Shown: piece by piece, positions 1 through 64,000 of the stretch
Layout: the number at the start of each line of letters is the position of its first letter
How positions within the stretch are numbered: position 1 is the first letter of the stretch
DNA from: a virus
Strand: one strand, 5' to 3'
DNA: 64,000 nucleotides
IMG/VR virus record: IMGVR_UViG_3300035698_029839
Location: 233,711 to 297,710 of that record
Notes under the pieces: model-generated
The model's input: only the letters and a program-made list of their open reading frames with translations
Told to the model about the DNA's origin: nothing
Databases searched by the model: none
Made by a program: the position numbers and the translations under genes

Positions 1-23
1 TGCATATTATACGGAGAAAAACG

Positions 24-209
24 ATGAAAAAGAATAGAAAAGGATTCACATTTATTGAAGTAATAATTGTTATAGCTATAATAGTTATAGTATTTTCGCT
101 TATCTCAAAGATGGCGTGGTACCTTGCTGTTGGACCAATTTTGAGCAATATAATACCCCTAGTAATAGGGGGAGTTATAGGTTATCTTGTCGGAAAAAAT
201 AAAAAGTAA
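24..209 (+). CDS. Small membrane protein with type IV prepilin-like N-terminus
   Basis: 61 residues. Residues 6-23 read KGFTFIEVIIVIAIIVIV, the class III (type IV) prepilin signature: a short basic leader, Gly at the cleavage point, then Phe-Thr and Glu at mature position 5, followed by a long hydrophobic helix. A second hydrophobic segment covers about residues 37-55. Preceded by GGAG about 8 nt upstream. Prepilins are normally cut by PilD-type peptidases and enter pili or secretion pseudopili. No globular pilin domain follows, so this could be a mimic or interfering peptide, or a chance hydrophobic leader. Function is inference. Confidence 0.75.
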   Translation: MKKNRKGFTFIEVIIVIAIIVIVFSLISKMAWYLAVGPILSNIIPLVIGGVIGYLVGKNKK

Positions 210-253
210 GATTTTTTACCTAACTCTGAAATAAAACTCTGAAACTTTTAGAT

Positions 254-284
254 TTTGTAAAAGTGAAAGTAAGAGTAAGAGAAT
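254..284 (+). promoter_or_regulatory. Weak promoter-like site with AGTGAAAG motif
   Basis: TTGTAA followed by AAGTGAAAGT and a poor -10 (GAGAAT). Listed because the AGTGAAAG motif recurs inside better promoters of this window. Confidence 0.3.
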
Positions 285-332
285 ACATAACTCCTTTTAT
301 AGCAAGGGGTTATATATTTTTTTATATTATAG

Positions 333-360
333 TTGACTTTTTTCTAAAAGTGATTATAAT
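333..360 (+). promoter_or_regulatory. Sigma-70-like promoter for the gene at 392
   Basis: TTGACT, 16-nt spacer containing AAAAGTGAT, TATAAT. The start codon is about 30 nt downstream. Confidence 0.7.
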
Positions 361-391
361 AAATTGGTAAAGTATAAATATTGAGGTAATA

Positions 392-1204
392 ATGACAGGT
401 CCAAACTTAAAAGAAAAATTTGCTCAAATTGACAAGCTGATGGACACAGAGGGACTGGTTGAAGTAGAAAGATCTGGCAAACCAGGCGGCACTGAGAATG
501 CTATTTGTGTAGTATCAGTATCGTCTATTGGAGAGATTGAAGTTATAACTATTATCAATAAGAAAGATGCAGACGATTATTATCAGGAAGAATGTCAAGA
601 TTCGATTGCTTATGATTTTAATGAAGTCCCTGGTATTTATCTTATTGAGTTTAAAATAGAGGGTTCTGGCCCTGATCATAACGGAGAATATGATTCATGG
701 GCAGTATTTGTAAATGTTATAAAATATAAAGTCTCTATTGTAAATAAAAAAGATCAATTCGATAAAGAGACCTATTTTAAAAGTTTTGAGTCCAAAATAT
801 ATAATGATGATCCTGGCTCTGAATTCCCGCGTGTTCTATTTATAATTAATGATAATGGAAAAGGTGTTATACTTGATATTTTAAATGAAGAAGTTGCTTA
901 TAAAAGTATTATTCAAGAGATGATAGGATATATGAACGAGATGGATCTTCGCATCGGTGTTTCTCCAGCATTAGAAGCTATGGGGCTATATACGGCATCA
1001 TTTTCTATTATCGGAGATATGGTTAATCTTTTTGATCGCGATCTAAATGAAGATATTAAAATTTTTGATATAAAATGTCTCTCTTTAATTCTGGAAGATG
1101 AACCTATCAAAATAATATCAAGAGAAGAGAAACAAAAAAAAGAATGGGATGGTTTCAGTAAATATGTAGATGAATTACGAATGAAAGAAGAACATATTAT
1201 ATGA
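392..1204 (+). CDS. Hypothetical protein, 270 aa
   Basis: Not recognised. Acidic, soluble-looking, with no clear motif; the centre alternates short beta-like and charged segments. The start has a weak GAGG-type ribosome site (TTGAGGTAATA). Its stop overlaps the next start (ATATGA), so the two are probably translationally coupled. Confidence 0.85.
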   Translation: MTGPNLKEKFAQIDKLMDTEGLVEVERSGKPGGTENAICVVSVSSIGEIEVITIINKKDADDYYQEECQDSIAYDFNEVPGIYLIEFKIEGSGPDHNGEYDSWAVFVNVIKYKVSIVNKKDQFDKETYFKSFESKIYNDDPGSEFPRVLFIINDNGKGVILDILNEEVAYKSIIQEMIGYMNEMDLRIGVSPALEAMGLYTASFSIIGDMVNLFDRDLNEDIKIFDIKCLSLILEDEPIKIISREEKQKKEWDGFSKYVDELRMKEEHII

Positions 1205-1728
1205 TTGGAATAATTATCAATACACTACTTGTTATAGTTGTTATTATAATAGCTATTTATTTGCATATTGTTAATAAAAAGAGAATAAAAACATGGCAAC
1301 AGTTTTTGGGTCAAACTGCTACGTGTTTAAGGGATGTGGTTGAAACACAAAAACAAATTAGAGTTCAAATGAAACAGGTAGAAAAAAATAAAGAAAAATC
1401 AATAAGTTTAAGTAGTTTAAATAAAGCATATAAGGAAGTTGCTGATGAAGACGAAGAAAAAAACCAAAAAGAAAAGACAATAATTAAAACTTGTTTAGAT
1501 TGTCCTGATCATAAAATTATTCACGATCCTGATCCACATGATTGGTATTCCAACCATGATATGGCGGTAGTATGTAAACTTGTTAAAAATCCTAATATAG
1601 AACCTGATTCTAACTATACTTCGGACAGACAAGAATTTAGAAAATCGGCTTCTTCTTGCCGCCCATATAATTTAAAAAAAAAATCAACAATTCCAGATTG
1701 GTGTCCTAGAAATAAAAAGAGGAAATAA
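1201..1728 (+). CDS. Membrane-anchored Cys-rich protein
   Basis: 175 residues. One N-terminal transmembrane helix (about residues 2-23), a charged coiled-coil-like linker, then a C-terminal region with CLDCPDH, a further Cys and Cys near the end that could bind a metal. Overlaps the upstream gene by 4 nt. Family unknown. Confidence 0.85.
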   Translation: MIGIIINTLLVIVVIIIAIYLHIVNKKRIKTWQQFLGQTATCLRDVVETQKQIRVQMKQVEKNKEKSISLSSLNKAYKEVADEDEEKNQKEKTIIKTCLDCPDHKIIHDPDPHDWYSNHDMAVVCKLVKNPNIEPDSNYTSDRQEFRKSASSCRPYNLKKKSTIPDWCPRNKKRK

Positions 1729-1732
1729 GATC

Positions 1733-2059
1733 ATGTTCGATTTTTGCGTTAAAATATGGAATGATTATCATAAAAAAATAGCTAAACGAAAAGTTGAAAA
1801 AGCTGTGAAGATGTTTGGTGAACTGGCTTCTAAAATAGATATCTTCAAGAGCCAGCAGTGTAATAGCCTTTATGTAGGAGAGGAAAAAGCCACTCAAAAT
1901 AAGGTGATATTAGAAGATTTTAAAAAAGATCTCGAAAAATCAAAGCAAGAGACATGTATTTTAATAAAAGCTGTTGATGCTGTTGATAGGAAATTGTTAA
2001 CTTCCGTTGTAATGGATTTTTATGACAGACATGCTACCAAAAATATAGATAAGGAGTAA
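1733..2059 (+). CDS. Hypothetical helical protein, 108 aa
   Basis: Lys/Glu-rich, probably all helical, with three scattered Cys. Follows the previous gene after 4 nt with AAGAGGAAATAAG upstream as ribosome site. Not recognised. Confidence 0.8.
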   Translation: MFDFCVKIWNDYHKKIAKRKVEKAVKMFGELASKIDIFKSQQCNSLYVGEEKATQNKVILEDFKKDLEKSKQETCILIKAVDAVDRKLLTSVVMDFYDRHATKNIDKE

Positions 2060-2061
2060 AA

Positions 2062-2286
2062 ATGAACAACATTATCAGACAGGCTAAAAAGTTTTGGGGC
2101 TTAGATGGATTTGTGGCCATTATATTCTCTATATTCACAATCAGCGCTTTGTTGAGAGGAAGCATTCTAGGATCTATCTTAATGGGTATATTCTCCTACT
2201 GGTGGATAAAGAGAGTGTTAGGTAAACCTGCAAAACATAAGGGAGGTTATTCAACCTGCCAAAGTCCAAGAGATTTAGACTTATGA
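2062..2286 (+). CDS. Small membrane protein ending in RDLDL
   Basis: 74 residues with a hydrophobic stretch at about 18-50 (one or two helices). Two nt after the upstream stop. It ends PRDLDL, similar to the RxxILDL tails of the genes at 52-60 kb, though it lacks the Ile; relationship uncertain. Confidence 0.8.
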   Translation: MNNIIRQAKKFWGLDGFVAIIFSIFTISALLRGSILGSILMGIFSYWWIKRVLGKPAKHKGGYSTCQSPRDLDL

Positions 2287-2384
2287 AAAATCTAACAAAA
2301 CAATACGTAGATGTTAATAAGGTATCAATAACAAAAATATTTTCTATCTCTGTAGTGACAATAAAACGGAGTAAAATTAAATGA
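2283..2384 (+). CDS. Possible 33-aa basic peptide
   Basis: ATGA overlaps at both ends with the neighbouring genes (starts inside the stop of the 2062 gene, ends over the start of the 2381 gene). This is the coupling style used throughout the window and is the main reason to believe it. Basic and hydrophobic; no known family. Confidence 0.45.
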   Translation: MKNLTKQYVDVNKVSITKIFSISVVTIKRSKIK

Positions 2385-2782
2385 GTATAATAGGACAACA
2401 AATAGCAGAAGGCAAACGCAGATATGATTACATGGATAGAACAGATAAAAAAATACTAATGGATTGCGTGATGGGTTTCCATAAGCCAGAAGAACAATAT
2501 CATCAAGGTGTATGTGGAAATTCTTTAAAAGATTTTTTCCCAAGAAGATGTAAACATTGCGGAGAACTATTGTATCCTGACAAATGGGAGCCAGTAGAAT
2601 TTGTTGAATCAGATTGTGAGCATGAGGCTATAGGATATTATCATTCTGATAAAGAAGATGAGAAATTAGTTAACAGATTTCCACAACAATGTAAAAAATG
2701 CGGAATAGATTTAAAACCCAAAACGTGGATATCAGTAGAAAAGTGGGTGTTATTAAAAGAAATAGAACAATTACAAGAATAA
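2381..2782 (+). CDS. Twin zinc-ribbon-like protein
   Basis: 133 residues. Two internal repeats, each with CKHCGELLYPDKW or CKKCGIDLKPKTW and an upstream Cys/His pair, read as tandem small zinc-binding units. No enzymatic motif. Overlaps the upstream peptide by 4 nt. Function unknown; could bind nucleic acid or protein. Confidence 0.85.
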   Translation: MSIIGQQIAEGKRRYDYMDRTDKKILMDCVMGFHKPEEQYHQGVCGNSLKDFFPRRCKHCGELLYPDKWEPVEFVESDCEHEAIGYYHSDKEDEKLVNRFPQQCKKCGIDLKPKTWISVEKWVLLKEIEQLQE

Positions 2783-2813
2783 CAAAAATCTTAAATTAAG
2801 GAAGGACAATATT

Positions 2814-3647
2814 ATGTCAAAAAAACAAAAACAAGAAGAAAAACAGGGACAGGTACAAAAACAAATTGATAAGTGTGTTTTTGTTCTAGATGTCCCAAAA
2901 TTAGAAGAAAAATCAAAGACAATAGCAGATGTTATGTACAATGTAGAAGGGGATAACTTCAAAGATTCTCTTTACACTATGATCAAAGCTAGAACACCTA
3001 TAATTGCTATTCAGACGATAGAAGAAAAAAGATTTATGACCTATCTACAATATTTCAGGATATGTAAAAGTCTACAATTATTTACCTGGGACATTGTTGA
3101 TGGAGTGATAGACTACCAGAAACAGGATACGATAGATATTGATAATAAATGGACTAGAGATACAGGAACAGAACAAGAAAGAATTCTATCTTATATCACA
3201 GCACAATCTTCAAATTTAAGAAAAGAACATCTTAAAGAATATAAGGATAAGGGTTTGAGGGGAGATTTGTATGTTCTGCTCGATTTTCAAGGTTATTTAG
3301 ATGTTCCAAGAATTGTAAGAAGATTAAAAACTCTTTCTAATATTAACTCTTTGACAACTACCATAATAGTTGGTCCTCAAATCAAGAATGAACTTGATTT
3401 AGAAATGAGAAAAATAATTCCTACGTTATGTCCACCAGATCCACAAGATGAAGATTTCAAGTTGGCTATCTATGAAATGGCAGATATAATCGAAAACTCT
3501 GTGCCAGGAATTATTGATCACACAAAAGCAAATGAAGATCAATTACTAAAAGTGTTGCAAGGCAAAACAATCTATGAAGCACAATCATGGATGGCTAATA
3601 ACGTAGTAAAATATATGAATCTTTTAGGGAAAAAAGAAGAAGAATAA
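2814..3647 (+). CDS. Ycf46-like N-terminal domain protein without the ATPase part
   Basis: 277 residues. The central part (about 55-225) carries the pattern of the N-terminal domain of Ycf46-type AAA proteins: ARTPIIAIQTIEEKR, LFTWDIVDG, a LLDFQGYL block, VVRRLK-like RIVRRLKTLS, then TTTIIVGPQ and a proline-rich segment. In the full family an AAA+ ATPase domain follows; here the protein ends with no Walker motifs. It may act as a stand-alone adaptor or be a reduced form. Ribosome site AAGGAAGGA. Confidence 0.8.
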   Translation: MSKKQKQEEKQGQVQKQIDKCVFVLDVPKLEEKSKTIADVMYNVEGDNFKDSLYTMIKARTPIIAIQTIEEKRFMTYLQYFRICKSLQLFTWDIVDGVIDYQKQDTIDIDNKWTRDTGTEQERILSYITAQSSNLRKEHLKEYKDKGLRGDLYVLLDFQGYLDVPRIVRRLKTLSNINSLTTTIIVGPQIKNELDLEMRKIIPTLCPPDPQDEDFKLAIYEMADIIENSVPGIIDHTKANEDQLLKVLQGKTIYEAQSWMANNVVKYMNLLGKKEEE

Positions 3648-3976
3648 TGGGAAATATAAATACTATTAAAGATAAAGATGGGAATCTGATAGCAGAGGCA
3701 GATATGGGACTAGCATGTTTCTCAATGGTTGTGGATATTATCCAAAAATATAATCCGACTAAGGTCGTAGGATTTCCTCGTCAAGAAGAACTTGATGAAC
3801 TACTCAACCCATGTTATGAAAAAGGAGAAGATTTTGAAGTAGTTCAACTTTTAACATTTATGAGCGATAAATCAATGTTTACAAAGGAAGATATAAAAGC
3901 ATTTGAAGAGGCAATTGAAAAGTGCAAATTTACGAATAGGGATAAAGGACCAAAGAAAATGCTCAGGAATATATGA
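3647..3976 (+). CDS. Hypothetical protein, 109 aa
   Basis: Start overlaps the upstream stop (TAATG). Acidic N-terminal half, basic C-terminus. Not recognised. Confidence 0.8.
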   Translation: MGNINTIKDKDGNLIAEADMGLACFSMVVDIIQKYNPTKVVGFPRQEELDELLNPCYEKGEDFEVVQLLTFMSDKSMFTKEDIKAFEEAIEKCKFTNRDKGPKKMLRNI

Positions 3977-4170
3977 GATATATAAGTCATTGCAATATTA
4001 AACTTATTGCCTGTACTATCAAAAAAGAATGGATTACTGAAATCGGAAAAGAAAGAACAAATGGAGATGGATCGGGAATTGTTTTTATTGTTAAAAAAGC
4101 AATTTTTCCAAATTTTAAAGAGGATGTAGAAAATGAGCCATGTGTGGATCAAAAAAACTGCTTGGAATAA
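3973..4170 (+). pseudogene. C-terminal fragment of the MCL paralogue family
   Basis: 65 residues matching only the C-terminal third of the genes at 4493, 5900 and 6370 (IKLIACTIKKEWITEIG...IVFIVKKAIFP against IECKIHKSWI..IG...VTNKIIFP). The N-terminal two thirds are absent. It keeps an ATGA start overlap, so it may still be translated. Confidence 0.6.
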
Positions 4171-4489
4171 AATCTTAAATGACATAGTTAAGATACGAAA
4201 ATTAGCTGATTCTAAGCCAGAATATAGATTATATTTTTATGGAATAGAAGTTTATTCTATAAATTATGCAAGAGCCAAATCTACAAAAGAAAATGAGTGG
4301 CTTAGTATATTAATCTGTGCCGTTGGAAAAACATGTCAAAATCCCGACTTTGATAGGCAAAGAGGAATTACAGTAAATACCATTGCCGCTTTTGATAAAT
4401 GGTACATGGAAGAAAAAGAGATCAGAGAAAGATTATCACATTTAGAAGTTAGAAAAGTTGATACTATAAAAACATGTGGAGAAAAATAG
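4133..4489 (+). CDS. Hypothetical protein, 118 aa
   Basis: Starts inside the end of the fragment at 3973 in another frame. Mixed alpha/beta composition; not recognised. Followed after 3 nt by the MCL gene at 4493. Confidence 0.7.
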   Translation: MSHVWIKKTAWNKILNDIVKIRKLADSKPEYRLYFYGIEVYSINYARAKSTKENEWLSILICAVGKTCQNPDFDRQRGITVNTIAAFDKWYMEEKEIRERLSHLEVRKVDTIKTCGEK

Positions 4490-4492
4490 ACA

Positions 4493-4921
4493 ATGTGTTT
4501 AGATAGATTAAAGACAAAAGAAGAAAAAAAAGAAATACTTAAGGACATGCCTAAAAAAAGTATAGTTGTTTATAAGGTTGTGAATAAATGTGAAGGTAAA
4601 TATTTTCCACCTTGTCGTTATTGTGACTCATATGTAGAAGGACTAAACAAGGTTCCTATTTTTAGAAGATATATATCAACTTGTTGTCCAAATTATAAGG
4701 GAATTTTTTTAGATTATAAGGTAGGTTTTCATTCTTTTAAATATAAAAATGATGCTCAAAAATATTCTAATCATATAACATTAAATACTTCAACAGTTAT
4801 CGAATGTCAAATAAATCAATCTTGGATTACAGAAATAGGAGAACAAAATTTAGGTGCTATAACATATTTCGGTATCTGTTTTGTAACCAATAAGATAATT
4901 TTTCCAAAATATGAGGAATAA
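4493..4921 (+). CDS. MCL-family phage protein, copy 1
   Basis: 142 residues. Family pattern shared with 5900 and 6370: N-terminal MCL-x-RLKTKEEKK, SIVVYKVV, a central loop (here with extra Cys pairs), YKVGFHSFK, and a C-terminal IECQINQSWITEIG...FVTNKIIFP. Function unknown to me. The spread of paralogues suggests local duplication and diversification. Confidence 0.85.
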   Translation: MCLDRLKTKEEKKEILKDMPKKSIVVYKVVNKCEGKYFPPCRYCDSYVEGLNKVPIFRRYISTCCPNYKGIFLDYKVGFHSFKYKNDAQKYSNHITLNTSTVIECQINQSWITEIGEQNLGAITYFGICFVTNKIIFPKYEE

Positions 4922-4945
4922 GAATTATAGATAGCTACGGAGAAT

Positions 4946-5029
4946 ATGATGTACAAATCATTATATAAAGATGAAAAAATGCAACAACTAGTTGACCAAC
5001 TTATGAACGGAGAAATCACCGAAAAATAA
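4946..5029 (+). CDS. 27-aa acidic peptide
   Basis: ACGGAGA sits about 5 nt before a double ATG. Short amphipathic helix-like sequence. Coding status is based on the ribosome site only. Confidence 0.4.
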   Translation: MMYKSLYKDEKMQQLVDQLMNGEITEK

Positions 5030-5148
5030 TATGAAAAAGAGATAAAACTGCTTAAACAATAATGATGGCAATTTCAGTAGTATAAAGTGAAAAAGAATGG
5101 CAATTCACAATCAAAAATAGAAAAATATCACTTTTTACCACCTTACTC

Positions 5149-5176
5149 TTGACAATGACAAAATATAGGCTATAAT
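5149..5176 (+). promoter_or_regulatory. Sigma-70-like promoter
   Basis: TTGACA, 16-nt spacer, TATAAT: the closest match to the bacterial consensus in the window. Downstream lie a short direct repeat (TTTTAAAATA twice) and an untranslated stretch before the gene at 5330. Apart from a possible 11-residue reading frame at 5230-5265, I see nothing else between 5030 and 5329. Confidence 0.75.
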
Positions 5177-5329
5177 GAGAGTATAACTTTTTAAAATATT
5201 TTAAAATATTTATCTGAATAAAGGCTATTATGATGTTCTATGTAAGTGTTGACGGAAAAAGATAAGGGATATGGTTGAGAGCATTAACTACTCATAAAAA
5301 ATGTTGGATAAAAACAAAAGGATGTAAAA

Positions 5330-5560
5330 ATGAAAAATTATTTAAAGAATTTTATAAAAATGGCATGGCCTGCTCTCATAGGATTCTCAATAGGACAATC
5401 AATAGGTTTTTTCATCAGACCAATTTATACATTTATACATTTTATACATCTTATAACAGATTTAATAATATTCACAATTTTAATTTTTATTCTATATAAT
5501 ATAGTAATTGGTATTGCTAAATTATGTAGAAGGGAGAAATCAAATAATGAAAATTCTTGA
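5330..5560 (+). CDS. Small membrane protein (paralogue of the gene at 7134)
   Basis: 76 residues with two hydrophobic segments (about 14-35 and 38-62) and a basic tail. The N-terminal pattern (KNFIKMAWPALIGFSIGQ..GF.I.P) resembles KKFIKKTYPMHVGIAVGQ in the gene at 7134. Confidence 0.75.
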   Translation: MKNYLKNFIKMAWPALIGFSIGQSIGFFIRPIYTFIHFIHLITDLIIFTILIFILYNIVIGIAKLCRREKSNNENS

Positions 5561-5624
5561 TAAAATTAAAAAAGCATGGAAAAAAGCACTACTCAACTAT
5601 GTAAGTTATGTAATGAAGAAATAA
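5547..5624 (+). CDS. 25-aa cationic amphipathic peptide
   Basis: GGGAGAAA about 9 nt upstream of ATG; overlaps the end of the 5330 gene. The sequence is a lysine-rich amphipathic helix with aromatic residues. Could be a small membrane-active peptide, but this is inference from composition. Confidence 0.45.
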   Translation: MKILDKIKKAWKKALLNYVSYVMKK

Positions 5625-5675
5625 AAGTTATAAAAACTAAAATAGACCACCCAATTATAGAAACAAGGACTAAAG

Positions 5676-5897
5676 ATGAGTAAAGAAGAAAAACAAATAA
5701 GGATACCAACAGTTAAAGATATGCAACTTATTAATGATTACGCAGACGAACAAGATTTCTGGAAAAAAGATACTAAAGAAGAGGTGCTAGATTTATTTGT
5801 AGTCTTAGTAGGATATGGATTAGAACCACAAAAAGCAATTAATAATATAAATGGTATGATAACTGCTATGAAAAATGAATATAGAAAGGGAAAATAA
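5676..5897 (+). CDS. Hypothetical protein, 73 aa
   Basis: Acidic and helical, not recognised. Ends 2 nt before the MCL gene at 5900. Confidence 0.75.
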   Translation: MSKEEKQIRIPTVKDMQLINDYADEQDFWKKDTKEEVLDLFVVLVGYGLEPQKAINNINGMITAMKNEYRKGK

Positions 5898-5899
5898 TT

Positions 5900-6379
5900 A
5901 TGTGCTTAAGTATATTATTAACAAAAAAAGAAAAAGATAAAATATTAAAAAATATATCGAGAAAAGGATTGACCGTTTATAAGGTTGTAGAAGTGTGTAA
6001 TAGGGAATATTATCCTATATATAGAGAACTCGATATAGAGAAATCACATTTTTCAGAAGGAAAAAATGTTGATATTCCTAGAGTTAAAAAGATAAGGACA
6101 GAAGATAAAATACCAACCTACTATAAGGCAGGATTCCACTTTTTCAAGAAATATAAAGATGCTCTAAAATCATTAAAATATTTAACTAATATTCATAAAA
6201 ATAAAAAATTTAAATTTATTGAATGTAAAATACATAAATCATGGATTATCGCTATGGGAATGAATTTCATAGAAATTACAGGAGGAGGAGAAGAATCATT
6301 TGGAGTTAGTATAGTAGCTAATAAAGCTATTTTCCCAGATAAGAATGTGGAAAATGAGAAGGACCAAAAATGTGCCTAA
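5900..6379 (+). CDS. MCL-family phage protein, copy 2
   Basis: 159 residues, the longest copy: MCLSILLTKKEK, KGLTVYKVVEV, a central insert with a SEGKNVD segment, YKAGFHFFK, IECKIHKSWI, VANKAIFP. Overlaps copy 3 by 10 nt. Function unknown. Confidence 0.85.
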   Translation: MCLSILLTKKEKDKILKNISRKGLTVYKVVEVCNREYYPIYRELDIEKSHFSEGKNVDIPRVKKIRTEDKIPTYYKAGFHFFKKYKDALKSLKYLTNIHKNKKFKFIECKIHKSWIIAMGMNFIEITGGGEESFGVSIVANKAIFPDKNVENEKDQKCA

Positions 6380-6786
6380 ATAGATTATTAACAGAAAAAC
6401 AAAAAACAAAAATATTAGACAAAATTACAAGAAAAGGTATTACTGTCTATAAGGTAATAAAAGTAATTAATTCTAAATTTTATCCTAGCTATCAAGATAA
6501 TGAGACTGCTTTTGAAGAAGGAACGAATATAGATGTTAATAAGACTAATAAATATTTGCATTTGTGGGAAGGCCCTGGAGAACAGAGAATATATAAGTCA
6601 GGTTATCATTCTTACAAAACTAAAAAAGCAGCAGAGAAATTACTAAGACATTTGAAGAATAACTGTATTGATTATAGGCTTATCCATTGTAAAATTCATA
6701 AATCATGGATACTAGAAATAGGCTTTGATCATGGTATTACTTTTGTAACAAGTAAAATAATTTTCCCTAAAAAAGAGAAGGACTAA
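6370..6786 (+). CDS. MCL-family phage protein, copy 3
   Basis: 138 residues: MCLNRLLTEKQK, KGITVYKVIKV, FEEGTNIDV, YKSGYHSYKT, HCKIHKSWILEIG, FVTSKIIFP. Clean ribosome site GAAGGACC within the end of copy 2. Confidence 0.85.
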   Translation: MCLNRLLTEKQKTKILDKITRKGITVYKVIKVINSKFYPSYQDNETAFEEGTNIDVNKTNKYLHLWEGPGEQRIYKSGYHSYKTKKAAEKLLRHLKNNCIDYRLIHCKIHKSWILEIGFDHGITFVTSKIIFPKKEKD

Positions 6787-6787
6787 A

Positions 6788-7102
6788 ATGACTATATATG
6801 AAAAAAGATGGGACAGAGTTAAAGAACTAGCTACGCAGATAATAGAACTACGAAAAGAAGCTGAAAAAGAATTCGGAAATGATACTATATTTATGTACCA
6901 AGATGAACGAGTAACAGGAGAACTACTTATAAGAGAATCAGATATATCTATAATAGATGAAGGTTGTACCTATAATCTGTTTGAGAATAATCCAGATTGG
7001 GACAATGGCTCTAATAGCACAATGAAAGAAATAAAACAAATCTTCGACGATATTAAAATCTATGTCCCATATAAAAAAAGGACCAAAAATGTGCCTAAAT
7101 AG
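6788..7102 (+). CDS. Hypothetical protein, 104 aa
   Basis: Follows copy 3 by 1 nt. Acidic, mixed alpha/beta. Not recognised. Its end overlaps a remnant of another MCL copy. Confidence 0.75.
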   Translation: MTIYEKRWDRVKELATQIIELRKEAEKEFGNDTIFMYQDERVTGELLIRESDISIIDEGCTYNLFENNPDWDNGSNSTMKEIKQIFDDIKIYVPYKKRTKNVPK

Positions 7103-7130
7103 AATATTATCAAAACATAAGGAAAACTAA
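7089..7130 (+). pseudogene. N-terminal remnant of an MCL-family gene
   Basis: Encodes MCLNRILSKHKEN and stops; the first residues and the upstream AAAGGACCAAAA match copy 3. A decayed duplicate. Confidence 0.6.
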
Positions 7131-7133
7131 AAA

Positions 7134-7340
7134 ATGATATCTAAAATATCTAAAAAATCTTATCAATATATAAAGAAATTTATAAAAAAGACATATCCTA
7201 TGCATGTTGGAATCGCTGTAGGACAAGTATTGTGTCTAATATTTATCCCTGCTCATACAATAGCATTATCGTTAATAATACAATTGTTCTTATCGATAGT
7301 TACTTTTATGCTATATACTATGAGTATATTTACTAAATAG
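7134..7340 (+). CDS. Small membrane protein
   Basis: 68 residues, basic N-terminus, two hydrophobic helices (about 21-43 and 45-64). Paralogue of the gene at 5330. Confidence 0.75.
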   Translation: MISKISKKSYQYIKKFIKKTYPMHVGIAVGQVLCLIFIPAHTIALSLIIQLFLSIVTFMLYTMSIFTK

Positions 7341-7348
7341 AAATAAAA

Positions 7349-7446
7349 ATGTTAGAAATAATAACTCTTATAATATCTTTCCAAATATGATAGATATTAA
7401 CAATAATTATTGTAAAATTATTTTCCCAAAAAATGAGGAAGAATAA
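7349..7446 (+). pseudogene. Decayed duplicate of the next gene fused to an MCL tail
   Basis: The first 12 codons (MLEIITLIISFQ) repeat the start of the gene at 7449, then a stop replaces the Trp codon. The DNA stays alignable for about 30 nt further, and the last part encodes NNYCKIIFPKNEE-stop, the tail of the MCL family. A recombination scar. Confidence 0.6.
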
Positions 7447-7448
7447 CA

Positions 7449-7664
7449 ATGTTAGAAATAATAGCCCTAATAGTATCTTTTCAAGTATGGTGGTTACTAG
7501 CAATAATTACTGTAGTATCCTTCCTAATCACCTATATTATATCTCCTCCTCCCGTAGATGGATCTGGTATAATGCCCTTTCCTGACCCTACAGGAGCTAT
7601 ATATTTTGTAATATGTATAATACTAAACCTTATAATGTGGTTGATCTACTTCATAGCAACTTAA
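7449..7664 (+). CDS. Small membrane protein
   Basis: 71 residues, two hydrophobic helices (about 2-33 and 49-69) joined by a proline/glycine loop (PPPVDGSG). Ribosome site GAGGAAGA. Function unknown. Confidence 0.75.
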   Translation: MLEIIALIVSFQVWWLLAIITVVSFLITYIISPPPVDGSGIMPFPDPTGAIYFVICIILNLIMWLIYFIAT

Positions 7665-7700
7665 TCGCGGAAAATTAATAATAACTAATACAAAGGAACA

Positions 7701-8018
7701 ATGATGAAAAACATTATAACAGAATGGACAGCATGTAATACAGGAAACACATGGACTGATGAAGATATAGAGCTAGTACTATCTGCTCCTCCTCTATCCT
7801 CTAATTTCCATAAAATAGGAAGAGCTATTGGTAGATCATATAAAGCTATAGAATTTGTCTATATTGTAGCTTCTACTCCAGTACCTACTCTAAAAGAAAC
7901 AGGAAGATGGAGTAATCCTTATATAAGACATATAGCGAGAGTTAGCCGTAAAGTAGGATGGAGAAAAGGCTGGGGATGGAAAAAATCTAATTTGTTGGAA
8001 AATGATGAAAATGAATAA
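7701..8018 (+). CDS. Myb/SANT-like DNA-binding protein
   Basis: 105 residues. NTWTDEDIELVLSAP...IGRAIGRSYKAIEFVY (about 17-53) follows the spacing of Myb-like domains, where TW..DE begins helix 1 and a GRS..AI helix reads DNA. A basic, tryptophan-rich tail follows. Possible transcription regulator. Double ATG start. Confidence 0.7.
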   Translation: MMKNIITEWTACNTGNTWTDEDIELVLSAPPLSSNFHKIGRAIGRSYKAIEFVYIVASTPVPTLKETGRWSNPYIRHIARVSRKVGWRKGWGWKKSNLLENDENE

Positions 8019-8142
8019 ACCTATAAAACAGAAACCAAAACCATTAAAAACTCTTACTAAAGAACAAATAAGAGAATCTATACAATATACTATAAAGAAT
8101 GATATTTGTTATGGAATATTCAAAGCACCAAATAATAACTAA
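8011..8142 (+). CDS. 43-aa basic peptide
   Basis: Overlaps the previous stop by 8 nt. Lys/Pro-rich N-terminus, then a short helix. Small but in the usual overlap arrangement. Confidence 0.45.
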   Translation: MNKPIKQKPKPLKTLTKEQIRESIQYTIKNDICYGIFKAPNNN

Positions 8143-8475
8143 TAATGATAATAATCAATGTGTAATAAGATATATAATAATACCTTATAATAACTAATAA
8201 TAGAAACACATAATATCTCTCTTATGAAGAGATCCATAATAAGAAATAATACAATATGATTAGTCCTAATAGGCTAGCACTCTGTCGATATTTAGATTTT
8301 TTATCTATTGTCGATAGTCCTGACCTATTAGAGAGATCAATATATTTGATAGGATATACAGATATTTAACAGGTAAAATACTGGTTTATAACATAGAAAA
8401 TACTGGTTCTCGATGAATCTTTATAAAAAAGAGAAAAAATATCTGGAAAATTAATAGATTTTTTTATTAAAATTT
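8143..8475 (+). other. Intergenic region with inverted repeats
   Basis: No gene. Holds a hairpin ATCTCTC/GAAGAGAT near 8210, and a larger inverted repeat CTAATAGG (about 8266) with CCTATTAG (about 8325) that encloses a second inverted repeat of the TCGATA type. Could end the rightward transcript or the leftward ones starting at 8509 and 8602. Confidence 0.4.
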
Positions 8476-8509
8476 AAGATTATCCTATCGAAAAATCGAT
8501 TGTCTGGAA
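8476..8509 (-). promoter_or_regulatory. CCAGACAA element on the minus strand
   Basis: Read on the - strand: TTCCAGACAA, then ATTTTT and GATAGGATAAT, the same layout as the + strand elements. It points left into a region with no - strand gene. Confidence 0.5.
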
Positions 8510-8529
8510 TATCGACAGTATCGAAAAAA

Positions 8530-8563
8530 TTCCAGACAAGCAGGAATTTTCTTGCAAAAGTGA
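8530..8563 (+). promoter_or_regulatory. CCAGACAA box in an inverted repeat
   Basis: TTCCAGACAA here forms a palindrome with TTGTCTGGAA at 8500-8509 (20 nt between). The following sequence departs from the element consensus, so this may be an operator rather than a start site. Confidence 0.4.
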
Positions 8564-8569
8564 ATGAAA

Positions 8570-8602
8570 AATGGTAAGATATAGAAAATAGGTTGTCTGG
8601 AA
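8570..8602 (-). promoter_or_regulatory. CCAGACAA element on the minus strand
   Basis: TTCCAGACAA on the - strand followed by CTATTTTC and TATATC. Inverted relative to the copy at 8623. Confidence 0.45.
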
Positions 8603-8622
8603 AAGAGGGAGTGATTAACTAA

Positions 8623-8652
8623 TTCCAGACAAGTGGTTCTTTGATAGAAAGG
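8623..8652 (+). promoter_or_regulatory. CCAGACAA element upstream of 8661
   Basis: First typical copy on the + strand. General layout of the element: TTCCAGACAA, two variable bases, G, G or A, a run of T, 5-7 variable bases, then TAGRTT, often followed by GTTAAT. Confidence 0.6.
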
Positions 8653-8660
8653 TAGCAACA

Positions 8661-9365
8661 ATGGTAGAAATTATGTATAGGCCCTCAGATGTGGGTAAAG
8701 AGGTAAGGAATAGTCATGGAAAGATAATAAAAATAAGAAAATATCATTTAACAGAAAAGGAAAAAAAGATAGCACAAAACAAGTGGTCAAAAGTTACAGA
8801 TAATACGGACAAAAGGATAGTCAAGAGAGCAGGAGAGATCTTTTTCAATCCATTCCGCAAGGGAGTCTATTATTATCAGATATGTTCTTTATTTTTATTA
8901 GGAGCAAATAAGTGGCATAGTCTGAACTCTATCCTTAAAAAGATGGAGAAAATAATGTCAGAGGTAATAGTCAGAAAAGATGGAATTAGAATGACATCAT
9001 GGGAGAAATTCAGAGGTAAGTCTCAAAGAGTCCATGCTCTTCGCTGTAAGGATTATAAGGGAAGGGTACAGGAGAATATGGTTCTTCTTCAAAGATTGAC
9101 TAAATTCCATCCTTACGGATATAAGCTAAGACAAGTATGTAGTGCAATAGATATCATGAGAGTTACTAAGAGAGGATTTCCTAATGGTTGTTACTCTTAT
9201 AGGCTACATACTTATGATAATGAGAATCAAGCACTGCCTATGAGAGATTATAGTCAATTTGTTTTTCCTCGACATGAGAGAAAATATGTAAGTTACAAGT
9301 TTATAGGAACTGTTATAACAATGGACAAGGTTATAACTGAAGGGAAAGTAAATGAGATGTCATAA
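8661..9365 (+). CDS. Hypothetical basic protein, 234 aa
   Basis: Lys/Arg-rich, predicted mostly helical with several aromatic-rich segments; could bind nucleic acid. No recognised family. AAAGGTAG upstream. Overlaps the next gene by 14 nt. Confidence 0.8.
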   Translation: MVEIMYRPSDVGKEVRNSHGKIIKIRKYHLTEKEKKIAQNKWSKVTDNTDKRIVKRAGEIFFNPFRKGVYYYQICSLFLLGANKWHSLNSILKKMEKIMSEVIVRKDGIRMTSWEKFRGKSQRVHALRCKDYKGRVQENMVLLQRLTKFHPYGYKLRQVCSAIDIMRVTKRGFPNGCYSYRLHTYDNENQALPMRDYSQFVFPRHERKYVSYKFIGTVITMDKVITEGKVNEMS

Positions 9366-9870
9366 ATGCAATCAAGATAGTATAAAGATTGTCATGGATG
9401 ATGATTTGTCGAAATCTACAATTCACATTATATGTGATATATGTGGTTTAGATATCGATAGTGGTGATAACCCAATGCTCTGTGATCTGTTTATTTATAA
9501 TGAGAATCTAGAGGCAGCAGAGAAATTAGGTATAGAAGCCTATATAGAAGATAAAAAGATAGGAGATAATCCTTATACTTTACTTCAATCTGATCAGATC
9601 CTTCTTAATAAGAGATGGGAGATAGGATTTAATAAGGAAAAAGATAGTTATGAGAAAGAGGCCTTATTAATTTCTGCCGAAAATTTAAAATATGCTCTAG
9701 AAAAAATGGAAGAAGAAAAAACTATTCTTACAGAACAACAAGCAGAACTATCTAAAAACCATACAAAACTATCTAAAAAGGTTAAGAAGCTCTCTAAGAT
9801 AGGATACTTGATGGGTTATAAGTATAAAAAAGACCTATTAAAGATAGTCTTAGAAATTCCAGACAAGTGA
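9352..9870 (+). CDS. Zinc-finger plus coiled-coil protein
   Basis: 172 residues. N-terminal four-Cys unit (CHKC, then CDIC about 20 residues on), then an acidic region and a C-terminal coiled coil (about 100-155). The final IPDK and stop are encoded by the CCAGACAA element of the next gene. Confidence 0.8.
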   Translation: MRCHKCNQDSIKIVMDDDLSKSTIHIICDICGLDIDSGDNPMLCDLFIYNENLEAAEKLGIEAYIEDKKIGDNPYTLLQSDQILLNKRWEIGFNKEKDSYEKEALLISAENLKYALEKMEEEKTILTEQQAELSKNHTKLSKKVKKLSKIGYLMGYKYKKDLLKIVLEIPDK

Positions 9871-9892
9871 TTTTCTAATCCTATATATAAAG
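9857..9892 (+). promoter_or_regulatory. CCAGACAA element upstream of 9914
   Basis: Copy of the element; overlaps the stop codon of the upstream gene. Confidence 0.6.
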
Positions 9893-9913
9893 AACATATA
9901 TAAAGGAGAAATC

Positions 9914-10267
9914 ATGAGTGATAAGAAAGCATATGTAGACGGTAATTTTGTTGTAGGAGTAGGGTCATATTATCTGTTACGCTGGGCGATAGCCTTTTAC
10001 CCTGCTTTGGTATTTGCAGCATGGATAGTAGAATTAACAAGGCCTGAGGCAGGAGAAAAAGAGACACTCCTTTACTTATTAACTGGCCCTTTATTCTGTA
10101 TAGTCTTTACTTTTTGTATATCTAGAATGTTGTTAGTTATTAAGGAATCATGGCCTTTCCTTGTGGGTCTTTATGCTATTACCTTATACCCGTTTATTAA
10201 ATTTATGCAGTGGCATGGTAGTTCTGGTGATACTCCTTTTCCTGGAGTTGACTGGTTTCCTTGGTAA
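9914..10267 (+). CDS. Multi-pass membrane protein, 117 aa
   Basis: Three hydrophobic segments (about 16-40, 51-75 and 79-98), with a glycine/proline-rich C-terminus. Ribosome site AAAGGAGA. Function unknown. Confidence 0.8.
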   Translation: MSDKKAYVDGNFVVGVGSYYLLRWAIAFYPALVFAAWIVELTRPEAGEKETLLYLLTGPLFCIVFTFCISRMLLVIKESWPFLVGLYAITLYPFIKFMQWHGSSGDTPFPGVDWFPW

Positions 10268-10300
10268 TTCCAGACAAGTGGTTTTTTAATAGTATCATAT
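10268..10300 (+). promoter_or_regulatory. CCAGACAA element upstream of the RadA-like gene
   Basis: Copy of the element directly after the upstream stop codon. Confidence 0.6.
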
Positions 10301-10310
10301 GGAGGTAATT

Positions 10311-11273
10311 ATGAATAATAATGTTAAAAAGTTATCAGATATTGAAGCAAGTCCTGTTATTAGGAACAGAACATGGTTTAATGATCTTGATCAAGTATAT
10401 GGAACGAGTATTTCTCCTACTCATAATCTTGGTATGCCTAAAGGTAAGATTAGCTTATGGGCAGGAGAAAGAGGAGTTGGTAAGAGTAGATTGTGTATTG
10501 AGGTAGTCAAGAAATTTACTACTAACTATTCTGATGGTAAGGTTTTATATTTTCTAACAGAAGCTCCTTTGAATGATTTTGCTCAATGGGCAGTTGATGA
10601 TAATTGGCATTATAAGCATATGGTAGAATGTAGTGGTGCTAATAAGATAGATGAGATGGTTGAAATTATTTATCAAGTTAGGCCAAAACTTATATTTATT
10701 GATAGTGTTAACCAGATTGAAGATTTTACAGGCACTGCCAAATCTGCTAAAAGGCTTATAGATGGTGTTGAAGATATAAAAGGTTTAAGAGAAGCTACTT
10801 ATGATGTAGGTGCTCACTTAATCTTATTAGGTCAGATGAATGGAGATGGAAAGACTATTAAAGGTGGTTCAAGTTTGCCTCACTTGGTAGATATAGAGTT
10901 ATATGTAGTTATTGAAGATAAGAATAAGGGTTTATTTAGAATAGAAGTAGGTACAAAGCATAGATATGGCAGAACAGATAGAACTGCTAGGTTCCTGCAT
11001 ACTGACTATGGAGTAAATGAGGCATCTGAATCAGTTACTAATGATTTACCTGATGGTTATAGAAGAGTTTCAGGTTTGAGTCAGAGTGGTTTTATTACTG
11101 TTGGTCCTGATGGCTTGGCAGATACCAATGATCCTGAGTTTTTAGAGCATTTGGAGGCACATAGGTTAATTAACAATATGAACTCTGAATCTGTCTATGA
11201 TCCTGGTGATCCTGGTTTAGGATTACATATTAAGAACAGGGTTCCTACTTTATGGGAAAGATTTATTGGATAA
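10311..11273 (+). CDS. RadA/RecA-like ATPase
   Basis: 320 residues. Walker A GERGVGKS (about 54-61), Walker B LIFIDSVNQI, a conserved LGQMNGDG segment, and KHRYGRTDR matching the RadA signature KNRFG. Proteins of this family load or migrate DNA strands in recombination, or in phages can act as UvsX/DnaB-type accessory ATPases. The N-terminal zinc finger and C-terminal Lon-like domain of bacterial RadA are missing. I chose the ATG at 10311 because GGAGG lies 5 nt before it; an upstream in-frame ATG at 10299 would place that site inside the gene. Confidence 0.8.
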   Translation: MNNNVKKLSDIEASPVIRNRTWFNDLDQVYGTSISPTHNLGMPKGKISLWAGERGVGKSRLCIEVVKKFTTNYSDGKVLYFLTEAPLNDFAQWAVDDNWHYKHMVECSGANKIDEMVEIIYQVRPKLIFIDSVNQIEDFTGTAKSAKRLIDGVEDIKGLREATYDVGAHLILLGQMNGDGKTIKGGSSLPHLVDIELYVVIEDKNKGLFRIEVGTKHRYGRTDRTARFLHTDYGVNEASESVTNDLPDGYRRVSGLSQSGFITVGPDGLADTNDPEFLEHLEAHRLINNMNSESVYDPGDPGLGLHIKNRVPTLWERFIG

Positions 11274-11278
11274 AGTTC

Positions 11279-11307
11279 TTGTAAAGTGAAAGAGCTTTGG
11301 TTATAAT
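11279..11307 (+). promoter_or_regulatory. Sigma-70-like promoter with AGTGAAAG
   Basis: TTGTAA, 17-nt spacer starting AGTGAAAG, TATAAT. Confidence 0.6.
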
Positions 11308-11435
11308 TTTTTTAAAGAAGAGCCCATTCTTATGTAAAATGAGTAAGGATAGGTACTTGAGTCTTTTTTCTATTAACAAATTTAACAATTCGTTAATATA
11401 TTCTTTAAAAAAATTAAAAAGTAGAGATAAAGTTA

Positions 11436-11463
11436 TTGAAAAGTGAAAGTGAGTTAGTATAAT
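11436..11463 (+). promoter_or_regulatory. Sigma-70-like promoter with AGTGAAAG
   Basis: TTGAAA, 16-nt spacer AGTGAAAGTGAGTTAG, TATAAT. Confidence 0.65.
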
Positions 11464-11543
11464 AAGAGATATTGTATCACCCCTCCTCCTTTGGGGAGAA
11501 TGATATTTTTTATTGTTTTCCCCAAAATTTTTAAATTAGGGGG

Positions 11544-11572
11544 TTGACAAGTGAAAGTAGATGTGATAGTAT
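11544..11572 (+). promoter_or_regulatory. Promoter for the structured RNA at 11573
   Basis: TTGACA, 17-nt spacer starting AGTGAAAG, TAGTAT. Third promoter of the same kind within 300 nt. Confidence 0.65.
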
Positions 11573-11763
11573 AGAGATTCGCGATAGGAGGTTCTTAATT
11601 GAACTGGCTTATCTATGCGGGTCGATGATTCGTGAATAAGGGGAGAATAGGGATATTAATTTATCTCTATTACTCCTAACTATAAATGGGACTTAGACGG
11701 TTCCCATCGTTACTATGGTTATAGTAGTGAGAGGTACTGGGTTACTTCTCGCTACTATTTTTA
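11573..11763 (+). ncRNA. Unassigned structured RNA of about 190 nt
   Basis: No reading frame. From the promoter at 11544 to an intrinsic terminator. Hairpins include GGGAGAATAG/CTCTATTACTCC (about 11640-11683) and ATGGGA/TCCCAT (11686-11708). No known RNA family recognised; I considered 6S RNA but the single long interrupted duplex is not evident. Confidence 0.5.
11722..11763 (+). terminator. Intrinsic terminator
   Basis: Stem TAGTAGTGAGAG/CTTCTCGCTACTA followed by TTTTT. Confidence 0.75.
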
Positions 11764-11859
11764 AAAAAGATTAAAGAAAAAAAAAGGATTATCCGATAGT
11801 AGTTAATAAATAGAAAGTAATTAGTTTTTGTTCGAGAAAATACAAATTAAGGAATAAAC

Positions 11860-12078
11860 AAGAGATGACTATCTCAACCAGAAATCCTGTTGTCGCAAAT
11901 TTACGAAGAAGAAACCATACCTTGGCAGTGCAGCCGATAAGCTGTGCCTTTATTGGTCAAAGGTATGCGGATATGCTCTGGTCCAATTGTCCTGAAAAGA
12001 AACATGGATCGGGGTAGTCGCTTTTGAATTTATAGTTCCTCGTTCAAAGGCGATTACCAAAGGTAATCGTCTTTTTTT
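11860..12078 (+). promoter_or_regulatory. Attenuator or riboswitch-like leader
   Basis: Structured, gene-free RNA before the small gene at 12102. The segment around 11912-11972 forms a long hairpin closed by CATACCTT/AAAGGTATG, with an inner GGCA-GCAGC/GCTG-TGCC arm. Near the 3' end GTAGTCGCTTTTGAA can pair with TTCAAAGGCGATTAC over about 14 bp, and that second strand is also the left arm of the terminator GGCGATTACC/GGTAATCG. The two folds exclude each other, the hallmark of transcription attenuation. No known aptamer class recognised. Confidence 0.55.
12049..12078 (+). terminator. Intrinsic terminator (attenuator)
   Basis: GGCGATTACC AAA GGTAATCGTC then TTTTTTT. Confidence 0.8.
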
Positions 12079-12101
12079 ATTAGAAAAAAGTAAAGAGAAA
12101 A

Positions 12102-12254
12102 ATGGAAACAATAGAAATGTTTAGAGAAATAGCGAAAGTTGATAAGATTCAGGAAAATCATAATGATTTTTATGAAATGGCTGAGAAGTATGGATTTTGT
12201 ACTCCTTGGAGTAATTGTGAAGAGGGTAATGAGTATAGTTCTTTAAAAACGTAA
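12102..12254 (+). CDS. 50-aa acidic protein downstream of the attenuator
   Basis: Starts METIEMFREIAKVDK; a helical acidic peptide with two Cys. First gene after the attenuator, so it may be the regulated gene. Weak ribosome site (AAAGAG). Not recognised. Confidence 0.5.
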   Translation: METIEMFREIAKVDKIQENHNDFYEMAEKYGFCTPWSNCEEGNEYSSLKT

Positions 12255-12298
12255 TGAATATAGTTCTTTAAAAAGTAAATAGTATTATCACTTAAAAT

Positions 12299-12371
12299 TG
12301 TCCTTTAGTGTAATGGCTTAGCACGATTGCCTTTGACGCAATCAGTCGAAGTTCGAATCTTCGGAGGACAG
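12299..12371 (+). tRNA. tRNA-Gln(TTG)
   Basis: Acceptor TGTCCTT/GAGGACA, anticodon loop CTTTGAC, T-loop TTCGAAT. No encoded CCA, as for all the canonical tRNAs here. Confidence 0.92.
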
Positions 12372-12468
12372 CTATGAATAGGATAATGTATAAAAATAAA
12401 AAAAGGAGTATTCCCCTATTATCAGAATATATATAATATAAAGTACATTTTAATAATAGGAGATTGTA

Positions 12469-13182
12469 ATGAAACAAAAAACAGGGCCTAAAAGGACTAG
12501 TATTATATGGCAGATGTCAAAAAAAGATTTTACAGAAAATGTGAAAAAAAGTTCTACTTTTAAAGAGATATTAAAATATTTTGGATTAGAAAATAAAGGT
12601 AGCAATTACAAAACATTAAAAAAAAGATTAGAGGAAGAAAATATAAATTATTCTCATATTCCTACAGGAGTAGGATGTAACAAAGGAATGAAAATAAATA
12701 GAAAAGCTATCTCATTAGAAAAAGTAATGATAGAAAATTCTACTTATTGCAGGGGGACTCTTAAAAAAAGATTATTAAAGAATGGTATGTTAGAAAATAA
12801 ATGTATGATCTGTGATCAACTACCTGAACATAATGGGATTAAATTAGTAATGGTTTTAGATCATATTAATGGAACTCCTAATGATCATAGATTAGAAAAT
12901 TTAAGATTACTTTGTCCTAATTGCAATAGCCAACAATCAACTTTTGCTGGAAAAAGGCATAAAAAACATTATTATTGTGAAAAATGTGGGAATAAAAGAA
13001 AAAATAAACAAAGTAAATATTGTTTTAGTTGTTCTGTTAAATTAAATGGGCAAAATAGAAGAAAAGTTAAAAATAGACCATCTAAAGAAAAATTATTAAA
13101 AGAAATAAAAGAAACTAATTATTGTGCTGTTGGTAGAAAATATGATGTAAGTGATAGTGCTATTAGAAAATGGTTGAAATGA
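12469..13182 (+). CDS. HNH homing-type endonuclease
   Basis: 237 residues. An N-terminal DNA-binding-like repeat (about 14-65), then the HNH core: CMIC (110s), MVLDHINGTPNDHRLENLRLLCPNCNSQ with catalytic-type His and Asn and a second Cys pair, a CEKC/CFSC zinc ribbon, and a C-terminal helix-turn-helix (VGRKYDVSDSAIRKWLK). Free-standing homing endonucleases nick or cut specific DNA and spread by gene conversion. It lies between tRNA-Gln and tRNA-Asn and is a close paralogue of the gene at 15078. Confidence 0.9.
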   Translation: MKQKTGPKRTSIIWQMSKKDFTENVKKSSTFKEILKYFGLENKGSNYKTLKKRLEEENINYSHIPTGVGCNKGMKINRKAISLEKVMIENSTYCRGTLKKRLLKNGMLENKCMICDQLPEHNGIKLVMVLDHINGTPNDHRLENLRLLCPNCNSQQSTFAGKRHKKHYYCEKCGNKRKNKQSKYCFSCSVKLNGQNRRKVKNRPSKEKLLKEIKETNYCAVGRKYDVSDSAIRKWLK

Positions 13183-13184
13183 TA

Positions 13185-13260
13185 TTCCCATGTAACTCAA
13201 TTAGGCAGAGTGGCACGCTGTTAACGTGTTGGTTGTAGGTTCGATTCCTACCGTGGGAGT
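13185..13260 (+). tRNA. tRNA-Asn(GTT)
   Basis: Acceptor TTCCCAT/GTGGGAG, anticodon loop CTGTTAA, T-loop TTCGATT. Confidence 0.92.
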
Positions 13261-13328
13261 TCGATTCTTTGAAAAGTAAATAGGGGTTCCAAAAGGAACA
13301 CACATTGTGTTAAGTTTTAATTACTAAC

Positions 13329-13370
13329 ACATGGAGAGGTATAGCACTGAGTGGTATCTCTCCATGTTTT
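13329..13370 (+). terminator. Intrinsic terminator
   Basis: ACATGGAGAG/CTCTCCATGT stem with TTTT, just before tRNA-Ile. Alternatively a processing hairpin. Confidence 0.6.
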
Positions 13371-13371
13371 C

Positions 13372-13445
13372 TGACCTATAGCTTATGTGGGAAAAGCATT
13401 CGTCTTATAAGCGAAAGAGTCCAGGTTCGAATCCTGGTGGGTCAA
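13372..13445 (+). tRNA. tRNA-Ile(TAT)
   Basis: Acceptor TGACCTA/TGGGTCA, anticodon loop CTTATAA read as TAT (codon AUA), T-loop TTCGAAT. Reads AUA without the lysidine route used by CAU tRNAs. Confidence 0.9.
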
Positions 13446-13448
13446 TAT

Positions 13449-13521
13449 AGGCATAAAGCTCAGCAGGCAGAGCATCGTGCTGATATCACGAAGGCCGTTG
13501 GTTCGAATCCAGCTATGCCTA
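13449..13521 (+). tRNA. tRNA-Ile(GAT)
   Basis: Acceptor AGGCATA/TATGCCT, anticodon loop CTGATAT, T-loop TTCGAAT. Confidence 0.93.
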
Positions 13522-13589
13522 TTAGAAAGAGGAATTCTTCTTTTTTTCCCGAAATAATATAGAATAAAGGACAAAAGGGAGAATTCATC

Positions 13590-13808
13590 ATGAAAGAAGT
13601 CTTGATAGAATTAGTAAAAAGGGTAAGTAGGAAAGCAGTTATATTAGCAATAGCTATGGTGTTGGTATATATGGTTATTATAACACCGAATGCCGTAAAT
13701 GCAGTGATAGCTATAGGGGTGATTTCTGGTTTATCAATAGTAGGAGCAGGACTTCAATTTTATTTAGATCTTAAAAAGATCAAAGATGACGAAACAGATA
13801 AAATTTAA
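13590..13808 (+). CDS. Small membrane protein
   Basis: 72 residues, two transmembrane helices (about 17-34 and 38-58) and a charged C-terminus. The only membrane-protein gene inside the tRNA island; its stop runs into the Y-RNA-like gene. Ribosome site AAGGGAGA. Confidence 0.75.
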   Translation: MKEVLIELVKRVSRKAVILAIAMVLVYMVIITPNAVNAVIAIGVISGLSIVGAGLQFYLDLKKIKDDETDKI

Positions 13809-13953
13809 GCAGGTTGAATGTGAGTAAGTTATCGCTTATGGAGCCTGATGTGGATGGTTCGATTCCTCCTCTCTCGATTACAAATTGTTCGAGAGATAGC
13901 TTAACGGTAGAGCGCAGTAAAAACACTTATTCCTCCCACATATCTGCTTTTTT
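13807..13953 (+). ncRNA. Y-RNA-like RNA, copy A
   Basis: Closing stem AAGCAG...CTGCTTTTTT brings together GGTTGAATG, GTTATCG and ACATATC, the arrangement of the Ro60-binding stem in Y RNAs (established for the family; here by resemblance). Inside, a TTCGATT T-loop, a 7-bp CTCTCGA/TCGAGAG stem and a D-arm-like AGCTTAACGGTAGAGC follow in circularly permuted tRNA order. Ends in a T-run. Confidence 0.6.
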
Positions 13954-13960
13954 AAACTTA

Positions 13961-14053
13961 GAAATATGGTGATAGGGCCTACAAAGCTTGGGTCAGCCAA
14001 CTACCCTAGGGACGCAAGTCATTGGTCTGGGGTCGAGTCCCAGTCATATTTCT
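13961..14053 (+). tRNA. Type II tRNA-like gene, anticodon unclear
   Basis: Perfect acceptor GAAATAT/ATATTTC; T-arm CTGGG/CCCAG with loop GTCGAGT (first T changed); variable arm GAC-GCAA-GTC. The anticodon stem GGGT/ACCC has a 9-nt loop CAGCCAACT without a clear T33, so the identity cannot be assigned. May be non-functional in decoding. Confidence 0.6.
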
Positions 14054-14060
14054 CTTTTTT

Positions 14061-14134
14061 ACCCGCTTCGCTTAGTTGGCTAAAGCATCTGTCCTACAAA
14101 CAGAAGATCGTAGGTTCGAGTCCTATCGCGGGTA
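14061..14134 (+). tRNA. tRNA-Val(TAC)
   Basis: Acceptor ACCCGCT/CGCGGGT with a 7-66 mismatch; anticodon stem TCTGT/ACAGA, loop CCTACAA. Position 33 is C instead of T, so the call is less secure. Confidence 0.75.
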
Positions 14135-14136
14135 TT

Positions 14137-14263
14137 ACACAGGTTGATCGCATGAAGGTTATCGGATAAAACATTTTTTCTTCAAACAAAAAATGCAAGT
14201 AGGGTTCAAACCCTTACAACCCAGAAATGGGAAAATTCTTCTGCACTAACATATCTGTGTTTT
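14137..14263 (+). ncRNA. Y-RNA-like RNA, copy B
   Basis: Closing stem ACACAG/CTGTGTTTT around GGTTGATCG, GGTTATCGG and AACATATC. Internal T-arm GTAGGG-TTCAAAC-CCTTAC, a CATTTTTT/AAAAAATG hairpin and a CCC/GGG hairpin. Its T-run is directly followed by tRNA-Asp. Confidence 0.6.
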
Positions 14264-14334
14264 CCCCTATTGGTGTAATGGGAGCACGTGGCACTGTCGA
14301 TGCCAGGGCAGCAGATCGAAACTGCTATGGGGGG
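14264..14334 (+). tRNA. tRNA-Asp(GTC)
   Basis: Acceptor CCCCTAT/ATGGGGG, anticodon loop CTGTCGA, T-loop ATCGAAA (A54 instead of T). Confidence 0.88.
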
Positions 14335-14339
14335 TTTTT

Positions 14340-14421
14340 GAGAGTATTGAGCAATTGGTGGCTTATCTGGCTGTAACCCAGATTCTGAAAAGACTTGTAG
14401 GTTCGAATCCTTCTGCTCTCA
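14340..14421 (+). tRNA. tRNA-Tyr(GTA)
   Basis: Acceptor GAGAGTA/TGCTCTC, anticodon loop CTGTAAC, extended variable arm as expected for bacterial Tyr, T-loop TTCGAAT. Confidence 0.92.
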
Positions 14422-14466
14422 TTTGGAGTTACTATGAATAAGAATTCTAGAAACTTATTTTAGTAC

Positions 14467-14533
14467 TTTAGTCGTCTAAGGGCAAGGATACCTGTGCAAG
14501 CAGGAGATATGGTGTTCGAGTCGTCATCTAAAT
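14467..14533 (+). tRNA. Degenerate tRNA-like gene (GCA or TGC anticodon)
   Basis: 67 nt. D-arm GTCTAAGGGCAAGGAT and T-arm ATGGTG-TTCGAGT-CGTCAT are good, but the acceptor pairs only TTTAG/CTAAA and the anticodon stem CCTG/CAGG leaves a 6-nt loop TGCAAG. Its body resembles the CCA-encoding RNAs at 16466 and 16640. Confidence 0.5.
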
Positions 14534-14546
14534 ATTACTCCTAAAT

Positions 14547-14637
14547 GGTAAGTTGGCAGAGTCTGGCTTATTGCACTTGGTTGCTAACCAAGAGGGCCTT
14601 GAATAAGGTCCCATAGGTTCAAATCCTATACTTACCG
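14547..14637 (+). tRNA. tRNA-Ser(GCT)
   Basis: Acceptor GGTAAGT/ACTTACC, anticodon loop TTGCTAA, long variable arm, T-loop TTCAAAT. Confidence 0.92.
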
Positions 14638-14718
14638 TTAGTGTGGAAAGCCGCACACGTAGTTACTTCCTTTTCGAAGGAGCAGACTAGGCTTGACGAA
14701 GGGGAAGAGACTCCTAAC
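14637..14718 (+). ncRNA. Possible structured RNA between Ser tRNAs
   Basis: 82 nt closed by GTTAG/CTAAC, with GTGTGG-AAAG-CCGCACAC and CCTT-TTCG-AAGG hairpins. Not a tRNA. Could be a spacer that folds for processing. Confidence 0.3.
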
Positions 14719-14719
14719 T

Positions 14720-14806
14720 GGATGAGCAAGCAGATTGGTGACTGCACTGGTTTTGAAAACCAACGAGCCTTTAAAAGCCTTGAGAGTTCGATTCCCTCCT
14801 CATCCG
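14720..14806 (+). tRNA. tRNA-Ser(TGA)
   Basis: Acceptor GGATGAG/CTCATCC, anticodon loop TTTGAAA, long variable arm, T-loop TTCGATT. Confidence 0.92.
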
Positions 14807-14812
14807 CTTATT

Positions 14813-14885
14813 AGCGATATGGTGAAAATGGTAATCATAGATCCTTCATAAGGATCAGTTCCTGGTTCGATTCCAGATATCGCTA
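14813..14885 (+). tRNA. tRNA-Met(CAT), elongator type
   Basis: Acceptor AGCGATA/TATCGCT fully paired, anticodon loop TTCATAA, T-loop TTCGATT. Could be a lysidine Ile tRNA, but a TAT Ile tRNA is already present. Confidence 0.88.
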
Positions 14886-14893
14886 TTTATCAA

Positions 14894-14969
14894 CTGAACG
14901 TGGGGAAGTTTGGCCTAACCCGCCTGGTCTGGAGCCAGGAGAACGCTGGTTCAAATCCAGCCGTTCAGA
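14894..14969 (+). tRNA. tRNA-Pro(TGG), copy 1
   Basis: Acceptor CTGAACG/CGTTCAG, anticodon stem CCTGG/CCAGG, loop TCTGGAG (C33), T-loop TTCAAAT. Same body as the gene at 17380. Confidence 0.85.
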
Positions 14970-15077
14970 TTTTGTAACACCGAATAGAAAATAAGCAGTC
15001 AAGACATATGTTTTATTAAAGGAATCCTGTCTTTTATGTCGAATATATAGATATAAGTTATTTAGATAGGAGATAAA

Positions 15078-15767
15078 ATGAGAAAAAGAACAAGTGTTGT
15101 GTGGAAGATATCAATAGAAGAATTAAAAAAGATAGTAAAAAAGAATGATAGTTTTGCAAAAATTTTAAAACATTTTGGGATGGCAATAGCAAGTGGAAAC
15201 TATAAAACATTAAAAAAAAGATTAAATTATGAAAATATAAGTTATTCTCATATATCTCAAGGGCTTAATAATAATAAAGGAAGAAAATTTCCAGAAAGAG
15301 CTATTCCCTTAAAAGAAGTAATGGTAAAAAACTCTACCTATTGTAGGGGAACTCTTAAAAAAAGATTATTAAAAAAGGGTTTATTAGAAAATAAATGTAA
15401 TATTTGTGGACAAATTTCTGAACATAATAATATTAAGTTAATAATGGTTTTAGATCATATAAATGGAGTTTCTAATGATCATCGCGTAGAGAATTTAAGA
15501 TTGCTTTGTCCTAATTGTAATAGCCAACAAAAAACATTTGCGGGAAGAAATTCTGTAAGAAAAAAATATAACTGTATTACTTGTGGTAAAAAAATTACAA
15601 AACATTCAAAATTGTGTAAAAGTTGCAGTGCTAGATTGCAAAAAAGAAAAGTTAAAAATAGACCTTCAGTAGAACAATTATTAAAAGAAATAAAAGAAAC
15701 TAATTATTGTGTTGTTGGTAGGAAATATGAAGTAAGTGATAATGCAGTAAGAAAATGGTTAAAATAA
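15078..15767 (+). CDS. HNH homing-type endonuclease, paralogue of 12469
   Basis: 229 residues with the same order: N-terminal repeat, CNIC, MVLDHINGVSNDHRVENLRLLCPNCNSQ HNH core, CITC/CKSC zinc ribbon, and C-terminal helix-turn-helix VGRKYEVSDNAVRKWLK. Sits between tRNA-Pro and tRNA-Glu. Probably a duplicated mobile gene that exploits tRNA genes as target sites. Confidence 0.9.
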   Translation: MRKRTSVVWKISIEELKKIVKKNDSFAKILKHFGMAIASGNYKTLKKRLNYENISYSHISQGLNNNKGRKFPERAIPLKEVMVKNSTYCRGTLKKRLLKKGLLENKCNICGQISEHNNIKLIMVLDHINGVSNDHRVENLRLLCPNCNSQQKTFAGRNSVRKKYNCITCGKKITKHSKLCKSCSARLQKRKVKNRPSVEQLLKEIKETNYCVVGRKYEVSDNAVRKWLK

Positions 15768-15769
15768 AA

Positions 15770-15841
15770 GGCCCATTCTTCTAGTGGCTAGGATATCAGG
15801 GTTTCATCCTGAAAACAGCGGTCCGACTCCGCTATGGGCTA
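15770..15841 (+). tRNA. tRNA-Glu(TTC)
   Basis: Acceptor GGCCCAT/ATGGGCT, anticodon loop GTTTCAT, T-loop TCCGACT. Confidence 0.9.
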
Positions 15842-15887
15842 TTTAATCAAGGCAGAAACTGAGGGTTCGAGTCCCTTCCAGAGTATT
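15842..15887 (+). pseudogene. 3' tRNA fragment
   Basis: A T-arm GAGGG-TTCGAGT-CCCTT and an acceptor 3' strand with no matching 5' half. A tRNA relic between two Glu tRNAs. Confidence 0.6.
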
Positions 15888-15890
15888 CCT

Positions 15891-15962
15891 GCTCTTCTGG
15901 TGTAACGGTTAGCATCCGTGATTCTCAGTCACGAGATAGGGGTCCGACTCCCCTGAAGAGTA
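15891..15962 (+). tRNA. tRNA-Glu(CTC)
   Basis: Acceptor GCTCTTC/GAAGAGT, anticodon loop TTCTCAG, T-loop TCCGACT. Confidence 0.9.
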
Positions 15963-16030
15963 TTTTTCCTCTTATAAGTCCTTGTCTTTTATGGATTTAA
16001 AAAAATATTAAAAAAATTGGAAAAAAGTTA

Positions 16031-16059
16031 TTGAAAAGTGAAAGAAAATCCGATATAGT
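16031..16059 (+). promoter_or_regulatory. Sigma-70-like promoter with AGTGAAAG
   Basis: TTGAAA, 17-nt spacer starting AGTGAAAG, TATAGT; placed before the Y-RNA and tRNA-like cluster. Confidence 0.6.
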
Positions 16060-16115
16060 AATATCATCATAACGAAAGTTATGACTTCTTTTACAAGTTA
16101 ATAGAGAGAAAAAAG

Positions 16116-16189
16116 AAACGGGTTGAAGTCTAAAAGTTATCGATCCTTGAAAATCAAACACACTTTTTGACACACCATATCCGTTTTTT
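16116..16189 (+). ncRNA. Y-RNA-like RNA, copy C (minimal)
   Basis: About 74 nt. Closing stem AAACGG/CCGTTTTTT around GGTTGAAG, GTTATCG and ACACCATATC. It lacks the tRNA-like module, so it is close to a bare Ro60-stem RNA. Confidence 0.6.
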
Positions 16190-16202
16190 CTAAAATATGC
16201 AT

Positions 16203-16456
16203 GTGGGTTGATTGATATTGGTTATCGATAATTACTGTGAAAAAGTGCAAGTAAGGATCAAAAAAGAGATTTAGGTAAAGTTAGATTGAGATCACGCCAA
16301 TCAATAAATCTAATGGGAAGACTGAAGATCTTTAAGAGAACCTAGGTTGAAACATACTAAAGGCTTTGTACTGTAAATTTCCCAAAACTTTGTTTAGTCC
16401 TTAGATATCCATGAGATATAAAAAAGGACATCTCCAATTTCTCCAACATATCCACA
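16203..16456 (+). ncRNA. Y-RNA-like RNA, copy D (long)
   Basis: Closing stem TGTGG/CCACA around GGTTGATTG, GGTTATCG and CAACATATC, enclosing about 200 nt of extra sequence with an ATTAGATT/AATCTAAT pairing and a GTCCTT/AAGGAC hairpin. No T-run at the end; the tRNA-like gene at 16466 follows at once, suggesting a shared precursor. Confidence 0.5.
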
Positions 16457-16465
16457 GGCGTTTAT

Positions 16466-16537
16466 CTGAGGGTCGTCTAATCAGGATACCTCCTGTTAGG
16501 GGAGGAGATGTAGGTGTGACTCCTACTCCTTAGACCA
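16466..16537 (+). tRNA. Non-canonical tRNA-like RNA with encoded CCA (1)
   Basis: Acceptor CTGAGGG/TCCTTAG, then A and CCA. Anticodon stem CCTCC/GGAGG, loop TGTTAGG (TTA with G33). T-arm GTAGG/CCTAC but T-loop TGTGACT instead of TTCRANN, and the D-loop (TAATCAG) lacks the G18-G19 pair. Standard finders may miss it. If it decoded, TTA would read the stop codon UAA; a non-decoding role is equally likely. Confidence 0.6.
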
Positions 16538-16541
16538 TTTT

Positions 16542-16632
16542 GCTCGGTAGTTTAAATATAAAACAGTTGCTCTGTTAATCATTTATGATTGCTTGCAACA
16601 GATGGTAGGAGTGATGCCTACCCTGAACACCA
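16542..16632 (+). tRNA. Non-canonical tRNA-like RNA with encoded CCA (2)
   Basis: Ends AAC-A-CCA. T-arm GTAGG/CCTAC with loop AGTGATG. The anticodon stem GTTGC/GCAAC holds a 24-nt loop that contains an AATCA/TGATT hairpin. The acceptor has two mismatches. D-arm GTAGTTTAA is shared with the gene at 16912. Confidence 0.5.
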
Positions 16633-16639
16633 AAATTAT

Positions 16640-16709
16640 ATTAGAGTAGTCTAATCAAGATACCCCCGTTGAGGGGGAGATGTAGGTGTGACTCCTACCT
16701 CTAATGCCA
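16640..16709 (+). tRNA. Non-canonical tRNA-like RNA with encoded CCA (3)
   Basis: Perfect acceptor ATTAGAG/CTCTAAT, then G and CCA. Anticodon stem CCCC/GGGG with loop CGTTGAG (TTG, G33). T-arm GTAGG/CCTAC, T-loop TGTGACT; D-loop without GG. Close relative of the RNA at 16466. Confidence 0.6.
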
Positions 16710-16715
16710 ATATAT

Positions 16716-16895
16716 GTTAGGGTCTGCTCGAAAGAATTTATTCAGAGATGGGCTGTGAGCTATAAGTTTTGTTAAATGAGTTGGATGACTTGTTTAACGA
16801 AATGGGTTCGCAAAGTCAAAGAGGAAGTGTCTTACACATCCAAAGGTGAGCATGGATCAGAGACTTCGGAGGTTTGAATCCTCCCCCCAACACCA
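16716..16895 (+). tRNA. 180-nt tRNA-like RNA with encoded CCA
   Basis: Acceptor GTTAGGG/CCCCAAC (one mismatch), discriminator A, CCA. T-arm GGAGG-TTTGAAT-CCTCC is canonical. The D and anticodon parts are replaced by about 140 nt with its own GGATG/CATCC and GACTT/AAGTC stems. It does not resemble tmRNA: no pseudoknot set or tag frame evident. Confidence 0.5.
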
Positions 16896-16911
16896 ATTTT
16901 CATTTTTTTAC

Positions 16912-16997
16912 TGTTAGGTAGTTTAAGTAAAAAACAGTTATTAAGGCACACCCCTGTTTTGATAGCAGATGATAGGTGAGATACCTATCCCTTACAC
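16912..16997 (+). tRNA. Non-canonical tRNA-like RNA (4)
   Basis: Acceptor TGTTAGG/CCTTACA (one mismatch), T-arm ATAGG/CCTAT with loop TGAGATA, anticodon stem GTTAT/ATAGC with a 20-nt loop. Homologous to the RNA at 16542 but without a clear CCA. Confidence 0.45.
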
Positions 16998-17105
16998 ATT
17001 GGGTAGCTTATGGGTAAAGTTGGTTATTGAGTCGATTAAAGGTTTATAGTGCTTTTAGTCAATGCCTTAATAACAGAAGGATGGGTCCGATTCCCTCCCC
17101 CGATA
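16998..17105 (+). tRNA. tRNA-like RNA with expanded anticodon arm
   Basis: Acceptor ATTGGG/CCCGAT, T-loop TCCGATT, stem GTTATT/AATAAC holding a 40-nt loop with an internal TTAAAG/CTTTTA hairpin. Abuts the preceding RNA without a gap. Confidence 0.45.
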
Positions 17106-17135
17106 TTTTTCTCTCTATCAGTTTAAAAAAATAAT

Positions 17136-17209
17136 TGCGGAGTAGAGCAGTCTGGCAGCTTGTCAGCCTCATAAGCTGAAGGTCGGAGGTTCAAATCCTT
17201 CCTCCGCTA
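17136..17209 (+). tRNA. tRNA-fMet(CAT), initiator type
   Basis: Body matches bacterial initiator tRNA (D-arm GAGCAGTCTGGCAGCTTGTC, T-loop TTCAAAT), with a 1-72 mismatch (T-T), a known initiator feature. The anticodon stem TCAGC/GCTGA lacks the three G-C pairs usual in initiators. Confidence 0.85.
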
Positions 17210-17211
17210 TT

Positions 17212-17349
17212 GAAGTAAGTGGTTGTTGATATTCGTCAGATAAGGCAAATTCTAATTTTTCTCATGTCAAAAATAAGAGGCCTTTGTTATAATTCAAACA
17301 TGATTGGATTATGATGATTCGGAATATTGACTGGCCAGCCACTTACTTC
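17212..17349 (+). ncRNA. Unassigned structured RNA, 138 nt
   Basis: Perfect 11-bp closing stem GAAGTAAGTGG/CCACTTACTTC, inner AAGGC/GCCTT pairing. No reading frame and no tRNA features. Unknown class. Confidence 0.5.
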
Positions 17350-17379
17350 TTCATTTTTCTTACACCGAATCATTATTTC

Positions 17380-17454
17380 CTGAACGTGGGAAAGCTTGGC
17401 CTAATCCGCGAGCTTTGGAAGCTCGAGACGCCAGTTCAAATCTGGCCGTTCTGA
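17380..17454 (+). tRNA. tRNA-Pro(TGG), copy 2
   Basis: Acceptor CTGAACG/CGTTCTG (one mismatch), anticodon loop TTTGGAA, T-loop TTCAAAT. Duplicate of the gene at 14894. Confidence 0.87.
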
Positions 17455-17457
17455 TAA

Positions 17458-17531
17458 CTCTCAGTGGGAAAGCTTGGTATTCCGTCTGGTTTGGGACCAG
17501 AAGATCAGAGGTTCGAATCCTCTCTGAGAGA
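17458..17531 (+). tRNA. tRNA-Pro(TGG), copy 3
   Basis: Acceptor CTCTCAG/CTGAGAG, anticodon loop TTTGGGA, T-loop TTCGAAT. Different body from copies 1 and 2. Confidence 0.87.
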
Positions 17532-17540
17532 TTAACCAAA

Positions 17541-17676
17541 GTGGGTTGATAGATAGTAGGTTATCGCTTATAACGAAGTGGTTGTGAGTTCGAGTCTCAC
17601 CGCGGAGGCAACTCTGTGTAGCTCAATGGCAGAGCACTAAAAATTCTATTGTCGCTAACACATCCACGGTTTTTTT
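17541..17676 (+). ncRNA. Y-RNA-like RNA, copy E with clear tRNA mimic
   Basis: Closing stem GTGG/CCAC around GGTTGATAG, GGTTATCG and AACACATC, ending in a T-run. Inside, in order: T-arm GTGAG-TTCGAGT-CTCAC; strand CGCGGAG; a GCAA tetraloop; strand CTCTGTG (7-bp acceptor-like helix); T; D-arm AGCTCAATGGCAGAGC. That is a circularly permuted tRNA with the acceptor end closed by a GNRA loop. Confidence 0.65.
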
Positions 17677-17700
17677 AATAGTATAGCACTGAATAGTGTT

Positions 17701-17771
17701 GGGGGTATCGTCCAACGGGAAGACATCTGGTTTGCAACCAGAAAATAAGAGTTCGATTCTCTTTACCTCCA
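17701..17771 (+). tRNA. tRNA-Ala(TGC), copy 1
   Basis: Acceptor GGGGGTA/TACCTCC with the G3-U70 pair that marks Ala tRNAs; anticodon loop TTTGCAA; T-loop TTCGATT. Confidence 0.9.
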
Positions 17772-17778
17772 TTCTCTT

Positions 17779-17852
17779 GGGGACGCATGTGCCAAGGGTG
17801 GCGAGAGACCTTTGCAAGGTATCTGTGGTCAGTTCGATTCTGATCGTCTCCA
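17779..17852 (+). tRNA. tRNA-Ala(TGC), copy 2
   Basis: Acceptor GGGGACG/CGTCTCC with G3-U70; anticodon loop TTTGCAA; T-loop TTCGATT. Anticodon stem has one mismatch. Confidence 0.85.
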
Positions 17853-17854
17853 TT

Positions 17855-17966
17855 AAACAGGTTGATTGGTTAAAAGTTATCGATAAGTTCGACTCTTATT
17901 CTCCCCTTCTTTCATGGGGAGAAATGGCCTGGGGCCACCTTTTCTCCTACCACACATCTGTTTTTT
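17855..17966 (+). ncRNA. Y-RNA-like RNA, copy F
   Basis: Closing stem AAACAG/CTGTTTTTT around GGTTGATTG, GTTATCG and CACACATC. T-arm ATAAG-TTCGACT-CTTAT, then stem TCTCCCC/GGGGAGA and TGGCC..GGCCA hairpin. Terminator-like T-run. Confidence 0.62.
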
Positions 17967-18041
17967 ATAAAAAAAGGAAATTCTAAGTATATGTCGAAAT
18001 AGTAAGTAGTAAGCTATTTAACAATTACTTAGGATTTCAAT

Positions 18042-18449
18042 ATGAACTATAAGACAGGAAAATATGCAAAGAAAAAATGTATTGGATGTGGATTAAAAAC
18101 ATTAAACATAAAATTTTGTAGTAATAAATGCCAGCAATTATATTTTTGGGAAAAAAGAAAAAAAGAGATAAAAAAAACAGGAGAGATCCCAGAAAGAAGA
18201 GTTGGTATACGATATCTTAAAGAGGTCAGGGGAGATAAATGTGAGATATGTGATCTTAAAGAATGGAATGGAAAAGATATTACTATGATCATGGATCATA
18301 TCGATGGAGACTCATTAAATAATAAAGATCTAAATCTTAGATTGATTTGTCCTAACTGTGACTCTCAGTTATCAACCTATAAAAATAGGAATAAAGGTAA
18401 TGGTAGACATTCAAGAAGAGTAAGATATGCAGAAGGTAAAAGTTATTAA
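18042..18449 (+). CDS. HNH endonuclease, short form
   Basis: 135 residues. N-terminal zinc ribbon (CIGC...CSNKC), then CEIC, MIMDHIDGDSLNNKDLNLRLICPNCDSQ HNH core. No C-terminal helix-turn-helix. In the tRNA array between Y-RNA copy F and tRNA-Thr. Confidence 0.88.
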   Translation: MNYKTGKYAKKKCIGCGLKTLNIKFCSNKCQQLYFWEKRKKEIKKTGEIPERRVGIRYLKEVRGDKCEICDLKEWNGKDITMIMDHIDGDSLNNKDLNLRLICPNCDSQLSTYKNRNKGNGRHSRRVRYAEGKSY

Positions 18450-18450
18450 T

Positions 18451-18523
18451 GCTGGTGTAGCTCAATTGGCAGAGCGCCTCATTTGTAATGAGGATGTTGT
18501 GGGTTCGACTCCTATCACCAGCT
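18451..18523 (+). tRNA. tRNA-Thr(TGT)
   Basis: Acceptor GCTGGTG/CACCAGC, anticodon loop TTTGTAA, T-loop TTCGACT. Confidence 0.93.
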
Positions 18524-18528
18524 TTAAA

Positions 18529-18600
18529 GGTGCGATAGCTGAGGCGGTTTAGCGCGAGACTGAAAATCTTGAGACGGAGGTTCGAGTCCTCTTCGTACCA
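18529..18600 (+). tRNA. tRNA-Phe(GAA)
   Basis: Acceptor GGTGCGA/TCGTACC, anticodon loop CTGAAAA, T-loop TTCGAGT. Confidence 0.93.
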
Positions 18601-18614
18601 CTTTGTAGCACTGA

Positions 18615-18687
18615 GGGCCTGTAGCTCAATTGGCAGAGCGCCAAGCTCATAACTTGTGGATTGTAGGTTCGAGTCCTTCCTGGCCCA
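18615..18687 (+). tRNA. tRNA-Met(CAT) or Ile(CAU lysidine)
   Basis: Acceptor GGGCCTG/CTGGCCC with one T-T mismatch, anticodon loop CTCATAA, T-loop TTCGAGT. Second elongator-type CAT tRNA; could be the lysidine type. Confidence 0.85.
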
Positions 18688-18714
18688 TTAATAATTTTTT
18701 TTAGGAGAAAGATC

Positions 18715-18750
18715 ATGAAACGTAAGAAAGAAAAATCTGGTAAAATGTAG
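18715..18750 (+). CDS. Possible 11-aa basic peptide in the tRNA array
   Basis: MKRKKEKSGKM with a strong TTAGGAGAAAG site; its stop codon overlaps the first base of tRNA-Lys. Could be a translated leader or chance. Confidence 0.3.
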   Translation: MKRKKEKSGKM

Positions 18751-18824
18751 GGTGTGAAGCTTATTCTGGTAAAGCACGCGACTTTTAATCGCGAGTCTTG
18801 GGAGTTCGAATCTCCCTACACCCA
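18750..18824 (+). tRNA. tRNA-Lys(TTT)
   Basis: Acceptor GGGTGTG/TACACCC, anticodon loop CTTTTAA, T-loop TTCGAAT. Confidence 0.93.
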
Positions 18825-18829
18825 TTAGT

Positions 18830-18903
18830 GCCTTTGAAGCTTATTTGGCAAAGCACCTGGTTCTTACCCAGGAGTCTTGAGCGTTCGAATCGCTCCAGAG
18901 GCA
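18830..18903 (+). tRNA. tRNA-Lys(CTT)
   Basis: Acceptor GCCTTTG/CAGAGGC, anticodon loop TTCTTAC, T-loop TTCGAAT. Confidence 0.92.
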
Positions 18904-18909
18904 TTTCCT

Positions 18910-18982
18910 GTCAGAGGTGATGTAATTGGCAGCATATCAGACTGTGAATCTGAGTGAGCGAGTTCAAATCTCGTCCTTTGAC
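18910..18982 (+). tRNA. tRNA-His(GTG)
   Basis: Acceptor TCAGAGG/CCTTTGA with an extra 5' G facing discriminator C, the His identity feature. Anticodon loop CTGTGAA, T-loop TTCAAAT. Confidence 0.92.
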
Positions 18983-19068
18983 CTTTTAAAAGGATTTGAA
19001 AATAAATAAAGGATTCAGATCCCTATTTTAGAATATAAGGTATAAACTATTTTTTTTGGAGAATAGAA

Positions 19069-19398
19069 ATGCCTTATAAAAATAAAGAAGATCAGTTAGA
19101 ATGTCAGAGAAGGTACTATCGTAATCATAGAAAAACTATGATCGAAAGAACCAATAAAAGAGCCAAAGAAATACGAAAATGGTGGAAAGAGTATAAAAAA
19201 ACACAAAAATGTGAAAAATGTGGAGAAAATCACCCAGCTTGTATTTGTTTTCATCATAGAGATCCAGAAGAAAAAGATATAGATCTATCCACTGCCGTTA
19301 CTCATAATCATTGGGGAGAAAAGAGAATAAAAAAAGAGTTATTAAAATGTGATGTTATTTGTTCTAATTGTCATCTTAAAATTCATTGGAATGATTAA
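19069..19398 (+). CDS. HNH-type zinc nuclease, single unit
   Basis: 109 residues: basic helical N-terminus, CEKCGE, CFHHRDPEEKD, CDVICSNCHLKIH. The same unit occurs twice in tandem in the gene at 51303. Between tRNA-His and tRNA-Cys. Confidence 0.85.
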   Translation: MPYKNKEDQLECQRRYYRNHRKTMIERTNKRAKEIRKWWKEYKKTQKCEKCGENHPACICFHHRDPEEKDIDLSTAVTHNHWGEKRIKKELLKCDVICSNCHLKIHWND

Positions 19399-19404
19399 TT
19401 TTTC

Positions 19405-19475
19405 GCTCGGGTGGTCTAATGGAATGATGACAGATTGCAAATCTGTAGGCGAGAGTTCGATTCTCTCCCTGAGCT
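19405..19475 (+). tRNA. tRNA-Cys(GCA)
   Basis: Acceptor GCTCGGG/CCTGAGC, anticodon loop TTGCAAA, T-loop TTCGATT. Confidence 0.92.
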
Positions 19476-19476
19476 T

Positions 19477-19512
19477 TTCCAGACAAGTGGTTTTTTATTA
19501 TTATTAAGTATA
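19477..19512 (+). promoter_or_regulatory. CCAGACAA element upstream of 19544
   Basis: Copy directly after tRNA-Cys; starts the small gene run 19544-20556. Confidence 0.6.
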
Positions 19513-19543
19513 AATATTAATTTTTGGTAAAAAGGATTAAAAG

Positions 19544-19711
19544 ATGGTAAAATATGTATTAACTGAAGAACAAGAAAAGAAGTTAAACGATGCAGATCTT
19601 GGACAATGGAAGAAACTAAATAATAAGGGTCAACAAGCTATTAAACAGAGAATGGCGATTGCTGACAGAATTGGACTAAAATTATCTGAAATAAAAAGAA
19701 TAGATTTATGA
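19544..19711 (+). CDS. 55-aa helical protein
   Basis: Ribosome site AAAGGAT. Charged, helical. Ends KRIDL; ATGA overlap with the next gene. Confidence 0.65.
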   Translation: MVKYVLTEEQEKKLNDADLGQWKKLNNKGQQAIKQRMAIADRIGLKLSEIKRIDL

Positions 19712-19920
19712 AGAAATCAGATGAAGACAGTTGTAGTGGTTTTAAAAGAGGATGGACTTCTGATCATGAAGAGTGCATAACATGTAAGAAGAATAGTCCT
19801 GCCAGATATAAAAAGTGCATGCAAGCAGTTAAAAAGTCGTTAAAAGAGAACTTTAGCACCGATGAAGAGATAGAGAAGTGGAAAAAAAAGAAAGTGAGAA
19901 ATGAAGATGAAAAGCTATAA
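19708..19920 (+). CDS. 70-aa Cys-containing basic protein
   Basis: Four Cys (CSGF, CITC, KCM) and a lysine-rich C-terminus. Coupled to both neighbours by overlap. Not recognised. Confidence 0.7.
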   Translation: MKKSDEDSCSGFKRGWTSDHEECITCKKNSPARYKKCMQAVKKSLKENFSTDEEIEKWKKKKVRNEDEKL

Positions 19921-20164
19921 ATCGATACCTGTCGAAGTAGAAGCAATTCAATTTTTCGATACTAAAGAAAGTTTTGATGAAACTAAAGAGATTTTTGGAG
20001 AAAGATTATCTTCTAGTCTCCGAAATTTTCCTAGAGCTTTTTTTAGAGTAGAAAATGGGAAAACTGTCCCTTTATATAATAATTCATGGATCGTGAAAAA
20101 AGATAATAAATTAGAGATTTTGGATGATGAAACATTTAAAAAAACATATGAAGAGAAAGGGTAA
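19901..20164 (+). CDS. Phage protein of the PVEVEAIQF family
   Basis: 87 residues. IPVEVEAIQF near the start and NSWIVKKDN..EILDDETFKKTYEE near the end match a common small phage family whose members end ..GDYI...G......P..F..TYE. Function unknown. Confidence 0.75.
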   Translation: MKMKSYKSIPVEVEAIQFFDTKESFDETKEIFGERLSSSLRNFPRAFFRVENGKTVPLYNNSWIVKKDNKLEILDDETFKKTYEEKG

Positions 20165-20167
20165 AAA

Positions 20168-20356
20168 ATGGTATTTTTTAAAAGGTATAAAATAAATGGG
20201 ATGTTATTGTTTTGGAACATTTGGTTATGGGCTATTCTTTTCATAACAGGATGTAGCACTGTCAAAACTCCTCCTTGGAGTGAGAATGAAGTTTCAAGAA
20301 TGTCTGAAGTAGGACAAAATAAAACAGTTCCTATAGTTTTAATAAAGGTAGATTGA
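20168..20356 (+). CDS. Small lipoprotein
   Basis: 62 residues. Basic N-terminus, hydrophobic helix and lipobox ITGC (Cys about residue 37); the mature part is about 26 residues. Length and lipobox would suit an outer-membrane spanin subunit, but no partner is next to it. Inference. Confidence 0.65.
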   Translation: MVFFKRYKINGMLLFWNIWLWAILFITGCSTVKTPPWSENEVSRMSEVGQNKTVPIVLIKVD

Positions 20357-20556
20357 TGGATATATCTAAAATATTTTGTTTTTTAGGACTTCATGACTGG
20401 TATTATGGAAATTTCCAGACAGGAGAGATGTCAAAATGGACAGGAGATCATGTTGGAGTTAGAGGAAGATCCTGTGTAAATTGTAATAAAAACCAAATAA
20501 AGAAAAAGAAGAAATATGTAACTGTTGATAGTTTTGAAAAACAATCAAATGAATAA
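20353..20556 (+). CDS. Small Cys-containing phage protein
   Basis: 67 residues: CFLGLHDWYYG then RSCVNCNKNQ, a pattern seen in small phage zinc-ribbon proteins. Overlaps the lipoprotein stop by 4 nt. Confidence 0.7.
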   Translation: MMDISKIFCFLGLHDWYYGNFQTGEMSKWTGDHVGVRGRSCVNCNKNQIKKKKKYVTVDSFEKQSNE

Positions 20557-20587
20557 GCGGGTGTGGTATAATGGCAAAATGCAAGGT
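20557..20587 (+). pseudogene. 5' half of a tRNA-Gly, truncated by an HNH gene
   Basis: GCGGGTG, D-arm TGGTATAATGGCAAAATGC and the first anticodon stem bases are present, then the sequence passes into the stop codon of the - strand HNH gene. No 3' half is found on the far side. Confidence 0.65.
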
Positions 20588-21250
20588 TTATATATTTAAA
20601 AATCCATGATCTAAATCCCAGTGATGATTGGGACAAAGAAACATTAAATTTTTAATATCATTAACAACTTTTAATTTTGTGTTTTTGTTAAATTGATTAA
20701 TAGCTTTAATATGACACAAATCTAATTTGTTATTATATGAACAAAGTGGACATTTATTTGGTTTAAGATTATAAAATTTTGCTATTTGATGAGCATGATT
20801 TCTGATGGATTGATATTTGTGTCTTGCATAGGTAGATGTAAAATCTTTAATATATTTCTCTCCATATTGTTCTATTCTGTTAAGAGTAAGACATTTTTGA
20901 CAATAATGGGTTTTTGATTGAGTTAGATTTTGACATCTTAAACATTTTCTTTTAGGGCGTTTTGGAAAAAGACTATTATTTGTTTTTGCAGCACAGGATC
21001 TAGAACAGTATTTAGGGTTTTTAGTTTTTGTTCCACAAGTAAAACAATTAATTATAGGTCTATTAGGAGCTTTTATTTTTATTATTTCTCCAAAACATTC
21101 TTTTAAAGCATTATTCCATGATCCGAATCTTTTGCTTACAGTCCATTTATCAAAAGATCCATATTTATTATAATCATTTAATGATGGAATTTTTTTTATT
21201 TTAATTTTAACTCTTTTAAGGTCTTCTATAAGTTTATTAGTTGTTATCAT
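20588..21250 (-). CDS. HNH endonuclease with N-terminal DNA-binding repeat
   Basis: 220 residues. N-terminal helix-rich repeat (KIPSLNDYNKYGSFDKWTVSKRFGSWNNALKEC), typical of homing nucleases, two zinc ribbons (CFTCGTK..CSRSC, CLRC..CQKC), then CPLC..LDLCHIKAIN and FLCPNHHWDLDHG HNH residues. Opposite strand to the tRNAs; its 3' end cuts into the tRNA-Gly remnant. Confidence 0.88.
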   Translation of the reverse strand: MITTNKLIEDLKRVKIKIKKIPSLNDYNKYGSFDKWTVSKRFGSWNNALKECFGEIIKIKAPNRPIINCFTCGTKTKNPKYCSRSCAAKTNNSLFPKRPKRKCLRCQNLTQSKTHYCQKCLTLNRIEQYGEKYIKDFTSTYARHKYQSIRNHAHQIAKFYNLKPNKCPLCSYNNKLDLCHIKAINQFNKNTKLKVVNDIKNLMFLCPNHHWDLDHGFLNI

Positions 21251-21273
21251 TATTACTCCTATAGTTTATTTAT

Positions 21274-21346
21274 GGGAATGAAACTCAATTGGACGAGTCT
21301 CACACTTCCACTGTGGGTGTTGCGAGTTCGAATCTCGTCATTCCCT
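21274..21346 (+). tRNA. tRNA-Gly(TCC)
   Basis: Acceptor GGGAATG/CATTCCC, anticodon loop CTTCCAC, T-loop TTCGAAT. Confidence 0.92.
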
Positions 21347-21438
21347 TTACTTATATTTCGGCATAAATGATTTGAATTCCTTTATTTTTATGGAAAAATA
21401 ATAAATTCATTTTCGAAAATGGATAAAATAAATTTAAT

Positions 21439-21510
21439 GCGAAATTGGTGTTAATGATAGCACATATGCTTGCCGAGCATAAGGTAAGAGTTTGAATCTC
21501 TTATTTCGCT
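21439..21510 (+). tRNA. tRNA-Gly(GCC)
   Basis: Acceptor GCGAAAT/ATTTCGC, anticodon loop TTGCCGA, T-loop TTTGAAT. Confidence 0.9.
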
Positions 21511-21515
21511 TTCAA

Positions 21516-21588
21516 GCCCCTGTACCAGAATTGGCATATGGACTGCGTTTAGACCGCAGGGATGGAGGTTCGAGTCCTCTCGGGGGCA
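21516..21588 (+). tRNA. tRNA-Leu(TAG), class I shape
   Basis: Acceptor GCCCCTG/CGGGGGC, anticodon loop TTTAGAC, T-loop TTCGAGT. Variable loop only about 4 nt, whereas bacterial Leu tRNAs have a long variable arm. Confidence 0.85.
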
Positions 21589-21592
21589 TTAT

Positions 21593-21628
21593 TTCCAGAC
21601 AAGTGGTTTTTTAATATTATATGATGTT
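21593..21628 (+). promoter_or_regulatory. CCAGACAA element upstream of 21650
   Basis: Copy of the element just after tRNA-Leu. Confidence 0.6.
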
Positions 21629-21649
21629 AACTATGTAAAAGAGGTAATC

Positions 21650-22030
21650 ATGAAACGTGTACTAACAATGGATGATATTAGAAAAGGGATGTATGTTACT
21701 GTTCTTCAAGGTAAGATAGAGCAGAAAGTAATCCCTACTCTTAATGGTCCTAGAATCGTTGATAAAGAAAATGATTATTGGAACGGAAAAATTTTAGAAG
21801 TTACTGCTGTTGATATGCCTTATATTGTAGTTAAACTCCATACAAACATGAGTTGTTCTACATATTCTCTTGATGTTAGGATTGTCCAGTTTATGCTTCT
21901 TTCTCCAGAATATATTAAAGCTTGTTGTCCTGATATAAAGATTTCTAAAGATCTTTTTTGGAAGGATATTAAAGATGATTCTATAAAGAATGTTAATACT
22001 ACTATTGAAGAGATTTTTAAGGATCTCTAA
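21650..22030 (+). CDS. Hypothetical protein, 126 aa
   Basis: Beta-rich N-terminal half of SH3-like composition (KGMYVTVLQGKI..GKILEVTAVDMPYIVVKL). Ribosome site AAGAGGTAATC. Not recognised. Confidence 0.8.
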   Translation: MKRVLTMDDIRKGMYVTVLQGKIEQKVIPTLNGPRIVDKENDYWNGKILEVTAVDMPYIVVKLHTNMSCSTYSLDVRIVQFMLLSPEYIKACCPDIKISKDLFWKDIKDDSIKNVNTTIEEIFKDL

Positions 22031-22040
22031 CACTGATTTT

Positions 22041-22199
22041 ATGGATATAGAATTACAACAATTAAAAGATGAATTAAGCGTGGTCTCTATGAGATTAGTT
22101 TATGTAACTGAAGATATTTCTATTAAAATGGCTGAAGGGGACAAATTAAATCAAAGAAAAATTGATTTAGTTGAAAAAATAATGAAATTAGAAGATTAA
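22041..22199 (+). CDS. 52-aa coiled-coil protein
   Basis: MDIELQQLKDELSVV..., heptad-like helix. Start set at the ATG 10 nt after the previous stop. Confidence 0.6.
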   Translation: MDIELQQLKDELSVVSMRLVYVTEDISIKMAEGDKLNQRKIDLVEKIMKLED

Positions 22200-22209
22200 C
22201 AAAGATAAA

Positions 22210-22283
22210 GCACCTGTAGTCTAATTGGAGAGGCACTGCGCTTCTAACGCAGATACATGCGGGTTCGAGTCCTGCCAGGTGTA
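22210..22283 (+). tRNA. tRNA-Arg(TCT)
   Basis: Acceptor GCACCTG/CAGGTGT, anticodon loop CTTCTAA, T-loop TTCGAGT. Confidence 0.92.
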
Positions 22284-22288
22284 ATCAA

Positions 22289-22363
22289 GCTCCCGAAGCT
22301 TAAATGGATAAGCATCTCTCTCCTAAAGAGAAGTTTTTGTAGGTTCGAGTCCTATCGGGAGTA
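22289..22363 (+). tRNA. tRNA-Arg(CCT)
   Basis: Acceptor GCTCCCG/CGGGAGT, anticodon stem TCTCT/AGAGA with loop CTCCTAA, T-loop TTCGAGT. Confidence 0.88.
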
Positions 22364-22368
22364 TTAAA

Positions 22369-22441
22369 GCCCCTATAGTATAATCGAATAGAACATCGGC
22401 CTACGAAGCCGAAGATGGGAGTTTGAGTCTTCCTAGGGGCA
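22369..22441 (+). tRNA. tRNA-Arg(ACG)
   Basis: Acceptor GCCCCTA/TAGGGGC, anticodon loop CTACGAA, T-loop TTTGAGT. A34 would need inosine modification by a host TadA. Confidence 0.9.
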
Positions 22442-23074
22442 TTATATTAGTTTTTTAATAATGTTTTTTATATCATTAAAAGCTTGTTTTAGTATTTTGT
22501 CATTAGATACTAAATCTGGAATAACTATTAAGTTGATGTTTTTGTTAGTTGCTATTTTAGTTTTTTTAGAGTCTATGTTTTGTATTTTATTTAATTTAGT
22601 TTGACCATAGATAGGTTTGAAATGAACTATACCATTCCATTCAATAGCCAATTTAAGACTAGGGATAGCAACATCTGTTTCTAATCCATTTAACATAATT
22701 TTATCGTTAGCTAAAATAGTTAAATTAGGAAATTCTTTTACAAGTAAATTGTAAAATTTAGTTTCTATTTTAGATCTACGAGATTTCCTTTTTAATTTGT
22801 TATTATAAGTGGCAGCGCAAGATTTAGAACAAAAAGATTTACCTGATTTAGATTTTTTTATTTCTGATGGAAGAGTTGTTATTTTTTTATTACAAGATCC
22901 ACAAAAGGTTTTTACGAGGTTTATTTGTTTTTTATGATTATTAAAGCATTTTCTATTGCAAAAAGTGTGTTTATATCTATAACTATATTTTCTTATATTG
23001 CGAGTATGATCAGCTAAAATTCTTTCAAATAATTTTTTACAGTAGTAACATTTTAATTTAATAACTTTTCGCAT
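22442..23074 (-). CDS. Vsr/DUF559-like endonuclease with zinc ribbons
   Basis: 210 residues. Three N-terminal Cys clusters, then SKIETKFYNLL...ETDVAIPSLKLAIEWNGIVHFKPIYGQ..LNKIQNIDSKKTKIATNKNINLIVI, the E..D..E.NG.HH core of very-short-patch-repair/DUF559 restriction-like nucleases. In phages such genes are free-standing homing nucleases. Ends exactly at the 3' end of tRNA-Arg(ACG). Confidence 0.85.
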   Translation of the reverse strand: MRKVIKLKCYYCKKLFERILADHTRNIRKYSYRYKHTFCNRKCFNNHKKQINLVKTFCGSCNKKITTLPSEIKKSKSGKSFCSKSCAATYNNKLKRKSRRSKIETKFYNLLVKEFPNLTILANDKIMLNGLETDVAIPSLKLAIEWNGIVHFKPIYGQTKLNKIQNIDSKKTKIATNKNINLIVIPDLVSNDKILKQAFNDIKNIIKKLI

Positions 23075-23173
23075 AGTTTATATCCTGAATTTATTTTTCT
23101 TATTATTTATATATTCTATTAAAAAATCTTAAATCCTTTTTATTTTTTTTCGAGTCCTGAGTGGGACGTTAAT

Positions 23174-23245
23174 AGGTCGGTGGTGTAATGGCTAGCATAT
23201 TGGTCTCCAAAACCGAAGATTAGGGTTCGACTCCCTACCTTCCTG
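23174..23245 (+). tRNA. tRNA-Trp(CCA)
   Basis: Anticodon stem TTGGT/ACCGA, loop CTCCAAA, T-loop TTCGACT. Acceptor AGGTCGG/CCTTCCT has two mismatches. Confidence 0.82.
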
Positions 23246-23249
23246 TTTA

Positions 23250-23282
23250 TTCCAGACAACTGGTTTTTCGTAATGATAGAAT
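23250..23282 (+). promoter_or_regulatory. CCAGACAA element
   Basis: Copy between tRNA-Trp and the sigma-70-like promoter at 23336; no gene starts directly after it. Confidence 0.5.
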
Positions 23283-23335
23283 AAGAGTAGTTAAAAGAGG
23301 TAGTTTGACATTTCTTTCACTTTTTTATTTTTCTC

Positions 23336-23364
23336 TTGAAAGTGAAAGGGTGCTGCCATATAAT
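23336..23364 (+). promoter_or_regulatory. Promoter for the RNA genes at 23372
   Basis: TTGAAA, 17-nt spacer starting GTGAAAGG, TATAAT. The tRNA-like RNA begins 8 nt further on. Confidence 0.7.
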
Positions 23365-23371
23365 AGATGAT

Positions 23372-23513
23372 GAGCAGTGGTAGAAATTGGTATGGCTACA
23401 ATAACATTAGGTAGTTGTATATATCTAGTGGTTGTGTAAGCATTTATATTGTGAACCCCCTTTTTTAAGGTCAGCGGGTCCAAACCGAAACAGGTTTAAG
23501 CCCTGTCTGCTCT
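23372..23513 (+). tRNA. 142-nt tRNA-like RNA with inserted sequence
   Basis: Acceptor GAGCAG/CTGCTC, Leu/Ser-like D-arm GGTAGAAATTGGTATGGCT, variable-arm-like CGG/CCG hairpin, T-arm CAGG-TTTAAGC-CCTG. The anticodon arm region is about 58 nt too long, with several small stems; an intron-like insertion or a non-decoding RNA. Confidence 0.5.
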
Positions 23514-23528
23514 TTATAAGTTAAATAA

Positions 23529-23677
23529 GAAATGAGATAGTAGTTTGGTAAGCTAAAAATTAATGACACGGCTGAGGCAGGGCGACCCCCTACTACGTAG
23601 AGATCGACACTTACTTAGATTTATTTTTACCAGAATAAATTGAAAAAGTTAGTTTTTATCTATCTTATTTCTTTTTT
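23529..23677 (+). ncRNA. Unassigned structured RNA with terminator
   Basis: 12-bp closing stem GAAATGAGATAG/CTATCTTATTTC (one G-T) followed by TTTTTT, a second TAAAAATTAA/TTAGTTTTTA layer and a GTAGTAG/CTACTAC pairing. No frame, not a tRNA. Has the closing-stem-plus-T-run plan of the Y-like RNAs but not their motifs. Confidence 0.5.
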
Positions 23678-23681
23678 ATAT

Positions 23682-23754
23682 GCCCAGGTAGGCCAACGGC
23701 AGAGTCAACGGTCTTAAAAGCCGTAAAGTGGAGGTTCAAATCCTCTCCTGGGCA
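23682..23754 (+). tRNA. tRNA-Leu(TAA), class I shape
   Basis: Acceptor GCCCAGG/CCTGGGC, anticodon loop CTTAAAA, T-loop TTCAAAT, 5-nt variable loop. Same body as the gene at 24004. Confidence 0.85.
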
Positions 23755-23784
23755 TTACGGTTTTTTAAATGTAAGGAGTAAGAA

Positions 23785-23997
23785 ATGTTAGTATTGAGTA
23801 GACAAAAAAATGAATCGATTATGATTAATGATGGAGATAGACTTATAGAGATCTGTATCGTTGATGTGCGTGGTGATAAGGTTCGACTTGGAATAACGGC
23901 TCCAAAAGATATCCCTGTTCATAGAAAAGAAATTTATGAAGCGATTCAAAGAGAAAAAGAAGAAGAACAGAATAAGGATATTTCAGATCCTCTTTAA
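23785..23997 (+). CDS. csrA: CsrA, carbon storage regulator
   Basis: 70 residues, usual length for CsrA (about 60-70). [39 protein letters not shown] are the conserved RNA-contacting strands, including the Arg of VHR. CsrA dimers bind GGA in hairpins near ribosome sites and repress or stabilise mRNAs. Ribosome site AAGGAG. Placed between two Leu tRNAs. Many genes here start after GGAG sites, so both phage and host mRNAs could be targets (inference). Confidence 0.95.
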
Positions 23998-24003
23998 AGA
24001 TAA

Positions 24004-24076
24004 GCCCAGGTAGCCCAACGGCAGAGGCGGTAGACCCAAAATCTATTTAGTGAGAGTTCGAATCTCTCTCTGGGTA
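24004..24076 (+). tRNA. tRNA-Leu(CAA), class I shape
   Basis: Acceptor GCCCAGG/TCTGGGT, anticodon loop CCCAAAA (C33), T-loop TTCGAAT, short variable loop. Diverged duplicate of the gene at 23682. Confidence 0.8.
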
Positions 24077-24077
24077 T

Positions 24078-24110
24078 TTCCAGACAACTGGTTTTTAGAA
24101 AATATAGAAT
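24078..24110 (+). promoter_or_regulatory. CCAGACAA element, start codon adjacent
   Basis: TTCCAGACAA...TAGAAT runs directly into the ATG at 24111 with no ribosome site between. Confidence 0.6.
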
Positions 24111-24347
24111 ATGGTAAAAAAGAAAAAAGAAGCTAAAAAAGAAGAGCTAAGAGAACATATTCTCTCAGAACAAGAGATGTCGGAATTAGCTAAGGCTAAT
24201 GTCAAAAAAGATATGACAGATGGAGACATTTTCAAGATGGTTAGAAATCTTGAAATAGATGGAGTGGACCAAGGATTCAAATTAATCAATAGTTCAGAGT
24301 TCTATTGGGTATTAATGGAATCAAGAGACAAAATTCCAGACAAGTGA
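24111..24347 (+). CDS. 78-aa charged protein
   Basis: Lys-rich N-terminus, helical. No ribosome site: the ATG is fused to the upstream element. Its last codons (IPDK, stop) are supplied by the next element. Confidence 0.7.
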   Translation: MVKKKKEAKKEELREHILSEQEMSELAKANVKKDMTDGDIFKMVRNLEIDGVDQGFKLINSSEFYWVLMESRDKIPDK

Positions 24348-24366
24348 TTTTTCTTAACATAGTGTT
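24334..24366 (+). promoter_or_regulatory. CCAGACAA element upstream of 24415
   Basis: Overlaps the end of the 24111 gene. Confidence 0.6.
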
Positions 24367-24414
24367 ATTGTGTTGTAAAAATAATAATAGTATTTTGATG
24401 GAGGTCAAAAAACG

Positions 24415-26088
24415 ATGATTAAGACAGAGAAAAGAAATTTTGGTATGCATCCTAAGCTCTTGATGGATACCATTCAGAGACAAGCAGGAACACTCCAAAA
24501 AGCCAACCTTGAAGGTGTTATGAATGCTATTGAGGCAGGTAGTCCTGTAGTAAGAATCGAATTTGTAGTAAAGAATGGTATTGCAAGACTTTCCATCGGA
24601 GACGATGGGCGTGGTATTGAATCAAAAAAAGAGGTCGAAGATTTCTTCGAGACCTTTGGAACCCCTCACACTGAAAATGAAACGACTATATGGAAACAAT
24701 TCCGTATGGGTCGTGGCCAAATGTTTGCTTTTGGAAAAAATGTTTGGAGAACATCAACATTCAAAATGATTGTTGATATTAAAAAGCATGGTTTGGAATA
24801 TGAGTTACAAGAAAACCTGCCTTTTGTCAATGGTTGTCAAATCGACATTGAGCTTTATAAAAATCCTGTCGGTTATTCTCATAATAGTATTGAATCATAT
24901 AAAGAATGTATCATGGAACAGGTCAAATTCATGGAAGGTACAATTCTTTTTAATGGGGAGCAAATAAACACTCCTGCTTCTGAATGCTCCTGGGATTTTG
25001 AAGATAAGAATTCCTATTACCTGTTTAATATTGGTGCAGATTTCAAGATATATAATCTTGGAGCATTTGTTATGAAACCCTCTCCCACTGATATGGGAAT
25101 GATGGGCGTAGCTGTTTCCAAGAAACAGTTGAAAGTAAATTTTGCAAGAAATGATATTCAGCATGATTGTGTTACCTATAATGAAATGAAAGCTGTTATC
25201 AAAAAGAATCGTATCAAGAAAACACGGCAGAACAGAAGAAACCTTAATACTTGGGAAAGAATTGCTACCCTCAAAGATTTAAGGGATGGTGGGCAGGAAT
25301 TAAAAGACATACAAACCTTATCTCTTATTCCTACCGCACAAGGGAAATGTATTTCTCTCAATGCTATAAGAAAGTTAAAACAGCAATGGTGTTTTGCTCC
25401 GTTAGGAGACAGATATGCCGATAAGTTAATGGAGAGAGAACAGGCTGTTTGCCTTAACAAGGGAATACTTTCAGACCTTGGTTATACAGGAAAGAAATCT
25501 ATGTTCTTTGTTTGGCTCACAGGTAGTGAAAATGCGTATAGTTATGGTAACACCGAATGGGACGATATCGGAAAACTTTTTGTTGATTTCAAGAGATTGA
25601 GAGACGGAGTATCTGATTCTTATAATATTTTGCCGAATAAAAAATATACTCCCACTGAAAGAAGAATAATCAATGTTATACAAAAGATGAATTGTTGGAC
25701 AGGGAGACAGATATTACTTGGTTATTCTGATACTGCCTCTGCTTGGACAGATGGTTCTACATATATCTGTTTAGACCGTTCCTATCTCAAAGGTAAGAGT
25801 ATGAGTTGGGGTAGAGATATTGGTAGGGTATTATTAACTATGACTCACGAAATGGCTCATGATGAAGATTCAAGAAGAACCCATATTCATGGCCCTGAAT
25901 TTTATGAGAACATGGTGCAAATATTACAGTCTAACAATTCTCCTTTGGCTTATTGTGCTGATTTCAAATATGCTATGGAGAAAAGCAAAATAGAAGAGAA
26001 AAGAACTAAAGAATTAAATAAAATCAAAAAAGCAGAACAAAAAGTAGATGCTAAATTAGGTATTGCAGCAAAAGAAAAGAAAGCATAA
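24415..26088 (+). CDS. GHKL ATPase fused to an HExxH metalloprotease-like region
   Basis: 557 residues. N-terminal GHKL (Hsp90/MutL/histidine-kinase-type) ATP site: N-box LEGVMNAIEAG (about 34-44), G1 DDGRGIE (about 63-69), G2 RMGRGQMFAFG (about 101-111). The middle lacks a recognised domain. C-terminal MTHEMAHDEDSRRTHIHG (about 478-495) is a zinc HExxH motif with a downstream His/Glu (GPEFYENM). A Lys-rich coiled tail ends it. GHKL proteins in phages include T4 RIIA; the added HExxH is unusual. A regulated protease is a reasonable guess, not shown. Ribosome site ATGGAGG. Confidence 0.85.
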   Translation: MIKTEKRNFGMHPKLLMDTIQRQAGTLQKANLEGVMNAIEAGSPVVRIEFVVKNGIARLSIGDDGRGIESKKEVEDFFETFGTPHTENETTIWKQFRMGRGQMFAFGKNVWRTSTFKMIVDIKKHGLEYELQENLPFVNGCQIDIELYKNPVGYSHNSIESYKECIMEQVKFMEGTILFNGEQINTPASECSWDFEDKNSYYLFNIGADFKIYNLGAFVMKPSPTDMGMMGVAVSKKQLKVNFARNDIQHDCVTYNEMKAVIKKNRIKKTRQNRRNLNTWERIATLKDLRDGGQELKDIQTLSLIPTAQGKCISLNAIRKLKQQWCFAPLGDRYADKLMEREQAVCLNKGILSDLGYTGKKSMFFVWLTGSENAYSYGNTEWDDIGKLFVDFKRLRDGVSDSYNILPNKKYTPTERRIINVIQKMNCWTGRQILLGYSDTASAWTDGSTYICLDRSYLKGKSMSWGRDIGRVLLTMTHEMAHDEDSRRTHIHGPEFYENMVQILQSNNSPLAYCADFKYAMEKSKIEEKRTKELNKIKKAEQKVDAKLGIAAKEKKA

Positions 26089-26141
26089 AGCACTGAATAG
26101 ACAAGAGTTATAAAAAGTTTCTTTATTTCTTATTTTTACTC

Positions 26142-26169
26142 TTGACAAAAAAGTGAAATTAAGTATAAT
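26142..26169 (+). promoter_or_regulatory. Sigma-70-like promoter with AGTGAAA
   Basis: TTGACA, 16-nt spacer containing AAGTGAAA, TATAAT; drives the membrane protein and SPFH gene. Confidence 0.75.
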
Positions 26170-26207
26170 AGTAACATTGAAAGTGATTTATATAGAAAGG
26201 GTTTGTT

Positions 26208-26495
26208 ATGTATCCAGTATTCGTCCTGTTGGGGCTATTAATATTAGCCATATGGTTAGTTGTTAAGTTGCTAAAAAGTGCAAAGTTTGACAAGTGGGTT
26301 AAAGACTTGTGTAGTGGGAAAGTTAACACCGAATCACCCAAAGATATTATCAAAGATATTACTAAAGATGAAGATGTTCTTGGGAAAAAGGTAGAGAAGA
26401 ATAAGGAAGTGGCTAAAAAGCTCACAGAAGAATCATCAGGTATTACAGATTTTCTTGGTAGAAAAGAAGAATCAACAGAGAAGGAGGGCAGTTGA
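26208..26495 (+). CDS. Single-pass membrane protein, 95 aa
   Basis: One transmembrane helix (about 4-25), then a long charged helical cytoplasmic-type tail. First gene of a two-gene unit with the SPFH protein, so possibly its partner (inference). Confidence 0.8.
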   Translation: MYPVFVLLGLLILAIWLVVKLLKSAKFDKWVKDLCSGKVNTESPKDIIKDITKDEDVLGKKVEKNKEVAKKLTEESSGITDFLGRKEESTEKEGS

Positions 26496-26603
26496 TGGTA
26501 TAGACTATGGAGGTTGTCTTACATGTGTATGGTAGTAAATGTTGTAGTAAACGTTGTAGTTAAACAAAAATGTTAATATTAAATTAAATTTGGAGCAAAG
26601 GTT

Positions 26604-27938
26604 ATGAAACCTAAACACATTATTATTTTAGCGATTATCGCAATCGCGTGTATCATCGTGGTCTCGTTATTCACAGGTTTTGTTAGTGTTAACGATGGTC
26701 AAAATTGGGTATATCTCCAGTATGTCAACGGAACAGTTAGAATTGTTGATGAGCCTGGGATGTATATGAAAGCTTTTGGTAAGACAAGGGTTTATCCTCG
26801 ATTTATTGAATTTCGTTACAATGATGATCCAGATGACGGAGATAAATCTAAAGAGTCTATCGAAGTTACATATAATGATGGTGGTATGGCAGATGTATCG
26901 ACTTACATTCGTTTAGCAACACCATCATTGAAAGAAAACCGTATCAAATTTCATCAGCAGTTTGGTGGTAATAAGGACAACATTAAGGCATCGACAAAAT
27001 CTTATATGATTGATTGTCTAAAATCGACAGCACCGTTAATGAGTTCTTCAGAAAACCAGTCGGCTCGTAAAGCAGAATTTAAGCAAGTTGTAGAAGGCCA
27101 ATTGAAAAAAGGCACATTCAAAATGCGTAAAGAGCAGATTGTTAGAAAAGACGTAACAGACAAGACGGGTGAAGGCATTACTATTTTTAAGACCGAGATA
27201 GTTAATGATAAAGATGGAATGCCTATTGTCGTTACCTCTTCTCCTATTACTGAAGATTTCGGAATGACAGTTGTTCAGTTTTCTGTTACAGCAACAAATT
27301 ATGACCCAGATACAAAGAAACAGTTTTCAGCTAAGAAAGCATCGTTCTTACTTACGGAACAGGCTAAAGCTGATCGTGAGAAAGAGACTCAAGAACGTCT
27401 GATGGTTGTAGAGAGAGGCTTAAGAGAGAAAGCTGAAGAGACTGCAAAAGCTAATGTATTGAAAGCTAAAGCAGTTATTGCGGCTGAGTTAAAAGCTGAA
27501 GTTGCTCTTCAAACTAAACTTCAAGCTGAAACCGCGGCGGCTATGCAATTATCTGTTGCAAAAATTAACAAAGCAGAACTGTTGATGATTGCAAGTGCTA
27601 AGCTTGAAGTAGCTCAGATTAAGGCTAAAGAAGCTGAACAGGAAAAGATTGCAGCAATCCTGAGAGCAGAAGGTCGTAAGGAAGCTATCGAATTATCAGG
27701 TGATATTACTGAACTCGAAGAAGCTGTGATTGCCGCTGAAGTTAATAAAGCAGCAGCAGTTGCCGAAGCTATGGCTAAGATGCGTGGTCCTGAAGTTGTA
27801 ATCTTTGGTTCAAAAAGTGAAGGTGGTGGCGGTAACGATATCACTCAAGCTCTTTTTCAGTTAAGATTAATGCAAGATGCAGGTCTTATCAAGAAAGTTA
27901 ATGTTGATTCATCAAAGGTTCAGCGTAAAGTTAGGTAA
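26604..27938 (+). CDS. SPFH/band-7 (flotillin/prohibitin-like) membrane protein
   Basis: 444 residues. N-terminal membrane helix (about 5-28), an SPFH domain (about 30-245: QNWVYLQYVNGTVRIVDEPGMYMKAFG...VYPRFIEFRY), then an Ala/Glu/Lys-rich coiled coil (about 245-390) as in flotillins and HflK/C, and a short C-terminal tail. Such proteins form membrane rings or cages and often control FtsH-type proteases. Ribosome site TTTGGAGC. Together with the upstream GHKL-HExxH gene this may form a membrane quality-control or exclusion module. Confidence 0.88.
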   Translation: MKPKHIIILAIIAIACIIVVSLFTGFVSVNDGQNWVYLQYVNGTVRIVDEPGMYMKAFGKTRVYPRFIEFRYNDDPDDGDKSKESIEVTYNDGGMADVSTYIRLATPSLKENRIKFHQQFGGNKDNIKASTKSYMIDCLKSTAPLMSSSENQSARKAEFKQVVEGQLKKGTFKMRKEQIVRKDVTDKTGEGITIFKTEIVNDKDGMPIVVTSSPITEDFGMTVVQFSVTATNYDPDTKKQFSAKKASFLLTEQAKADREKETQERLMVVERGLREKAEETAKANVLKAKAVIAAELKAEVALQTKLQAETAAAMQLSVAKINKAELLMIASAKLEVAQIKAKEAEQEKIAAILRAEGRKEAIELSGDITELEEAVIAAEVNKAAAVAEAMAKMRGPEVVIFGSKSEGGGGNDITQALFQLRLMQDAGLIKKVNVDSSKVQRKVR

Positions 27939-27973
27939 TATATTACACCCCATGACCTCCATGGGATACTATA

Positions 27974-28007
27974 AGCCCCTCTATCGTAATGGTAGCGGGG
28001 TTTTTTT
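27974..28007 (+). terminator. Intrinsic terminator
   Basis: GCCCC...GCGGGG-type stem with a tRNA-like TCGTAATGGTA loop, then TTTTTTT. Confidence 0.8.
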
Positions 28008-28011
28008 ATAA

Positions 28012-28043
28012 TTCCAGACAAGTGGTTTTTTATTGCGGTGGTA
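28012..28043 (+). promoter_or_regulatory. CCAGACAA element upstream of 28088
   Basis: Copy directly after the terminator. Confidence 0.6.
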
Positions 28044-28087
28044 TGAGAAATGAAATAAAATGAAATTATTAGAAATGGAGAAATGAA

Positions 28088-28849
28088 ATGTTAAAAAAAG
28101 ACGTGCCAAACGGAGTTATTATCTATGAAGGGCCTAGTGTTATAGATGGTGAGCCAATTGTAGTAATTGCTAATAGTTTCAAGACTAATAAGAACCGTAA
28201 AATAGGGGATATGATACAAACATGGATTTTACGATCTGATATTCATCCTAATGACGCTCTTAAAAGTGGTGACGATTTTAGTATTTGTGGGGATTGTATT
28301 CATCGTGGGAAGTACGTAAAAGAAACTGATACAGTTACAAATAGGACTTGTTATGTAAACTTATATCAGCAAGGCGTTTTCTCTATTTACAATGCTTATA
28401 AACGTGGCTCTTATCCTGTTTGTGATATTAAGTATTTACAACTCTTTCGCAATAGGCATGTTAGAATTGGTTCATATGGTGACCCTGCAGCAGTGCCTAT
28501 TTATGTATGGGATAGTATTACAAAATTCAGCAAAGATTATACTGGGTATACACACCAATGGAAATTTTGCGATTACCAATATTCTATGTATTGTATGGCT
28601 AGTTGTGAAACTGAAACCGAACAAAATCTTGCTGATATTCATGGGTGGAGAACTTTCAGGATTATCAAAGATGTTGACACCGAATTAATAGATGGGGAAA
28701 TGCGTTGTCCTGCTCAAACTCATGGGACTCATTGCGACAAGTGCGGTATTTGTAATGGTTCTATGTCAAACCGTAAAAATATAGTTGTAGTCTTTCATGG
28801 TGCGCAAGGTCGTGAAAAACAATATCTTTCTAAAGTATCATGTAAATAA
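28088..28849 (+). CDS. Conserved Cys-rich phage protein (CGDCxHRG family)
   Basis: 253 residues. MIQTWILRSDI, SICGDCIHRG, CYVNLYQQGVFSIYNAYKRGSYP and a C-terminal CPAQ..GTHCDKCGICNG are characteristic of a widespread phage family of unknown function, probably metal-binding. Complete length. Confidence 0.88.
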   Translation: MLKKDVPNGVIIYEGPSVIDGEPIVVIANSFKTNKNRKIGDMIQTWILRSDIHPNDALKSGDDFSICGDCIHRGKYVKETDTVTNRTCYVNLYQQGVFSIYNAYKRGSYPVCDIKYLQLFRNRHVRIGSYGDPAAVPIYVWDSITKFSKDYTGYTHQWKFCDYQYSMYCMASCETETEQNLADIHGWRTFRIIKDVDTELIDGEMRCPAQTHGTHCDKCGICNGSMSNRKNIVVVFHGAQGREKQYLSKVSCK

Positions 28850-28882
28850 TTCCAGACAACTGATTTTTTAATAGTATAGGTT
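28850..28882 (+). promoter_or_regulatory. CCAGACAA element upstream of 28913
   Basis: Copy with the full TATAGGTTGTTAAT right half. Confidence 0.65.
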
Positions 28883-28912
28883 GTTAATGATAATAAATTT
28901 TGGAGAAACAAA

Positions 28913-29302
28913 ATGACTGAAAATGAAAAGAATAAAGGTCCTTTATATGTGTATTGCCATGATTGTGAAACATTATTGGCAAAATGCTATGACATAAGCT
29001 CTGCTCACGTTGTATGCGCTGCTCATCGTAAGGACGAGCATAGTGGTTGCACAGTTACTACTGGTAATAAGTATTATTTTGATAATGTTTTTCCTCATAT
29101 AGAGTTAGAGCCTAATAAGGTTCTTCTTACTGTTCTTGGTGGTGTTGTTGATCTTGTTAATAAGCCTTTTGGTATTGAGGTTGAGATCAGGGATTTTGAT
29201 GTTGAGGGTATAGATGCAGAGGGTGATGAGCGTTGTAAAAAAGACTCTAATGGTGACTGGTATCAAGAAATGCTTTGGGAATCAACAGTAGAAGTATTAT
29301 AA
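28913..29302 (+). CDS. Hypothetical protein with Cys-rich N-terminus
   Basis: 129 residues. CHDCETLLAKC and CAAH near the N-terminus; the C-terminal half (VLGGVVDLV...IEVEIRDFDVEGIDAEG) shares the GG..V..EVxDFDVxGxD pattern with the gene at 37007. Function unknown. Confidence 0.8.
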   Translation: MTENEKNKGPLYVYCHDCETLLAKCYDISSAHVVCAAHRKDEHSGCTVTTGNKYYFDNVFPHIELEPNKVLLTVLGGVVDLVNKPFGIEVEIRDFDVEGIDAEGDERCKKDSNGDWYQEMLWESTVEVL

Positions 29303-29305
29303 TAA

Positions 29306-29339
29306 TTCCAGACAAGTGGTTTTTTACTTGACTATAAAG
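29306..29339 (+). promoter_or_regulatory. CCAGACAA element overlapping a sigma-70-like promoter
   Basis: The right half of the element merges into the promoter at 29328, so both classes serve one gene. Confidence 0.6.
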
Positions 29340-29356
29340 TGAAAGTAAAGTATAAT
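29328..29356 (+). promoter_or_regulatory. Sigma-70-like promoter with AGTGAAAG
   Basis: TTGACT, 17-nt spacer with AAAGTGAAAG, TATAAT; gene start at 29378. Confidence 0.65.
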
Positions 29357-29377
29357 TAAATTTTTGGAGTAAATAAA

Positions 29378-29578
29378 ATGAGTGAATATACAAGATTATA
29401 TAAAGAAGATGTCAGAGCTCCTATTTGGAAAAATATGATAAAAGAGTTAGAATTGCCTAAAGATACAAATGAGATATCAATAAAAATGATATCTTATATG
29501 ACAGAAAGAAATAAGCAGCAAGCAATAGAATTTCAAAAAAACCAGAGTGCTAAAAGCTTAAAAAGTAGTGTGAAATAG
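29378..29578 (+). CDS. 66-aa helical protein
   Basis: TTTTTGGAG site. Charged helical peptide, not recognised. Confidence 0.7.
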   Translation: MSEYTRLYKEDVRAPIWKNMIKELELPKDTNEISIKMISYMTERNKQQAIEFQKNQSAKSLKSSVK

Positions 29579-29599
29579 AATTAAATTTTTTGGAAAAAA

Positions 29600-29749
29600 A
29601 TGAAAAAAGATAGAGAAATAAAACTTAAAAAAATAGAGAATTATGTTAAAGACAAAATGAAACTTTTTGGTAATTCAGAAGATATTAGAGGAAAAGCAAT
29701 TATGGAAGTTCTTCAAAATATTGATGCTATTTCAAAAGGTATTATATAA
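29600..29749 (+). CDS. 49-aa Lys-rich protein
   Basis: MKKDREIKLKKIENYVK...; starts after TTTTTTGGAAAA. A helical, charged peptide. Not recognised. Confidence 0.6.
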   Translation: MKKDREIKLKKIENYVKDKMKLFGNSEDIRGKAIMEVLQNIDAISKGII

Positions 29750-29805
29750 TCTAGGAGTGTGTTTTTTGTTATTATATGCTGTTAATATGATTTTTGGAGA
29801 AAAAA

Positions 29806-30546
29806 ATGAAAAACAAGAAAAAGTGGAAGATTTTAATAATAGGTATAATAGTTTTTATGTTGATTAATATTTCTTATGGGGATGATAAACTTAAAACACG
29901 AGAAGATTATGAGAATTTTATAAAACAACAACAGGTAAAAATAGAAACATTGGAAAAAACAGTTTCTGAGCTAAAAAAACAAGTACTTGATTTAGGATGG
30001 GAATTACATCCTCTTAAATATGGAATGGATCCGAATATAACTGAGCGATTAAAAGAAGAAAATGGAAAATTACAAATTATTATAAAAGATCAAAAGACAG
30101 AAATTCAGCGGCTACTGTCCCTGTTTCAACAGATAAGAATTGACCCAAATTCAGAACCGAATAATATTCAAAAACTCATGATTGAAAAGGAAGAAAAGGA
30201 GTATCAGAAACGATTAGTAAATTATAAGAAATATAGTAGAAGAGAAAACCCACCGCAAACAAGGGAAGAAATTTTGAGGAAAGAATTAGAAGAGTTTTTT
30301 ATGGATATCACGGAAGTTAAGTGGGTTAAATTTAATGATAACACTATATATGTCGGTTTTAATTCTTATCCTCTTGATGGAAATGCTATACTTCGAGGGG
30401 CAGCTCTTCACGGTAATAAAGCAATAAATTTTGGATGTCATGTATGGGCAGTACATGAAGATCAAAAAAATAATTATCCATATTATGGAACCCTTAATGG
30501 TAAATGGTATGATGAGATAACAGCGAGATATGGAAAAATTAAATAA
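29806..30546 (+). CDS. Exported coiled-coil protein, 246 aa
   Basis: Basic N-terminus and hydrophobic helix (about 8-22) ending SYG, a probable signal peptide or anchor; coiled coil (about 28-110); C-terminal globular part with NYPYYGTLNGKWYDE. I start at the ATG after TTTTTGGAG; an upstream in-frame TTG would swallow that site. Confidence 0.78.
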   Translation: MKNKKKWKILIIGIIVFMLINISYGDDKLKTREDYENFIKQQQVKIETLEKTVSELKKQVLDLGWELHPLKYGMDPNITERLKEENGKLQIIIKDQKTEIQRLLSLFQQIRIDPNSEPNNIQKLMIEKEEKEYQKRLVNYKKYSRRENPPQTREEILRKELEEFFMDITEVKWVKFNDNTIYVGFNSYPLDGNAILRGAALHGNKAINFGCHVWAVHEDQKNNYPYYGTLNGKWYDEITARYGKIK

Positions 30547-30650
30547 TATAAATATTTGATTTTTATTTATAGAGTGCTTAAATAGAATAAATCAACGTAT
30601 GGATTCACTGGAGATTGAGAAGTTAGCAGATTAATTTTGGAGTTAATAAG

Positions 30651-30812
30651 ATGTTAAATGTAGAGTGTGTAGATAAAAAAGAAAACGGTGTGGAGATAGT
30701 CTTTTCAGATCCAGATGGAGATGAGGCTATTAAGGTGTGTGTTTCTGAGAAAACTGCTTGGAATTTGGAGAGAGAAATTCAAAGACAACGCTATGCGGCG
30801 AAAAAAGAATAA
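30651..30812 (+). CDS. 53-aa protein
   Basis: TTTTGGAG site 8 nt before ATG. Acidic, with two Cys. Stop overlaps nothing; the next element follows at once. Confidence 0.65.
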   Translation: MLNVECVDKKENGVEIVFSDPDGDEAIKVCVSEKTAWNLEREIQRQRYAAKKE

Positions 30813-30844
30813 TTCCAGACAAGTGGTTTTTTATTATTATAAGT
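30813..30844 (+). promoter_or_regulatory. CCAGACAA element upstream of the PARP gene
   Basis: Copy with TATAAGTTGTTAAT right half. Confidence 0.65.
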
Positions 30845-30872
30845 TGTTAATATAATTTTTTAGGAGAAAAAA

Positions 30873-32207
30873 ATGCCAGTAGTAATAGAACATAAAAAAT
30901 TTAGTTGCACAAAGTTGGGTAGCAATAATAATAAGTTTTGGAACGTAACACTTTATGATAATGATGATGTTATGTCAGAATGGGGAAGACAGGGGAAAAC
31001 CTCACAATCTAAAACTTGGCCAGGTGTGGGTCGTTCTTTTATGGAAAAGAAGATAGAAGAAAAGAACAAAAAAGGGTATCATGAAAACCAAGTAGTCGAA
31101 GGGTCTGGGGAAGTTTCAATATCAGGACATAAAGTTGCTAACACTGAATTAAAAGATATAGCAGCTAAGCAAATAAAATCTAAAAATCCTATCGTAGCAA
31201 AATTAGTTAGTTTTTTAGTCGATGTAAACGCTCATGCTATACATAAAGCAACAGGCGGTAAAATTACATATGATACAAGCTCCGCTACGTTCAAAACTAC
31301 ACAAGGAGTAGTTATACCATCGCAAGTTACAAGGGCAAGAGATTTGTTATCTACTATGTACGATTATGTTAAAAATAACAAATTTGATATGATAGAGGAT
31401 AATTTGAACGAATACTTATCTTTGATTCCGAGAGATTTTGGTATGCACAAGATGAGTCCTTCTGATATTCTTCCAGATGTTGCAGCTGTTGGAGCAGAGA
31501 ATGATATTTTAGATGGTTTGGATTCTTCTTTTGCAGGATTACAAACGTCCACACCGAAAAAGAAAACGACGAAGAAAACAACAAAGAAAAAAGATACTCC
31601 ACAGATTTTTGATGTAGAAATGGGTATTGTTACAGATAAGAAAATCATATCTCATGTCAAACATCTTTATCAATCAACACGCAGAAGTATGCACCAGTCC
31701 AACAGTTTATCTGTACAAACAGTTTACTCTGTAACTATCAAGACAGTAAAAAATGCTTTTGATAGTCATGGAGCAAAGATGAAAAATATTTGGCAGTTGT
31801 GGCATGGTACAAAAGCAAGTAACCTTTTGTCTATTATGAGACAAGGTTTGATTATACCACCGTCAAGCTCTGGACATGTAACAGGTCGTATGTATTCAGA
31901 TGGTGTTTATTTTTCTGATATTAGTACTAAAGCATTAAATTATGCCACTAATTATTGGGGAGGTGGGGGTAGTACTGATAAAACATTTATGTTCTTAGCA
32001 GATGTTGCGATGGGAAAATATCATATAGCTAAAGATTCATGGACTAATTATCCTGTCTCTGGTTCAGATAGCACTTGGGCTAAAGGTAGAGACAAGGGAG
32101 GTGTTAATAGTGGCGTAATAAATGATGAAATGATAGTATATCGTACCGATCAGTGTAATTTGGTTTACCTTGTCGAATTTGTACCAAGGAATCAGCTTAG
32201 GAAATAA
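30873..32207 (+). CDS. Poly(ADP-ribose) polymerase-like protein (WGR, regulatory, ART domains)
   Basis: 444 residues with the core order of DNA-dependent PARPs. WGR domain about 1-75 (NKFWNVTLYD, SEWGRQGKTS, F...KNKKGY). Helical regulatory domain about 85-205 ending YLSLIPRDFG, equivalent to FYTLIPHDFG of PARP1. A Lys/Thr linker (about 220-250). Catalytic ART domain about 265-444: LWHGT (His), SDGVYFSD...ALNYA (Tyr), NDEMIVY (Glu), so the H-Y-E triad is complete, which in the family allows chain elongation. PARPs move ADP-ribose from NAD+ to proteins or DNA ends. The macrodomain gene at 35956 could reverse it. Confidence 0.93.
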   Translation: MPVVIEHKKFSCTKLGSNNNKFWNVTLYDNDDVMSEWGRQGKTSQSKTWPGVGRSFMEKKIEEKNKKGYHENQVVEGSGEVSISGHKVANTELKDIAAKQIKSKNPIVAKLVSFLVDVNAHAIHKATGGKITYDTSSATFKTTQGVVIPSQVTRARDLLSTMYDYVKNNKFDMIEDNLNEYLSLIPRDFGMHKMSPSDILPDVAAVGAENDILDGLDSSFAGLQTSTPKKKTTKKTTKKKDTPQIFDVEMGIVTDKKIISHVKHLYQSTRRSMHQSNSLSVQTVYSVTIKTVKNAFDSHGAKMKNIWQLWHGTKASNLLSIMRQGLIIPPSSSGHVTGRMYSDGVYFSDISTKALNYATNYWGGGGSTDKTFMFLADVAMGKYHIAKDSWTNYPVSGSDSTWAKGRDKGGVNSGVINDEMIVYRTDQCNLVYLVEFVPRNQLRK

Positions 32208-32208
32208 A

Positions 32209-32241
32209 TTCCAGACAAGTGTTTTTTGTTTTAGTAGAATG
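32209..32241 (+). promoter_or_regulatory. CCAGACAA element upstream of 32275
   Basis: Copy with a variant TAGAAT right half. Confidence 0.55.
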
Positions 32242-32274
32242 TAAATAATAATATTAATTTTTCGGCGAAATAGA

Positions 32275-32499
32275 ATGACATATACAGAAACTTACAAAAT
32301 AAAAGTAACAACTTATATAAGAATTAAGTATGATGATGGAGCAAGAGATGGAATTCTTATTGAGAATGAAAAGGATAGTGATTATGTGAAAGTGTTTTTT
32401 CCTGTAGAGATGACAATAGAAGTAATTACTAGAGATATGATTTATAAAGCAGGGAAAATGATGGAAATTAATTTTAATAATTCTGGTTTGTGGGAATAA
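32275..32499 (+). CDS. 74-aa beta-rich protein
   Basis: Alternating hydrophobic pattern (TYKIKVTTYIRIKYDDG..VKVFFPVEMTIEVI), a small beta protein. Unknown. A degenerate element copy (CCAGATGAA) follows its stop at about 32503. Confidence 0.7.
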   Translation: MTYTETYKIKVTTYIRIKYDDGARDGILIENEKDSDYVKVFFPVEMTIEVITRDMIYKAGKMMEINFNNSGLWE

Positions 32500-32569
32500 T
32501 AAAATCCAGATGAATAAAAATTAGTTTGTATGAAATGTTGAAGTAAATAATAATCTTTCGGAGAAAATC

Positions 32570-32788
32570 ATGAATGTGAGAAAAATAGAAATATATATAA
32601 ATCTTTGTGATAGTAGGCGTAGATTCCAAGTTGTAGATGATGATAGCTTTAGTAAGGACATTAAATGTGCCTATGATCTTACTAAAAATTGTTCTCCTGA
32701 ATGTGCAACATGTAGGATATGGGGATCTTCCAAGAAAGCGTCATGCGACAGGGTAGGAGAGGGTTTTGATATAGGCTCTCTTGAATAA
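32570..32788 (+). CDS. 72-aa Cys-rich protein
   Basis: Seven Cys, including CSPECATCR; likely metal-binding. TTCGGAG site. Unknown. Confidence 0.72.
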   Translation: MNVRKIEIYINLCDSRRRFQVVDDDSFSKDIKCAYDLTKNCSPECATCRIWGSSKKASCDRVGEGFDIGSLE

Positions 32789-32821
32789 TTCCAGACAAGT
32801 GGTTTTTCAATAGTATGGTAT
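32789..32821 (+). promoter_or_regulatory. CCAGACAA element upstream of 32868
   Basis: Copy directly after the stop codon. Confidence 0.6.
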
Positions 32822-32867
32822 AGTGAAGTATAAAAACTAATAATATTAAATAATGGAGAAACGAAAA

Positions 32868-33452
32868 ATGTGTACAGTATTAGCAGCAACATCAATTTTA
32901 GAAATTCTTCAAGAAGGAATGAAGAATGGAGAGGTTTTTACCTCTTTTGATATCACTGTTGGAGCAAGGGCCGTAGTCTCTGATAAGGTCTTTCACAGTG
33001 ATGTTAGACGTATCGTTAATGGAGAATTTGATAATGGCGAAATGGCTAGCTATAATAGAGAGCTTTGTTCTCTTAATATTCCTTCAAGCCCCCAAGCTTT
33101 TGTCTTTTTCCCTGATGGAAAATTGGCAACTGACCATCCTCTCGTATCAGACAGCACCGACCCTAATGATGGTACGGATGATGGTACGGATGGCACTGTA
33201 TCGGTTGTCCTCGATGATGATGAGTATAAGCTCACCAAAGATGGACGTGTCAACATTCCTAAGAAACTTTTCAGCCAGATCGTGCCTAGTGCGGGTAGTT
33301 ACGATGTGCTTGTGAACGGCAGTTTGAAAAGTGTTGCACCGAACAAAGACGGACGTGTAAGGCTCTGCCTTATACGAATCGGTATCAATGACAGCAAAGT
33401 TAAACTTTCAGTCGATACCACAAACAATACTATCAATCTTGAAACTATTTAA
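32868..33452 (+). CDS. Hypothetical two-part protein, 194 aa
   Basis: N-terminal helical half, an Asp/Gly-rich linker with DDGTDDGTDG repeats (about 95-108), and a beta-rich C-terminal half (KLTKDGRVNIPKKLF...VLVNGS) somewhat like AbrB/SpoVT-type swapped-hairpin DNA-binding domains, though this is weak. Start placed after GGAG; an upstream in-frame ATG at 32853 contains that site. Base composition is less AT-rich than its neighbours. Confidence 0.75.
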   Translation: MCTVLAATSILEILQEGMKNGEVFTSFDITVGARAVVSDKVFHSDVRRIVNGEFDNGEMASYNRELCSLNIPSSPQAFVFFPDGKLATDHPLVSDSTDPNDGTDDGTDGTVSVVLDDDEYKLTKDGRVNIPKKLFSQIVPSAGSYDVLVNGSLKSVAPNKDGRVRLCLIRIGINDSKVKLSVDTTNNTINLETI

Positions 33453-33476
33453 TAGTTTCGACTAATTCCTACTGAT

Positions 33477-33504
33477 AAGGGCAAGTTAATAGCTTGCCCT
33501 TATA
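33477..33504 (+). terminator. Intrinsic terminator
   Basis: GGGCAAG TTAATAG CTTGCCC stem; short T-rich tail. Confidence 0.6.
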
Positions 33505-33505
33505 A

Positions 33506-33540
33506 TTCCAGACAAGTGATTTTCTATTTTGGTATAGTGT
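33506..33540 (+). promoter_or_regulatory. CCAGACAA element upstream of 33569
   Basis: Copy after the terminator. Confidence 0.6.
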
Positions 33541-33568
33541 TAATGTTATTTTATATTGGAGAAATAAG

Positions 33569-34270
33569 ATGAATAGAAATATGTTATATGTAGAATATCC
33601 TTTGGCAAGGTCATTATTTGAAGCTATTGAGTGTCTGGAAAATGGAGGAAGTGTCTGGCAGGAAATATCAGATGATTTTCCTGATTGTGCAGGATTTGAT
33701 ACTTCCGAAGATTTAGCAGATAATTTTCCTGATGATGAAATTGAGGAGTATGATTTGATTCATCTTGTTCCTAAGGGGTTGGAATCAATTCCAGCAAGAC
33801 CTTTCGTAATAGAAGAAACGGTCTGGGCAACAGAAAGATTCTTCATTACAAATGATTTATATATGCACAAGGGAGACTCTTATAAGATAGTCGAAATTAG
33901 TGATGATGGTAAGAGTATCAAACTTGATGTTCCTAAAAATGAACAAAAGGACACGATGTGGCCTGCTGATAAATTTTGCAGATGTGTACTTCCTGTAGAT
34001 AAGAAAAAAGTCTATGCTCTGGCTGATATGACAAGTAGTAGTGTAGGATATGATTTGGACAATGTTTATGAAGATTTGAGTTTCCTCAAGGAAGAGTGTG
34101 ATGGAGATACTGTTTGGTCTGATAGTTATCAAAATGAAGATGAATTCATAGATTATATGAAATCATTGGGACATAGTGTATCAGGAATAAATTGGGATAT
34201 TGTAGGATATGGTAGAGAAACAGGAGAATTAGTCTATGCGATTCAGCAATGTTTCTTGAGAACAAGATAA
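33569..34270 (+). CDS. Hypothetical acidic protein, 233 aa
   Basis: Asp/Glu-rich with two possibly repeated halves (DNDLYMHKGDSYKIVEISDDGKSIKL is SH3-like). Not recognised. Confidence 0.82.
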   Translation: MNRNMLYVEYPLARSLFEAIECLENGGSVWQEISDDFPDCAGFDTSEDLADNFPDDEIEEYDLIHLVPKGLESIPARPFVIEETVWATERFFITNDLYMHKGDSYKIVEISDDGKSIKLDVPKNEQKDTMWPADKFCRCVLPVDKKKVYALADMTSSSVGYDLDNVYEDLSFLKEECDGDTVWSDSYQNEDEFIDYMKSLGHSVSGINWDIVGYGRETGELVYAIQQCFLRTR

Positions 34271-34296
34271 TTTTTATTGATTTTATTTCTCCAACA

Positions 34297-34326
34297 TGAG
34301 GAGCGTGGTTGATTCCATGCTCCTCA
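34297..34326 (+). terminator. Terminator-like hairpin
   Basis: TGAGGAGCGTGG/CCATGCTCCTCA, 12-bp stem; no long T-run. Confidence 0.5.
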
Positions 34327-34332
34327 CTCCAT

Positions 34333-34365
34333 TTCCAGACAAGTGGTTTTTTATATTGGTAGATT
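34333..34365 (+). promoter_or_regulatory. CCAGACAA element, start codon adjacent
   Basis: TAGATT runs straight into ATG at 34366. Confidence 0.6.
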
Positions 34366-34587
34366 ATGATAAAAGAAATAAAAAAACTTAGAGAGCAAAC
34401 AAATAAAGCAGAAGTTGCTTTGTATCAGGCAGTTATGGATTTAGGCAATCATATGAATAAGTGCAATTGTGATGATTTGCATTTTTCGAGTTCAGTTAGA
34501 TATGATTTTGTTAATACTATTTCTCATCATGAGGTTCATACATTTTGTCTTAATTGTGGTGGATTTATTACTTTAACGGAGATATAA
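34366..34587 (+). CDS. 73-aa Cys-rich protein
   Basis: Helical N-terminus, CNCDDLHF and CLNCGG near the end, a possible zinc site. No leader or ribosome site. Confidence 0.7.
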   Translation: MIKEIKKLREQTNKAEVALYQAVMDLGNHMNKCNCDDLHFSSSVRYDFVNTISHHEVHTFCLNCGGFITLTEI

Positions 34588-34589
34588 AA

Positions 34590-35162
34590 ATGCCAGTAAA
34601 AGAAAATCCTACAAGAGATGTCAAATGCAGATGTGGTAAAACAACTACTGTTAATATTGAGCCTGCAATAGCATATTGCAAAACTACAAGATTTGTTTGT
34701 GAGTGTAAGAAAGTGGTTCATATTACAGATTATTGCAATGGCTGTATCACTTATATGTTTCCCTCTAAAGAGGTAGATGAAGCTTTTCTCAAAATGAGGG
34801 AAGAAGATGAGGAAAGAAAGAATAAAGATAGGAAGAGATGTACGGGTCGTATAGCAGATTTTTACACTTTTATAGATGAAATACCTGTTGGTACAAGACT
34901 TTCTACTATTGAAGATTGTAAAAAGTGCGATGGAATGAAAGGTTGTGGAGTATCACAGCATTGTTTAATAACAGAAAAACAGATACAAAGAAAATGTTTT
35001 AATCATTGTCCTAGATGTGATGCTGGTGAAAATGATATTGAGTGGGGAGAAAAAGATTGGTCTGATGAATCAGCTTGGCAAGACGCTGTTTGTAAGAAAT
35101 GTGGGTGTATGTTTTCAGAAGTATATATTTATAGTTGTTCAGAAATTGATGCACCGATATAG
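34590..35162 (+). CDS. Multi-zinc-ribbon protein, 190 aa
   Basis: At least five Cys pairs (CRCG, CECKK, CKKCDGMKGCG, CPRC, CKKCGC). ATG chosen after ACGGAGAT. Possibly nucleic-acid or metal binding. Unknown. Confidence 0.78.
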   Translation: MPVKENPTRDVKCRCGKTTTVNIEPAIAYCKTTRFVCECKKVVHITDYCNGCITYMFPSKEVDEAFLKMREEDEERKNKDRKRCTGRIADFYTFIDEIPVGTRLSTIEDCKKCDGMKGCGVSQHCLITEKQIQRKCFNHCPRCDAGENDIEWGEKDWSDESAWQDAVCKKCGCMFSEVYIYSCSEIDAPI

Positions 35163-35177
35163 TTTCCTAATGGATAA

Positions 35178-35210
35178 TTCCAGACAAGTGATTTTTTGTT
35201 ATTATAGGTT
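35178..35210 (+). promoter_or_regulatory. CCAGACAA element upstream of a tRNA-like RNA
   Basis: Full right half TATAGGTTGTTAAT; the first feature downstream is the RNA at 35222, not a gene. Confidence 0.6.
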
Positions 35211-35221
35211 GTTAATAAGAA

Positions 35222-35338
35222 AAAAGAATAAGGTTGTAGTTCAACTGTCAGAATGATGGACTAGGCTCTGTTGAGAAGTCGCAATTTTCTATCCTAGTTA
35301 CAAGATGTGGAATCGAGACCACCAATTCTTATTCTTTT
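35222..35338 (+). ncRNA. Solitary tRNA-like RNA with expanded anticodon arm
   Basis: Perfect 11-bp closing stem AAAAGAATAAG/CTTATTCTTTT. D-arm-like GTTGTAGTTCAACTG, T-arm GTGG-AATCGAGA-CCAC, and ACTAGG/CCTAGT stem enclosing 27 nt where a 7-nt anticodon loop would sit. Lies 11 kb from the tRNA island with its own element. Confidence 0.5.
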
Positions 35339-35362
35339 ACTAATTTATTTTTTGGAGAAAAA

Positions 35363-35677
35363 ATGAGTAATTTAGCTTATATACAAACAGTTGAAGTAAA
35401 GAAAACCTATGCAGAAGAAATAGTTATAGATGTAAGAGTCTGGGATAATTTTACTGAGGGAGACTCTTATATAGGAGAAAAGGGACAAGTAGGAGATAGG
35501 GGAGTTGATGTAAAAGATGATATGTCTATTCTCCAGTATTGTAAAGATATTGGTTCTGATGATAGTGCTAGTATTTGTAGTGTAATAGATAGTATTCTCG
35601 AAAATAAAAAGGGTGTAGAAATCAATGGCACTTTTTATGAGTGGGACGAAATAAAACATATATTTCCAGACAACTGA
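35363..35677 (+). CDS. Hypothetical protein, 104 aa
   Basis: Acidic, mixed structure. TTTTTGGAG site. The last residues FPDN and stop are encoded by the next element. Confidence 0.75.
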   Translation: MSNLAYIQTVEVKKTYAEEIVIDVRVWDNFTEGDSYIGEKGQVGDRGVDVKDDMSILQYCKDIGSDDSASICSVIDSILENKKGVEINGTFYEWDEIKHIFPDN

Positions 35678-35696
35678 TTTTTTAATAGGGTAGAAT
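35664..35696 (+). promoter_or_regulatory. CCAGACAA element, start codon adjacent
   Basis: TAGAAT joins ATG at 35697. Confidence 0.6.
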
Positions 35697-35945
35697 ATGG
35701 ATGATAAAATTCTAAAAAATTTAATAGCTATCATAGAGAATTTTGATTTTCAGGTTATGTGGAATGCTGATTTTGGAAAATATTGTGTTCTTCGTCATAT
35801 AGTCCATTATATTGATGGTGAAGCAATGGTTAATTTTAGAGATTTTAGAGCAAAACATATAGACTTATATAATTGTTCTATGGATGATTTTATATTTTTT
35901 CGGAAATCACAAATGACAGAAATATTAAAACATATAAAAAAGTGA
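35697..35945 (+). CDS. 82-aa protein
   Basis: Leaderless arrangement. Helical with aromatic residues. Precedes the macrodomain gene by 10 nt and is probably co-transcribed with it. Confidence 0.7.
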   Translation: MDDKILKNLIAIIENFDFQVMWNADFGKYCVLRHIVHYIDGEAMVNFRDFRAKHIDLYNCSMDDFIFFRKSQMTEILKHIKK

Positions 35946-35955
35946 GGGTATTAAA

Positions 35956-36729
35956 ATGACTAATGGAACATTAAAAACAGTAGTAGGCGATGTTACTAAT
36001 CCTCAAAGACTGACACCGAATGAGGTAGTAATTATACCTCATTGTTGTAATAATAAAGGTGTGATTGGTGCAGGAGTAGCTTTAGCACTTAAAAAGAAAT
36101 GGCCAGAAGTAGAAAAAGAGTATATGTCTGGTTCTTTAGAGCTTGGTTCTGTTTCTTGTGCTGTATTAGATGATGGAGTAGTTGGCCCGAATCAGGAAAA
36201 TCCTAAAGTAACAACTGTCATTTATAATATGATAGGTCAAGATGGAACTGTTTCTACTATTAATTCTAAACCTGTTAAGTATTGGGCTTTAGTAAAGGCA
36301 ATGAAAATTATTGAGGGAAGATGTGAAAATATAAGAAATTGGAATTGGTTTCCTGGATGGAGTCCTAATCCTGTTATCCATTGTCCTAAATTTGGTTCTG
36401 ATCTCGCTGGTGGCAATTTCGATTTCATATTAGAGTTAATAAGAGAAATATGGATAGAGAATGGTATAGATGTAGTCGTGTATGAGTTTGTACCTAAAAT
36501 AAATGGAGAAAAAATGAGTAAACAAATTTGTAAAGTATTAATTAGGAATTTACATGGAGATCCACAAGTTATTGGATGGATCAATGAATCTGAGGTTGCC
36601 CCGATGTTAAGGCTTAATCAGCAATATAAGATTAAGGGGAAGCCGATGTTTATGGTTCAAGCTATTCCTTATCTCGATATTACTGATGCTGTTCAAATAG
36701 TTTTATCATCTGATGAGTTTGACAAGTAA
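35956..36729 (+). CDS. Macrodomain (ADP-ribose-binding/hydrolase) protein
   Basis: 257 residues. Residues about 5-180 form a macrodomain: VVGDVTNP, VVIIPHCCNNKGVIGAGVALALKKKWPEV (the adenosine and phosphate loops), YNMIGQ, and VIHCPKFGSDLAGGNFDFILELI matching the PxIGCGLaGGdW loop of Poa1p-like enzymes. Family members bind ADP-ribose and many remove it from proteins, nucleic acids or its 1''-phosphate. Residues 187-257 follow an internal GGAGAAAAAATG, so a 71-residue C-terminal protein may be made separately. The PARP at 30873 is the likely source of substrate in the same genome. Confidence 0.88.
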   Translation: MTNGTLKTVVGDVTNPQRLTPNEVVIIPHCCNNKGVIGAGVALALKKKWPEVEKEYMSGSLELGSVSCAVLDDGVVGPNQENPKVTTVIYNMIGQDGTVSTINSKPVKYWALVKAMKIIEGRCENIRNWNWFPGWSPNPVIHCPKFGSDLAGGNFDFILELIREIWIENGIDVVVYEFVPKINGEKMSKQICKVLIRNLHGDPQVIGWINESEVAPMLRLNQQYKIKGKPMFMVQAIPYLDITDAVQIVLSSDEFDK

Positions 36730-36762
36730 TTCCAGACAACTGATTTTTTAGTTATGTAGGTT
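36730..36762 (+). promoter_or_regulatory. CCAGACAA element upstream of 36792
   Basis: Copy with GTAGGTTGTTAAT. Confidence 0.65.
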
Positions 36763-36791
36763 GTTAATGATAATTTTTCTTGGAGATAAAA

Positions 36792-37007
36792 ATGAGTAAA
36801 ATGAAAATTGCTATTTTGTTTGAAGCCAACGGTTCTGGAGATACAATAAATAGAACTTGGGGAGAAGATATTATCGAATATAGTAAAACCGATGATATAC
36901 AAAACATTCTTGATGAAGCAATAAATAAAACAAATGAAGCATTAGAGGAAGTCCAAACTTCTGATAGGGCTGTACACTCTTTTGTTTTAGAATTTTTGGG
37001 GAAATAA
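36792..37007 (+). CDS. 71-aa protein
   Basis: MSKMKIAILFEANGSG..., mixed alpha/beta; start after TTGGAGAT. One-base overlap with the next gene. Unknown. Confidence 0.72.
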   Translation: MSKMKIAILFEANGSGDTINRTWGEDIIEYSKTDDIQNILDEAINKTNEALEEVQTSDRAVHSFVLEFLGK

Positions 37008-37300
37008 TGAAAAAATTTGCGATAGTAGATAGTTTCGGAAAAATAGTAAGTGGCGATGATATTAAAGCTGAAAATGAGTTAGAAGCTCATAGGCTTATTA
37101 GAAAAGCAAATGAGGAAAAACTTGTTGAGTTGCCAAGTCTTATCATAATTGAGGTGGGTGGAGGTCTTATTCAGGACGTTTCAATACCCGATTCAGCAAA
37201 TGTAGTTATTGAAGTGCATGATTTTGATGTTGATGGTGCTGATGAAGAACTCCATACAGATGCAGATAATAGACAATATAGAAAATCGGAGTGGGTCTAA
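37007..37300 (+). CDS. 97-aa protein, relative of 28913
   Basis: C-terminal GGGLIQDV...VVIEVHDFDVDGADEE..DADNRQYRKSEW matches the end of the gene at 28913. The first half differs. Unknown. Confidence 0.75.
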   Translation: MKKFAIVDSFGKIVSGDDIKAENELEAHRLIRKANEEKLVELPSLIIIEVGGGLIQDVSIPDSANVVIEVHDFDVDGADEELHTDADNRQYRKSEWV

Positions 37301-37629
37301 TGAAGTTGTCGGTTAATATAGATGAAAAAACAGCAGAAGTTAATTTTGGTTCTCTTACATTTGATTCTGGCAAAAAAATAATACTTGATAAAGGAGAAGT
37401 AGAAGAAGTAAGAGCACGTCTCAAATTAGCAAAGGCAGAGGGTAAGCTCTGTGCAACAGATTCTTTAGAACCTATCGCTCATGATAAAGAATTCTTTGTT
37501 ACAGGAGCTTATGTAAAGGGAGTCAAGTTTGGGACAAAGAGCCTGTTAGTGGTAACAAGCATAGATTCTGATACATTTTGCGATGGAGCAGAATGCAATG
37601 ATAGAGTAGAAAAAGAATACGGACTGTGA
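37300..37629 (+). CDS. 109-aa protein
   Basis: ATG overlaps the previous stop (TAATG), with GGAGTGGG upstream. Beta-rich N-terminal half. Unknown. Confidence 0.75.
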   Translation: MKLSVNIDEKTAEVNFGSLTFDSGKKIILDKGEVEEVRARLKLAKAEGKLCATDSLEPIAHDKEFFVTGAYVKGVKFGTKSLLVVTSIDSDTFCDGAECNDRVEKEYGL

Positions 37630-37632
37630 TAA

Positions 37633-37665
37633 TTCCAGACAAGTGGTTTTTTACTTGTGTATAAA
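37633..37665 (+). promoter_or_regulatory. CCAGACAA element overlapping a sigma-70-like promoter
   Basis: Same double arrangement as at 29306. Confidence 0.6.
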
Positions 37666-37683
37666 GTGAAAGTAAGGTATAAT
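37655..37683 (+). promoter_or_regulatory. Sigma-70-like promoter with AGTGAAAG
   Basis: TTGTGT, 17-nt spacer ATAAAGTGAAAGTAAGG, TATAAT. Confidence 0.6.
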
Positions 37684-37739
37684 TAAATTTTTGGAATTGG
37701 ATAATTTTAATCTTGTATTTATATGTTGCAGTTTGCTTT

Positions 37740-37889
37740 ATGGTAGAGCTTAGTAAAACTAATATATATAAAGAGAATAAGGAAAGAGTAGGACTTCGAG
37801 TCATTGCCTTAATTATTATAGGGTTGATCTGGTTACCTGCTGTTATCGCAAAGATTGTTCCTAATATGCTGGAAGATTGGGCATCTTAA
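37740..37889 (+). CDS. 49-aa membrane protein
   Basis: One helix (about 20-36) after a charged start. A TTG 27 nt upstream in frame would add a second short hydrophobic segment; the start is uncertain. Confidence 0.5.
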   Translation: MVELSKTNIYKENKERVGLRVIALIIIGLIWLPAVIAKIVPNMLEDWAS

Positions 37890-37921
37890 TTTTTGCAGAA
37901 AGAAGAGAATAATATACTACT

Positions 37922-38128
37922 ATGAATATCATGTGGAAAATAGAAACAGTCTTGAAGGTTGATGGGACTAAGACAACAGTGAAGGTAGCCCCCACACAGG
38001 TATGGGAAGGTATAAACGTCTCAGATTCGATCCTGAACCATTTAAGAGGTACTTCAACAGCACATATAACCTATAATAACCAGATTTTCAAAGATATACC
38101 TATAAACTGGTATTTAATAGAGAATTAA
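37922..38128 (+). CDS. 68-aa beta-rich protein
   Basis: Small, alternating hydrophobic pattern. Weak ribosome site. Unknown. Confidence 0.65.
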   Translation: MNIMWKIETVLKVDGTKTTVKVAPTQVWEGINVSDSILNHLRGTSTAHITYNNQIFKDIPINWYLIEN

Positions 38129-38132
38129 CTAA

Positions 38133-38165
38133 TTCCAGACAAGTGATTTTTTAATAGGATAGATT
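38133..38165 (+). promoter_or_regulatory. CCAGACAA element, start codon adjacent
   Basis: TAGATT joins ATG at 38166. Confidence 0.6.
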
Positions 38166-38516
38166 ATGATTATTAAACAAAAAATGGATACTAAGCCAGT
38201 AGTTATTGAAACTACAAAGTCTATGAAAAAAGATGTTGATATATTTTTTTATGAGGATAATGAGGAACAGGAACAGAAACAAATTATAACACTGAATATA
38301 TATTATGAAGATAGAGATGGGGAAAATTGGTTAGACCATTTTACAGTTAATGAAGATGTAACTCAAATTGAGGATAGAGCAGATGTTGCAAGTGAAGTGC
38401 TTGACCATTTACACGAAGAAATATCACAACAATCGGAGATACAATCAGTCTGTGATACTGTTGATAGAATAGTAGATGAAACAATTAAGAGACTTAAGAT
38501 TCAAGAGGTAAACTAA
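38166..38516 (+). CDS. Hypothetical acidic protein, 116 aa
   Basis: Leaderless. Acidic, helical C-terminal half. One-base overlap with the next gene. Unknown. Confidence 0.75.
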   Translation: MIIKQKMDTKPVVIETTKSMKKDVDIFFYEDNEEQEQKQIITLNIYYEDRDGENWLDHFTVNEDVTQIEDRADVASEVLDHLHEEISQQSEIQSVCDTVDRIVDETIKRLKIQEVN

Positions 38517-39031
38517 TGGGAGAAAAAATAAGAGATAGAAAAACACTTATATACCTCAATGCAAAAGATTTAACTCAAGTAGAGATAGAAGCTCTTGGAG
38601 ATATGGAGTTAGGTACTTGTGATAATTGTGGAGAGATAGATAGTTCAATGAGATTGAAGTGGATTGATGGTGAAGATTTTTATGATGATGCTCATTGTGT
38701 TGCTCTTGTAGCGAGTGGAATGTATTCGATTTGTGATAAATGTTATGAAAGACGAATAGTATATATATCATTATGCGGTAGTTGTGATAAATATTTTATA
38801 GTATCTGAAAAAGGAAATAAAGAATGTCCTAATTGCCATAGCGAGAATTTGGTTTATGGCTGTGTCGAAGAAATAGAATCAGGGACATTTGTAATTTATA
38901 ATAAAATAAATGATTTGTATTGGAGTAATGAATATGGGTGGGTAAATAAAAAGAGCGCTACTATCTTTAAGAAAGAAGAGAAACAGACAATAGATTTACC
39001 TATTGATGGGGAAATTAAAGAAAATCAATAA
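38516..39031 (+). CDS. Zinc-ribbon protein, 171 aa
   Basis: Paired CDNCG..., CDKC, CGSCDKYF, CPNCHS: three zinc-ribbon-like units, then an acidic beta tail. Unknown role. Confidence 0.78.
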   Translation: MGEKIRDRKTLIYLNAKDLTQVEIEALGDMELGTCDNCGEIDSSMRLKWIDGEDFYDDAHCVALVASGMYSICDKCYERRIVYISLCGSCDKYFIVSEKGNKECPNCHSENLVYGCVEEIESGTFVIYNKINDLYWSNEYGWVNKKSATIFKKEEKQTIDLPIDGEIKENQ

Positions 39032-39064
39032 TTCCAGACAAATGAAAATTTGATTAGGTAGGTT
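39032..39064 (+). promoter_or_regulatory. CCAGACAA element, start codon adjacent
   Basis: TAGGTT joins ATG at 39065. Confidence 0.55.
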
Positions 39065-39916
39065 ATGAAGATACAAACATTTTCAGTTGTAGTCGGTGGT
39101 AAAAAATGTAATGCTCATTGTCCTTATTGTGTTTCTAAAATGACTGGGTTAGAAGATTGTTCAGAAACAGGATATATTAATGAGCGTAATTTTCACAAGG
39201 CCTGTCAGTTTGCAAAACAATCTGGAGTTAGTACTGTATTATTAACAGGTAAGGGAGAACCTACTCTTTATATGAATCAGATTGATAGGTACCTTAACAT
39301 ATTAGAACAGTATGATTTTCCTTTTATAGAGCTTCAAACAAATGGAATGGATTTGCCATTACATAATGAAGAGTTATTTAATTGGTATAATAAGGGTATG
39401 ACTACTGTTTGTCTTTCTTGTGCTCACTGGTTGACAGATAGGAATAGAGAAATTTTTGGAGAGTTATTTGAACCTTTGGAGAAGAATATAAACCGCTTGC
39501 ACCGAGCAGGACTTTCTGTGAGAGCAAGTTGTGTAATGTGTAAGGATTATATTGATAATGCATCATCAGTAGGGGCTTTTGCTTTGTGGTGTAAAGAACA
39601 TAAAGTAGAACAATTCACTGCTCGTCCTGTCGGCATTGATGAAAATAGTGATAATGAGAAAATCAAAGAATGGGTTAGAGAACATTCTATATCTAAAATA
39701 CAACAAAAAGAAGTAGAAACACTTTTTGAAAAGGTTGGTTTTCTTTTGTTGGAATTAGCTCATGGTGCTAAAGTATATGACTATTATGGACAAAATGTCT
39801 CTATAAATAGTTGTCTCACTCATAGTCCAGATCCTGATGATATTAGACAGTTGATATTTTCTCCTGATGGTCATTTAAGATATTCTTGGGTGTATGATGG
39901 TGCTATTATAATCTAA
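39065..39916 (+). CDS. Radical SAM enzyme
   Basis: 283 residues. CNAHCPYC (CxxxCxxC, about 15-22) binds the 4Fe-4S cluster; GKGEPTLY is the GGEP-type SAM motif; ELQTNGM follows as in many family members. The length fits a bare TIM-barrel radical SAM protein with a short C-terminal extension holding extra Cys. Substrate unknown. The ATG sits directly on the upstream element, so the mRNA may be leaderless; the Cys motif close to the start argues this ATG is real. Confidence 0.88.
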   Translation: MKIQTFSVVVGGKKCNAHCPYCVSKMTGLEDCSETGYINERNFHKACQFAKQSGVSTVLLTGKGEPTLYMNQIDRYLNILEQYDFPFIELQTNGMDLPLHNEELFNWYNKGMTTVCLSCAHWLTDRNREIFGELFEPLEKNINRLHRAGLSVRASCVMCKDYIDNASSVGAFALWCKEHKVEQFTARPVGIDENSDNEKIKEWVREHSISKIQQKEVETLFEKVGFLLLELAHGAKVYDYYGQNVSINSCLTHSPDPDDIRQLIFSPDGHLRYSWVYDGAIII

Positions 39917-39949
39917 TTCCAGACAAATGGTTTTATGTTTATGTAGGTT
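39917..39949 (+). promoter_or_regulatory. CCAGACAA element upstream of 39974
   Basis: Copy with GTAGGTTGTTAAT. Confidence 0.62.
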
Positions 39950-39973
39950 GTTAATTAAACTTTCGGAGTAAAT

Positions 39974-40453
39974 ATGGGAACTAATTTTTACATAAAAGGA
40001 TATGAACATCAAGGGAATGAAGCCCATACAGACCCACAATGGCATATAGGTAAAAGAAGTGCTGCTGGGCTTTTTTGTTATGATTGTGGTATATCTCTTT
40101 GTAAGGGAAAAGTACATTCTGGCGATGAATTTCACACCGCTTGCCCTAAATGTGGCAAAACTCCCACAAAGGAAACTTTGCTAGAAAGCTCTGGTGGTCT
40201 GGAGTTAGGTTTTAATTCAGATGATACAAAGATAAAAGAGGGTGTAGCAACTGCTAGCTCTTTCACTTTTGCTATGTCTAGGCTTAAAGTACCTATAAGG
40301 GTTCTTGATTCATTTGCAAAATATCCTAACGATGCAAAAGTTATAGTAGATGAATATGGTAGGGAATTTAATTATGGGGAATTTTGGAGGTTGTTAAAAC
40401 CGATACCAAAGGTCTTACAATTTACACACATGGTAGGCAAGGAGTTTTGTTAA
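39974..40453 (+). CDS. Conserved MGTNFY phage protein
   Basis: 159 residues. MGTNFYIKG and HIGKRSAAGLFCYDCG are the hallmark of a common phage family of unknown function; a second CPKCGK completes a zinc ribbon. Confidence 0.85.
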   Translation: MGTNFYIKGYEHQGNEAHTDPQWHIGKRSAAGLFCYDCGISLCKGKVHSGDEFHTACPKCGKTPTKETLLESSGGLELGFNSDDTKIKEGVATASSFTFAMSRLKVPIRVLDSFAKYPNDAKVIVDEYGREFNYGEFWRLLKPIPKVLQFTHMVGKEFC

Positions 40454-40486
40454 TTCCAGACAAGTGATTTTTTGATAGGGTAGATT
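40454..40486 (+). promoter_or_regulatory. CCAGACAA element, start codon adjacent
   Basis: TAGATT joins ATG at 40487. Confidence 0.6.
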
Positions 40487-40636
40487 ATGAAAATCTTTAC
40501 TAAACAAAATATCACCATTTTGATTATTACTTTTATTATTGCAATAATTCCTTGTTGTATAGGATTAAAGAGAGGAAAACAAATAAAATTACAAAAAGAG
40601 TATATAATAGTATTGGAGAAAAAATTAAATGGCTAA
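40487..40636 (+). CDS. 49-aa single-pass membrane protein
   Basis: MKIFTKQNITILIITFIIAIIP..., one helix then a basic tail. Leaderless; overlaps the next gene by 8 nt. Confidence 0.65.
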   Translation: MKIFTKQNITILIITFIIAIIPCCIGLKRGKQIKLQKEYIIVLEKKLNG

Positions 40637-40886
40637 ACAAAAGAATTTTTTATGTAAGTTTAATGTTACGAACTGTGATACTGAAATAAATTTTTTCTAT
40701 ATCGATCAGGGGAAGAATGAAGAAGAAGTTATTGAAAAAAACGAAGTAGAACACGATGCTTGCGGTCTTGATACCGAAGAATCTCCTGTTGGTGGTTGTA
40801 TTGGTGAAAAATGCACAGAACTTTGTAATGTTTATCCTATCACCGAATCACAGAAGAAATTTTTGAACAGTGTGGGTATCTTCTAA
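40629..40886 (+). CDS. 85-aa Cys-containing protein
   Basis: Acidic, with six Cys in the last 60 residues (CDTE, CGLD, CIGEKCTELC). Unknown. Confidence 0.72.
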   Translation: MAKQKNFLCKFNVTNCDTEINFFYIDQGKNEEEVIEKNEVEHDACGLDTEESPVGGCIGEKCTELCNVYPITESQKKFLNSVGIF

Positions 40887-40919
40887 TTCCAGACAAGTGG
40901 TTTTCTATTTGTGTAGGTT
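40887..40919 (+). promoter_or_regulatory. CCAGACAA element upstream of 40947
   Basis: Copy with GTAGGTTGTTAAT. Confidence 0.65.
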
Positions 40920-40946
40920 GTTAATATTATTTTTCGGAGAAACAAG

Positions 40947-41240
40947 ATGACTGACATAGAGAAAATGACAAAAATTTTGAGTGACTTAAGGTTAATTAGT
41001 AATACTGACTGCCTTGGGCAAATAGCAACGACAGCAAAAAATCGTAAAAGTGACTTAATGAGGTGGGCTACATTGTCGTGGGAAAAAGAAGATAATGTTC
41101 AGTTGTTACCTGAATACCAACACCGTAAACCGTACGATGCAATTGGTAAAATCGTGAAAATCAACAAAGTTAAGATGCAAGTCAATTTTAGTGGAGTGGT
41201 TTGGAATGTACCTAAAACAATGTTAGTCAAAGCCAAATAA
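40947..41240 (+). CDS. 97-aa protein
   Basis: Helical first half; the C-terminal IGKIVKINKVKMQVNFSGVVWNVP looks like a small SH3/KOW-type beta barrel. Unknown. Confidence 0.72.
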   Translation: MTDIEKMTKILSDLRLISNTDCLGQIATTAKNRKSDLMRWATLSWEKEDNVQLLPEYQHRKPYDAIGKIVKINKVKMQVNFSGVVWNVPKTMLVKAK

Positions 41241-41279
41241 ATAGTGTAGCCCTGCGAGATTATACTTTTTGGAGAAAAA

Positions 41280-41456
41280 ATGAAAGTTAAAAAGACAATT
41301 TATAGAGTAGGAAATGGTTGGTATAATTTTGAAAATGTCCCACAAGGTTTTGTTAAGATTTGTAATCTTGCTTGCGGAACTGATATAAAAGCGTTAAATC
41401 AAGCTAAAAGAATGAACTCAAATTGCGAATATGAAATTAAGACGATGGAGAATTAA
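41280..41456 (+). CDS. 58-aa protein
   Basis: TTTTTGGAG site. MKVKKTIYRVGNGWYNF...; three Cys. Unknown. Confidence 0.65.
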   Translation: MKVKKTIYRVGNGWYNFENVPQGFVKICNLACGTDIKALNQAKRMNSNCEYEIKTMEN

Positions 41457-41457
41457 A

Positions 41458-41604
41458 ATGACAGAAAAAGAAAAAATAGAAGAACAGAAACAAGAGCAAC
41501 AATGTAGAATTACTGCTGAAATTCTTAAAATTAAAGATAAGAATATTTTGATAAATCTTCAATCAGTAATAGATGTAAAATTACAAAAAATACTGAAGAA
41601 TTAA
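41458..41604 (+). CDS. 48-aa helical protein
   Basis: One base after the previous stop, ATGGAG site. Glu/Lys-rich. Confidence 0.6.
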   Translation: MTEKEKIEEQKQEQQCRITAEILKIKDKNILINLQSVIDVKLQKILKN

Positions 41605-41606
41605 AA

Positions 41607-41768
41607 ATGAAAATGAGAATATATTATGCAGGACTTGATGGCGCAATTGGTTGTATAGCTATTGAGGGAAGTGGTGAATGGAATCTTTTAGAGTTAAATA
41701 GTAGAGATGGAAGTGTTTGTAGACTAGGTGAACATATACTTAAAAAACTTAAAGATAATGATAATTAA
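41607..41768 (+). CDS. 53-aa protein
   Basis: Two nt after the previous stop. MKMRIYYAGLDGAIGCIAIEG...; unknown. Confidence 0.6.
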   Translation: MKMRIYYAGLDGAIGCIAIEGSGEWNLLELNSRDGSVCRLGEHILKKLKDNDN

Positions 41769-41777
41769 ACCTTATAA

Positions 41778-41810
41778 TTCCAGACAAGTGGTTTTGTGCT
41801 TGTGTAGGTT
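41778..41810 (+). promoter_or_regulatory. CCAGACAA element upstream of 41840
   Basis: Copy with GTAGGTTGTTAAT. Confidence 0.65.
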
Positions 41811-41839
41811 GTTAATGTTAATTTATATTGGAGAAAAAA

Positions 41840-42025
41840 ATGGTTCATATAACTGTTGCTAAAATAAATGGAGAAGAAGTTAGATATGATGCTTGTGTAG
41901 AAAAAGGGAAAAAACCAGATTGGTTGGAGACTTTTACATATCTTGGAGAAGGGACAATTTATTCTATCAACGGGATATTACAATTTGAATGTAATGTATG
42001 TGATTTTTATAAAAAGAATCTTTAA
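41840..42025 (+). CDS. 61-aa beta-rich protein
   Basis: Start after TTGGAG. Small, possibly zinc-binding (CVE..., CNVC). Unknown. Confidence 0.68.
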   Translation: MVHITVAKINGEEVRYDACVEKGKKPDWLETFTYLGEGTIYSINGILQFECNVCDFYKKNL

Positions 42026-42034
42026 GAGTAAATT

Positions 42035-42220
42035 ATGATAGATAAATATAAACCATATAAACAAGGTGTTATGTTAATTGGTGGTCAAGAAAAATTTAAT
42101 GCTTTAGAGCAGATATGGAGAAATATCACTACCTATATTGATAAGGTAGAAATATTCAAAAAAAGAGCAACAAAAGCAGGATATAATTATAATCAAATTA
42201 TGTGCTTTTTAGAAATGTAG
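42035..42220 (+). CDS. 61-aa helical protein
   Basis: Nine nt after the previous stop. Not recognised. Confidence 0.65.
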   Translation: MIDKYKPYKQGVMLIGGQEKFNALEQIWRNITTYIDKVEIFKKRATKAGYNYNQIMCFLEM

Positions 42221-42229
42221 GAGAAAATA

Positions 42230-42604
42230 ATGTCAACAGCAGCAACAATACAAATAGGTAAAGAGTATTTTTATTGTTCTAGTGATGGTTATCCTAAAGA
42301 TGTCATAGAAGATAATCTCAAACCACTTATCAAACAAGCAAAAGAAAAAGACAAAAGAAATCCTGATTTTTCTTTTATTAAGATTTTACAAATGTTGATG
42401 AAAGATGTCGATTTTGAAAATCCTGATTATTGTGCTTCTAGCCAATACTATTATAGTATAGATGATGATGGAAAAGTTTTTGTCCAGAATAGGGTTGGTA
42501 AAATGGTAGAATGTGCTTTTGTCGATGATGGAATGTTTATTGTTGATGATGGGAACACTACAAAATGGAAAGATTGGCAACAATATGAAGATGTTTTTAA
42601 GTAA
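42230..42604 (+). CDS. 124-aa protein
   Basis: AGGAGAAA site. Helical N-terminal half, beta C-terminal half (YYSIDDDGKVFVQN). Unknown. Confidence 0.75.
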   Translation: MSTAATIQIGKEYFYCSSDGYPKDVIEDNLKPLIKQAKEKDKRNPDFSFIKILQMLMKDVDFENPDYCASSQYYYSIDDDGKVFVQNRVGKMVECAFVDDGMFIVDDGNTTKWKDWQQYEDVFK

Positions 42605-42637
42605 TTCCAGACAAATGGTTTTTTTCTCTTATAGATT
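42604..42637 (+). promoter_or_regulatory. CCAGACAA element upstream of 42665
   Basis: Copy with TATAGATTGTTAAT. Confidence 0.65.
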
Positions 42638-42664
42638 GTTAATGATAACTTTTGGAGAAATAGA

Positions 42665-43279
42665 ATGAGTGAAACAGTAGAAACAATTAGATGCAAAGGC
42701 CATACAATCGAAATCAAACAAGATGATTGTGGTTATAACCCTCGTGAAAACGATAATATCTGTATTATCCATACCGCTCATAGAAATTATAGTTTTGGAG
42801 ATAAAAGCTATAATGATAGTGATAGCATACACGAGGCCGAAAGAGAAGCAGTAAGAAATGGAGATATAGTTTTACCATTATATATGTATGAACATAGTGG
42901 TATAACAATATCACTTTCACCTTTTTCTTGTCGTTGGGATTCTGGGCAAGTAGGTTTTGTTCAAGTGCCTCGTAAGAAAATAATAGAAGAATTTGGTAAG
43001 AAAATATTTACAAAGAAACTTAAAGAAAAAGCGTTAAAATGGGCGAATATAGAAGTAACAGAATTAGACAGCTATTTAAGAGGGGAAGTTTATGGTTTTG
43101 TCATTGATGATGGTGATAGCTGCTGGGGATATATCGGAGATATGAAGTATTGTATTGAAGAAGCAAAAGGGACAGTTAATTGTATTGTTAAACACAATAT
43201 AAAAGAACATTGTGAAATAGTTAAACAGTGGATTAAGAACAAAGTCCCGTTACAATATAGAAAAACCCTTGCAATGTAA
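42665..43279 (+). CDS. Conserved phage protein (PLYMYEHSGIT family)
   Basis: 204 residues. LPLYMYEHSGITISLSPFSCRWDSGQVGFVQV and YLRGEVYGFVIDDGDSCWGYIG are diagnostic of a common phage family of unknown function. Complete. Confidence 0.87.
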   Translation: MSETVETIRCKGHTIEIKQDDCGYNPRENDNICIIHTAHRNYSFGDKSYNDSDSIHEAEREAVRNGDIVLPLYMYEHSGITISLSPFSCRWDSGQVGFVQVPRKKIIEEFGKKIFTKKLKEKALKWANIEVTELDSYLRGEVYGFVIDDGDSCWGYIGDMKYCIEEAKGTVNCIVKHNIKEHCEIVKQWIKNKVPLQYRKTLAM

Positions 43280-43312
43280 TTCCAGACAACCGATTTTTTG
43301 CTTTGGTAGGTT
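43280..43312 (+). promoter_or_regulatory. CCAGACAA element upstream of 43343
   Basis: Copy with GTAGGTTGTTAAT. Confidence 0.65.
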
Positions 43313-43342
43313 GTTAATACTACTTATTTATGGAGAAATAAA

Positions 43343-44398
43343 ATGAGTGATTTAGTAGACTGGAATAGACCTGAAAAAGGCGTAGCAAGAAACTTTGCTA
43401 TGGAATATGAGGGAAAAATATATAATACTTTCCTTTGTTTGCCTGCTCATTCTTGTTTAGACCTTAGACAAGGGCTGAAAAATGGTTCTGTGAGAAAAAC
43501 TGATAGGATTATTGCTGTTGATAATAATCCTGATAATTGGATGAGAACCGAAAGATTCTTGCAAAGGAATTTTGGAGCTAATTACATTTTCTTCAAGGGT
43601 AATGTTGAAGATTTTCCAATGGCTCGAATGATGAAAGAAAGAAACTTCCCTAAGATTGATTTTTCTTTCTTTGATTTGTGTGGACAACTTTGCCCTACAA
43701 GAGTAAAATGGCTTTTTGACAATAGGGTATGTTTTGCACCGAATTGTCGTTTTGGTTTGACAGTATCAGCGGCTCAACGATGGATGAAACAATGGGAAAA
43801 AATAATCTGTAATATTGCTACGGAAATGTTTTATTCCGATGACCTTGAAACACTTTTGACTAATGCTAAAAATAACCTTGCAAAAGATATTTTTGGATTA
43901 CCTATTGATATTAAAAAACGGCAAAAACTGAAAAAGAATAAGATAACAGAATTTACAAATGTTATTAAAAGTATTAAAGCATCGTGTTCTATTTTTATGA
44001 TGGCAATGAATAATTTTAATATGACAATCAATCGTGTCTATCGTTATAAAGAATCAAATGATGATGAAAAGCATACTGAAATGGTCTTTATTGATTTCCG
44101 CTTCGATGGAAACGATATAGGTGATGATATTTGTCTTGATGTTATTGAAGAATTTAAGTCAAGTGGATATTATTCCAATAGAAAGAAAAGACCTGTTGAC
44201 AAACCAAAAATTGTGCTAAAAAATGCTAATGCTATTGCTCGGCATATGGGTATCTATGGAAACTTTGAAAGTATTTTTGATATGAAACCTTGTTCAAGAG
44301 CGCATATTAAAATCAATGCTAAAAAGTTCGGTCTTAATCCTAAGAATGTTACTACAAAGATTGAAAAAAGACTTAAAAAGTATGGTTTGAAAGCATAG
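43343..44398 (+). CDS. Methyltransferase-like protein
   Basis: 351 residues. RIIAVDNNPDNW (end of beta-2 with the ribose-binding acidic residue), FKGNVEDF and IDFSFFDLCGQL follow a Rossmann-fold SAM methyltransferase order, but the glycine-rich first motif is poor. The basic C-terminal 200 residues may bind nucleic acid. Target unknown. Confidence 0.7.
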   Translation: MSDLVDWNRPEKGVARNFAMEYEGKIYNTFLCLPAHSCLDLRQGLKNGSVRKTDRIIAVDNNPDNWMRTERFLQRNFGANYIFFKGNVEDFPMARMMKERNFPKIDFSFFDLCGQLCPTRVKWLFDNRVCFAPNCRFGLTVSAAQRWMKQWEKIICNIATEMFYSDDLETLLTNAKNNLAKDIFGLPIDIKKRQKLKKNKITEFTNVIKSIKASCSIFMMAMNNFNMTINRVYRYKESNDDEKHTEMVFIDFRFDGNDIGDDICLDVIEEFKSSGYYSNRKKRPVDKPKIVLKNANAIARHMGIYGNFESIFDMKPCSRAHIKINAKKFGLNPKNVTTKIEKRLKKYGLKA

Positions 44399-44559
44399 GA
44401 TATATTTTTCCAGATGTTTGTATACAGTATAAAGACCATTTATTTTTAATTTAAGAAAGAATGGTGAAGCAAGAAAGACAAGAGTATATAAGAATAAAAG
44501 CAAAGTATAATTTATAATTTATAAATCATAAAAACAATGTAACTAGATAAGGAGAGAAA

Positions 44560-44619
44560 ATGGACCCGAATGATTTAATCAATTATGATCCTGAAGATGT
44601 TCAAAATGTATTTGAGTAA
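44560..44619 (+). CDS. 19-aa acidic peptide
   Basis: MDPNDLINYDPEDVQNVFE after AAGGAGAG. Very short; plausible because it has a good ribosome site and the next element follows its stop. Confidence 0.4.
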   Translation: MDPNDLINYDPEDVQNVFE

Positions 44620-44652
44620 TTCCAGACAATCGGTTTTATGAAAAGGTAAGGT
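44620..44652 (+). promoter_or_regulatory. CCAGACAA element, start codon adjacent
   Basis: Right half is degenerate (GTAAGGT) and joins ATG at 44653. Confidence 0.5.
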
Positions 44653-44946
44653 ATGATATTTAAACATAGAGAAACTCAGAAACCTGCATTATGGATAACT
44701 CCTTATAATGCAAACTGGCGGGATCAAGATGATCCTAATTTGTATAAAATTACAGACTGGACAGATTTGCCAGACTCTCAGCCTTTTTATTCACAACTAG
44801 GAATACCTATAGAAATATGGAAAGGGCAAGGAAAGAAAGCTCTTTGGTTCTATTTTCTGGCTTTCCTAAAAGAAGATCATAGGTTTGTACATGATTTTTG
44901 GTTCTTTCTTTTGCCCTCTGGTTTTCCTGATAAGATTATTGGTTAA
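44653..44946 (+). CDS. 97-aa protein
   Basis: Aromatic-rich (many Trp and Phe), possibly beta. Unknown. Confidence 0.72.
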   Translation: MIFKHRETQKPALWITPYNANWRDQDDPNLYKITDWTDLPDSQPFYSQLGIPIEIWKGQGKKALWFYFLAFLKEDHRFVHDFWFFLLPSGFPDKIIG

Positions 44947-44979
44947 TTCCAGACAAGCGATTTTTTATTATTATAGGTT
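44947..44979 (+). promoter_or_regulatory. CCAGACAA element upstream of 45006
   Basis: Copy with TATAGGTTGTTAAT. Confidence 0.65.
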
Positions 44980-45005
44980 GTTAATACTATTTTTGGAGAG
45001 AAAAA

Positions 45006-45470
45006 ATGGAAACTATGCAACAGTTTAATAATGTTTGTGTTGAAGAAATAGAAAATTACTATAAAAAAAGAAAAGAAATTGAAGAAGATATAAAAAATTT
45101 AGAAACAAAAAAAGAAAATTTAAGATACCCTCGTATGAAAAGCATTTTTACGTCAATAGCTGAGCAAATACAAAAGAGATTAAAAGCAAGTGGATATGTT
45201 TTTTATGGGCCTTTTGGGTTATGTTGTGAAACTACTATTTATTGGTTAAAAGATATGGAAAAAGATATAATAAAAGATGATAATATTTTGGGGGGTTTAA
45301 CTCTTATATCTAATGGTAACGAATGGGCGATTAGAGATAAAAATAAAGTTAATGACAATTATGCAAAAGGAAGTATAGCAGAAATGAATGGTATGAATTA
45401 TGCCACTGTACAAATAGAAGAAAAAATGAATATTGATTGGCTTGTAGAATTTGCAAAAGAAGATGGTTAA
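45006..45470 (+). CDS. Coiled-coil protein, 154 aa
   Basis: N-terminal coiled coil (about 5-45), then a mixed domain with FYGPFGLCCETTIYWL. Unknown. Confidence 0.78.
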   Translation: METMQQFNNVCVEEIENYYKKRKEIEEDIKNLETKKENLRYPRMKSIFTSIAEQIQKRLKASGYVFYGPFGLCCETTIYWLKDMEKDIIKDDNILGGLTLISNGNEWAIRDKNKVNDNYAKGSIAEMNGMNYATVQIEEKMNIDWLVEFAKEDG

Positions 45471-45503
45471 TTCCAGACAAGTGATTTTCCGATGTTATAG
45501 AGT
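45471..45503 (+). promoter_or_regulatory. CCAGACAA element, start codon adjacent
   Basis: Joins ATG at 45504. Confidence 0.55.
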
Positions 45504-45650
45504 ATGGCAAAAGGAAAAAAACATTCTGTTTTGAGAGTAAGAAAAAAGAGTTTAACGGATAGAACTCGTCTCAATACTATGGTTATTCCTGACAAAAAGA
45601 AAACAAAAAACAAAAAGAAATGCAGAAAGAAGGTAAATTATGACGACTAG
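45504..45650 (+). CDS. 48-aa highly basic protein
   Basis: MAKGKKHSVLRVRKKSLTDR..., about 40 % Lys/Arg. Possible nucleic-acid binder. Leaderless; overlaps the next gene. Confidence 0.62.
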   Translation: MAKGKKHSVLRVRKKSLTDRTRLNTMVIPDKKKTKNKKKCRKKVNYDD

Positions 45651-45864
45651 AAAGGACACATTCGGAGTATTTGTCTACACGAAAAAAAATGATAGAAATG
45701 TTTCTTATGAGTATTTCTCAGAAAATAAAAAAGCAGTTACAGCTGCTAAAAAAACCTTTTCTGACCTGCCGAATAAGAAAGATTGTTATGTAGAAGTATG
45801 GGAACAGGACGAGAGAGGGATGTGGGGAAGTGTTGGAGAGCCTATTTGGAAATCAGATAAGTAA
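45640..45864 (+). CDS. 74-aa protein
   Basis: Start lies inside the previous gene with AGAAGGTAA upstream. Mixed; unknown. Confidence 0.7.
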   Translation: MTTRKDTFGVFVYTKKNDRNVSYEYFSENKKAVTAAKKTFSDLPNKKDCYVEVWEQDERGMWGSVGEPIWKSDK

Positions 45865-45896
45865 TTCCAGACAAGTGATTTTTTCTTTCTATAACT
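45864..45896 (+). promoter_or_regulatory. CCAGACAA element upstream of 45924
   Basis: Copy with a variant TATAACTTGTTAAT. Confidence 0.6.
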
Positions 45897-45923
45897 TGTT
45901 AATGTTAATTTAATGGAGAAATA

Positions 45924-46229
45924 ATGATAGAAATAATGATAGAAATAATGATTGGTGCATTGCTTGCGATTGTTGCTTATTTGTTTTTGGGTTATCTTTG
46001 GAAACAAAGGAAACAGAAGAAACAGTACAAAAAATGTGTTTATCAGGTGGTTGAAATGCTTAGAGCATACAACAGAAACCCTGCTGATATAAAAAATTGC
46101 GAAACACAATATGAGGCTGTTTGTAAGGCAACTGAATATTTGACTGCTACTGTTTGTGAAGAAATGTTGCAATATCTCCCTAAAGAAGAACAAATAGATT
46201 ATGAAAAACAGTTTAAGAGAGATAAGTAG
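45924..46229 (+). CDS. Single-pass membrane protein, 101 aa
   Basis: N-terminal MIEIMIEIMIG repeat, transmembrane helix (about 8-28), then a charged helical domain. Unknown. Confidence 0.75.
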   Translation: MIEIMIEIMIGALLAIVAYLFLGYLWKQRKQKKQYKKCVYQVVEMLRAYNRNPADIKNCETQYEAVCKATEYLTATVCEEMLQYLPKEEQIDYEKQFKRDK

Positions 46230-46232
46230 ATT

Positions 46233-46436
46233 ATGAGAACATTAAACAAAAGACAAAAGAAAATTCTGGACAAATGGTTCGAGACAATAAAAAACGAGCC
46301 AGGACTAGGTGTGGCAGATGTTGTTGAAGACTTATTGCCATATGATATATGGAAAGAACTCGAGAGGCTAAACGATCACGAGACTATCTACCAGAATATC
46401 AACAGATATATCAATGACAAAGCTATGGCAGACTAG
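46233..46436 (+). CDS. 67-aa helical protein
   Basis: Three nt after the previous stop. Unknown. Confidence 0.68.
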   Translation: MRTLNKRQKKILDKWFETIKNEPGLGVADVVEDLLPYDIWKELERLNDHETIYQNINRYINDKAMAD

Positions 46437-46437
46437 T

Positions 46438-46470
46438 TTCCAGACAACTGATTTTCAGGAGAGATATATT
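46438..46470 (+). promoter_or_regulatory. CCAGACAA element, start codon adjacent
   Basis: Unlike the other start-adjacent copies it contains AGGAG before ATG at 46471. Confidence 0.5.
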
Positions 46471-46683
46471 ATGACAGATAAGATAAAACAAATATTTGAG
46501 CATTTTATGGCCCTGAGATTTGCTCATATAAAAGTTGCTGATCCTTATTATAAAGAGTGGCAAGATAGATTTGAAACTGGTATAGAGTGGCAAAAGTCAG
46601 ACTACTCTAATCGGTTTGCACTAAAAACTCTTGCTCCAGATCTTTATCCTGATGATAAAGATGATTTCTTTATAAGAGAGTAA
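46471..46683 (+). CDS. 70-aa protein
   Basis: MTDKIKQIFEHFMALRFAH...; start chosen at the ATG after AGGAGAG. Unknown. Confidence 0.7.
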   Translation: MTDKIKQIFEHFMALRFAHIKVADPYYKEWQDRFETGIEWQKSDYSNRFALKTLAPDLYPDDKDDFFIRE

Positions 46684-46716
46684 TTCCAGACAACTGATTT
46701 TTTACTCTTATAGGTT
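46684..46716 (+). promoter_or_regulatory. CCAGACAA element upstream of 46747
   Basis: Copy with TATAGGTTGTTAAT. Confidence 0.6.
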
Positions 46717-46746
46717 GTTAATCGCAACACCGAATAGGAGAAACAA

Positions 46747-46782
46747 ATGCAAACTGCTACAAAATTACAATATGATTATTGA
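46747..46782 (+). CDS. Possible 11-aa peptide
   Basis: MQTATKLQYDY after TAGGAGAAAC. The only frame behind a complete element, so perhaps real or a truncated gene. Confidence 0.3.
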   Translation: MQTATKLQYDY

Positions 46783-46791
46783 TTGTTATAA

Positions 46792-46824
46792 TTCCAGACA
46801 AATGGTTTTCTGGAACAGTATAAT
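46792..46824 (+). promoter_or_regulatory. CCAGACAA element upstream of a noncoding RNA
   Basis: Copy ending CAGTATAATG; no gene follows for 280 nt. Confidence 0.55.
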
Positions 46825-46829
46825 GTAAA

Positions 46830-47048
46830 TAGACGAGATATAACCCTAAAGTAAAGCCTGAAAGAGAGGTGCTAGATGCGAAGTTAAACTAACTATTTAT
46901 TAATGGGATATTTTTAGAGAATTTTTGAACTTCGAGTTTTTGTGGTCTTCTCAAGCAAGTAAAAAGACCACCAGCAATTATTCTTTTTAGCTTGTTTTTG
47001 ATTTGTCAAAAGTCCCTCATTTTGAGGAGAGATGAGGGACTATTCCTT
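46830..47048 (+). ncRNA. Unassigned structured RNA with terminator
   Basis: Between its own element and a terminator. CGAAGTT/AACTTCG long-range stem, GTGGTCTT/AAAGACCAC hairpin at 46942-46972. No frame. Unknown class. Confidence 0.5.
47011..47048 (+). terminator. Intrinsic terminator
   Basis: AGTCCCTCAT/ATGAGGGACT stem then a T-rich tail. Confidence 0.7.
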
Positions 47049-47081
47049 TTCCAGACAAGTGATTTTCTCTTATTGTAAGTT
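47049..47081 (+). promoter_or_regulatory. CCAGACAA element upstream of 47110
   Basis: Copy with GTAAGTTGTTAAT. Confidence 0.6.
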
Positions 47082-47109
47082 GTTAATGATTATCTTTTGG
47101 AGATAAAAA

Positions 47110-47187
47110 ATGTTTATAATATTAGCAACAGGAAATTGGCCAGGAGCTTTCACGATAGTCGGTGTTGCTTTTGCTTTTGCTTGGTAG
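47110..47187 (+). CDS. 25-aa hydrophobic peptide
   Basis: MFIILATGNWPGAFTIVGVAFAFAW, a single membrane helix, after TTTGGAGAT. Confidence 0.45.
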   Translation: MFIILATGNWPGAFTIVGVAFAFAW

Positions 47188-47203
47188 ATGAGGGGCACTT
47201 AAA

Positions 47204-47404
47204 ATGAGTAAAGTAAGAAGATGTCCTTGGTGTAATAAAGTTGTTGTAGGACACCCTAATAAGAAATTCTGTAACACTAAACACAAAGATAAATATCATA
47301 ACACTAAAAACCCTAGAGGAATATACAAACACTTGCACCCTGATAATATCTCAATAGAAGATGAAATGCACCCTTGCGATCCGCACTCGTTAGGTCAAGA
47401 ATAG
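47204..47404 (+). CDS. Small zinc-binding protein, 66 aa
   Basis: RRCPWCNKVVVGHPNKKFCNTKHKDKYHN: a treble-clef-like Cys/His set typical of small phage zinc proteins. Unknown role. Confidence 0.75.
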   Translation: MSKVRRCPWCNKVVVGHPNKKFCNTKHKDKYHNTKNPRGIYKHLHPDNISIEDEMHPCDPHSLGQE

Positions 47405-47406
47405 TT

Positions 47407-47439
47407 TTCCAGACAAATGGTTTTTTGTTTCTCTAATGT
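47407..47439 (+). promoter_or_regulatory. CCAGACAA element, start codon adjacent
   Basis: Degenerate right half (CTAATGT) joining ATG at 47440. Confidence 0.5.
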
Positions 47440-47598
47440 ATGGCAAAGAAAAAGAAAATTAAAATAAGACGACCATTTTTAGGCTTTGAAAATAAAGCAA
47501 AAGATGAGATAATAATTGATGAAGAAAAGATAAAACAAACTTTCCCTGATATACAACAAAGATTAGAATATGTTAATGCACTAATAAATAAATTCTAG
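47440..47598 (+). CDS. 52-aa basic protein
   Basis: MAKKKKIKIRRPFLGF..., leaderless. Start resembles the basic gene at 45504. Confidence 0.6.
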   Translation: MAKKKKIKIRRPFLGFENKAKDEIIIDEEKIKQTFPDIQQRLEYVNALINKF

Positions 47599-47609
47599 AA
47601 AAAAGAAAA

Positions 47610-47825
47610 ATGAAAGTTGAAAAAGCAATACAATACTATAAAGAACGTCTTATCCGCAAGGCAAAGAAAAACGGATTGTGGGAAAACTTTGGACAAGAAG
47701 AAATAGGTATATTAGAAGAGATTTACTCCAAACATAAATACAAAGATGATGGAGTTTGGGATAAGATAGAAGCTTTTGATAATTGGTGTATGAATTGTGA
47801 TTTAGGAGTACTAAAAAATGAATAA
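47610..47825 (+). CDS. 71-aa protein
   Basis: Helical. Overlaps the next gene by 8 nt. Unknown. Confidence 0.68.
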   Translation: MKVEKAIQYYKERLIRKAKKNGLWENFGQEEIGILEEIYSKHKYKDDGVWDKIEAFDNWCMNCDLGVLKNE

Positions 47826-47994
47826 TGGAACAATCAGAGTGCTAGGAGATATGCCAACAGAGTTAAGATGTCCGTATGGCTGCGATGGTGGTGATGTTAC
47901 AGTCGATTCTAAAACAGGAAAATGTAAAATTTGCGGCAGAGTTTACAATATAGAACCTACGCAAATAATAGTAGGGGTTTTTCCAGACAACTGA
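47818..47994 (+). CDS. 58-aa zinc-ribbon protein
   Basis: CPYGCDGG...CKICGR; C-terminal VFPDN and stop are encoded by the next element. Confidence 0.68.
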   Translation: MNNGTIRVLGDMPTELRCPYGCDGGDVTVDSKTGKCKICGRVYNIEPTQIIVGVFPDN

Positions 47995-48013
47995 TTTTTT
48001 GCTTTTGTAGGTT
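47981..48013 (+). promoter_or_regulatory. CCAGACAA element upstream of 48042
   Basis: Copy overlapping the previous stop; GTAGGTTGTTAAT. Confidence 0.65.
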
Positions 48014-48041
48014 GTTAATCGAAACCTTGCGGAGATATAAA

Positions 48042-48167
48042 ATGGACTGGTTAGATAAGAAAATACAAGAACAAAAACATAATATTGATATTATGAAAAG
48101 AGTTTGCGATCCTTTTGAACCTGCTGATTTACAGGAAAAAAAAGAACGCGGAGAGCTTGACGAATAA
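48042..48167 (+). CDS. 41-aa acidic peptide
   Basis: MDWLDKKIQEQKHN... after GCGGAGAT. Helical. Confidence 0.6.
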   Translation: MDWLDKKIQEQKHNIDIMKRVCDPFEPADLQEKKERGELDE

Positions 48168-48168
48168 C

Positions 48169-48201
48169 TTCCAGACAAGTGGTTTTGTGCTTGTGTAGGT
48201 T
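48169..48201 (+). promoter_or_regulatory. CCAGACAA element upstream of 48232
   Basis: Copy with GTAGGTTGTTAAT. Confidence 0.65.
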
Positions 48202-48231
48202 GTTAATCGAAACCTTTTAGGAGTAAACGAA

Positions 48232-48543
48232 ATGAAGTTAATGACAAAAGAAATCCTGGATAAAATACCTGCTTTGTATGCAGACGAAAACATTCCACTT
48301 GGTGAAAAAATCTGTTATGTTAGATTCTTTCACCCTTTTTCAAGTTGGAAATGGTTCGCAACGGAATTTGACCCCGAAACAGGTATATTTTTTGGATGGG
48401 TTGATGGTTCTTTTCCTGAATGGGGAAATTTTTCTCTTGAAGAAATGCAAGGTGTTAAGGTTAGAGGTTTGGGAATTGAAAGAGATATGCACTTTACCCC
48501 CAAACCAATGAAAGAAATATCCGAATATAAAGAAAGAGGTTAA
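48232..48543 (+). CDS. Conserved small phage protein, 103 aa
   Basis: Pattern [44 protein letters not shown] resembles a widely distributed phage/plasmid DUF with 'K.F...WTWY..EFD...FFGLV.G...E.GYFSL.EL'. Function unknown. Confidence 0.85.
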
Positions 48544-48550
48544 AACAGAA

Positions 48551-48627
48551 GCCTTGTTATCCTTTCCCGATAGTCTTTAGTTGCAAGTCGGTAATAAATT
48601 AAAGATGAAGGATAGCAAGGCATTTTT
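48551..48627 (+). terminator. Long terminator or small RNA
   Basis: GCCTTGTTATCCTT pairs with AAGGATAGCAAGGC across a 45-nt loop, then ATTTTT. Confidence 0.55.
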
Positions 48628-48658
48628 CCAGACAAGTGGTTTTTTGTTTGTGTAGGTT
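48626..48658 (+). promoter_or_regulatory. CCAGACAA element upstream of 48693
   Basis: Copy with GTAGGTTGTTAAT. Confidence 0.65.
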
Positions 48659-48692
48659 GTTAATCGAAACCTTTTTTTAGGAGTAAACGAAA

Positions 48693-48959
48693 ATGGCAAA
48701 AAAATCATTCAGAACGGACGAGGCTTTTGCAAGTATTGCGACAGCAATCAATTTAGTTGCAGCCGAAATGGAAAAGCCAAAAGAACAGCAAAACGAAAAA
48801 AGAGCGGGACAGGTTGCTTTGGCAGCAGTCAAAGTTATTGTTGATTCTGAAGCAGCATCAATGAATAGTGATAAATTTGACCTTGCCCCGATAGCAGAAA
48901 TTGAGGGAAAAATTGAGCAAGCAGTCGGGACAATCGAACCGCCGCCACTAACATTTTAA
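48693..48959 (+). CDS. 88-aa protein
   Basis: Ala/Glu-rich helical protein after TTTTAGGAG. Less AT-rich than its surroundings (several GCG and GCA codons). Unknown. Confidence 0.7.
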   Translation: MAKKSFRTDEAFASIATAINLVAAEMEKPKEQQNEKRAGQVALAAVKVIVDSEAASMNSDKFDLAPIAEIEGKIEQAVGTIEPPPLTF

Positions 48960-48972
48960 GGTTTTCGGTTTG

Positions 48973-48999
48973 CCCCCTGTCTGATGCAGGGGGTTTTTC
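48973..48999 (+). terminator. Intrinsic terminator
   Basis: CCCCCTG TCTGATG CAGGGGG then TTTTTC. Confidence 0.85.
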
Positions 49000-49001
49000 T
49001 T

Positions 49002-49034
49002 TTCCAGACAAGTGGTTTTTTACTATTATAGATT
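49002..49034 (+). promoter_or_regulatory. CCAGACAA element upstream of 49067
   Basis: Copy with TATAGATTGATAAG, a diverged right end. Confidence 0.6.
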
Positions 49035-49066
49035 GATAAGTTAATAATCTTTTTTAGGAGTAAAAA

Positions 49067-49240
49067 ATGATACAAGTAAAAACAACAAAAAAACCTATCG
49101 AACTTGGGGCAATTCCAAAAAACACGATGGCGCATACAAAAGGTCTCGATGAGATTGATTTGTGGGCGGCAAAAGTCGGAAAAGCAGAAAAAAGAAAAAG
49201 AGAAATAACACCCGTTAAAAAACATATTGTTTGTACTTAA
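49067..49240 (+). CDS. 57-aa basic protein
   Basis: TTTTAGGAG site. MIQVKTTKKPIELGAIPKN...; unknown. Confidence 0.65.
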   Translation: MIQVKTTKKPIELGAIPKNTMAHTKGLDEIDLWAAKVGKAEKRKREITPVKKHIVCT

Positions 49241-49253
49241 TACCTCAAAACCT

Positions 49254-49290
49254 TGCCTCTGCTTATCTAATAAATAAGCAGGGGCACCTT
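49254..49290 (+). terminator. Intrinsic terminator
   Basis: GCCTCTGCTTAT/ATAAGCAGGGGC stem, then a short T tail shared with the next element. Confidence 0.7.
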
Positions 49291-49323
49291 TTCCAGACAA
49301 GTGGTTTTTTACTCTTATAGATT
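49291..49323 (+). promoter_or_regulatory. CCAGACAA element upstream of a noncoding RNA
   Basis: Copy with TATAGATTGTTA; no gene follows for 330 nt. Confidence 0.6.
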
Positions 49324-49339
49324 GTTATTTGAAAAGTAA

Positions 49340-49580
49340 ATAAAAGAGCCGAAAGAAATTAGTGAGATATTGTTTAAGGCATAGGGTTACAGACCTAAAG
49401 AATGCGCAAGGGCGAAGCCCCTGAGAACTAACTAACAAGTCTGATTAGTCTTTTCTGTAAGAAGATAGCATATATAGACAATATCCTACTACTTCCTTTC
49501 TGCCCAATTTTGGAAACTACTAATTTTGTTTTTCATAGCCCCATCCAGCGGTGGGTAATAACACTGGACGTAATAAGGAA
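49340..49580 (+). ncRNA. Unassigned structured RNA
   Basis: Gene-free. GATATTGT (about 49369) pairs with ACAATATC (about 49479); inner GGGC-GAA-GCCCC hairpin near 49420; 3' hairpin CCAG..CTGG near 49547. A group I intron was considered; too short and no convincing core. Unknown class. Confidence 0.45.
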
Positions 49581-49584
49581 TAAA

Positions 49585-49617
49585 TTCCAGACAGGTGGTT
49601 TTTTATTATTATAGTTT
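49585..49617 (+). promoter_or_regulatory. CCAGACA element upstream of 49650
   Basis: Variant TTCCAGACAGG. Confidence 0.6.
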
Positions 49618-49649
49618 GTTAATGATAACCTTTTTTTAGGAGTGAAAAA

Positions 49650-49943
49650 ATGTTAGGGAAAAAAACAAATTGTGATTTATCAGCAGGGATAGCAAAACTT
49701 GACCTTGAAAAACTTACAAAACAGGTAGAAATTCACTTTTATTCTCTTATGGAGAAAATAAGACGAAAATCATCTAGTATAATAAACGATAGTCTAAAAA
49801 TAGAAGATAGAAAAGATAGTTTATCTTCTATGTCGGCAACGGGTGCTGATGAATTTACTAGATTATCTGAAAGCCTCGCAGAGACAACCGAATTATTACA
49901 TACATTATACAACACAACAGATAGAGAAATAATTATCGAATAA
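49650..49943 (+). CDS. Helical protein, 97 aa
   Basis: Coiled-coil-like throughout; TTTTAGGAG site. Unknown. Confidence 0.72.
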   Translation: MLGKKTNCDLSAGIAKLDLEKLTKQVEIHFYSLMEKIRRKSSSIINDSLKIEDRKDSLSSMSATGADEFTRLSESLAETTELLHTLYNTTDREIIIE

Positions 49944-49959
49944 TAAAAATTTGGCAACT

Positions 49960-49993
49960 TTCCAGACAGATGGTTTTTTGTTATAGTAGGTTG
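49960..49993 (+). promoter_or_regulatory. CCAGACA element upstream of 50027
   Basis: Variant TTCCAGACAGA; GTAGGTTGTTAAT. Confidence 0.6.
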
Positions 49994-50026
49994 TTAATGA
50001 TAACCTTTTTTTAGGAGAAAAAAACA

Positions 50027-50230
50027 ATGTTAGACTTTATTGATGTTATAGATTTAACAAGTGAAAAAGATGAGGGAAGAAATAGACAAACATCTTTGTC
50101 AATAAGTGATAAAAAACCTCTTGAATTAGGTGTTGTCGGTGGAATATCTCACAATACAAATATTACTTTTGATAAAATCAATGCTCAAAAGATGATTGAT
50201 TTTTGTCAAACGATAATAAATAAAGAATAA
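50027..50230 (+). CDS. 67-aa protein
   Basis: TTTTAGGAG site. Unknown. Confidence 0.68.
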   Translation: MLDFIDVIDLTSEKDEGRNRQTSLSISDKKPLELGVVGGISHNTNITFDKINAQKMIDFCQTIINKE

Positions 50231-50263
50231 TTCCAGACAGGTGGTTTTTTGTTATAGTAGGTT
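50231..50263 (+). promoter_or_regulatory. CCAGACA element upstream of 50296
   Basis: Last + strand copy in the window; GTAGGTTGTTAAT. Confidence 0.62.
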
Positions 50264-50295
50264 GTTAATGATAACCTTTTTTTAGGAGTAAAAAA

Positions 50296-51030
50296 ATGAC
50301 AGAAAAAACAACAAAAACAGCAGTAAAAGCGGTTGACAGTGGATTAAAAGTCAACCTCCCAATTACGACAAAACCTGTCGTGATTGAAAGAAAAATGTCG
50401 TCAAAAGGTATTGCTGACGATATGACAAGTCGTATTATGGGAAAATTGATTGGTTTTGGGGATTTATACGACCCTAAAACTCAACAATTTTTGAGTGAAG
50501 ATGAATTGAAAGCAAAAGGCGCGGTGTTTATTACAGTGTCGTTGAATAAAATCTTGATTGTTGGCAAAGATACAAACGCAAAAAGCAGACTCACGAAAGA
50601 ACCGACTCCATATATCAGAAAAACGACAAAAATTCAGGTCATTGGCAACGTAAATTGGACCCCTTTTATCAACAAACGTGGTTCAAAAGACTTTGTATCG
50701 GCTGAGCAAAGAGCAAACAAGGTCGAAAATTACGAGAATTGCAAAGCAATCGGAAAAAAAGATGATTTTCGTTATGTTTGCGGCGTAGTTTTTCAGGTTT
50801 TGGAAAGTGCAAAGTATTACGATGAAAATGGTAAGGAATACGATAAAGACAAACTTACTGCTGAATATCTCAAAACAGCAAGCAAAGCAAGCAAGCAGAA
50901 AGAAGCCGACAAACACGGTATAGAATTAAAGTTTGACCCTCAGTATAGGACAACACGTATCGACAGTTGCGACTATCTCAGGGGGTTCGGCTTTGAGTAT
51001 AAGCCGACAGACAATCACCACAACTCCTGA
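50296..51030 (+). CDS. Hypothetical protein, 244 aa
   Basis: Lys-rich, mixed alpha/beta. It contains KIQVIGNVNWTPFINKRGSKDFV and a beta-rich middle. Base composition less AT-rich than the average here. Not recognised; ends before a strong terminator, so it closes the element-driven region. Confidence 0.8.
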   Translation: MTEKTTKTAVKAVDSGLKVNLPITTKPVVIERKMSSKGIADDMTSRIMGKLIGFGDLYDPKTQQFLSEDELKAKGAVFITVSLNKILIVGKDTNAKSRLTKEPTPYIRKTTKIQVIGNVNWTPFINKRGSKDFVSAEQRANKVENYENCKAIGKKDDFRYVCGVVFQVLESAKYYDENGKEYDKDKLTAEYLKTASKASKQKEADKHGIELKFDPQYRTTRIDSCDYLRGFGFEYKPTDNHHNS

Positions 51031-51051
51031 ATAGGTTGTTGCCTATTTTAA

Positions 51052-51089
51052 CCCTACCTATCTTAACCCGATAGGTAGGGTCTTTTTTA
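51052..51089 (+). terminator. Intrinsic terminator
   Basis: CCCTACCTATC TTAACCC GATAGGTAGGG then TCTTTTTT. Confidence 0.88.
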
Positions 51090-51302
51090 TTCTCCTGATA
51101 AAATAATTCTGGATAGAGATCATTCAGGATATAAAAGATCAATTTGCGTAAGGGTGACCCTTACCTACTTAGTCTCATACCTCCCCTATATTCTTATCGT
51201 TTTGAAAAATCGGTCATATTAGCAAAGGAATTTTACATTTAAAACTTTTTAAATATTTTTATTAAAGGGATTTTAATATAAAAAATAGAATTATACTCTA
51301 TT

Positions 51303-52016
51303 ATGGCATTAACTAACTCAGAAAGACAGAAAAGATACAAATTAAGAAATCCTAAAAAAGCGAGATCTGGAAGAGTTAAAAATAGAAAAATTATTAGAGA
51401 ATTTTTATCTAATAATAAATGTGAATGTGGAGAATATAACCCAAATAAGCTATGTTTTCATCACAAGAATAATTCAGAAAAAGATTTTAAAATAACAAAT
51501 CTTGTATCATATAGTACAAATCGATTATTATCGGAGATATCCAAATGTATTGTATTATGTCAAAATTGTCATGCTAAATTACATATAGAACTAAAATATA
51601 AAGATCGATTATTTTTATTGCTAAATAGCTATAAGAACTCTCCTAGATATAAAAGATATAATAAAGAATCAAAACTTCTTTTATATTTCTATAAAGAGAC
51701 TTGTAATTGTTTAAATTGTAACCACGATTATAACGCCTCTCTTTGCTTTCATCATATAGATTTTGCTACAAAAAAGAAAGCAGTATCTCTCTTAAAAACT
51801 ATCCCTTCAATTAATAAAGAATTATCAAAAACTATATGTTTATGCAGAAATTGCCATGAAGATTTTCACTGTAAATATGGAAGAAAAACCAATCAATCTC
51901 AATTAGAACAATATATAGGTAAAAATGTAGAACCACTCAAAGTGGATATAAAAGATTACTTACCTCTTATCGAACAAAACATTTCTAAATACTACAACCT
52001 ATCTTTTTCCCTATAA
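51303..52016 (+). CDS. Tandem HNH-type zinc nuclease
   Basis: 237 residues with two copies of one unit: CECGEYNPNKLCFHHKN...ISKCIVLCQNCHAKLH (about 38-92) and CLNCNHDYNASLCFHHIDFATKKK...LSKTICLCRNCHEDFH (about 135-190). The gene at 19069 has a single unit. Stands alone between two gene blocks, a free-standing mobile-type nuclease. Confidence 0.85.
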   Translation: MALTNSERQKRYKLRNPKKARSGRVKNRKIIREFLSNNKCECGEYNPNKLCFHHKNNSEKDFKITNLVSYSTNRLLSEISKCIVLCQNCHAKLHIELKYKDRLFLLLNSYKNSPRYKRYNKESKLLLYFYKETCNCLNCNHDYNASLCFHHIDFATKKKAVSLLKTIPSINKELSKTICLCRNCHEDFHCKYGRKTNQSQLEQYIGKNVEPLKVDIKDYLPLIEQNISKYYNLSFSL

Positions 52017-52142
52017 AGAGACTCCTTTTATCGAAATATCGATTAGTGGACCCTAAAAACAAAATCTAGGAAAATTCTGCCGAAAAAATAATAGATTTTT
52101 AATCTATCTCTCTAATAAATAGGCAAAAGTGAGTTTTATAAC

Positions 52143-52170
52143 TTGAAAGTGAAAGTGATAAGATTATAAT
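52143..52170 (+). promoter_or_regulatory. Promoter for the ILDL gene train
   Basis: TTGAAA, 16-nt spacer GTGAAAGTGATAAGAT, TATAAT. About 48 nt before the first gene; the only promoter I see for the train up to about 61 kb. Confidence 0.75.
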
Positions 52171-52217
52171 TTTGGGATAAGAAATAAGAGAGAAATCGGT
52201 AAAACGGAGATAAATGA

Positions 52218-52376
52218 ATGAAAACAAATGATATAATCGAAAAGATATCAGAAGAAATGGTTTGTGAGAATGCTTGTCCTCAATTTCAACAAATACATTA
52301 TGAAATAGAAAAATGCACTTGTTATAAAAAAGAAGTAATCGAATCAGTTAAAGAGCTTGGGAATAAGAATGGGTAA
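52218..52376 (+). CDS. 52-aa Cys-containing protein
   Basis: ACGGAGAT site. Four Cys (CENAC, CTC). First gene of the train; no ILDL tail. Confidence 0.68.
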   Translation: MKTNDIIEKISEEMVCENACPQFQQIHYEIEKCTCYKKEVIESVKELGNKNG

Positions 52377-52740
52377 AAATATTGCCGACATAAGAAGAGA
52401 AAATGAGATAATCTATGGGACAAAGGACAACACATTTGATGATTTTCCTATAGCAATCAGGGTTAAGGTAATAACTCCTTGTGAAGATTTCACATTCTTT
52501 GATGGAGAGACTGGCGTAGTTACTCAAAATACAGGAGATTATTTAGGTATATCTGTAGAGTTTGATGATCCTCATCGTTATAGGGACGGTAGTGTGTTGA
52601 CAGGGTTTAATTTTAATCCCAAGAGCTTATGTGTTCTAAATAAGATAACAGAAGAAATAGCAGAATCGATAAGAGAAAAGATCGGTTTGGATGAATTTCA
52701 GAAAGAACGATCAGCCAGATTTATGATATTAGACTTATGA
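52369..52740 (+). CDS. ILDL-tailed protein 1, 123 aa
   Basis: C-terminal SARFMILDL. Body has a beta-rich middle (RVKVITPCEDFTFFDGETGVVTQ) like small SH3 barrels. Start placed at the ATG after TTGGGA. Stop overlaps the next start (TTATGA). Confidence 0.8.
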   Translation: MGKNIADIRRENEIIYGTKDNTFDDFPIAIRVKVITPCEDFTFFDGETGVVTQNTGDYLGISVEFDDPHRYRDGSVLTGFNFNPKSLCVLNKITEEIAESIREKIGLDEFQKERSARFMILDL

Positions 52741-53054
52741 ATTATAAAGTCGGAGATAAGATTAAGATAAAAACATGGGAAGAGATGGAAAAAGAGTTTG
52801 GATTCGGAAATAATAACAAAACTATCATAACTTGTTCTGGACTTTTTAATTCTACAATGGAAAAAGAAATTGAAGAATTAAAAACTAATAGAATATTAAC
52901 AGTTAAAGAAGTAGAAATTAATCATCGTTATAGAATGAAAGAAAGAACTAGTGAAATAGCATGGACTTGGTCAGATGATATGATTAGGTGTTTAGTAAAA
53001 GACTATAAAGTACCTGACCCTATAAAATCACGATTGGAGATATTAGACTTATGA
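52737..53054 (+). CDS. ILDL-tailed protein 2, 105 aa
   Basis: Ends KSRLEILDL. N-terminus YKVGDKIKIKTWEEMEKEFG is repeated in the gene at 53266, so the two are paralogues; a KOW/SH3-like start. TTATGA overlaps on both sides. Confidence 0.82.
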   Translation: MNYKVGDKIKIKTWEEMEKEFGFGNNNKTIITCSGLFNSTMEKEIEELKTNRILTVKEVEINHRYRMKERTSEIAWTWSDDMIRCLVKDYKVPDPIKSRLEILDL

Positions 53055-53269
53055 CAGATGAACAGATAATAAAAAGATTTAGAAAAAGAGAAAAAATATT
53101 AGGAGTATGGTCAGCAGAAAGAGGTTATGATGCTTGGGATATTTTTATTAAAAAAGAAAAATGGTGTCAGCTATCGGCAGTTACAACAACACCATTAAAA
53201 GATATGTTAAGAAATTATCCAACAGCTAATATCGATTGGGATACAGTTACAGCTAGGAAATTAACATGA
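53051..53269 (+). CDS. 72-aa protein without the tail
   Basis: Overlaps both neighbours by 4 nt. Helical first half. Ends ARKLT, with no ILDL. Confidence 0.75.
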   Translation: MTDEQIIKRFRKREKILGVWSAERGYDAWDIFIKKEKWCQLSAVTTTPLKDMLRNYPTANIDWDTVTARKLT

Positions 53270-53598
53270 GATATAAAGTAGGAGATAAAGTAAGAATAAA
53301 GACTTGGAAACAGATGAAGAAAGAATTTAGACTAATAAAATCATCGACAGGGAAGTCTCATATGAGCATAGATATAGGTCATTATCATATAGCTTTTAAT
53401 CCAAGCACAGAAATAAAACTTAATAAATTAAATACTAATAGAATAGTAACTATTGCAAAAGTAAAAGAAACCATAAATAACAGATATTATATTATGAAAG
53501 AAATATCAAATCATATGTTTGATGAAAAAGTAATAAAGAATATAGTAAAAGAAATATATGAACCTATTTGTAGTAGATTAGAGATATTAGACTTATGA
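53266..53598 (+). CDS. ILDL-tailed protein 3, 110 aa
   Basis: Ends CSRLEILDL. Paralogue of the gene at 52737 (YKVGDKVRIKTWKQMKKEF). Confidence 0.82.
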   Translation: MRYKVGDKVRIKTWKQMKKEFRLIKSSTGKSHMSIDIGHYHIAFNPSTEIKLNKLNTNRIVTIAKVKETINNRYYIMKEISNHMFDEKVIKNIVKEIYEPICSRLEILDL

Positions 53599-53864
53599 TA
53601 AATTGGATCAATACAAAAGAAGAACTTCCCAGAGCGGGAGATTTAGTTATTATTTATAGTGAAGATAAAACAGTGATAGAAACAGAAATAGAAAAAACAA
53701 AATATTGGGCAGGTGTATGGAATGCTGAATATACTAAAGAATGGGAAAAATATAAAGAAAAATCATTATATTGTTTTTGGGCTCCAATAAATAAACCAGC
53801 ATTAGATATGCCAGTAAGGTTTATAGAATCTATAGAAAACAGATCGGATATATTAGACTTATAA
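53595..53864 (+). CDS. ILDL-tailed protein 4, 89 aa, DUF551-like
   Basis: Ends ENRSDILDL. W.....ELP..G..VIIYS...I....KYWAGVWN...CFWAPI resembles the small phage DUF551 pattern (W...ELP..g..V...HW.pLP). Role unknown. Confidence 0.8.
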   Translation: MINWINTKEELPRAGDLVIIYSEDKTVIETEIEKTKYWAGVWNAEYTKEWEKYKEKSLYCFWAPINKPALDMPVRFIESIENRSDILDL

Positions 53865-54130
53865 TGACAAAAGATACTACACTTTTTAATAATAGTACTA
53901 TAGCAGAAGTACAGGAAGGTGAATACTTTCCACCTGTGAGTATAGCATGGGATAAGGATGGAAGAAGTATGTATCTTCCTGTTCATTATGAAAAGAAATT
54001 AGTGCAATACGATATATCAGTAGGACAATATGTTTATTCTGATGGAAGATTTGGAGCAACATTTTTTAAGATAAGAATAGATAATTCCAAGAACATTATA
54101 AAAGACAGATTTGAGATTTTGGACTTATGA
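53864..54130 (+). CDS. ILDL-tailed protein 5, 88 aa
   Basis: Ends KDRFEILDL. Beta-rich body. Overlaps by 1 and 4 nt with its neighbours. Confidence 0.8.
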   Translation: MTKDTTLFNNSTIAEVQEGEYFPPVSIAWDKDGRSMYLPVHYEKKLVQYDISVGQYVYSDGRFGATFFKIRIDNSKNIIKDRFEILDL

Positions 54131-54426
54131 TAATTTGGAATAAAATAGCAGAAAAATTACCAAAGATAAATAAAAATATTTTTCTTTTTGGAGAAGAACT
54201 GCAACATATAAGATATGGTTGTTTACGTATTTTTGATCCAAAAAAATCTGAACTTTTAGATCCTAAAAAAAAGCTCAAAGAAGGAGATACTTATTGGCAG
54301 GTTCATATGAAAATAGGAGAACAATTTTGGGTATTACCAGAAAGATATCCTTATTGGTTAACTAATAAAGAATTAGTTGCACAAATAATAGAAAAAACAG
54401 ATAGACTTAATATTTTAGACTTATAA
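54127..54426 (+). CDS. ILDL-tailed protein 6, 99 aa
   Basis: Ends TDRLNILDL. Body starts IIWNKIAEKLPKINKNIFLFG, distantly like the gene at 53595. Confidence 0.8.
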   Translation: MIIWNKIAEKLPKINKNIFLFGEELQHIRYGCLRIFDPKKSELLDPKKKLKEGDTYWQVHMKIGEQFWVLPERYPYWLTNKELVAQIIEKTDRLNILDL

Positions 54427-54923
54427 TGCAGAATAATTTAGTAGGAAAAATGGTAACTTTTGAACAAGGCGATGATGGAATAGAAGTCACAGGAGAAGTC
54501 ATGACTCTTACTACTGACAATCATGGTAATTTACGTTTGTATGTATGGATAGCAAAAGAAAAAAAATTATTTCATGTCCCTTCTCATATTATAAAAGATA
54601 TTATTCCAAATAGAAAAGAAATAAATACTTACAAGTGGTATTCAATATTAGAAATTAAACCGCCGCTAAGTCATGCTGTTGTTGGTTTTTTCACAGAAGG
54701 AAAATACGAAAACCAAATAAGACTTTTACATCGTTATGAAGAGGCTGACGAGGAAAAGACAATAATTTTATGGACATCTATTAGTCTAAAAAATTCTGAT
54801 GAAGTTGCAGATGATGAATGGATTCCTCCTAATAGTACTATGTGGAGATTCATAGATACAGATATTCCATTAGAAATAATAGATAACCAACAAATAGATA
54901 GATTACACATATTAGATTTATAA
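54426..54923 (+). CDS. ILDL-tailed protein 7, 165 aa
   Basis: Ends IDRLHILDL. N-terminal SH3-like half (VGKMVTFEQGDDGIEVTGEVMTL), then a DUF551-like second half (WYSILEIKPPLSHAVVGFF...WIPPNSTMW). Confidence 0.8.
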   Translation: MQNNLVGKMVTFEQGDDGIEVTGEVMTLTTDNHGNLRLYVWIAKEKKLFHVPSHIIKDIIPNRKEINTYKWYSILEIKPPLSHAVVGFFTEGKYENQIRLLHRYEEADEEKTIILWTSISLKNSDEVADDEWIPPNSTMWRFIDTDIPLEIIDNQQIDRLHILDL

Positions 54924-54932
54924 GGAGTAAAA

Positions 54933-55325
54933 ATGAATAAAAAAATAGATATTAAAGCAACAAGTGAAAAGATTAACCTTGCTATTATAGGTAAAACAAT
55001 GTATGATATATTTACGAGAAAGATAATAAGGCCTCCTTACTTACTCATTAGATATGCCTATAATACTAAAAGTGGCCTTATGATTTCTTTTATATTACTT
55101 CTTGTCTTATTAAGCTTATTTATATGGCTTGTAGCAGGAAACGTTTTTTGGATATCTCTTTTTCTAATGTTTATATGGTTTGTTAGTCTTATAGCTATGT
55201 TTTGTCATCATGATGATAATTATTTCCGTACTCTTGATACCGAACCCAAATGGGTTTTAAAATTTATAAAATCTTTAACTCAAATGAAAGAAGATATCAT
55301 AACAACAGATAAAGAAAGAGAGTAA
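54933..55325 (+). CDS. Membrane protein, 130 aa
   Basis: Two helices (about 47-65 and 70-88). The N-terminal TRKIIRPPYLL..Y resembles FITRKIIRSTFANI in the gene at 57226. No ILDL tail. AAGGAGTAAAA site. Confidence 0.8.
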   Translation: MNKKIDIKATSEKINLAIIGKTMYDIFTRKIIRPPYLLIRYAYNTKSGLMISFILLLVLLSLFIWLVAGNVFWISLFLMFIWFVSLIAMFCHHDDNYFRTLDTEPKWVLKFIKSLTQMKEDIITTDKERE

Positions 55326-55328
55326 AAA

Positions 55329-55541
55329 ATGCATAAACAAAAACCTGGAGACGTTAAAATAAGAATACCCAAAAGCAGACAAAAAGAGATATTTAATATA
55401 CTAATAGAATTCTTTAACAAGCATCAAATGTACGACGGAGAAAGTATTTGTCAATCAGATGACGCTATTATAGATTCTCCTGATCTTGTTGGGGACTTAG
55501 CGGATCTTTTATTTAAGGACACAGAGATAGATTATGAATAA
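55329..55541 (+). CDS. 70-aa protein
   Basis: Basic N-terminus, acidic C-terminus. No tail. Overlaps the next gene. Confidence 0.72.
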   Translation: MHKQKPGDVKIRIPKSRQKEIFNILIEFFNKHQMYDGESICQSDDAIIDSPDLVGDLADLLFKDTEIDYE

Positions 55542-55695
55542 TCCGACATTAGATAAAATAAAGAATTTTGCGGTAAAAGAATTAAAGAATAAATATGGTT
55601 TCTGTGGTCTAGCTGATGGTGATGATATGTGTATAATCAATGCTACCGATTCGGAAAACAAAGATATAATTATTAAGATAGAGATTAAAAAATGA
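55534..55695 (+). CDS. 53-aa protein
   Basis: MNNPTLDKIKNFAVKELKNKYG...; overlaps both neighbours (8 and 4 nt). No tail. Confidence 0.68.
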   Translation: MNNPTLDKIKNFAVKELKNKYGFCGLADGDDMCIINATDSENKDIIIKIEIKK

Positions 55696-56093
55696 AAACT
55701 TGTCCTAATCCTAAATGTGGTAGTCATAAAATAATCATATTTGACTCTGATAATAATTATTGTCAAAAATGTAATGAATGGTTTCCAGCCGTAGCTGAAG
55801 AGGAATGTATAGCAGGATGTAGAGTATATGCAAATGAAGAAATAAAACATCATAAAGATTGTCTCTATTACCCAGAAAGCTTATCAAAAATGCATGATGA
55901 TTTCAAAACAAAACATATGGAACTTATTACTAAATTAGCAGATGATATATGGGCAGTAGGAAAGAAATTAGAGTCAAGAGAATTTGAAACAAGTAAAGAA
56001 TTAAAAGTTATTTCAGGTTGTCTTCATGATATTAGAGCAGAACGTGATACTGAATGGTACAAAAAATTCAAAATAGATGAGGAAAAATCATGA
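55692..56093 (+). CDS. Zinc-ribbon protein, 133 aa
   Basis: CPNPKCGSHK...CQKCNEWFP zinc ribbon, a CIAGC..H..C second site, then a helical C-terminal half. Overlaps the CoaD-CoaE gene by 4 nt. Confidence 0.8.
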   Translation: MKTCPNPKCGSHKIIIFDSDNNYCQKCNEWFPAVAEEECIAGCRVYANEEIKHHKDCLYYPESLSKMHDDFKTKHMELITKLADDIWAVGKKLESREFETSKELKVISGCLHDIRAERDTEWYKKFKIDEEKS

Positions 56094-57226
56094 CAACAGC
56101 AATATATGCATTTAGTGGCGACCCTATAACATATGGTCATATTGACATAATCAACAGAGCTAGAGCAACATTCGACCAGGTTATAGTAGCCATCGGAGAG
56201 AACCCTGATAAAAATTATACTTTTTCTTTAGAGGAAAGAGAAAGTATGGCTAAGCAGTGCTTCAATGATTCATCAATCAGGGTTCTCTCATTTTCTAACT
56301 TACTAGTGGACTTTGCTTATGAACAAGGAGCAAGTGTAATAATCAAAGGAGTAAGAAACTCTGCTGATTTTGACTATGAAAGTATCTTACATTCTATTGG
56401 TCAAAGTCAAGAAGTTGGAATAGATACTCACATACTCTTCGCTGACCCCAGATTGGCACACATTAGCAGTAGTGTAGTTAAGGCAATAGCACAGCATAGT
56501 GGATCGATACACGAATACGTACCACTACACGTTAAACAAGCTATTGAAGAAAAGATATATGACCAAACTATCATAGGAGTAACAGGAGAGATTTGTGCTG
56601 GCAAATCTCATATATGTAAAATGTTAAGTAGATATCAACATTTTACAGGTGGTTATCAAAACATCCACAATATAGAATTGGATCAGATTGGTCATGATAT
56701 TCTTTCTAAACTCACAGATCCACCTTATGTACAAATAAGAAAAGAGATAGGCGAATTTGCACCTACATCTATTGAAGAGGATGGTTTTATCAACAGATCA
56801 GTATTAGGATCAATAGTATTTAATGATTCTAATAAACTACAAAAATTAAACGACATAATGACTAAACCTATAATGATTAGATTAAGAAAAGAAATTTCGG
56901 GAAAGAAAGGAATAATTTTAATCAATTGTGCCTTATTGGCAGAAGCTCATATACTCCACACATGCAACAACAACACCATTCTAATAAAGGTGGATAAAGA
57001 CACTCAAAGAAAAAGATTATTGGATCGTAGGCTAACTGAAGAGCAAATAGAGACACGTCTGAATAGTCAATACACTTATGATCGTAAGAAGTATCAAATA
57101 GAAGAAAATATCTATCATAATCGACATGGTAAGTTTTGGGAAATTGATAATACTAGTATGATAACTATGGAAGATTTACATAAGGAATTTGAAAAGATAC
57201 TAACAGATATAAGAAAGAAAAATTGA
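56090..57226 (+). CDS. CoaD-CoaE fusion: phosphopantetheine adenylyltransferase and dephospho-CoA kinase
   Basis: 378 residues. Residues 1-155 match CoaD: FSGDPITYGHIDIINRA with the TxGH nucleotidyltransferase motif, VIIKGVRNSADFDYE, and SSSVVKAIAQHSGSIHEYVPLHVKQAI. Residues 160-378 match CoaE: P-loop GEICAGKS, LDQIGHDIL, RSVLGSIVFND, the LLAEA lid region, RKRLLDRRLTEEQIETRLNSQ. Together they turn 4'-phosphopantetheine into CoA in two ATP-dependent steps. The order is that of animal CoA synthase; bacteria use two separate genes. No ILDL tail. Overlaps both neighbours, so it is part of the train. Confidence 0.93.
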   Translation: MTTAIYAFSGDPITYGHIDIINRARATFDQVIVAIGENPDKNYTFSLEERESMAKQCFNDSSIRVLSFSNLLVDFAYEQGASVIIKGVRNSADFDYESILHSIGQSQEVGIDTHILFADPRLAHISSSVVKAIAQHSGSIHEYVPLHVKQAIEEKIYDQTIIGVTGEICAGKSHICKMLSRYQHFTGGYQNIHNIELDQIGHDILSKLTDPPYVQIRKEIGEFAPTSIEEDGFINRSVLGSIVFNDSNKLQKLNDIMTKPIMIRLRKEISGKKGIILINCALLAEAHILHTCNNNTILIKVDKDTQRKRLLDRRLTEEQIETRLNSQYTYDRKKYQIEENIYHNRHGKFWEIDNTSMITMEDLHKEFEKILTDIRKKN

Positions 57227-57657
57227 TGAATACATTATATTATTTTATCACGCGAAAAATAATTAGGAGTACTTTTGCTAATATACATATAGTATTTAAA
57301 TCTTTATTTTACATGTTGTCAATAGCAAGTTTATCAACTATTCTTCCTATTATTTTTAGGACATATTTATTTTTTCCTACTCCAAATGCAATGGGAATTC
57401 TTACTATTATATATCTTGCTATTTTTGGAATTCTTCTTTTTATACGTCTTATACAGATATTAGATTGGTATGATATAGAGGATGAACCACATTTTGTCCA
57501 ACAATTTATTGAAGATTGCTGTCGTTCTGATAATAATTTAGAAGAAAAGTATAAACAAGAAAAAGAAGTAAGATTACAAGTAATAAAACAAAAGAAAGAA
57601 GCAAAAAGACTCAAAGCAGAACTAATTAATAATAGAACTGATATATTAGACCTATAA
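57226..57657 (+). CDS. ILDL-tailed membrane protein 8, 143 aa
   Basis: Ends NNRTDILDL. Two helices (about 20-40 and 55-78) and a coiled cytoplasmic-type tail. Relative of the gene at 54933. I use the ATG overlapping the previous stop (TGATG). Confidence 0.8.
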   Translation: MNTLYYFITRKIIRSTFANIHIVFKSLFYMLSIASLSTILPIIFRTYLFFPTPNAMGILTIIYLAIFGILLFIRLIQILDWYDIEDEPHFVQQFIEDCCRSDNNLEEKYKQEKEVRLQVIKQKKEAKRLKAELINNRTDILDL

Positions 57658-57686
57658 AAAAGTTTTAAATAGAAAAGGAGTAAATA

Positions 57687-57905
57687 ATGTCAAGACATGC
57701 AGAATTAAGAAAAGAAGAGGGAGTAGAGCATGTATCAACAAAAGAAGATGGAGCTTTGAAGTGCTGGAGAGATCAACATAGAATATGTTCTTCTCAATGT
57801 GTTGCTTGGGTAAAGATGGGAACTACTAGAAAGATCTATTGTAAAGCCTTGCCATCAGGACAACATGAGATTGCCGAATATGTTGAAGAAGAGAATGGAG
57901 CATAA
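57687..57905 (+). CDS. 72-aa Cys-rich protein
   Basis: CWRDQHRICSSQCVAW...CKAL. Possibly metal-binding. AAGGAGTAAATA site; no tail. Confidence 0.75.
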   Translation: MSRHAELRKEEGVEHVSTKEDGALKCWRDQHRICSSQCVAWVKMGTTRKIYCKALPSGQHEIAEYVEEENGA

Positions 57906-58119
57906 TACGCCATTTAAAGAACAAAATATTAAATATGTCACGATTGAGGGTAAAGAGCCTATTTGTTTTTCTTGGGGAATAAATAGCTTTGGTTTTGGTA
58001 CAACAACTTTCTTTTATGAAGATGATAAATTAAAGTGTGATAATGAAACTCTTAGTAAAGATAGTATAAAAAAGATTCTTTGTGCTTTGGTCGATGAAGC
58101 AGAGTTTATAGATAAATAG
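57895..58119 (+). CDS. 74-aa protein
   Basis: Overlaps the previous gene by 11 nt. Beta-rich. No tail. Confidence 0.7.
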   Translation: MEHNTPFKEQNIKYVTIEGKEPICFSWGINSFGFGTTTFFYEDDKLKCDNETLSKDSIKKILCALVDEAEFIDK

Positions 58120-58151
58120 AACCAGTTTAATCTTATTCCCGAAAAAATATT

Positions 58152-58523
58152 ATGATACTTAATTTTATTTTATATGGTTATATTGTTCCATTGATATGGG
58201 CTATTATTATTGGTCAGGTTGTGATTTATTTTGATTCTGAATATCGATCATGGGAGATAGGGAAAAAAATAGGGATTCATCTCCATTATTTTGTGATATC
58301 TTTTATTCCTGTTGCTGCTCCTGTTGCTCTTACTCTCATAGCAGGAATAGATTTGAGAGAACATTATAAGCGTAGACACAATGATGATGGAGAAAATTTT
58401 GACAATTATAGAACATTTAGGGAATCAGAAGAGGCAGAACTTGCAAAGAATATTGGTATTAAAATAGTTAAAAATGAGAAGATCAACCCTATAACTGATC
58501 GATTAGAGATATTGGACTTATAA
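58152..58523 (+). CDS. ILDL-tailed membrane protein 9, 123 aa
   Basis: Ends TDRLEILDL. Two to three helices (about 5-27 and 43-70). Similar in plan to the genes at 59252 and 59614. Confidence 0.8.
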   Translation: MILNFILYGYIVPLIWAIIIGQVVIYFDSEYRSWEIGKKIGIHLHYFVISFIPVAAPVALTLIAGIDLREHYKRRHNDDGENFDNYRTFRESEEAELAKNIGIKIVKNEKINPITDRLEILDL

Positions 58524-58699
58524 TGCGTTGTCATATTTGTAAAAAAGAAATAGAAGGAAATTATCATAAACACACTTGCGATATTGATGGTATAGATGAA
58601 GAATTTTATACTCATCCTGGAGATTGTGATAAAAAATTTCTTGATGAATCTACAAATAAAAAACCTGCAAATAGTAGGTTTGAGATATTAGACTTATGA
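58523..58699 (+). CDS. ILDL-tailed zinc protein 10, 58 aa
   Basis: Ends NSRFEILDL. MRCHICKKEIEGNYHKHTCDIDG...FYTHPGDC: a Cys/His zinc unit that is almost the whole protein. Paralogue of the next gene. Confidence 0.8.
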   Translation: MRCHICKKEIEGNYHKHTCDIDGIDEEFYTHPGDCDKKFLDESTNKKPANSRFEILDL

Positions 58700-58896
58700 T
58701 GGAATTTGGAAATACATTTAAATGTCATACTTGCAGAAAAGAAATAAACAAAGATTATCATAGATATCATCATAGTCTCGATAATATAGAGCTAAATTTT
58801 TATACTCATCATGGGATTTGTGATACAATATTTCGTGGTAAATATGTTAAACCTTTTGAAGAAATAGATAATCGATTAGAGATATTGGACTTATGA
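58696..58896 (+). CDS. ILDL-tailed zinc protein 11, 66 aa
   Basis: Ends DNRLEILDL. FKCHTCRKEINKDYHRYHHSLDN...FYTHHGICD. Paralogue of the gene at 58523; both keep the tail. Confidence 0.8.
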   Translation: MMEFGNTFKCHTCRKEINKDYHRYHHSLDNIELNFYTHHGICDTIFRGKYVKPFEEIDNRLEILDL

Positions 58897-59255
58897 AGAA
58901 TAACTTTTTAAAATTAAAAAAGAATAAACATTATAAATTTGTTTTATTAGATCCTGATCGAATGATATCATTAACGATATCGAAACCTGATAAGAAAAAA
59001 TTTTTTAAGTCCTCCACAAAAAATAAAACGGCAGCAAAAACAACACATTCTTCTTATGGAACTTATTCTAGGAATCTTATGATGGGTCATGCAACCCTTG
59101 TATCTATTCAAGATGCATTAGGCAGTTGTGAAACTTTAAGACAGATGGAGGCAGATATGATAAAAGATACAGAACAAGGCATAAATAAGAAAATATTTTG
59201 TCCTCATTGTGAGGCAGAAAAGATACATGACAGATTCGAGATATTGGACTTATGA
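58893..59255 (+). CDS. ILDL-tailed protein 12, 120 aa
   Basis: Ends HDRFEILDL. Basic N-terminal half, then a CPHCEAE motif just before the tail. Confidence 0.8.
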   Translation: MKNNFLKLKKNKHYKFVLLDPDRMISLTISKPDKKKFFKSSTKNKTAAKTTHSSYGTYSRNLMMGHATLVSIQDALGSCETLRQMEADMIKDTEQGINKKIFCPHCEAEKIHDRFEILDL

Positions 59256-59596
59256 GTGTAATAACAATTATATTAATAATATATCTAATTCAATTAATGG
59301 TATCTTGTCCAATTTTTTCAATAATTTGGTACAGGGATAATATAAAAAATGGAAAAAGAAAAGCAATACTTGAAGCTTGTAAGGGAGGACTTATAAGTTT
59401 TGTACCAGTAATACCTATAATGGCAATAACGTATTTAATTTATATAGAAACTGGAAATGAATTTAAAAAATGGTTAAAAAATGATCCTACTTCTCCTGAC
59501 AATATGAATGATCCAGATTTTATTCTTCCGCAAAAAAAGATCAAGAAAATAATTTTAGAACCAATAAAAAACAGAACAGATATTTTAGATTTATAA
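59252..59596 (+). CDS. ILDL-tailed membrane protein 13, 114 aa
   Basis: Ends KNRTDILDL. Two helices (about 3-23 and 45-66). Confidence 0.8.
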   Translation: MSVITIILIIYLIQLMVSCPIFSIIWYRDNIKNGKRKAILEACKGGLISFVPVIPIMAITYLIYIETGNEFKKWLKNDPTSPDNMNDPDFILPQKKIKKIILEPIKNRTDILDL

Positions 59597-59613
59597 TACT
59601 GGAGATAAAAATT

Positions 59614-59922
59614 ATGTCTTTTTTATATTTTTATATTATTTCGTCATTATGGTGTGTAATAATCGGCCAGATTATAGCTTTTTTTGAATGGAAATCAGAT
59701 CCAGGAAGGCCAAGGATAGTTATTCATATCGGAATTTTTGTTTTGTCTTTTGTCCCTATTATTAGCCCTTTTATAGCAACTCTTGCATTGATTGTTAAAT
59801 CAATTGATTATTCATATAAGAAAATTTTGGAATGGGTTCAGACAGCCCCATTTCCTAAAGTTATTAAGAATAAAAAACCAATCGATTTTATCGAAGAACG
59901 TGTTAATATTTTAGATTTGTGA
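59614..59922 (+). CDS. ILDL-tailed membrane protein 14, 102 aa
   Basis: Ends EERVNILDL. Two helices (about 2-22 and 37-62). ACTGGAGAT site. Confidence 0.8.
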   Translation: MSFLYFYIISSLWCVIIGQIIAFFEWKSDPGRPRIVIHIGIFVLSFVPIISPFIATLALIVKSIDYSYKKILEWVQTAPFPKVIKNKKPIDFIEERVNILDL

Positions 59923-59929
59923 GAAAAAT

Positions 59930-60418
59930 ATGGTTAGAAAGAAAATATTTAAAGATTTATTTGATCGAGAAATAAAAGTTGAGGATATTGTTCTTAATGT
60001 TTGGGCAAATAATGAGAGTTATAGGATGCAAGGAGAAGGAGATCCAGGAGTTGTCCAATATAGGACAGCTAAAGTAATAAAATTCTGTCCTCAGAGTATT
60101 AGAATAGAATATATGCAAGGTAAAACCTTAAAAGATAGTAGTATCTATAATACTCATAATAGGATTATTGTCATGACAAAAAATAAAGAAATTGTTGATA
60201 CTTCCGATATAGACAAGGAAATGGAAATAAAAAACGCTGAAATAGAAGTGAGAAATAAAACAATAAAAAGATTAATGAAAGATTTAGGAACGAATGCCAA
60301 ATATAAAAAAGAAGCAGATGAAGAAATAGAAAATTATATAGAAAAAATAGAAGAGTTAGAAAGTACTATTGATAAGTTGATACAAGATTATAAAAGATTT
60401 AGTTTATTAGATTTATAA
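59930..60418 (+). CDS. ILDL-tailed protein 15, 162 aa
   Basis: Ends YKRFSLLDL, the most diverged tail. N-terminal beta part, C-terminal coiled coil (about 90-155). Confidence 0.8.
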   Translation: MVRKKIFKDLFDREIKVEDIVLNVWANNESYRMQGEGDPGVVQYRTAKVIKFCPQSIRIEYMQGKTLKDSSIYNTHNRIIVMTKNKEIVDTSDIDKEMEIKNAEIEVRNKTIKRLMKDLGTNAKYKKEADEEIENYIEKIEELESTIDKLIQDYKRFSLLDL

Positions 60419-60431
60419 GAACGGAGTTATT

Positions 60432-60977
60432 ATGGAAGAATACGCTTCAGAACAAGAACAAATAGATTATGAAAGGATTAAGGATGGTGACTATTTATTT
60501 TCTTTAGGTATAGATATTACTCCTCTTTTAGAAGAACTGCTTAAACAAGATACAGAAGGTTTAACTATAAGTCCATTAAAAGAAGGAGAAGAAATAGAAT
60601 ATGAAGGTAAATTAGAAGATTTGAGAGTTATGTGTAAAAATGAAGAAATGTCTTTATGTGCTATAAAATATGTTATTCCTCTTGATAACGAAAAAAGAGA
60701 GAATTATCATGTTTTGAGTCATTATATAGTAGTTTTAGTAAAAGAAATTGACATAGAAGATGAAAGTAGTTTAATGCATAAAATAAAATTTCAAGAACAA
60801 GTTCTTATTACTCTTAGGAAAATTACAGATTATTTTGAGATGGGAAGACCTCCATTATGTTTTTATTTATATTTCCCAGAAAATATAATTATTGATAATG
60901 ATGGTAATAAATTATGTAAGATTGAAGCACAAACGGAATGGGAGCATCACGAAGAATTTGGAGAACATAAAGATTAA
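60432..60977 (+). CDS. Acidic protein, 181 aa
   Basis: Glu-rich, mixed alpha/beta; not recognised. Ends GEHKD with a TAA, but a free copy of the tail follows immediately (see 60978). Confidence 0.8.
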   Translation: MEEYASEQEQIDYERIKDGDYLFSLGIDITPLLEELLKQDTEGLTISPLKEGEEIEYEGKLEDLRVMCKNEEMSLCAIKYVIPLDNEKRENYHVLSHYIVVLVKEIDIEDESSLMHKIKFQEQVLITLRKITDYFEMGRPPLCFYLYFPENIIIDNDGNKLCKIEAQTEWEHHEEFGEHKD

Positions 60978-61001
60978 ATGTTAGAGATATTAGATTTATG
61001 A
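60978..61001 (+). other. Stand-alone MLEILDL reading frame
   Basis: ATG-TTA-GAG-ATA-TTA-GAT-TTA-TGA directly after the stop of the 60432 gene. It encodes only the tail peptide. Either that gene lost its tail by an upstream stop, or this is an empty tag unit. Confidence 0.5.
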
Positions 61002-61006
61002 ATAGA

Positions 61007-62137
61007 TTATCTATATTCTATTTTACAAGCAGCAGAAATTCTTAATATATCCAAACCAGACAAATCATCATTAACTGAAAATCTTAATATATCATTATCT
61101 TCTGGTTTTAGAATTATAGGTTCTAGTATTGTGTTTCTTACTGACAACCATGTATTTGTTTTTCCTGCGCTTCCATGTGCAACTATTTCTGCTCCTGATA
61201 ATTGCAAGATGTCAGATAATTGTTGAGCAATTGCAGCAAAAGCAACTTCCCCATTTATTATTCTCTGGTATACTATTCCAGAGGCTGCTGATACCCCTAG
61301 AAAAGAATCGTATGGGATATAGGGCATTGTAGGAGAAGTTATGTTATCAACTCCTCCGTCTATTGTGCTGTCAAAGGTATTATTTGCCAAAAAATAAGAA
61401 AGTTCATGAACATGTACCCATGTTCCTAATTTAGGGGTAATATCAAAATTCCCAGATCCAGGGATGTTAGAAATTCCTTCAAACTGTATATCGTCCATAT
61501 AAAATTTAGGTAATTTGCCTTCTTCGTCAATAATTTCTACTCGTAAAGCATTTAAGGTTTCTCCTGTTAGTGCCATATCTTCTAATGGAATAGTTATTCG
61601 TTGCCAAACTTTGAAGATATTCCAACTAAAATAATCTTCTAAACCAACACTATTTCCTACCATTGTTCCTGCTCCTACGTCCCATCCATAAACTTCAATA
61701 CTATCTCCTGCTTTCCAGTCTTTATCTACATATATCCATATTATTAAAAATTGATAATTTGTTAAAATTAGATCAGAACCTTTAGCTATTTGCAAAGTAT
61801 CATTAAGGTCTCCATTATCATATTTTATACTTTGAGTTCCTCCTCCTGTATGATTTTGATCTGTGCTATCAATATCCCATTTTCTTCCACTAATTATAGA
61901 AGCGGTCCAATAAGAATTGTCTGTTCCATCATTAATATTTTCTGTATAATCAACAGTTCTTCCTATATTCATATCAATACCATATTCAGAACTGGTAAAG
62001 TATCGAATACTATTTTCATATTTTTTGAGTGGATGGGTTGCTACTACTAAACCATTATTGCTATCTTTATCATCATGAGTGATGACATGAGCATTTTTGT
62101 GATTTTTAGGATCTGTTATATAACTATCTATTCCCAT
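61007..62137 (-). CDS. Virion-type protein with carbohydrate-binding-like domain
   Basis: 376 residues. N-terminal part with TASIISGRKWDIDSTDQNHTGGGTQSIKYDNGDLNDTLQIAKGSDLILTNY-type beta sandwich (quoted in outline; about 75-215), typical of CBM-like jelly rolls in phage tail or baseplate proteins, then a Thr/Gly-rich C-terminal region. Probably host-surface binding; exact part unknown. Converges with the + strand train. Confidence 0.7.
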   Translation of the reverse strand: MGIDSYITDPKNHKNAHVITHDDKDSNNGLVVATHPLKKYENSIRYFTSSEYGIDMNIGRTVDYTENINDGTDNSYWTASIISGRKWDIDSTDQNHTGGGTQSIKYDNGDLNDTLQIAKGSDLILTNYQFLIIWIYVDKDWKAGDSIEVYGWDVGAGTMVGNSVGLEDYFSWNIFKVWQRITIPLEDMALTGETLNALRVEIIDEEGKLPKFYMDDIQFEGISNIPGSGNFDITPKLGTWVHVHELSYFLANNTFDSTIDGGVDNITSPTMPYIPYDSFLGVSAASGIVYQRIINGEVAFAAIAQQLSDILQLSGAEIVAHGSAGKTNTWLSVRNTILEPIILKPEDNDILRFSVNDDLSGLDILRISAACKIEYR

Positions 62138-62139
62138 AA

Positions 62140-62727
62140 TTATCCTATTGAAGATGCGCTATGATAATTAAATATTAATGTTATATCTACTTCTGTTCCT
62201 GTTTGGGAGGTATATATAGTAATTATATTATTTTTTGGGACAATAATATCCTGATCAAAGTTAAAAGAATTTATATCATCAGAAGATCCGACATAAATTC
62301 TTTCAAGTTCAGTTCCTCCTGAAAGTCCTGTTATATTGTCTCCAGTTAAAAAAGTTCCTGTTGCAGTTTTACCACTTCCTAAATTTAAATTAGATGGAGT
62401 GGCTGCTATCCCTCCAATTGGAGTTCCTGTATCTTTTCCTTCTATTTTTATTATTTCTGATTGTCCAGTTCCTGCTAATCTATAATGTATTCCTTCAAGA
62501 ATCATGTCGGTATTATCAGTATTTTTTATATAACAAATACAAACATCTCCAGTATCAGCCGAAGGATCAGCATATGTGGGAGTTTGTTGAAGAATTAGAT
62601 TAAAAGCTAGTCCTTCTTCATGATTAACATGATGTTCTGTTGATGAAGTAATAGCTATTGTTTTTAACCTATTTTCAGTATTAACTCCAGCCGAAAATCC
62701 TGTCCCTTGGCCATCTTCAATTAGCAT
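62140..62727 (-). CDS. Virion-type protein, paralogue 1
   Basis: 195 residues. LIEDGQGTGFSAGVNTENRL at the start, then a beta-rich body with a C-terminal TLIFNYHS. Same N-terminal module as 62759 and 63380. Structural role inferred from composition and location. Confidence 0.75.
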   Translation of the reverse strand: MLIEDGQGTGFSAGVNTENRLKTIAITSSTEHHVNHEEGLAFNLILQQTPTYADPSADTGDVCICYIKNTDNTDMILEGIHYRLAGTGQSEIIKIEGKDTGTPIGGIAATPSNLNLGSGKTATGTFLTGDNITGLSGGTELERIYVGSSDDINSFNFDQDIIVPKNNIITIYTSQTGTEVDITLIFNYHSASSIG

Positions 62728-62758
62728 TGTATTTTCTCCTTATTTTCTTTATATTTAA

Positions 62759-63328
62759 TTACTCTTCGAACCAGTCTATTGTTACTCTTGTTTTTGTCCC
62801 AGCGGATTCAGCCGATCCTTTAATCCCTATTGATTGATTTCTTCCTAAAATTATAGCATCATTAAAATTAACAGTAAAAGAATTAGATCCGCTTATTCTA
62901 ATAGTATATATACTATCTCCTCCAGAGATTATAAGAGGAGTTGTAACGTCATTATGTATACAAGTTGTTTCTGATGTTAAGGCAGATGTTGCATTCATAT
63001 TAGAAGGTATTTTTTCTTCTCCACCTGATAAGGTTGTTGGTTTTAACCATACTCCGAATTTTGTTAATCCAGTTAATGGCTCTTCTGTAGAAAAAGTCAT
63101 TCCATGTACATATAATTTATCATCTCCCGTATATGTTATATATCCCACTCCTTCTGTTGCTCCTCCTAAAAGTTGTGTTGCTGGTAAGTTTATAACAAAA
63201 GCTTTTTGCTCATCTTTTGAAACATAATAAATACGAGCATTAGATCTAGCACTAGTATCTAATCTATTAGTGTCAGTTACACCAGCTTTTTTCCCTGACC
63301 CCTTGCCATCTTCTATAACTGAAATAAT
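62759..63328 (-). CDS. Virion-type protein, paralogue 2, with ATT start or damaged start
   Basis: Open frame of 189 codons reading IISVIEDGKGSGKKAGVTDTNRL, which aligns residue for residue with MGIIIEDGKGSGKKAQ of the next paralogue, but the first codon is ATT. AAGGCAAGG lies 6-7 nt before it. An out-of-frame ATG with GGAG at 63366 encodes only MGYILKYKERQGVLFQL. A GTG at 63148 is possible but would remove the conserved module. Either ATT initiation, a frameshift, or a pseudogene. Confidence 0.6.
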   Translation of the reverse strand: MISVIEDGKGSGKKAGVTDTNRLDTSARSNARIYYVSKDEQKAFVINLPATQLLGGATEGVGYITYTGDDKLYVHGMTFSTEEPLTGLTKFGVWLKPTTLSGGEEKIPSNMNATSALTSETTCIHNDVTTPLIISGGDSIYTIRISGSNSFTVNFNDAIILGRNQSIGIKGSAESAGTKTRVTIDWFEE

Positions 63329-63379
63329 ACACCTTGCCTTTCTTTATACTTGAGAATGTATCCCATTTATTTTCTCCTA

Positions 63380-63967
63380 TTATTCACTTGCATATCCTAA
63401 TATATTAATAGATCCTTCTCCTGTTTCTTCTCCTTTTAAGTTTACCGATAATGTATCGTTTGTACCTAAAATAATACTGCCATCGGTATGATAATAAGCA
63501 GGAGCTTTACTATAGCACCAATAAAAAGCAGTGGTTCCTGGAGTATGTCCTATCATTCCATCACCAGCAGAATCGTCCCAATATAAAACAGTTAGATCTA
63601 TTGTATTTACTGAGGTTCTGTTTAAATTTCCTGCTCCTCCTATTATTATATTGGTATCTGGAACTGTATCTCCGAAAATTAATTCCCCAAAACAACATGT
63701 ATTATGACTGGCAGTTCCTCCGTTCCAGTTAAACCAAAGATCTGTAATAAAAAATTTTGAAGAAGAAGATGTATTTTTAATAAATAACATTCTTCCACCT
63801 GTTGTTGTTACTGTTAGCATAGGCGTAGAAATACCAAAAGCACTATCAAATTCATGACTTTTATGAGATAAGGTGCTTTCAGTAACCGCCTTTGTTAGTA
63901 AAAGATTATTTGCATCAATTTGAGCTTTCTTACCTGATCCCTTACCATCTTCTATTATAATTCCCAT
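63380..63967 (-). CDS. Virion-type protein, paralogue 3
   Basis: 195 residues. MGIIIEDGKGSGKKAQIDANNLL, TESTLSHKSHEFDSAF, a beta-rich body, and ILGTNDTLSVNLKGEETGEGSINILGY at the end, parallel to the other two paralogues. Virion role inferred. Confidence 0.78.
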   Translation of the reverse strand: MGIIIEDGKGSGKKAQIDANNLLLTKAVTESTLSHKSHEFDSAFGISTPMLTVTTTGGRMLFIKNTSSSSKFFITDLWFNWNGGTASHNTCCFGELIFGDTVPDTNIIIGGAGNLNRTSVNTIDLTVLYWDDSAGDGMIGHTPGTTAFYWCYSKAPAYYHTDGSIILGTNDTLSVNLKGEETGEGSINILGYASE

Positions 63968-64000
63968 ATTCTATTCCCTATTTAATCTTTATCTCTATAT

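What the first reader, a model, noticed from the sequence alone, without database searches (positions are those of the whole stretch)
13807..17966. Six Y-RNA-like noncoding RNAs inside a phage tRNA array
Six stretches (13807, 14137, 16116, 16203, 17541, 17855) share one plan: a 4-6 bp closing stem, GGTTGA at the 5' side, GTTATCG about 15-20 nt later, ACAYATC or close variant at the 3' side, and in five of six no coding content; four end in a clear T-run. The closing stem sequences differ but keep pairing (AAGCAG/CTGCTT, ACACAG/CTGTGT, AACGG/CCGTT, TGTGG/CCACA, GTGG/CCAC, AAACAG/CTGTTT), which is covariation. Known Y RNAs bind Ro60 with such a stem and have been reported in bacteria and phages; six in one array is unusual.
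Basis: partly seen in the sequence, partly recalled or inferred. Interest (0 to 1): 0.92.

Follow-up and report, generated by a model that had tools for sequence, protein, structure and literature searches.

The report
Six Y RNAs matched to phage Ro60
A giant bacterial virus carries, among its transfer-RNA genes, six small non-coding RNAs of the Y RNA type together with its own copy of Ro60, the ring-shaped protein that holds such RNAs, and a base in the RNAs and a residue in the protein appear to have changed together.

Summary
All six elements are at the stated coordinates; their 5' motif is absent from 300 shuffles of the region. The window is the last 64 kb of a 297,710-bp virus record that encodes a full-length Ro60 (TROVE plus vWA_Ro60), 52 kb upstream. 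Sister records keep the RNAs: six in the same order plus a seventh in G001, two in G003. The closing-stem pairs are preserved through two-sided changes. E1 and E5 carry the circularly permuted T-arm/acceptor/D-arm module of YrlA; E6 lacks a standard D-arm, E2 is reduced, E3 has no module, E4 is large. The same RNA plan lies beside ro genes in bacteria (47 hits in 24 of 80 loci, control 0) and in Ro+ actinophages. Phage Y RNAs are already reported, so the kind is known. New here: position 4 of GGYYGA is U in all 15 RNAs of this clade but C elsewhere, and Ro60 residue 187 (Xenopus numbering) is Arg instead of His. Lys-type bacteria also pair with U (7/7), His-type with C (100/100). Function is inferred; no transcription or binding data.

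The parts
13807..13949 (+). E1, Y RNA with permuted tRNA-like module (weak T-arm, 7-bp acceptor, D-arm); closing stem AAGCAG/CTGCTT, then T-run
   Evidence: partial RF02553 match; orthologue in G001
14137..14260 (+). E2, Y RNA with reduced tRNA-like module (T-arm and short hairpin, no D-arm); closing stem ACACAG/CTGTGT
   Evidence: orthologue in G001
16116..16186 (+). E3, short Y RNA without a tRNA-like module; closing stem AACGG/CCGTT, then T-run
   Evidence: orthologues in G001 and G003 with changed but paired stems
16202..16456 (+). E4, large (255 nt) Y-type RNA with a conserved non-tRNA-like insert; closing stem TGTGG/CCACA, no T-run
   Evidence: orthologue in G001 with conserved core
17541..17667 (+). 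E5, Y RNA with full permuted tRNA-like module (T-arm 5/5, acceptor 7/7, D-arm 4/4); closing stem GTGG/CCAC, then T-run
   Evidence: RF02553 37.2 bits; fold z -2.87; orthologues in G001 and G003
17855..17963 (+). E6, Y RNA with T-arm and acceptor of the tRNA-like module and a plain hairpin in the D-arm place; closing stem AAACAG/CTGTTT, then T-run
   Evidence: orthologue in G001 with a D-arm
12299..24076 (+). tRNA array that houses the six RNAs (33 ARAGORN tRNAs, several HNH genes)

Best explanation
The six elements are Y RNAs of a virus-encoded Ro60 ribonucleoprotein. Each closes on itself with a short helix; GGUUGA on the 5' strand and CAYAUC on the 3' strand form the conserved end that the phage's Ro60 ring binds. 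The other end is an exchangeable module: in E1, E5 and most of E6 a circularly permuted tRNA mimic without anticodon arm, in E2 a remnant, in E3 none, in E4 a large unknown domain. Shown by comparison: RNA family membership, the Ro60 gene, the conserved pairing. Inferred: Ro60 binds the helix; the modules tether or gate Ro60 towards enzymes that handle tRNA-like or structured RNA (host PNPase, as in the Deinococcus RYPER complex, or the phage's own RNA ligases), so that damaged RNA, most likely tRNA cut during infection, is sorted for decay or repair. The co-change of Ro60 residue 187 (His to Arg) with RNA base 4 (C to U) suggests that this pair helps set the specificity and could keep the phage RNP apart from a host Ro60 system.
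For: Ro60 in the same record, TROVE 99-107 bits and vWA_Ro60 207 bits; full-length match to Xenopus Ro60 1yvp, E 3.5e-114. RNAs conserved in G001 (7) and G003 (2). Closing stem: the three innermost pairs pair in 15/15 with two-sided changes; 0 of 20,000 shuffles reach the observed pairing. tRNA-like module: acceptor 49/49, D 24/24, T 33/35 pairs; T-arm abuts the acceptor with 0 nt, acceptor to D-arm 2 nt, as in tRNA. Same plan at bacterial ro genes, 47 hits, control 0, and in Ro+ actinophages; none in the 595-kb LR756511.1, which has a tRNA array but no Ro60 match. Residue 187 versus base 4 without exception: H-C 100, K-U 7, R-U 15; the R and K clades with RNAs are separate on the tree; two further phages, G006 (sister of the R clade) and G007, are H with C. 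RNA ligase of T4 Rnl1 type 3 kb downstream of ro. YrlA as circularly permuted tRNA: PMC11472068; RYPER: PMC8394870.
Against: No transcript or binding data. Rfam YrlA stays below its gathering score. The ro gene is 52 kb away, not adjacent as in bacteria. No PNPase (PF01138) and no RtcB (PF01139) was found in G000, G001 or G003, so a RYPER-like complex would need host PNPase. Three Ro60-bearing contigs of the clade (G002, G004, G005) show no GGTTGA motif, though they are fragments. The residue 187/base 4 rule rests on two lineage-level switches with RNAs found; for four of seven Lys-type genomes no matching RNA was located.
Confidence: 0.9

Rival explanations
1. The tRNA-like Y RNAs are decoys: their elbow (T-arm, D-arm, acceptor) occupies host or rival tRNA-targeting nucleases or tRNA-binding enzymes, with Ro60 as stabiliser. 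They lack an anticodon arm, so anticodon nucleases could bind but not cut.
For: Module lacks an anticodon arm; an array of 33 tRNAs and an Rnl1-type ligase near ro fit a phage that faces tRNA cleavage. A competitive-inhibitor role for YrlA is proposed in PMC7790460.
Against: E2, E3 and E4 have no complete tRNA-like module, so this cannot be the role of all six; no nuclease target is known.
Confidence: 0.3
2. Decayed or recombined tRNA genes: parts of tRNAs in a degenerate array that only look like Y RNAs.
For: They lie between tRNAs, and several tRNA-like pieces in the array are not called by ARAGORN.
Against: Ro-end motif invariant in 15 elements of three phages, compensatory changes, same plan beside bacterial ro genes with control 0. 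E3 has no tRNA part.
Confidence: 0.03
3. Structured RNAs of another kind (for example tmRNA or permuted tmRNA pieces, or mobile-element RNAs).
For: Weak sub-threshold matches to tmRNA families through the T-arm.
Against: A true tmRNA lies elsewhere in the genome; Ro60 and the Y plan co-occur, and the plan is that of RNAs beside bacterial ro genes.
Confidence: 0.02

Closest known systems
YrlA and other bacterial Y RNAs (Rfam RF02553; Salmonella YrlA structure 6CU1)
   Same: Base helix formed by the two ends, conserved Ro end, circularly permuted tRNA-like module (T-arm, acceptor, D-arm), several per Ro60 system
   Different: Base 4 is U not C; below the Rfam gathering score; in a tRNA array 52 kb from ro; six in one array, one of them large with an unknown domain
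Y RNAs and Ro-like proteins of actinophages (Myrna, I3, Karp, FuzzBuster, Cashline)
   Same: Ro60 plus 1-4 RNAs of the same plan, often near tRNA genes
   Different: They have C at base 4 and His at residue 187; fewer RNAs found; Ro60 only 36-41% identical
RYPER (Rsr, Y RNA, PNPase of Deinococcus radiodurans)
   Same: Ro60 orthologue plus Y RNA as tether
   Different: No PNPase gene found in the phage; tether partner unknown
rsr-yrlBA-rtcBA RNA repair operon of Salmonella
   Same: Ro60, Y RNAs and RNA ligation linked
   Different: No RtcB found; the phage has two other RNA ligases, one 3 kb from ro; not one operon

Membership tests
Bacterial/phage Y RNA | Encoded with a Ro60 orthologue in the same genome | tested here: met
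   also G001, G003
Bacterial/phage Y RNA | 5' and 3' ends form a helix with conserved Ro-end nucleotides | tested here: met
   15/15 GGUUGA and CAYAUC with paired closing stem; same plan at 24 bacterial ro loci
Bacterial/phage Y RNA | Helix preserved by compensatory change | tested here: met
Bacterial/phage Y RNA | Physical binding by Ro60 | not testable with these tools
   only indirect: residue 187/base 4 co-change
YrlA (RF02553) | Circularly permuted tRNA-like module | tested here: met
   E1 and E5 full, E6 without standard D-arm; E2 partial; E3 and E4 do not have it
YrlA (RF02553) | Score at or above the Rfam gathering threshold (69) | tested here: not met
   best 37.2 bits; no Ro+ phage record of 15 passed it either
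YrlA (RF02553) | Pseudouridine/dihydrouridine modification by tRNA enzymes | not testable with these tools
   needs RNA; feature taken from PMC8394870
Ro60 protein | TROVE ring plus vWA domain with MIDAS | tested here: met
   PF05731 and PF25045; DVSGSM, T482, D506 conserved; K170 and R174 equivalents in 97/97
Ro60 protein | His187 (H187S mutant lacks Y RNA binding, PMC11277228) | tested here: not met
   Arg in all six clade members; Lys in 7 of 80 bacterial Ro60s, so the feature is common but not universal
RYPER | PNPase partner | tested here: inconclusive
   no PF01138 in G000, G001, G003; host PNPase possible

The most novel reading that the evidence does not exclude
Ro60 residue 187 and base 4 of the Y RNA form a specificity pair that has switched independently at least twice (His/C to Arg/U in this phage clade, to Lys/U in Desulfonema and Thiotrichaceae), giving the giant phage a Ro60-Y RNA system insulated from that of its host, with a set of six to seven Y RNAs as exchangeable adaptors.
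Probability: 0.45. Interest if true: 0.75.

Novelty: new variant of a known kind. Interest (0 to 1): 0.6.

Why it matters
What Y RNAs do in phages is unknown. This phage gives a set of six natural variants with one shared Ro60 end and different far ends, so the role of each end can be separated. The residue 187/base 4 rule, if true, gives a direct test of which Y RNA belongs to which Ro60. The RNAs are missed by the Rfam YrlA threshold and were not listed in the six GenBank phage records I opened at length, so phage Y RNAs are probably under-annotated.

Tried and rejected
Rfam at gathering score gave only tRNAs. The seventh pattern hit at 37822 was rejected. I first thought the Ro end differed from known Y RNAs because it does not resemble the Rfam consensus; the scan of actinophages and bacterial ro loci showed that it is the general motif, with only base 4 changed. 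A relaxed search for classical Y RNAs in the seven Lys-type genomes found none; RNAs with another order of parts were then found in three of them. Rival readings as decayed tRNAs or tmRNA pieces were rejected. A short motif ahead of some HNH genes was not significant in the window.

Full report
Setting. The window is bases 233,711-297,710 of a 297,710-bp virus record. The six elements lie in a tRNA array with 33 ARAGORN tRNAs and several HNH endonuclease genes.

The observation. The 5' motif GGTTGA-N-GTTATCG has 0 matches in 300 dinucleotide shuffles of the region against 6 observed. With the 3' motif and a complementary stem required, the whole 64-kb window yields exactly these six and its reversal none. 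The seventh match of the loose pattern, at 37822, has no 3' motif with a fitting stem.

Relatives. A Ro60 (TROVE) search of the record rings at 195,082-196,116; the frame has 575 aa. Related Ro60 genes led to further virus records: G001 (350,866 bp, Ro60 84% identical), G003 (547,943 bp, 73%), and fragments. G001 has six RNAs in the same order and similar spacing plus a seventh elsewhere; G003 has two. Fragments G002, G004 and G005 have none. The seventh of G001 lies directly upstream of an unidentified conserved RNA that precedes a tmRNA.

Structure. Over 15 elements, GGUUG pairs with CA-AUC around a bulged pyrimidine, and the three innermost closing pairs are kept in 15/15 with two pair types each. 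Shuffling the 3' stems among elements never reaches the observed 57/60 (0 of 20,000). Related sequences are not independent, so this is not a p-value. Single folds agree (E5 z -2.87).

tRNA-like module. In E1, E5 and E6 and their orthologues the acceptor pairs 49/49, the D-arm 24/24 (E6 of the window has no standard D-arm and is left out), the T-arm 33/35, with tRNA spacing but in circularly permuted order and without an anticodon arm. I set these segments by eye, which favours pairing. This is the arrangement published for bacterial Y RNA 6CU1 (PMC11472068). E5 matches Rfam YrlA at 37.2 bits, below the gathering score of 69.

Is it the Y RNA family? In 80 bacterial Ro60 loci the same plan gives 47 hits in 24 loci, all on the ro strand and all within about 0.7 kb upstream of ro; the reversed control over 1.36 Mb (both strands) gives 0. 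Ro+ actinophages carry 1-4 in the regions scanned (Sixama gave 0 under this scan although it has the best Rfam YrlA hit). LR756511.1, a 595-kb phage with a tRNA array, has neither a Ro60 match nor the 5' pattern, a single case. That Y RNAs occur in phages is reported (Chen et al. 2014 and Sim and Wolin 2018, known to me only from memory and through the citation in PMC7765460). Ro-like proteins occur in 349 of 50,697 phage records, and jumbo phages with TROVE proteins are noted in PMC7824862.

Protein-RNA co-change. Aligning 97 Ro60s, the position of Xenopus His187 is His in 84, Lys in 7 bacteria and Arg in the six members of this phage clade; Lys170 and Arg174 are invariant. The H187S mutant lacks Y RNA binding in mouse cells (PMC11277228). 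Base 4 of GGYYGA is C in 100/100 RNAs of His-type bacteria and U in 7/7 of Lys-type bacteria (three genomes), C in all actinophage hits, U in all 15 of this clade. The scans allowed C or T at base 4. The 15 elements of this clade were first collected with a GGTTGA pattern, but the scan of the window with GGYYGR found the same six and none with C. The Lys-type genomes were examined after the phage pattern had been seen, so they are a modest test of a prediction. On the tree the Arg clade's sister is a His-type phage (G006), which has GGCCGA upstream of its ro gene, and the Lys clade with RNAs lies elsewhere, so two independent switches are likely. Counts of RNAs overstate independence; the lineage count is two.

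Function. Ro60 binding, tethering and RNA sorting are inferred from known systems (PMC8394870, PMC7790460, PMC4726728). The phage has two RNA ligases, one of T4 Rnl1 type 3 kb downstream of ro, with ADP-ribosylglycohydrolase and metallophosphoesterase genes further on, and no PNPase or RtcB match. This fits tRNA repair or sorting during infection better than a self-sufficient degradation machine. My confidence of 0.9 is for 'Y RNAs of the phage Ro60'; for the specific role in tRNA repair or decay I would say about 0.4.

Limits. The three main records are uncultivated virus contigs with no completeness estimate. No expression data were available. The main papers on bacterial Y RNAs were not in the library, so I cannot exclude that the residue 187/base 4 rule or the non-permuted Y RNAs are already described.

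Noticed in passing
L322:2990-3122 (Desulfonema magnum), also L327 and L328: Y-type RNAs in ordinary tRNA order: acceptor, D-arm, then the Ro-binding stem-loop in place of the anticodon arm, then T-arm, acceptor and CCA (fold); a possible non-permuted counterpart of YrlA. Similar candidates in Kofleriaceae loci (L341, L348, L363).
   Followed up: partly
G000:177,330-177,679 (L263:5331-5680): Phage-encoded tmRNA (tag DTSYAKAA), conserved in G001, G003 and G005.
   Followed up: partly
L263:4904-5170; L261:960-1190; L275 about 2120-1880 (-): Conserved RNA-like stretch of about 270 nt just upstream of the tmRNA in G000, G001 and G003, with no Rfam match.
   Followed up: no
L261:747-958 (G001): Seventh Y-type RNA of G001, about 212 nt, with a large non-tRNA-like domain, outside the tRNA array.
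   Followed up: partly
window 16463-17110: Several tRNA-like sequences not called by ARAGORN, some with TTA or TTG in the anticodon loop and G at position 33; Myrna has an annotated 'tRNA Sup TTA'.
   Followed up: no
window 12469-13182, 15078-15767, 18042-18449, 19069-19398, 20588-21250: Five HNH endonuclease-like genes scattered in the tRNA array, absent or different at some orthologous sites in G001 and G003.
   Followed up: no
L264:8133-9029: LAGLIDADG homing endonuclease-like gene between ro and the Rnl1-type RNA ligase.
   Followed up: no

What the first reader, a model, noticed from the sequence alone, without database searches (positions are those of the whole stretch)
17541..17676. Circularly permuted tRNA mimic in Y-like RNA copy E
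Between the Y stems lie, in order, a perfect T-arm (GTGAG-TTCGAGT-CTCAC), the 3' acceptor strand CGCGGAG, a GCAA tetraloop, the 5' acceptor strand CTCTGTG, and a D-arm AGCTCAATGGCAGAGC. A tRNA elbow would be rebuilt with its termini moved and the acceptor end capped. Copies A and F show the same order. Bacterial YrlA RNAs are known to carry a tRNA-like module, so this supports the assignment.
Basis: partly seen in the sequence, partly recalled or inferred. Interest (0 to 1): 0.8.

Follow-up and report, generated by a model that had tools for sequence, protein, structure and literature searches.

The report
Phage Y RNA with tRNA-like module
A giant-phage genome carries, inside its tRNA gene array, a small RNA of the known bacterial "Y RNA" class whose middle is folded like a tRNA with its ends moved; the phage also encodes the matching Ro60 protein, so this is a well-supported new example of a known RNA rather than a new kind.

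Summary
At 17541-17676 lie, between two Y-RNA basal strands, a 5-bp T-arm, a 7-bp acceptor-like helix capped by GCAA, the linker UA and a D-arm, with every elbow nucleotide checked in place. RNAalifold recovers this structure from seven phage homologues. Covariation is strong: 45 double-change cells against 15.6 in shuffles (0/500). Un-permuted, with an anticodon arm that I supplied, the module is called a tRNA by ARAGORN; 0 of 300 shuffles are. The record (297,710 bases) encodes a full Ro60 (TROVE + vWA) about 55 kb upstream.

Rfam YrlA (RF02553) has the same T-arm / capped acceptor / D-arm order, and a 2024 paper describes the YrlA crystal structure 6CU1 as a circular permutation of tRNA. 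A model built from this phage family finds similar RNAs in known Ro60 phages, in Gordonia phage Sixama also inside a tRNA array.

Copies A and F are weaker than claimed. A has a defective T-stem; F has no recognisable D-arm in this window, though its orthologue does.

Less ordinary: six Y RNAs in one tRNA array, three with the tRNA module, one with a partial module, one with none, and one of about 250 nt with an unknown module.

The parts
17541..17548 (+). Copy E: basal Y stem, 5' strand GTGGGTTG
   Evidence: pairs with 17659-17667 around a bulged C; helix 1 100% paired in 7 homologues
17552..17560 (+). Copy E: upper Y stem, 5' strand, ending at the start of the conserved GTTATCG
   Evidence: pairs with 17645-17653; 79% of cells paired, 4 pairs with double changes
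17560..17566 (+). Copy E: GTTATCG, the most conserved block of the family
   Evidence: present in all six window copies and in homologues in two relatives
17584..17600 (+). Copy E: T-arm, loop TTCGAGT
17601..17607 (+). Copy E: acceptor-like helix, strand equivalent to the tRNA 3' acceptor strand
   Evidence: all 7 pairs show double changes among homologues
17608..17611 (+). Copy E: GCAA (GNRA) tetraloop capping the acceptor-like helix
   Evidence: sequence; the cap is not conserved in sequence or length in homologues
17612..17618 (+). Copy E: acceptor-like helix, strand equivalent to the tRNA 5' acceptor strand
17619..17635 (+). Copy E: linker UA (positions 8-9) and D-arm GCTC-AATGGCA-GAGC with the G18G19 equivalent
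17645..17653 (+). Copy E: upper Y stem, 3' strand
17659..17667 (+). Copy E: basal Y stem, 3' strand CACATCCAC
17670..17676 (+). Copy E: run of seven T after the basal stem; may help termination or be an RNase trimming site
   Evidence: sequence only
13807..13953 (+). Copy A: Y RNA with tRNA-like module (T-arm 13852-13869 imperfect, acceptor 13870-13877/13889-13896, D-arm 13897-13913)
   Evidence: model R1 111.9 bits; coordinates; R1 was built partly from it
14136..14265 (+). Copy B: Y RNA with A/T-rich hairpin, T-arm-like hairpin 14199-14217 and short hairpin; no D-arm seen
   Evidence: R1 41.6 bits, not in the training set; orthologue in G001
16116..16189 (+). Copy C: short Y RNA without effector module
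   Evidence: R1 42.1 bits, not in the training set; orthologues in G001 and G003
16203..16455 (+). Copy D: Y RNA of about 250 nt with a long module that is not tRNA-like by its sequence
   Evidence: Y motif; orthologue in G001, 78% identical over its first 186 columns
17855..17966 (+). Copy F: Y RNA with T-arm 17883-17899 and capped acceptor 17900-17906/17916-17922; D-arm not recognisable
   Evidence: R1 87.3 bits; coordinates; R1 was built partly from it

Best explanation
Copy E is a phage-encoded YrlA-type Y RNA. Its basal stem, with the conserved GGTTGA / GTTATCG / ACAYATC blocks, is the binding site for the phage's own Ro60 ring protein (inferred from family knowledge). The middle of the RNA folds as a circularly permuted tRNA: T-arm stacked on a capped acceptor helix, docked to a D-arm through the usual elbow contacts, with the Y stem where the anticodon arm would be (helices shown by covariation; 3D fold inferred from the YrlA crystal structure). 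The likeliest function is a tether and gate: Y RNA bound to Ro60 controls access to the ring, and the tRNA-like end recruits host tRNA-binding or RNA-decay proteins, by analogy with the PNPase-containing RYPER complex of Deinococcus, steering RNA degradation or quality control during infection (inferred; no PNPase gene was found in this record, so it would be the host's). Because the acceptor end is closed by a tetraloop and there is no anticodon, it cannot be charged or decode. The confidence given is for the identity as a YrlA-type Y RNA; for the tether function alone I would say about 0.5.
For: Exact anatomy. RNAalifold on an alignment not fitted to the structure recovers it. Covariation: 20 of 33 pairs with double changes, 45 cells against 15.6 in shuffles, 0/500; sliding the partner destroys it. 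With more distant phages, 94% of cells paired and 146 double-change cells against 45.5 (alignment fitted to the model). Rfam YrlA hit with the same order. Un-permuted module called tRNA by ARAGORN in 7/7 copies, native order in 0/7; shuffles 0/300 each, or 5-34/300 if the T-arm is kept. Ro60 with TROVE and vWA domains in the same record. Orthologous arrays in relatives G001 and G003. Same RNA beside or near Ro60, or in a tRNA array, in isolated phages. Function in relatives: PMC8394870, PMC8058203.
Against: The Rfam score is well below the gathering cut-off (37.2 against 69). No expression, binding or probing data. Ro60 lies about 55 kb away, not beside the RNA. The minimum-energy fold also places the GTTATCG block partly in a small hairpin, so the junction is not settled. 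Tethering of PNPase is shown only in Deinococcus; no PNPase or RtcB gene was found here.
Confidence: 0.88

Rival explanations
1. The order is an accident of a degenerate tRNA array: the 3' half of a dead tRNA followed by the 5' half of the next one, with acceptor strands that happen to pair.
For: Tandem tRNA junctions show this order and give weak hits to the descriptor and to model R1; tRNA remnants such as 15855-15889 exist in the array.
Against: E is enclosed by conserved Y stems; the helices covary in relatives; ARAGORN finds no flanking tRNA halves; the same RNA occurs next to Ro60 outside tRNA arrays (FuzzBuster, LinStu).
Confidence: 0.03
2. It is a Y RNA, but the tRNA-like module mainly works as a decoy or sink for tRNA-targeting nucleases or modification enzymes, protecting the phage's tRNAs, and not as a tether for a nuclease.
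For: It sits among 33 phage tRNA genes; the T-loop and D-loop carry the sites that TruB and DusA modify in YrlA (PMC8394870); a competitive-inhibitor role was suggested for YrlA (PMC7790460).
Against: It has no anticodon loop, so anticodon nucleases should not bind it as a tRNA; the Salmonella YrlA was not cut by the RecA-dependent nuclease. The Ro60-binding stem would be unnecessary.
Confidence: 0.2
3. It is a broken or unusual tRNA or tmRNA gene rather than a Y RNA.
For: All arms are tRNA arms; tmRNA genes also occur in these phages (relative G001).
Against: ARAGORN and Rfam call no tRNA or tmRNA there above threshold; the acceptor end is closed by a tetraloop, so there is no 3' end to charge; the Y motifs fit Ro60 RNAs.
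Confidence: 0.02

Closest known systems
YrlA RNA (Rfam RF02553; Salmonella YrlA, PDB 6CU1)
   Same: Same helix order: Y stem, T-arm, capped acceptor, UA, D-arm, Y stem; circular permutation of tRNA in 3D (PMC11472068).
   Different: Score below Rfam's gathering cut-off; Y stem sequence differs; lies in a phage tRNA array with five paralogues instead of an rsr-yrl-rtc operon; no RtcB in the record.
Phage Y RNAs of Ro60-bearing phages (Gordonia phage Sixama, Microbacterium phage FuzzBuster, Mycobacterium phage LinStu, Streptomyces phage Karp, Sinorhizobium phage Phosso)
   Same: Found with the model built here; same module and GTTATC-type motif; in Sixama also between two tRNA genes.
   Different: These phages infect other hosts, with Ro60 only 37-39% identical; the RNA is not annotated in the records read.
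tmRNA tRNA-like domain
   Same: A tRNA elbow in a longer RNA.
   Different: tmRNA keeps tRNA order and a free acceptor end; here the acceptor is capped and the termini lie in the Y stem.

Membership tests
Bacterial Y RNA, YrlA type | Helix order T-arm / capped acceptor / D-arm between Y stem strands | tested here: met
Bacterial Y RNA, YrlA type | Compensatory changes supporting these helices | tested here: met
   0/500 shuffles reach the observed double changes
Bacterial Y RNA, YrlA type | tRNA elbow determinants: T54 T55 C56, A58, G18 G19, U8, A14 | tested here: met
   met in E, A and most homologues; not in F of the window
Bacterial Y RNA, YrlA type | Ro60 (TROVE + vWA) encoded in the same genome | tested here: met
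   575-aa protein at about G000:C1:195013-196740
Bacterial Y RNA, YrlA type | Rfam RF02553 gathering score (69 bits) | tested here: inconclusive
   37.2 bits, full-length match; the known Ro60 phages tested also stay below 69
Bacterial Y RNA, YrlA type | Physical binding to Ro60 and to PNPase | not testable with these tools
   no PNPase gene in the record; needs a host protein and a binding assay
tRNA | Free acceptor end and anticodon arm in canonical order | tested here: not met
   native order called by ARAGORN in 0/7 copies; acceptor closed by a tetraloop

The most novel reading that the evidence does not exclude
The phage uses one Ro60 with a set of six Y RNAs of one basal stem and interchangeable middles (permuted tRNA in A, E, F; partial in B; none in C; a long non-tRNA module in D; another long one in relative G001), so Ro60 would be pointed at different partners by RNA module choice. 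The tRNA modules may have been supplied by tandem-tRNA junctions of the array in which they sit.
Probability: 0.25. Interest if true: 0.6.

Novelty: new member of a known kind. Interest (0 to 1): 0.33.

Why it matters
It adds well-covarying sequences to the YrlA class from giant phages, below the reach of the Rfam cut-off, and shows that phage Y RNAs sit inside tRNA arrays where annotation misses them. The set of six paralogues on one Ro60 makes it testable whether Y RNA modules select Ro60's partners during infection.

Tried and rejected
Rfam at gathering threshold (no YrlA call). Pattern scans of viral contigs for whole Y RNAs: of the stretches returned only those of G001 looked real on inspection. 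Records G002 and G004-G007 hold Ro60 but gave no Y RNA, and several are short fragments. RtcB and PNPase were not found in the record. A counterpart of G001's seventh Y RNA was not found in the stretches of G000 and G003 read. The primary papers on YrlA (Chen 2014, Wang 2018) are not in the library (one search tried a wrong DOI), so their content is cited through PMC8394870 and PMC11472068. Promoter scan gave no more than chance. Folding energy alone does not single out the module.

Full report
What was checked. The finding describes, at 17541-17676, a T-arm, a capped acceptor-like helix and a D-arm between two Y-RNA stem strands. Every stretch is there, at the expected place: T-arm 17584-17600, acceptor strands 17601-17607 and 17612-17618 around GCAA, linker UA 17619-17620, D-arm 17621-17635. 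The T-stem is 5/5, the acceptor 7/7 with two G-U pairs and the D-stem 4/4. The positions that build a tRNA elbow (T54, T55, C56, A58 in the T-loop; U8, A14, G18, G19 around the D-loop) are all present.

Chance. A descriptor of this order found 1.85 hits per 64 kb in first-order Markov sequence; one hit in 100 such windows reached copy E's full score. The folding energy of the module alone is ordinary (z -0.92); the whole RNA is somewhat better than shuffles (z -2.39). The window also sits in a tRNA array, where the junction of two tandem tRNAs always shows T-arm, acceptor 3' strand, acceptor 5' strand, D-arm in this order; such junctions give weak hits. So the arrangement alone would not settle the matter.

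Covariation settles it. The window is part of a 297,710-base virus record. A relative of 350,866 bases (G001, Ro60 84% identical) has six copies in the same order inside its own tRNA array and a seventh elsewhere; a third record of 547,943 bases (G003, Ro60 73%) has two. Seven tRNA-like copies were aligned by sequence. RNAalifold, given no structure, predicted the proposed helices, 33 pairs in all. 91% of cells pair, 20 pairs have compensatory changes, and 45 cells show double changes against 15.6 in shuffles (0/500); slid partners drop to 42-56% paired. All seven acceptor pairs covary.

tRNA likeness. With the module put back in tRNA order and an anticodon arm modelled on the neighbouring tRNA-Ala (my addition), ARAGORN calls a tRNA for all seven copies, and for none in native order. 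Fully shuffled modules are never called (0/300 each); with the T-arm kept, 5-34 of 300 are called. Halves swapped between copies are called in 20 of 42 cases, so ARAGORN is a permissive test and this is supporting evidence only.

Ro60. The record encodes a 575-aa protein with TROVE (1.8e-30) and Ro60 vWA (1.9e-61) domains, its TROVE match at C1:195082-196116, about 55 kb upstream of copy E. 349 phage records in the collection hold a relative, all below 60% identity.

Known or new. Rfam YrlA aligns over its full length to copy E (37.2 bits; gathering score 69), with the identical order of T-arm, capped acceptor and D-arm. The literature describes YrlA as having D, T and acceptor arms like tRNA, modified by DusA and TruB, with a stem that binds Rsr and a tRNA-like end that binds PNPase (PMC8394870). 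The YrlA crystal structure 6CU1 superposes on tRNA as a circular permutation (PMC11472068). Phages with YrlA have been mentioned (PMC7765460), and jumbo phages with TROVE proteins too (PMC7824862). The central idea is therefore already described; this is a new member.

Reach of the family. A covariance model built from the seven copies finds the same RNA in isolated Ro60 phages: Sixama (6.5e-12, between tRNA-Gln and tRNA-Ile), FuzzBuster (1.1e-11) and LinStu (2.6e-10) just upstream of Ro60, Karp (1.7e-10) within 1 kb of it, and Phosso (several; 6.9e-7 for the best), none of them annotated as such in the tables read. These were not used to build the model. On the wider alignment 94% of cells pair, with 146 double changes against 45.5 in shuffles; that alignment is fitted to the model, so this count leans its way.

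Other copies. A and F follow the order, but A's T-stem has two non-pairs and F has no D-arm by sequence; the G001 orthologue of F has one with a five-base loop. B has a T-arm-like hairpin without D-arm; C has only the Y stem; D spans about 250 nt with a conserved module of unknown kind. The seventh copy in G001 has another long module and lies beside a tmRNA gene.

How it works. Shown: helices, elbow letters, conservation, co-occurrence with Ro60. Inferred: Ro60 binding by the Y stem, tRNA-like 3D fold, recruitment of a host RNA-decay or tRNA-binding protein. The decoy reading is the main rival.

Noticed in passing
window 16203-16455: Copy D is a Y RNA of about 250 nt whose long middle is conserved in G001 (78% over 186 columns) and matches no Rfam family; its kind is unknown.
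   Followed up: partly
L039:1748-1960 and 2211-2558 (relative G001): A seventh Y RNA with a long non-tRNA module lies about 250 bases upstream of a tmRNA gene (RF00023, 124.7 bits).
   Followed up: partly
window 17779-17855: tRNA-like element with acceptor strands GGGGACG/CGTCTCC that ARAGORN does not call and that gives a weak tmRNA match (21.8 bits).
   Followed up: no
window 14450-14540, 16462-16534, 16640-16710, 16700-16895, 16905-17105: Several further tRNA-like elements missed by ARAGORN, some with unusual anticodon loops or long inserts.
   Followed up: no
window 15855-15889: Orphan 3' half of a tRNA (T-arm and acceptor 3' strand) directly before tRNA-Glu(ctc).
   Followed up: no
window 12469-13182, 15078-15767, 18042-18449, 19069-19398, 20588-21250 (-), 22442-23074 (-): Six ORFs scattered between the tRNA genes look like homing endonucleases by eye; of the two scanned, the first gave a weak HNH_3 match below the Pfam cut-off and 18042-18449 gave none.
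   Followed up: partly
window 30873-32207: ORF with WGR and PARP catalytic domains (Pfam 1.7e-6 and 1.9e-25), an ADP-ribosyltransferase-like protein in a phage.
   Followed up: no
window 19478, 21595, 23250, 24078, 24333: Repeated sequence close to TTCCAGACAAGTGGTTTTT after several tRNA genes and ORFs.
   Followed up: no
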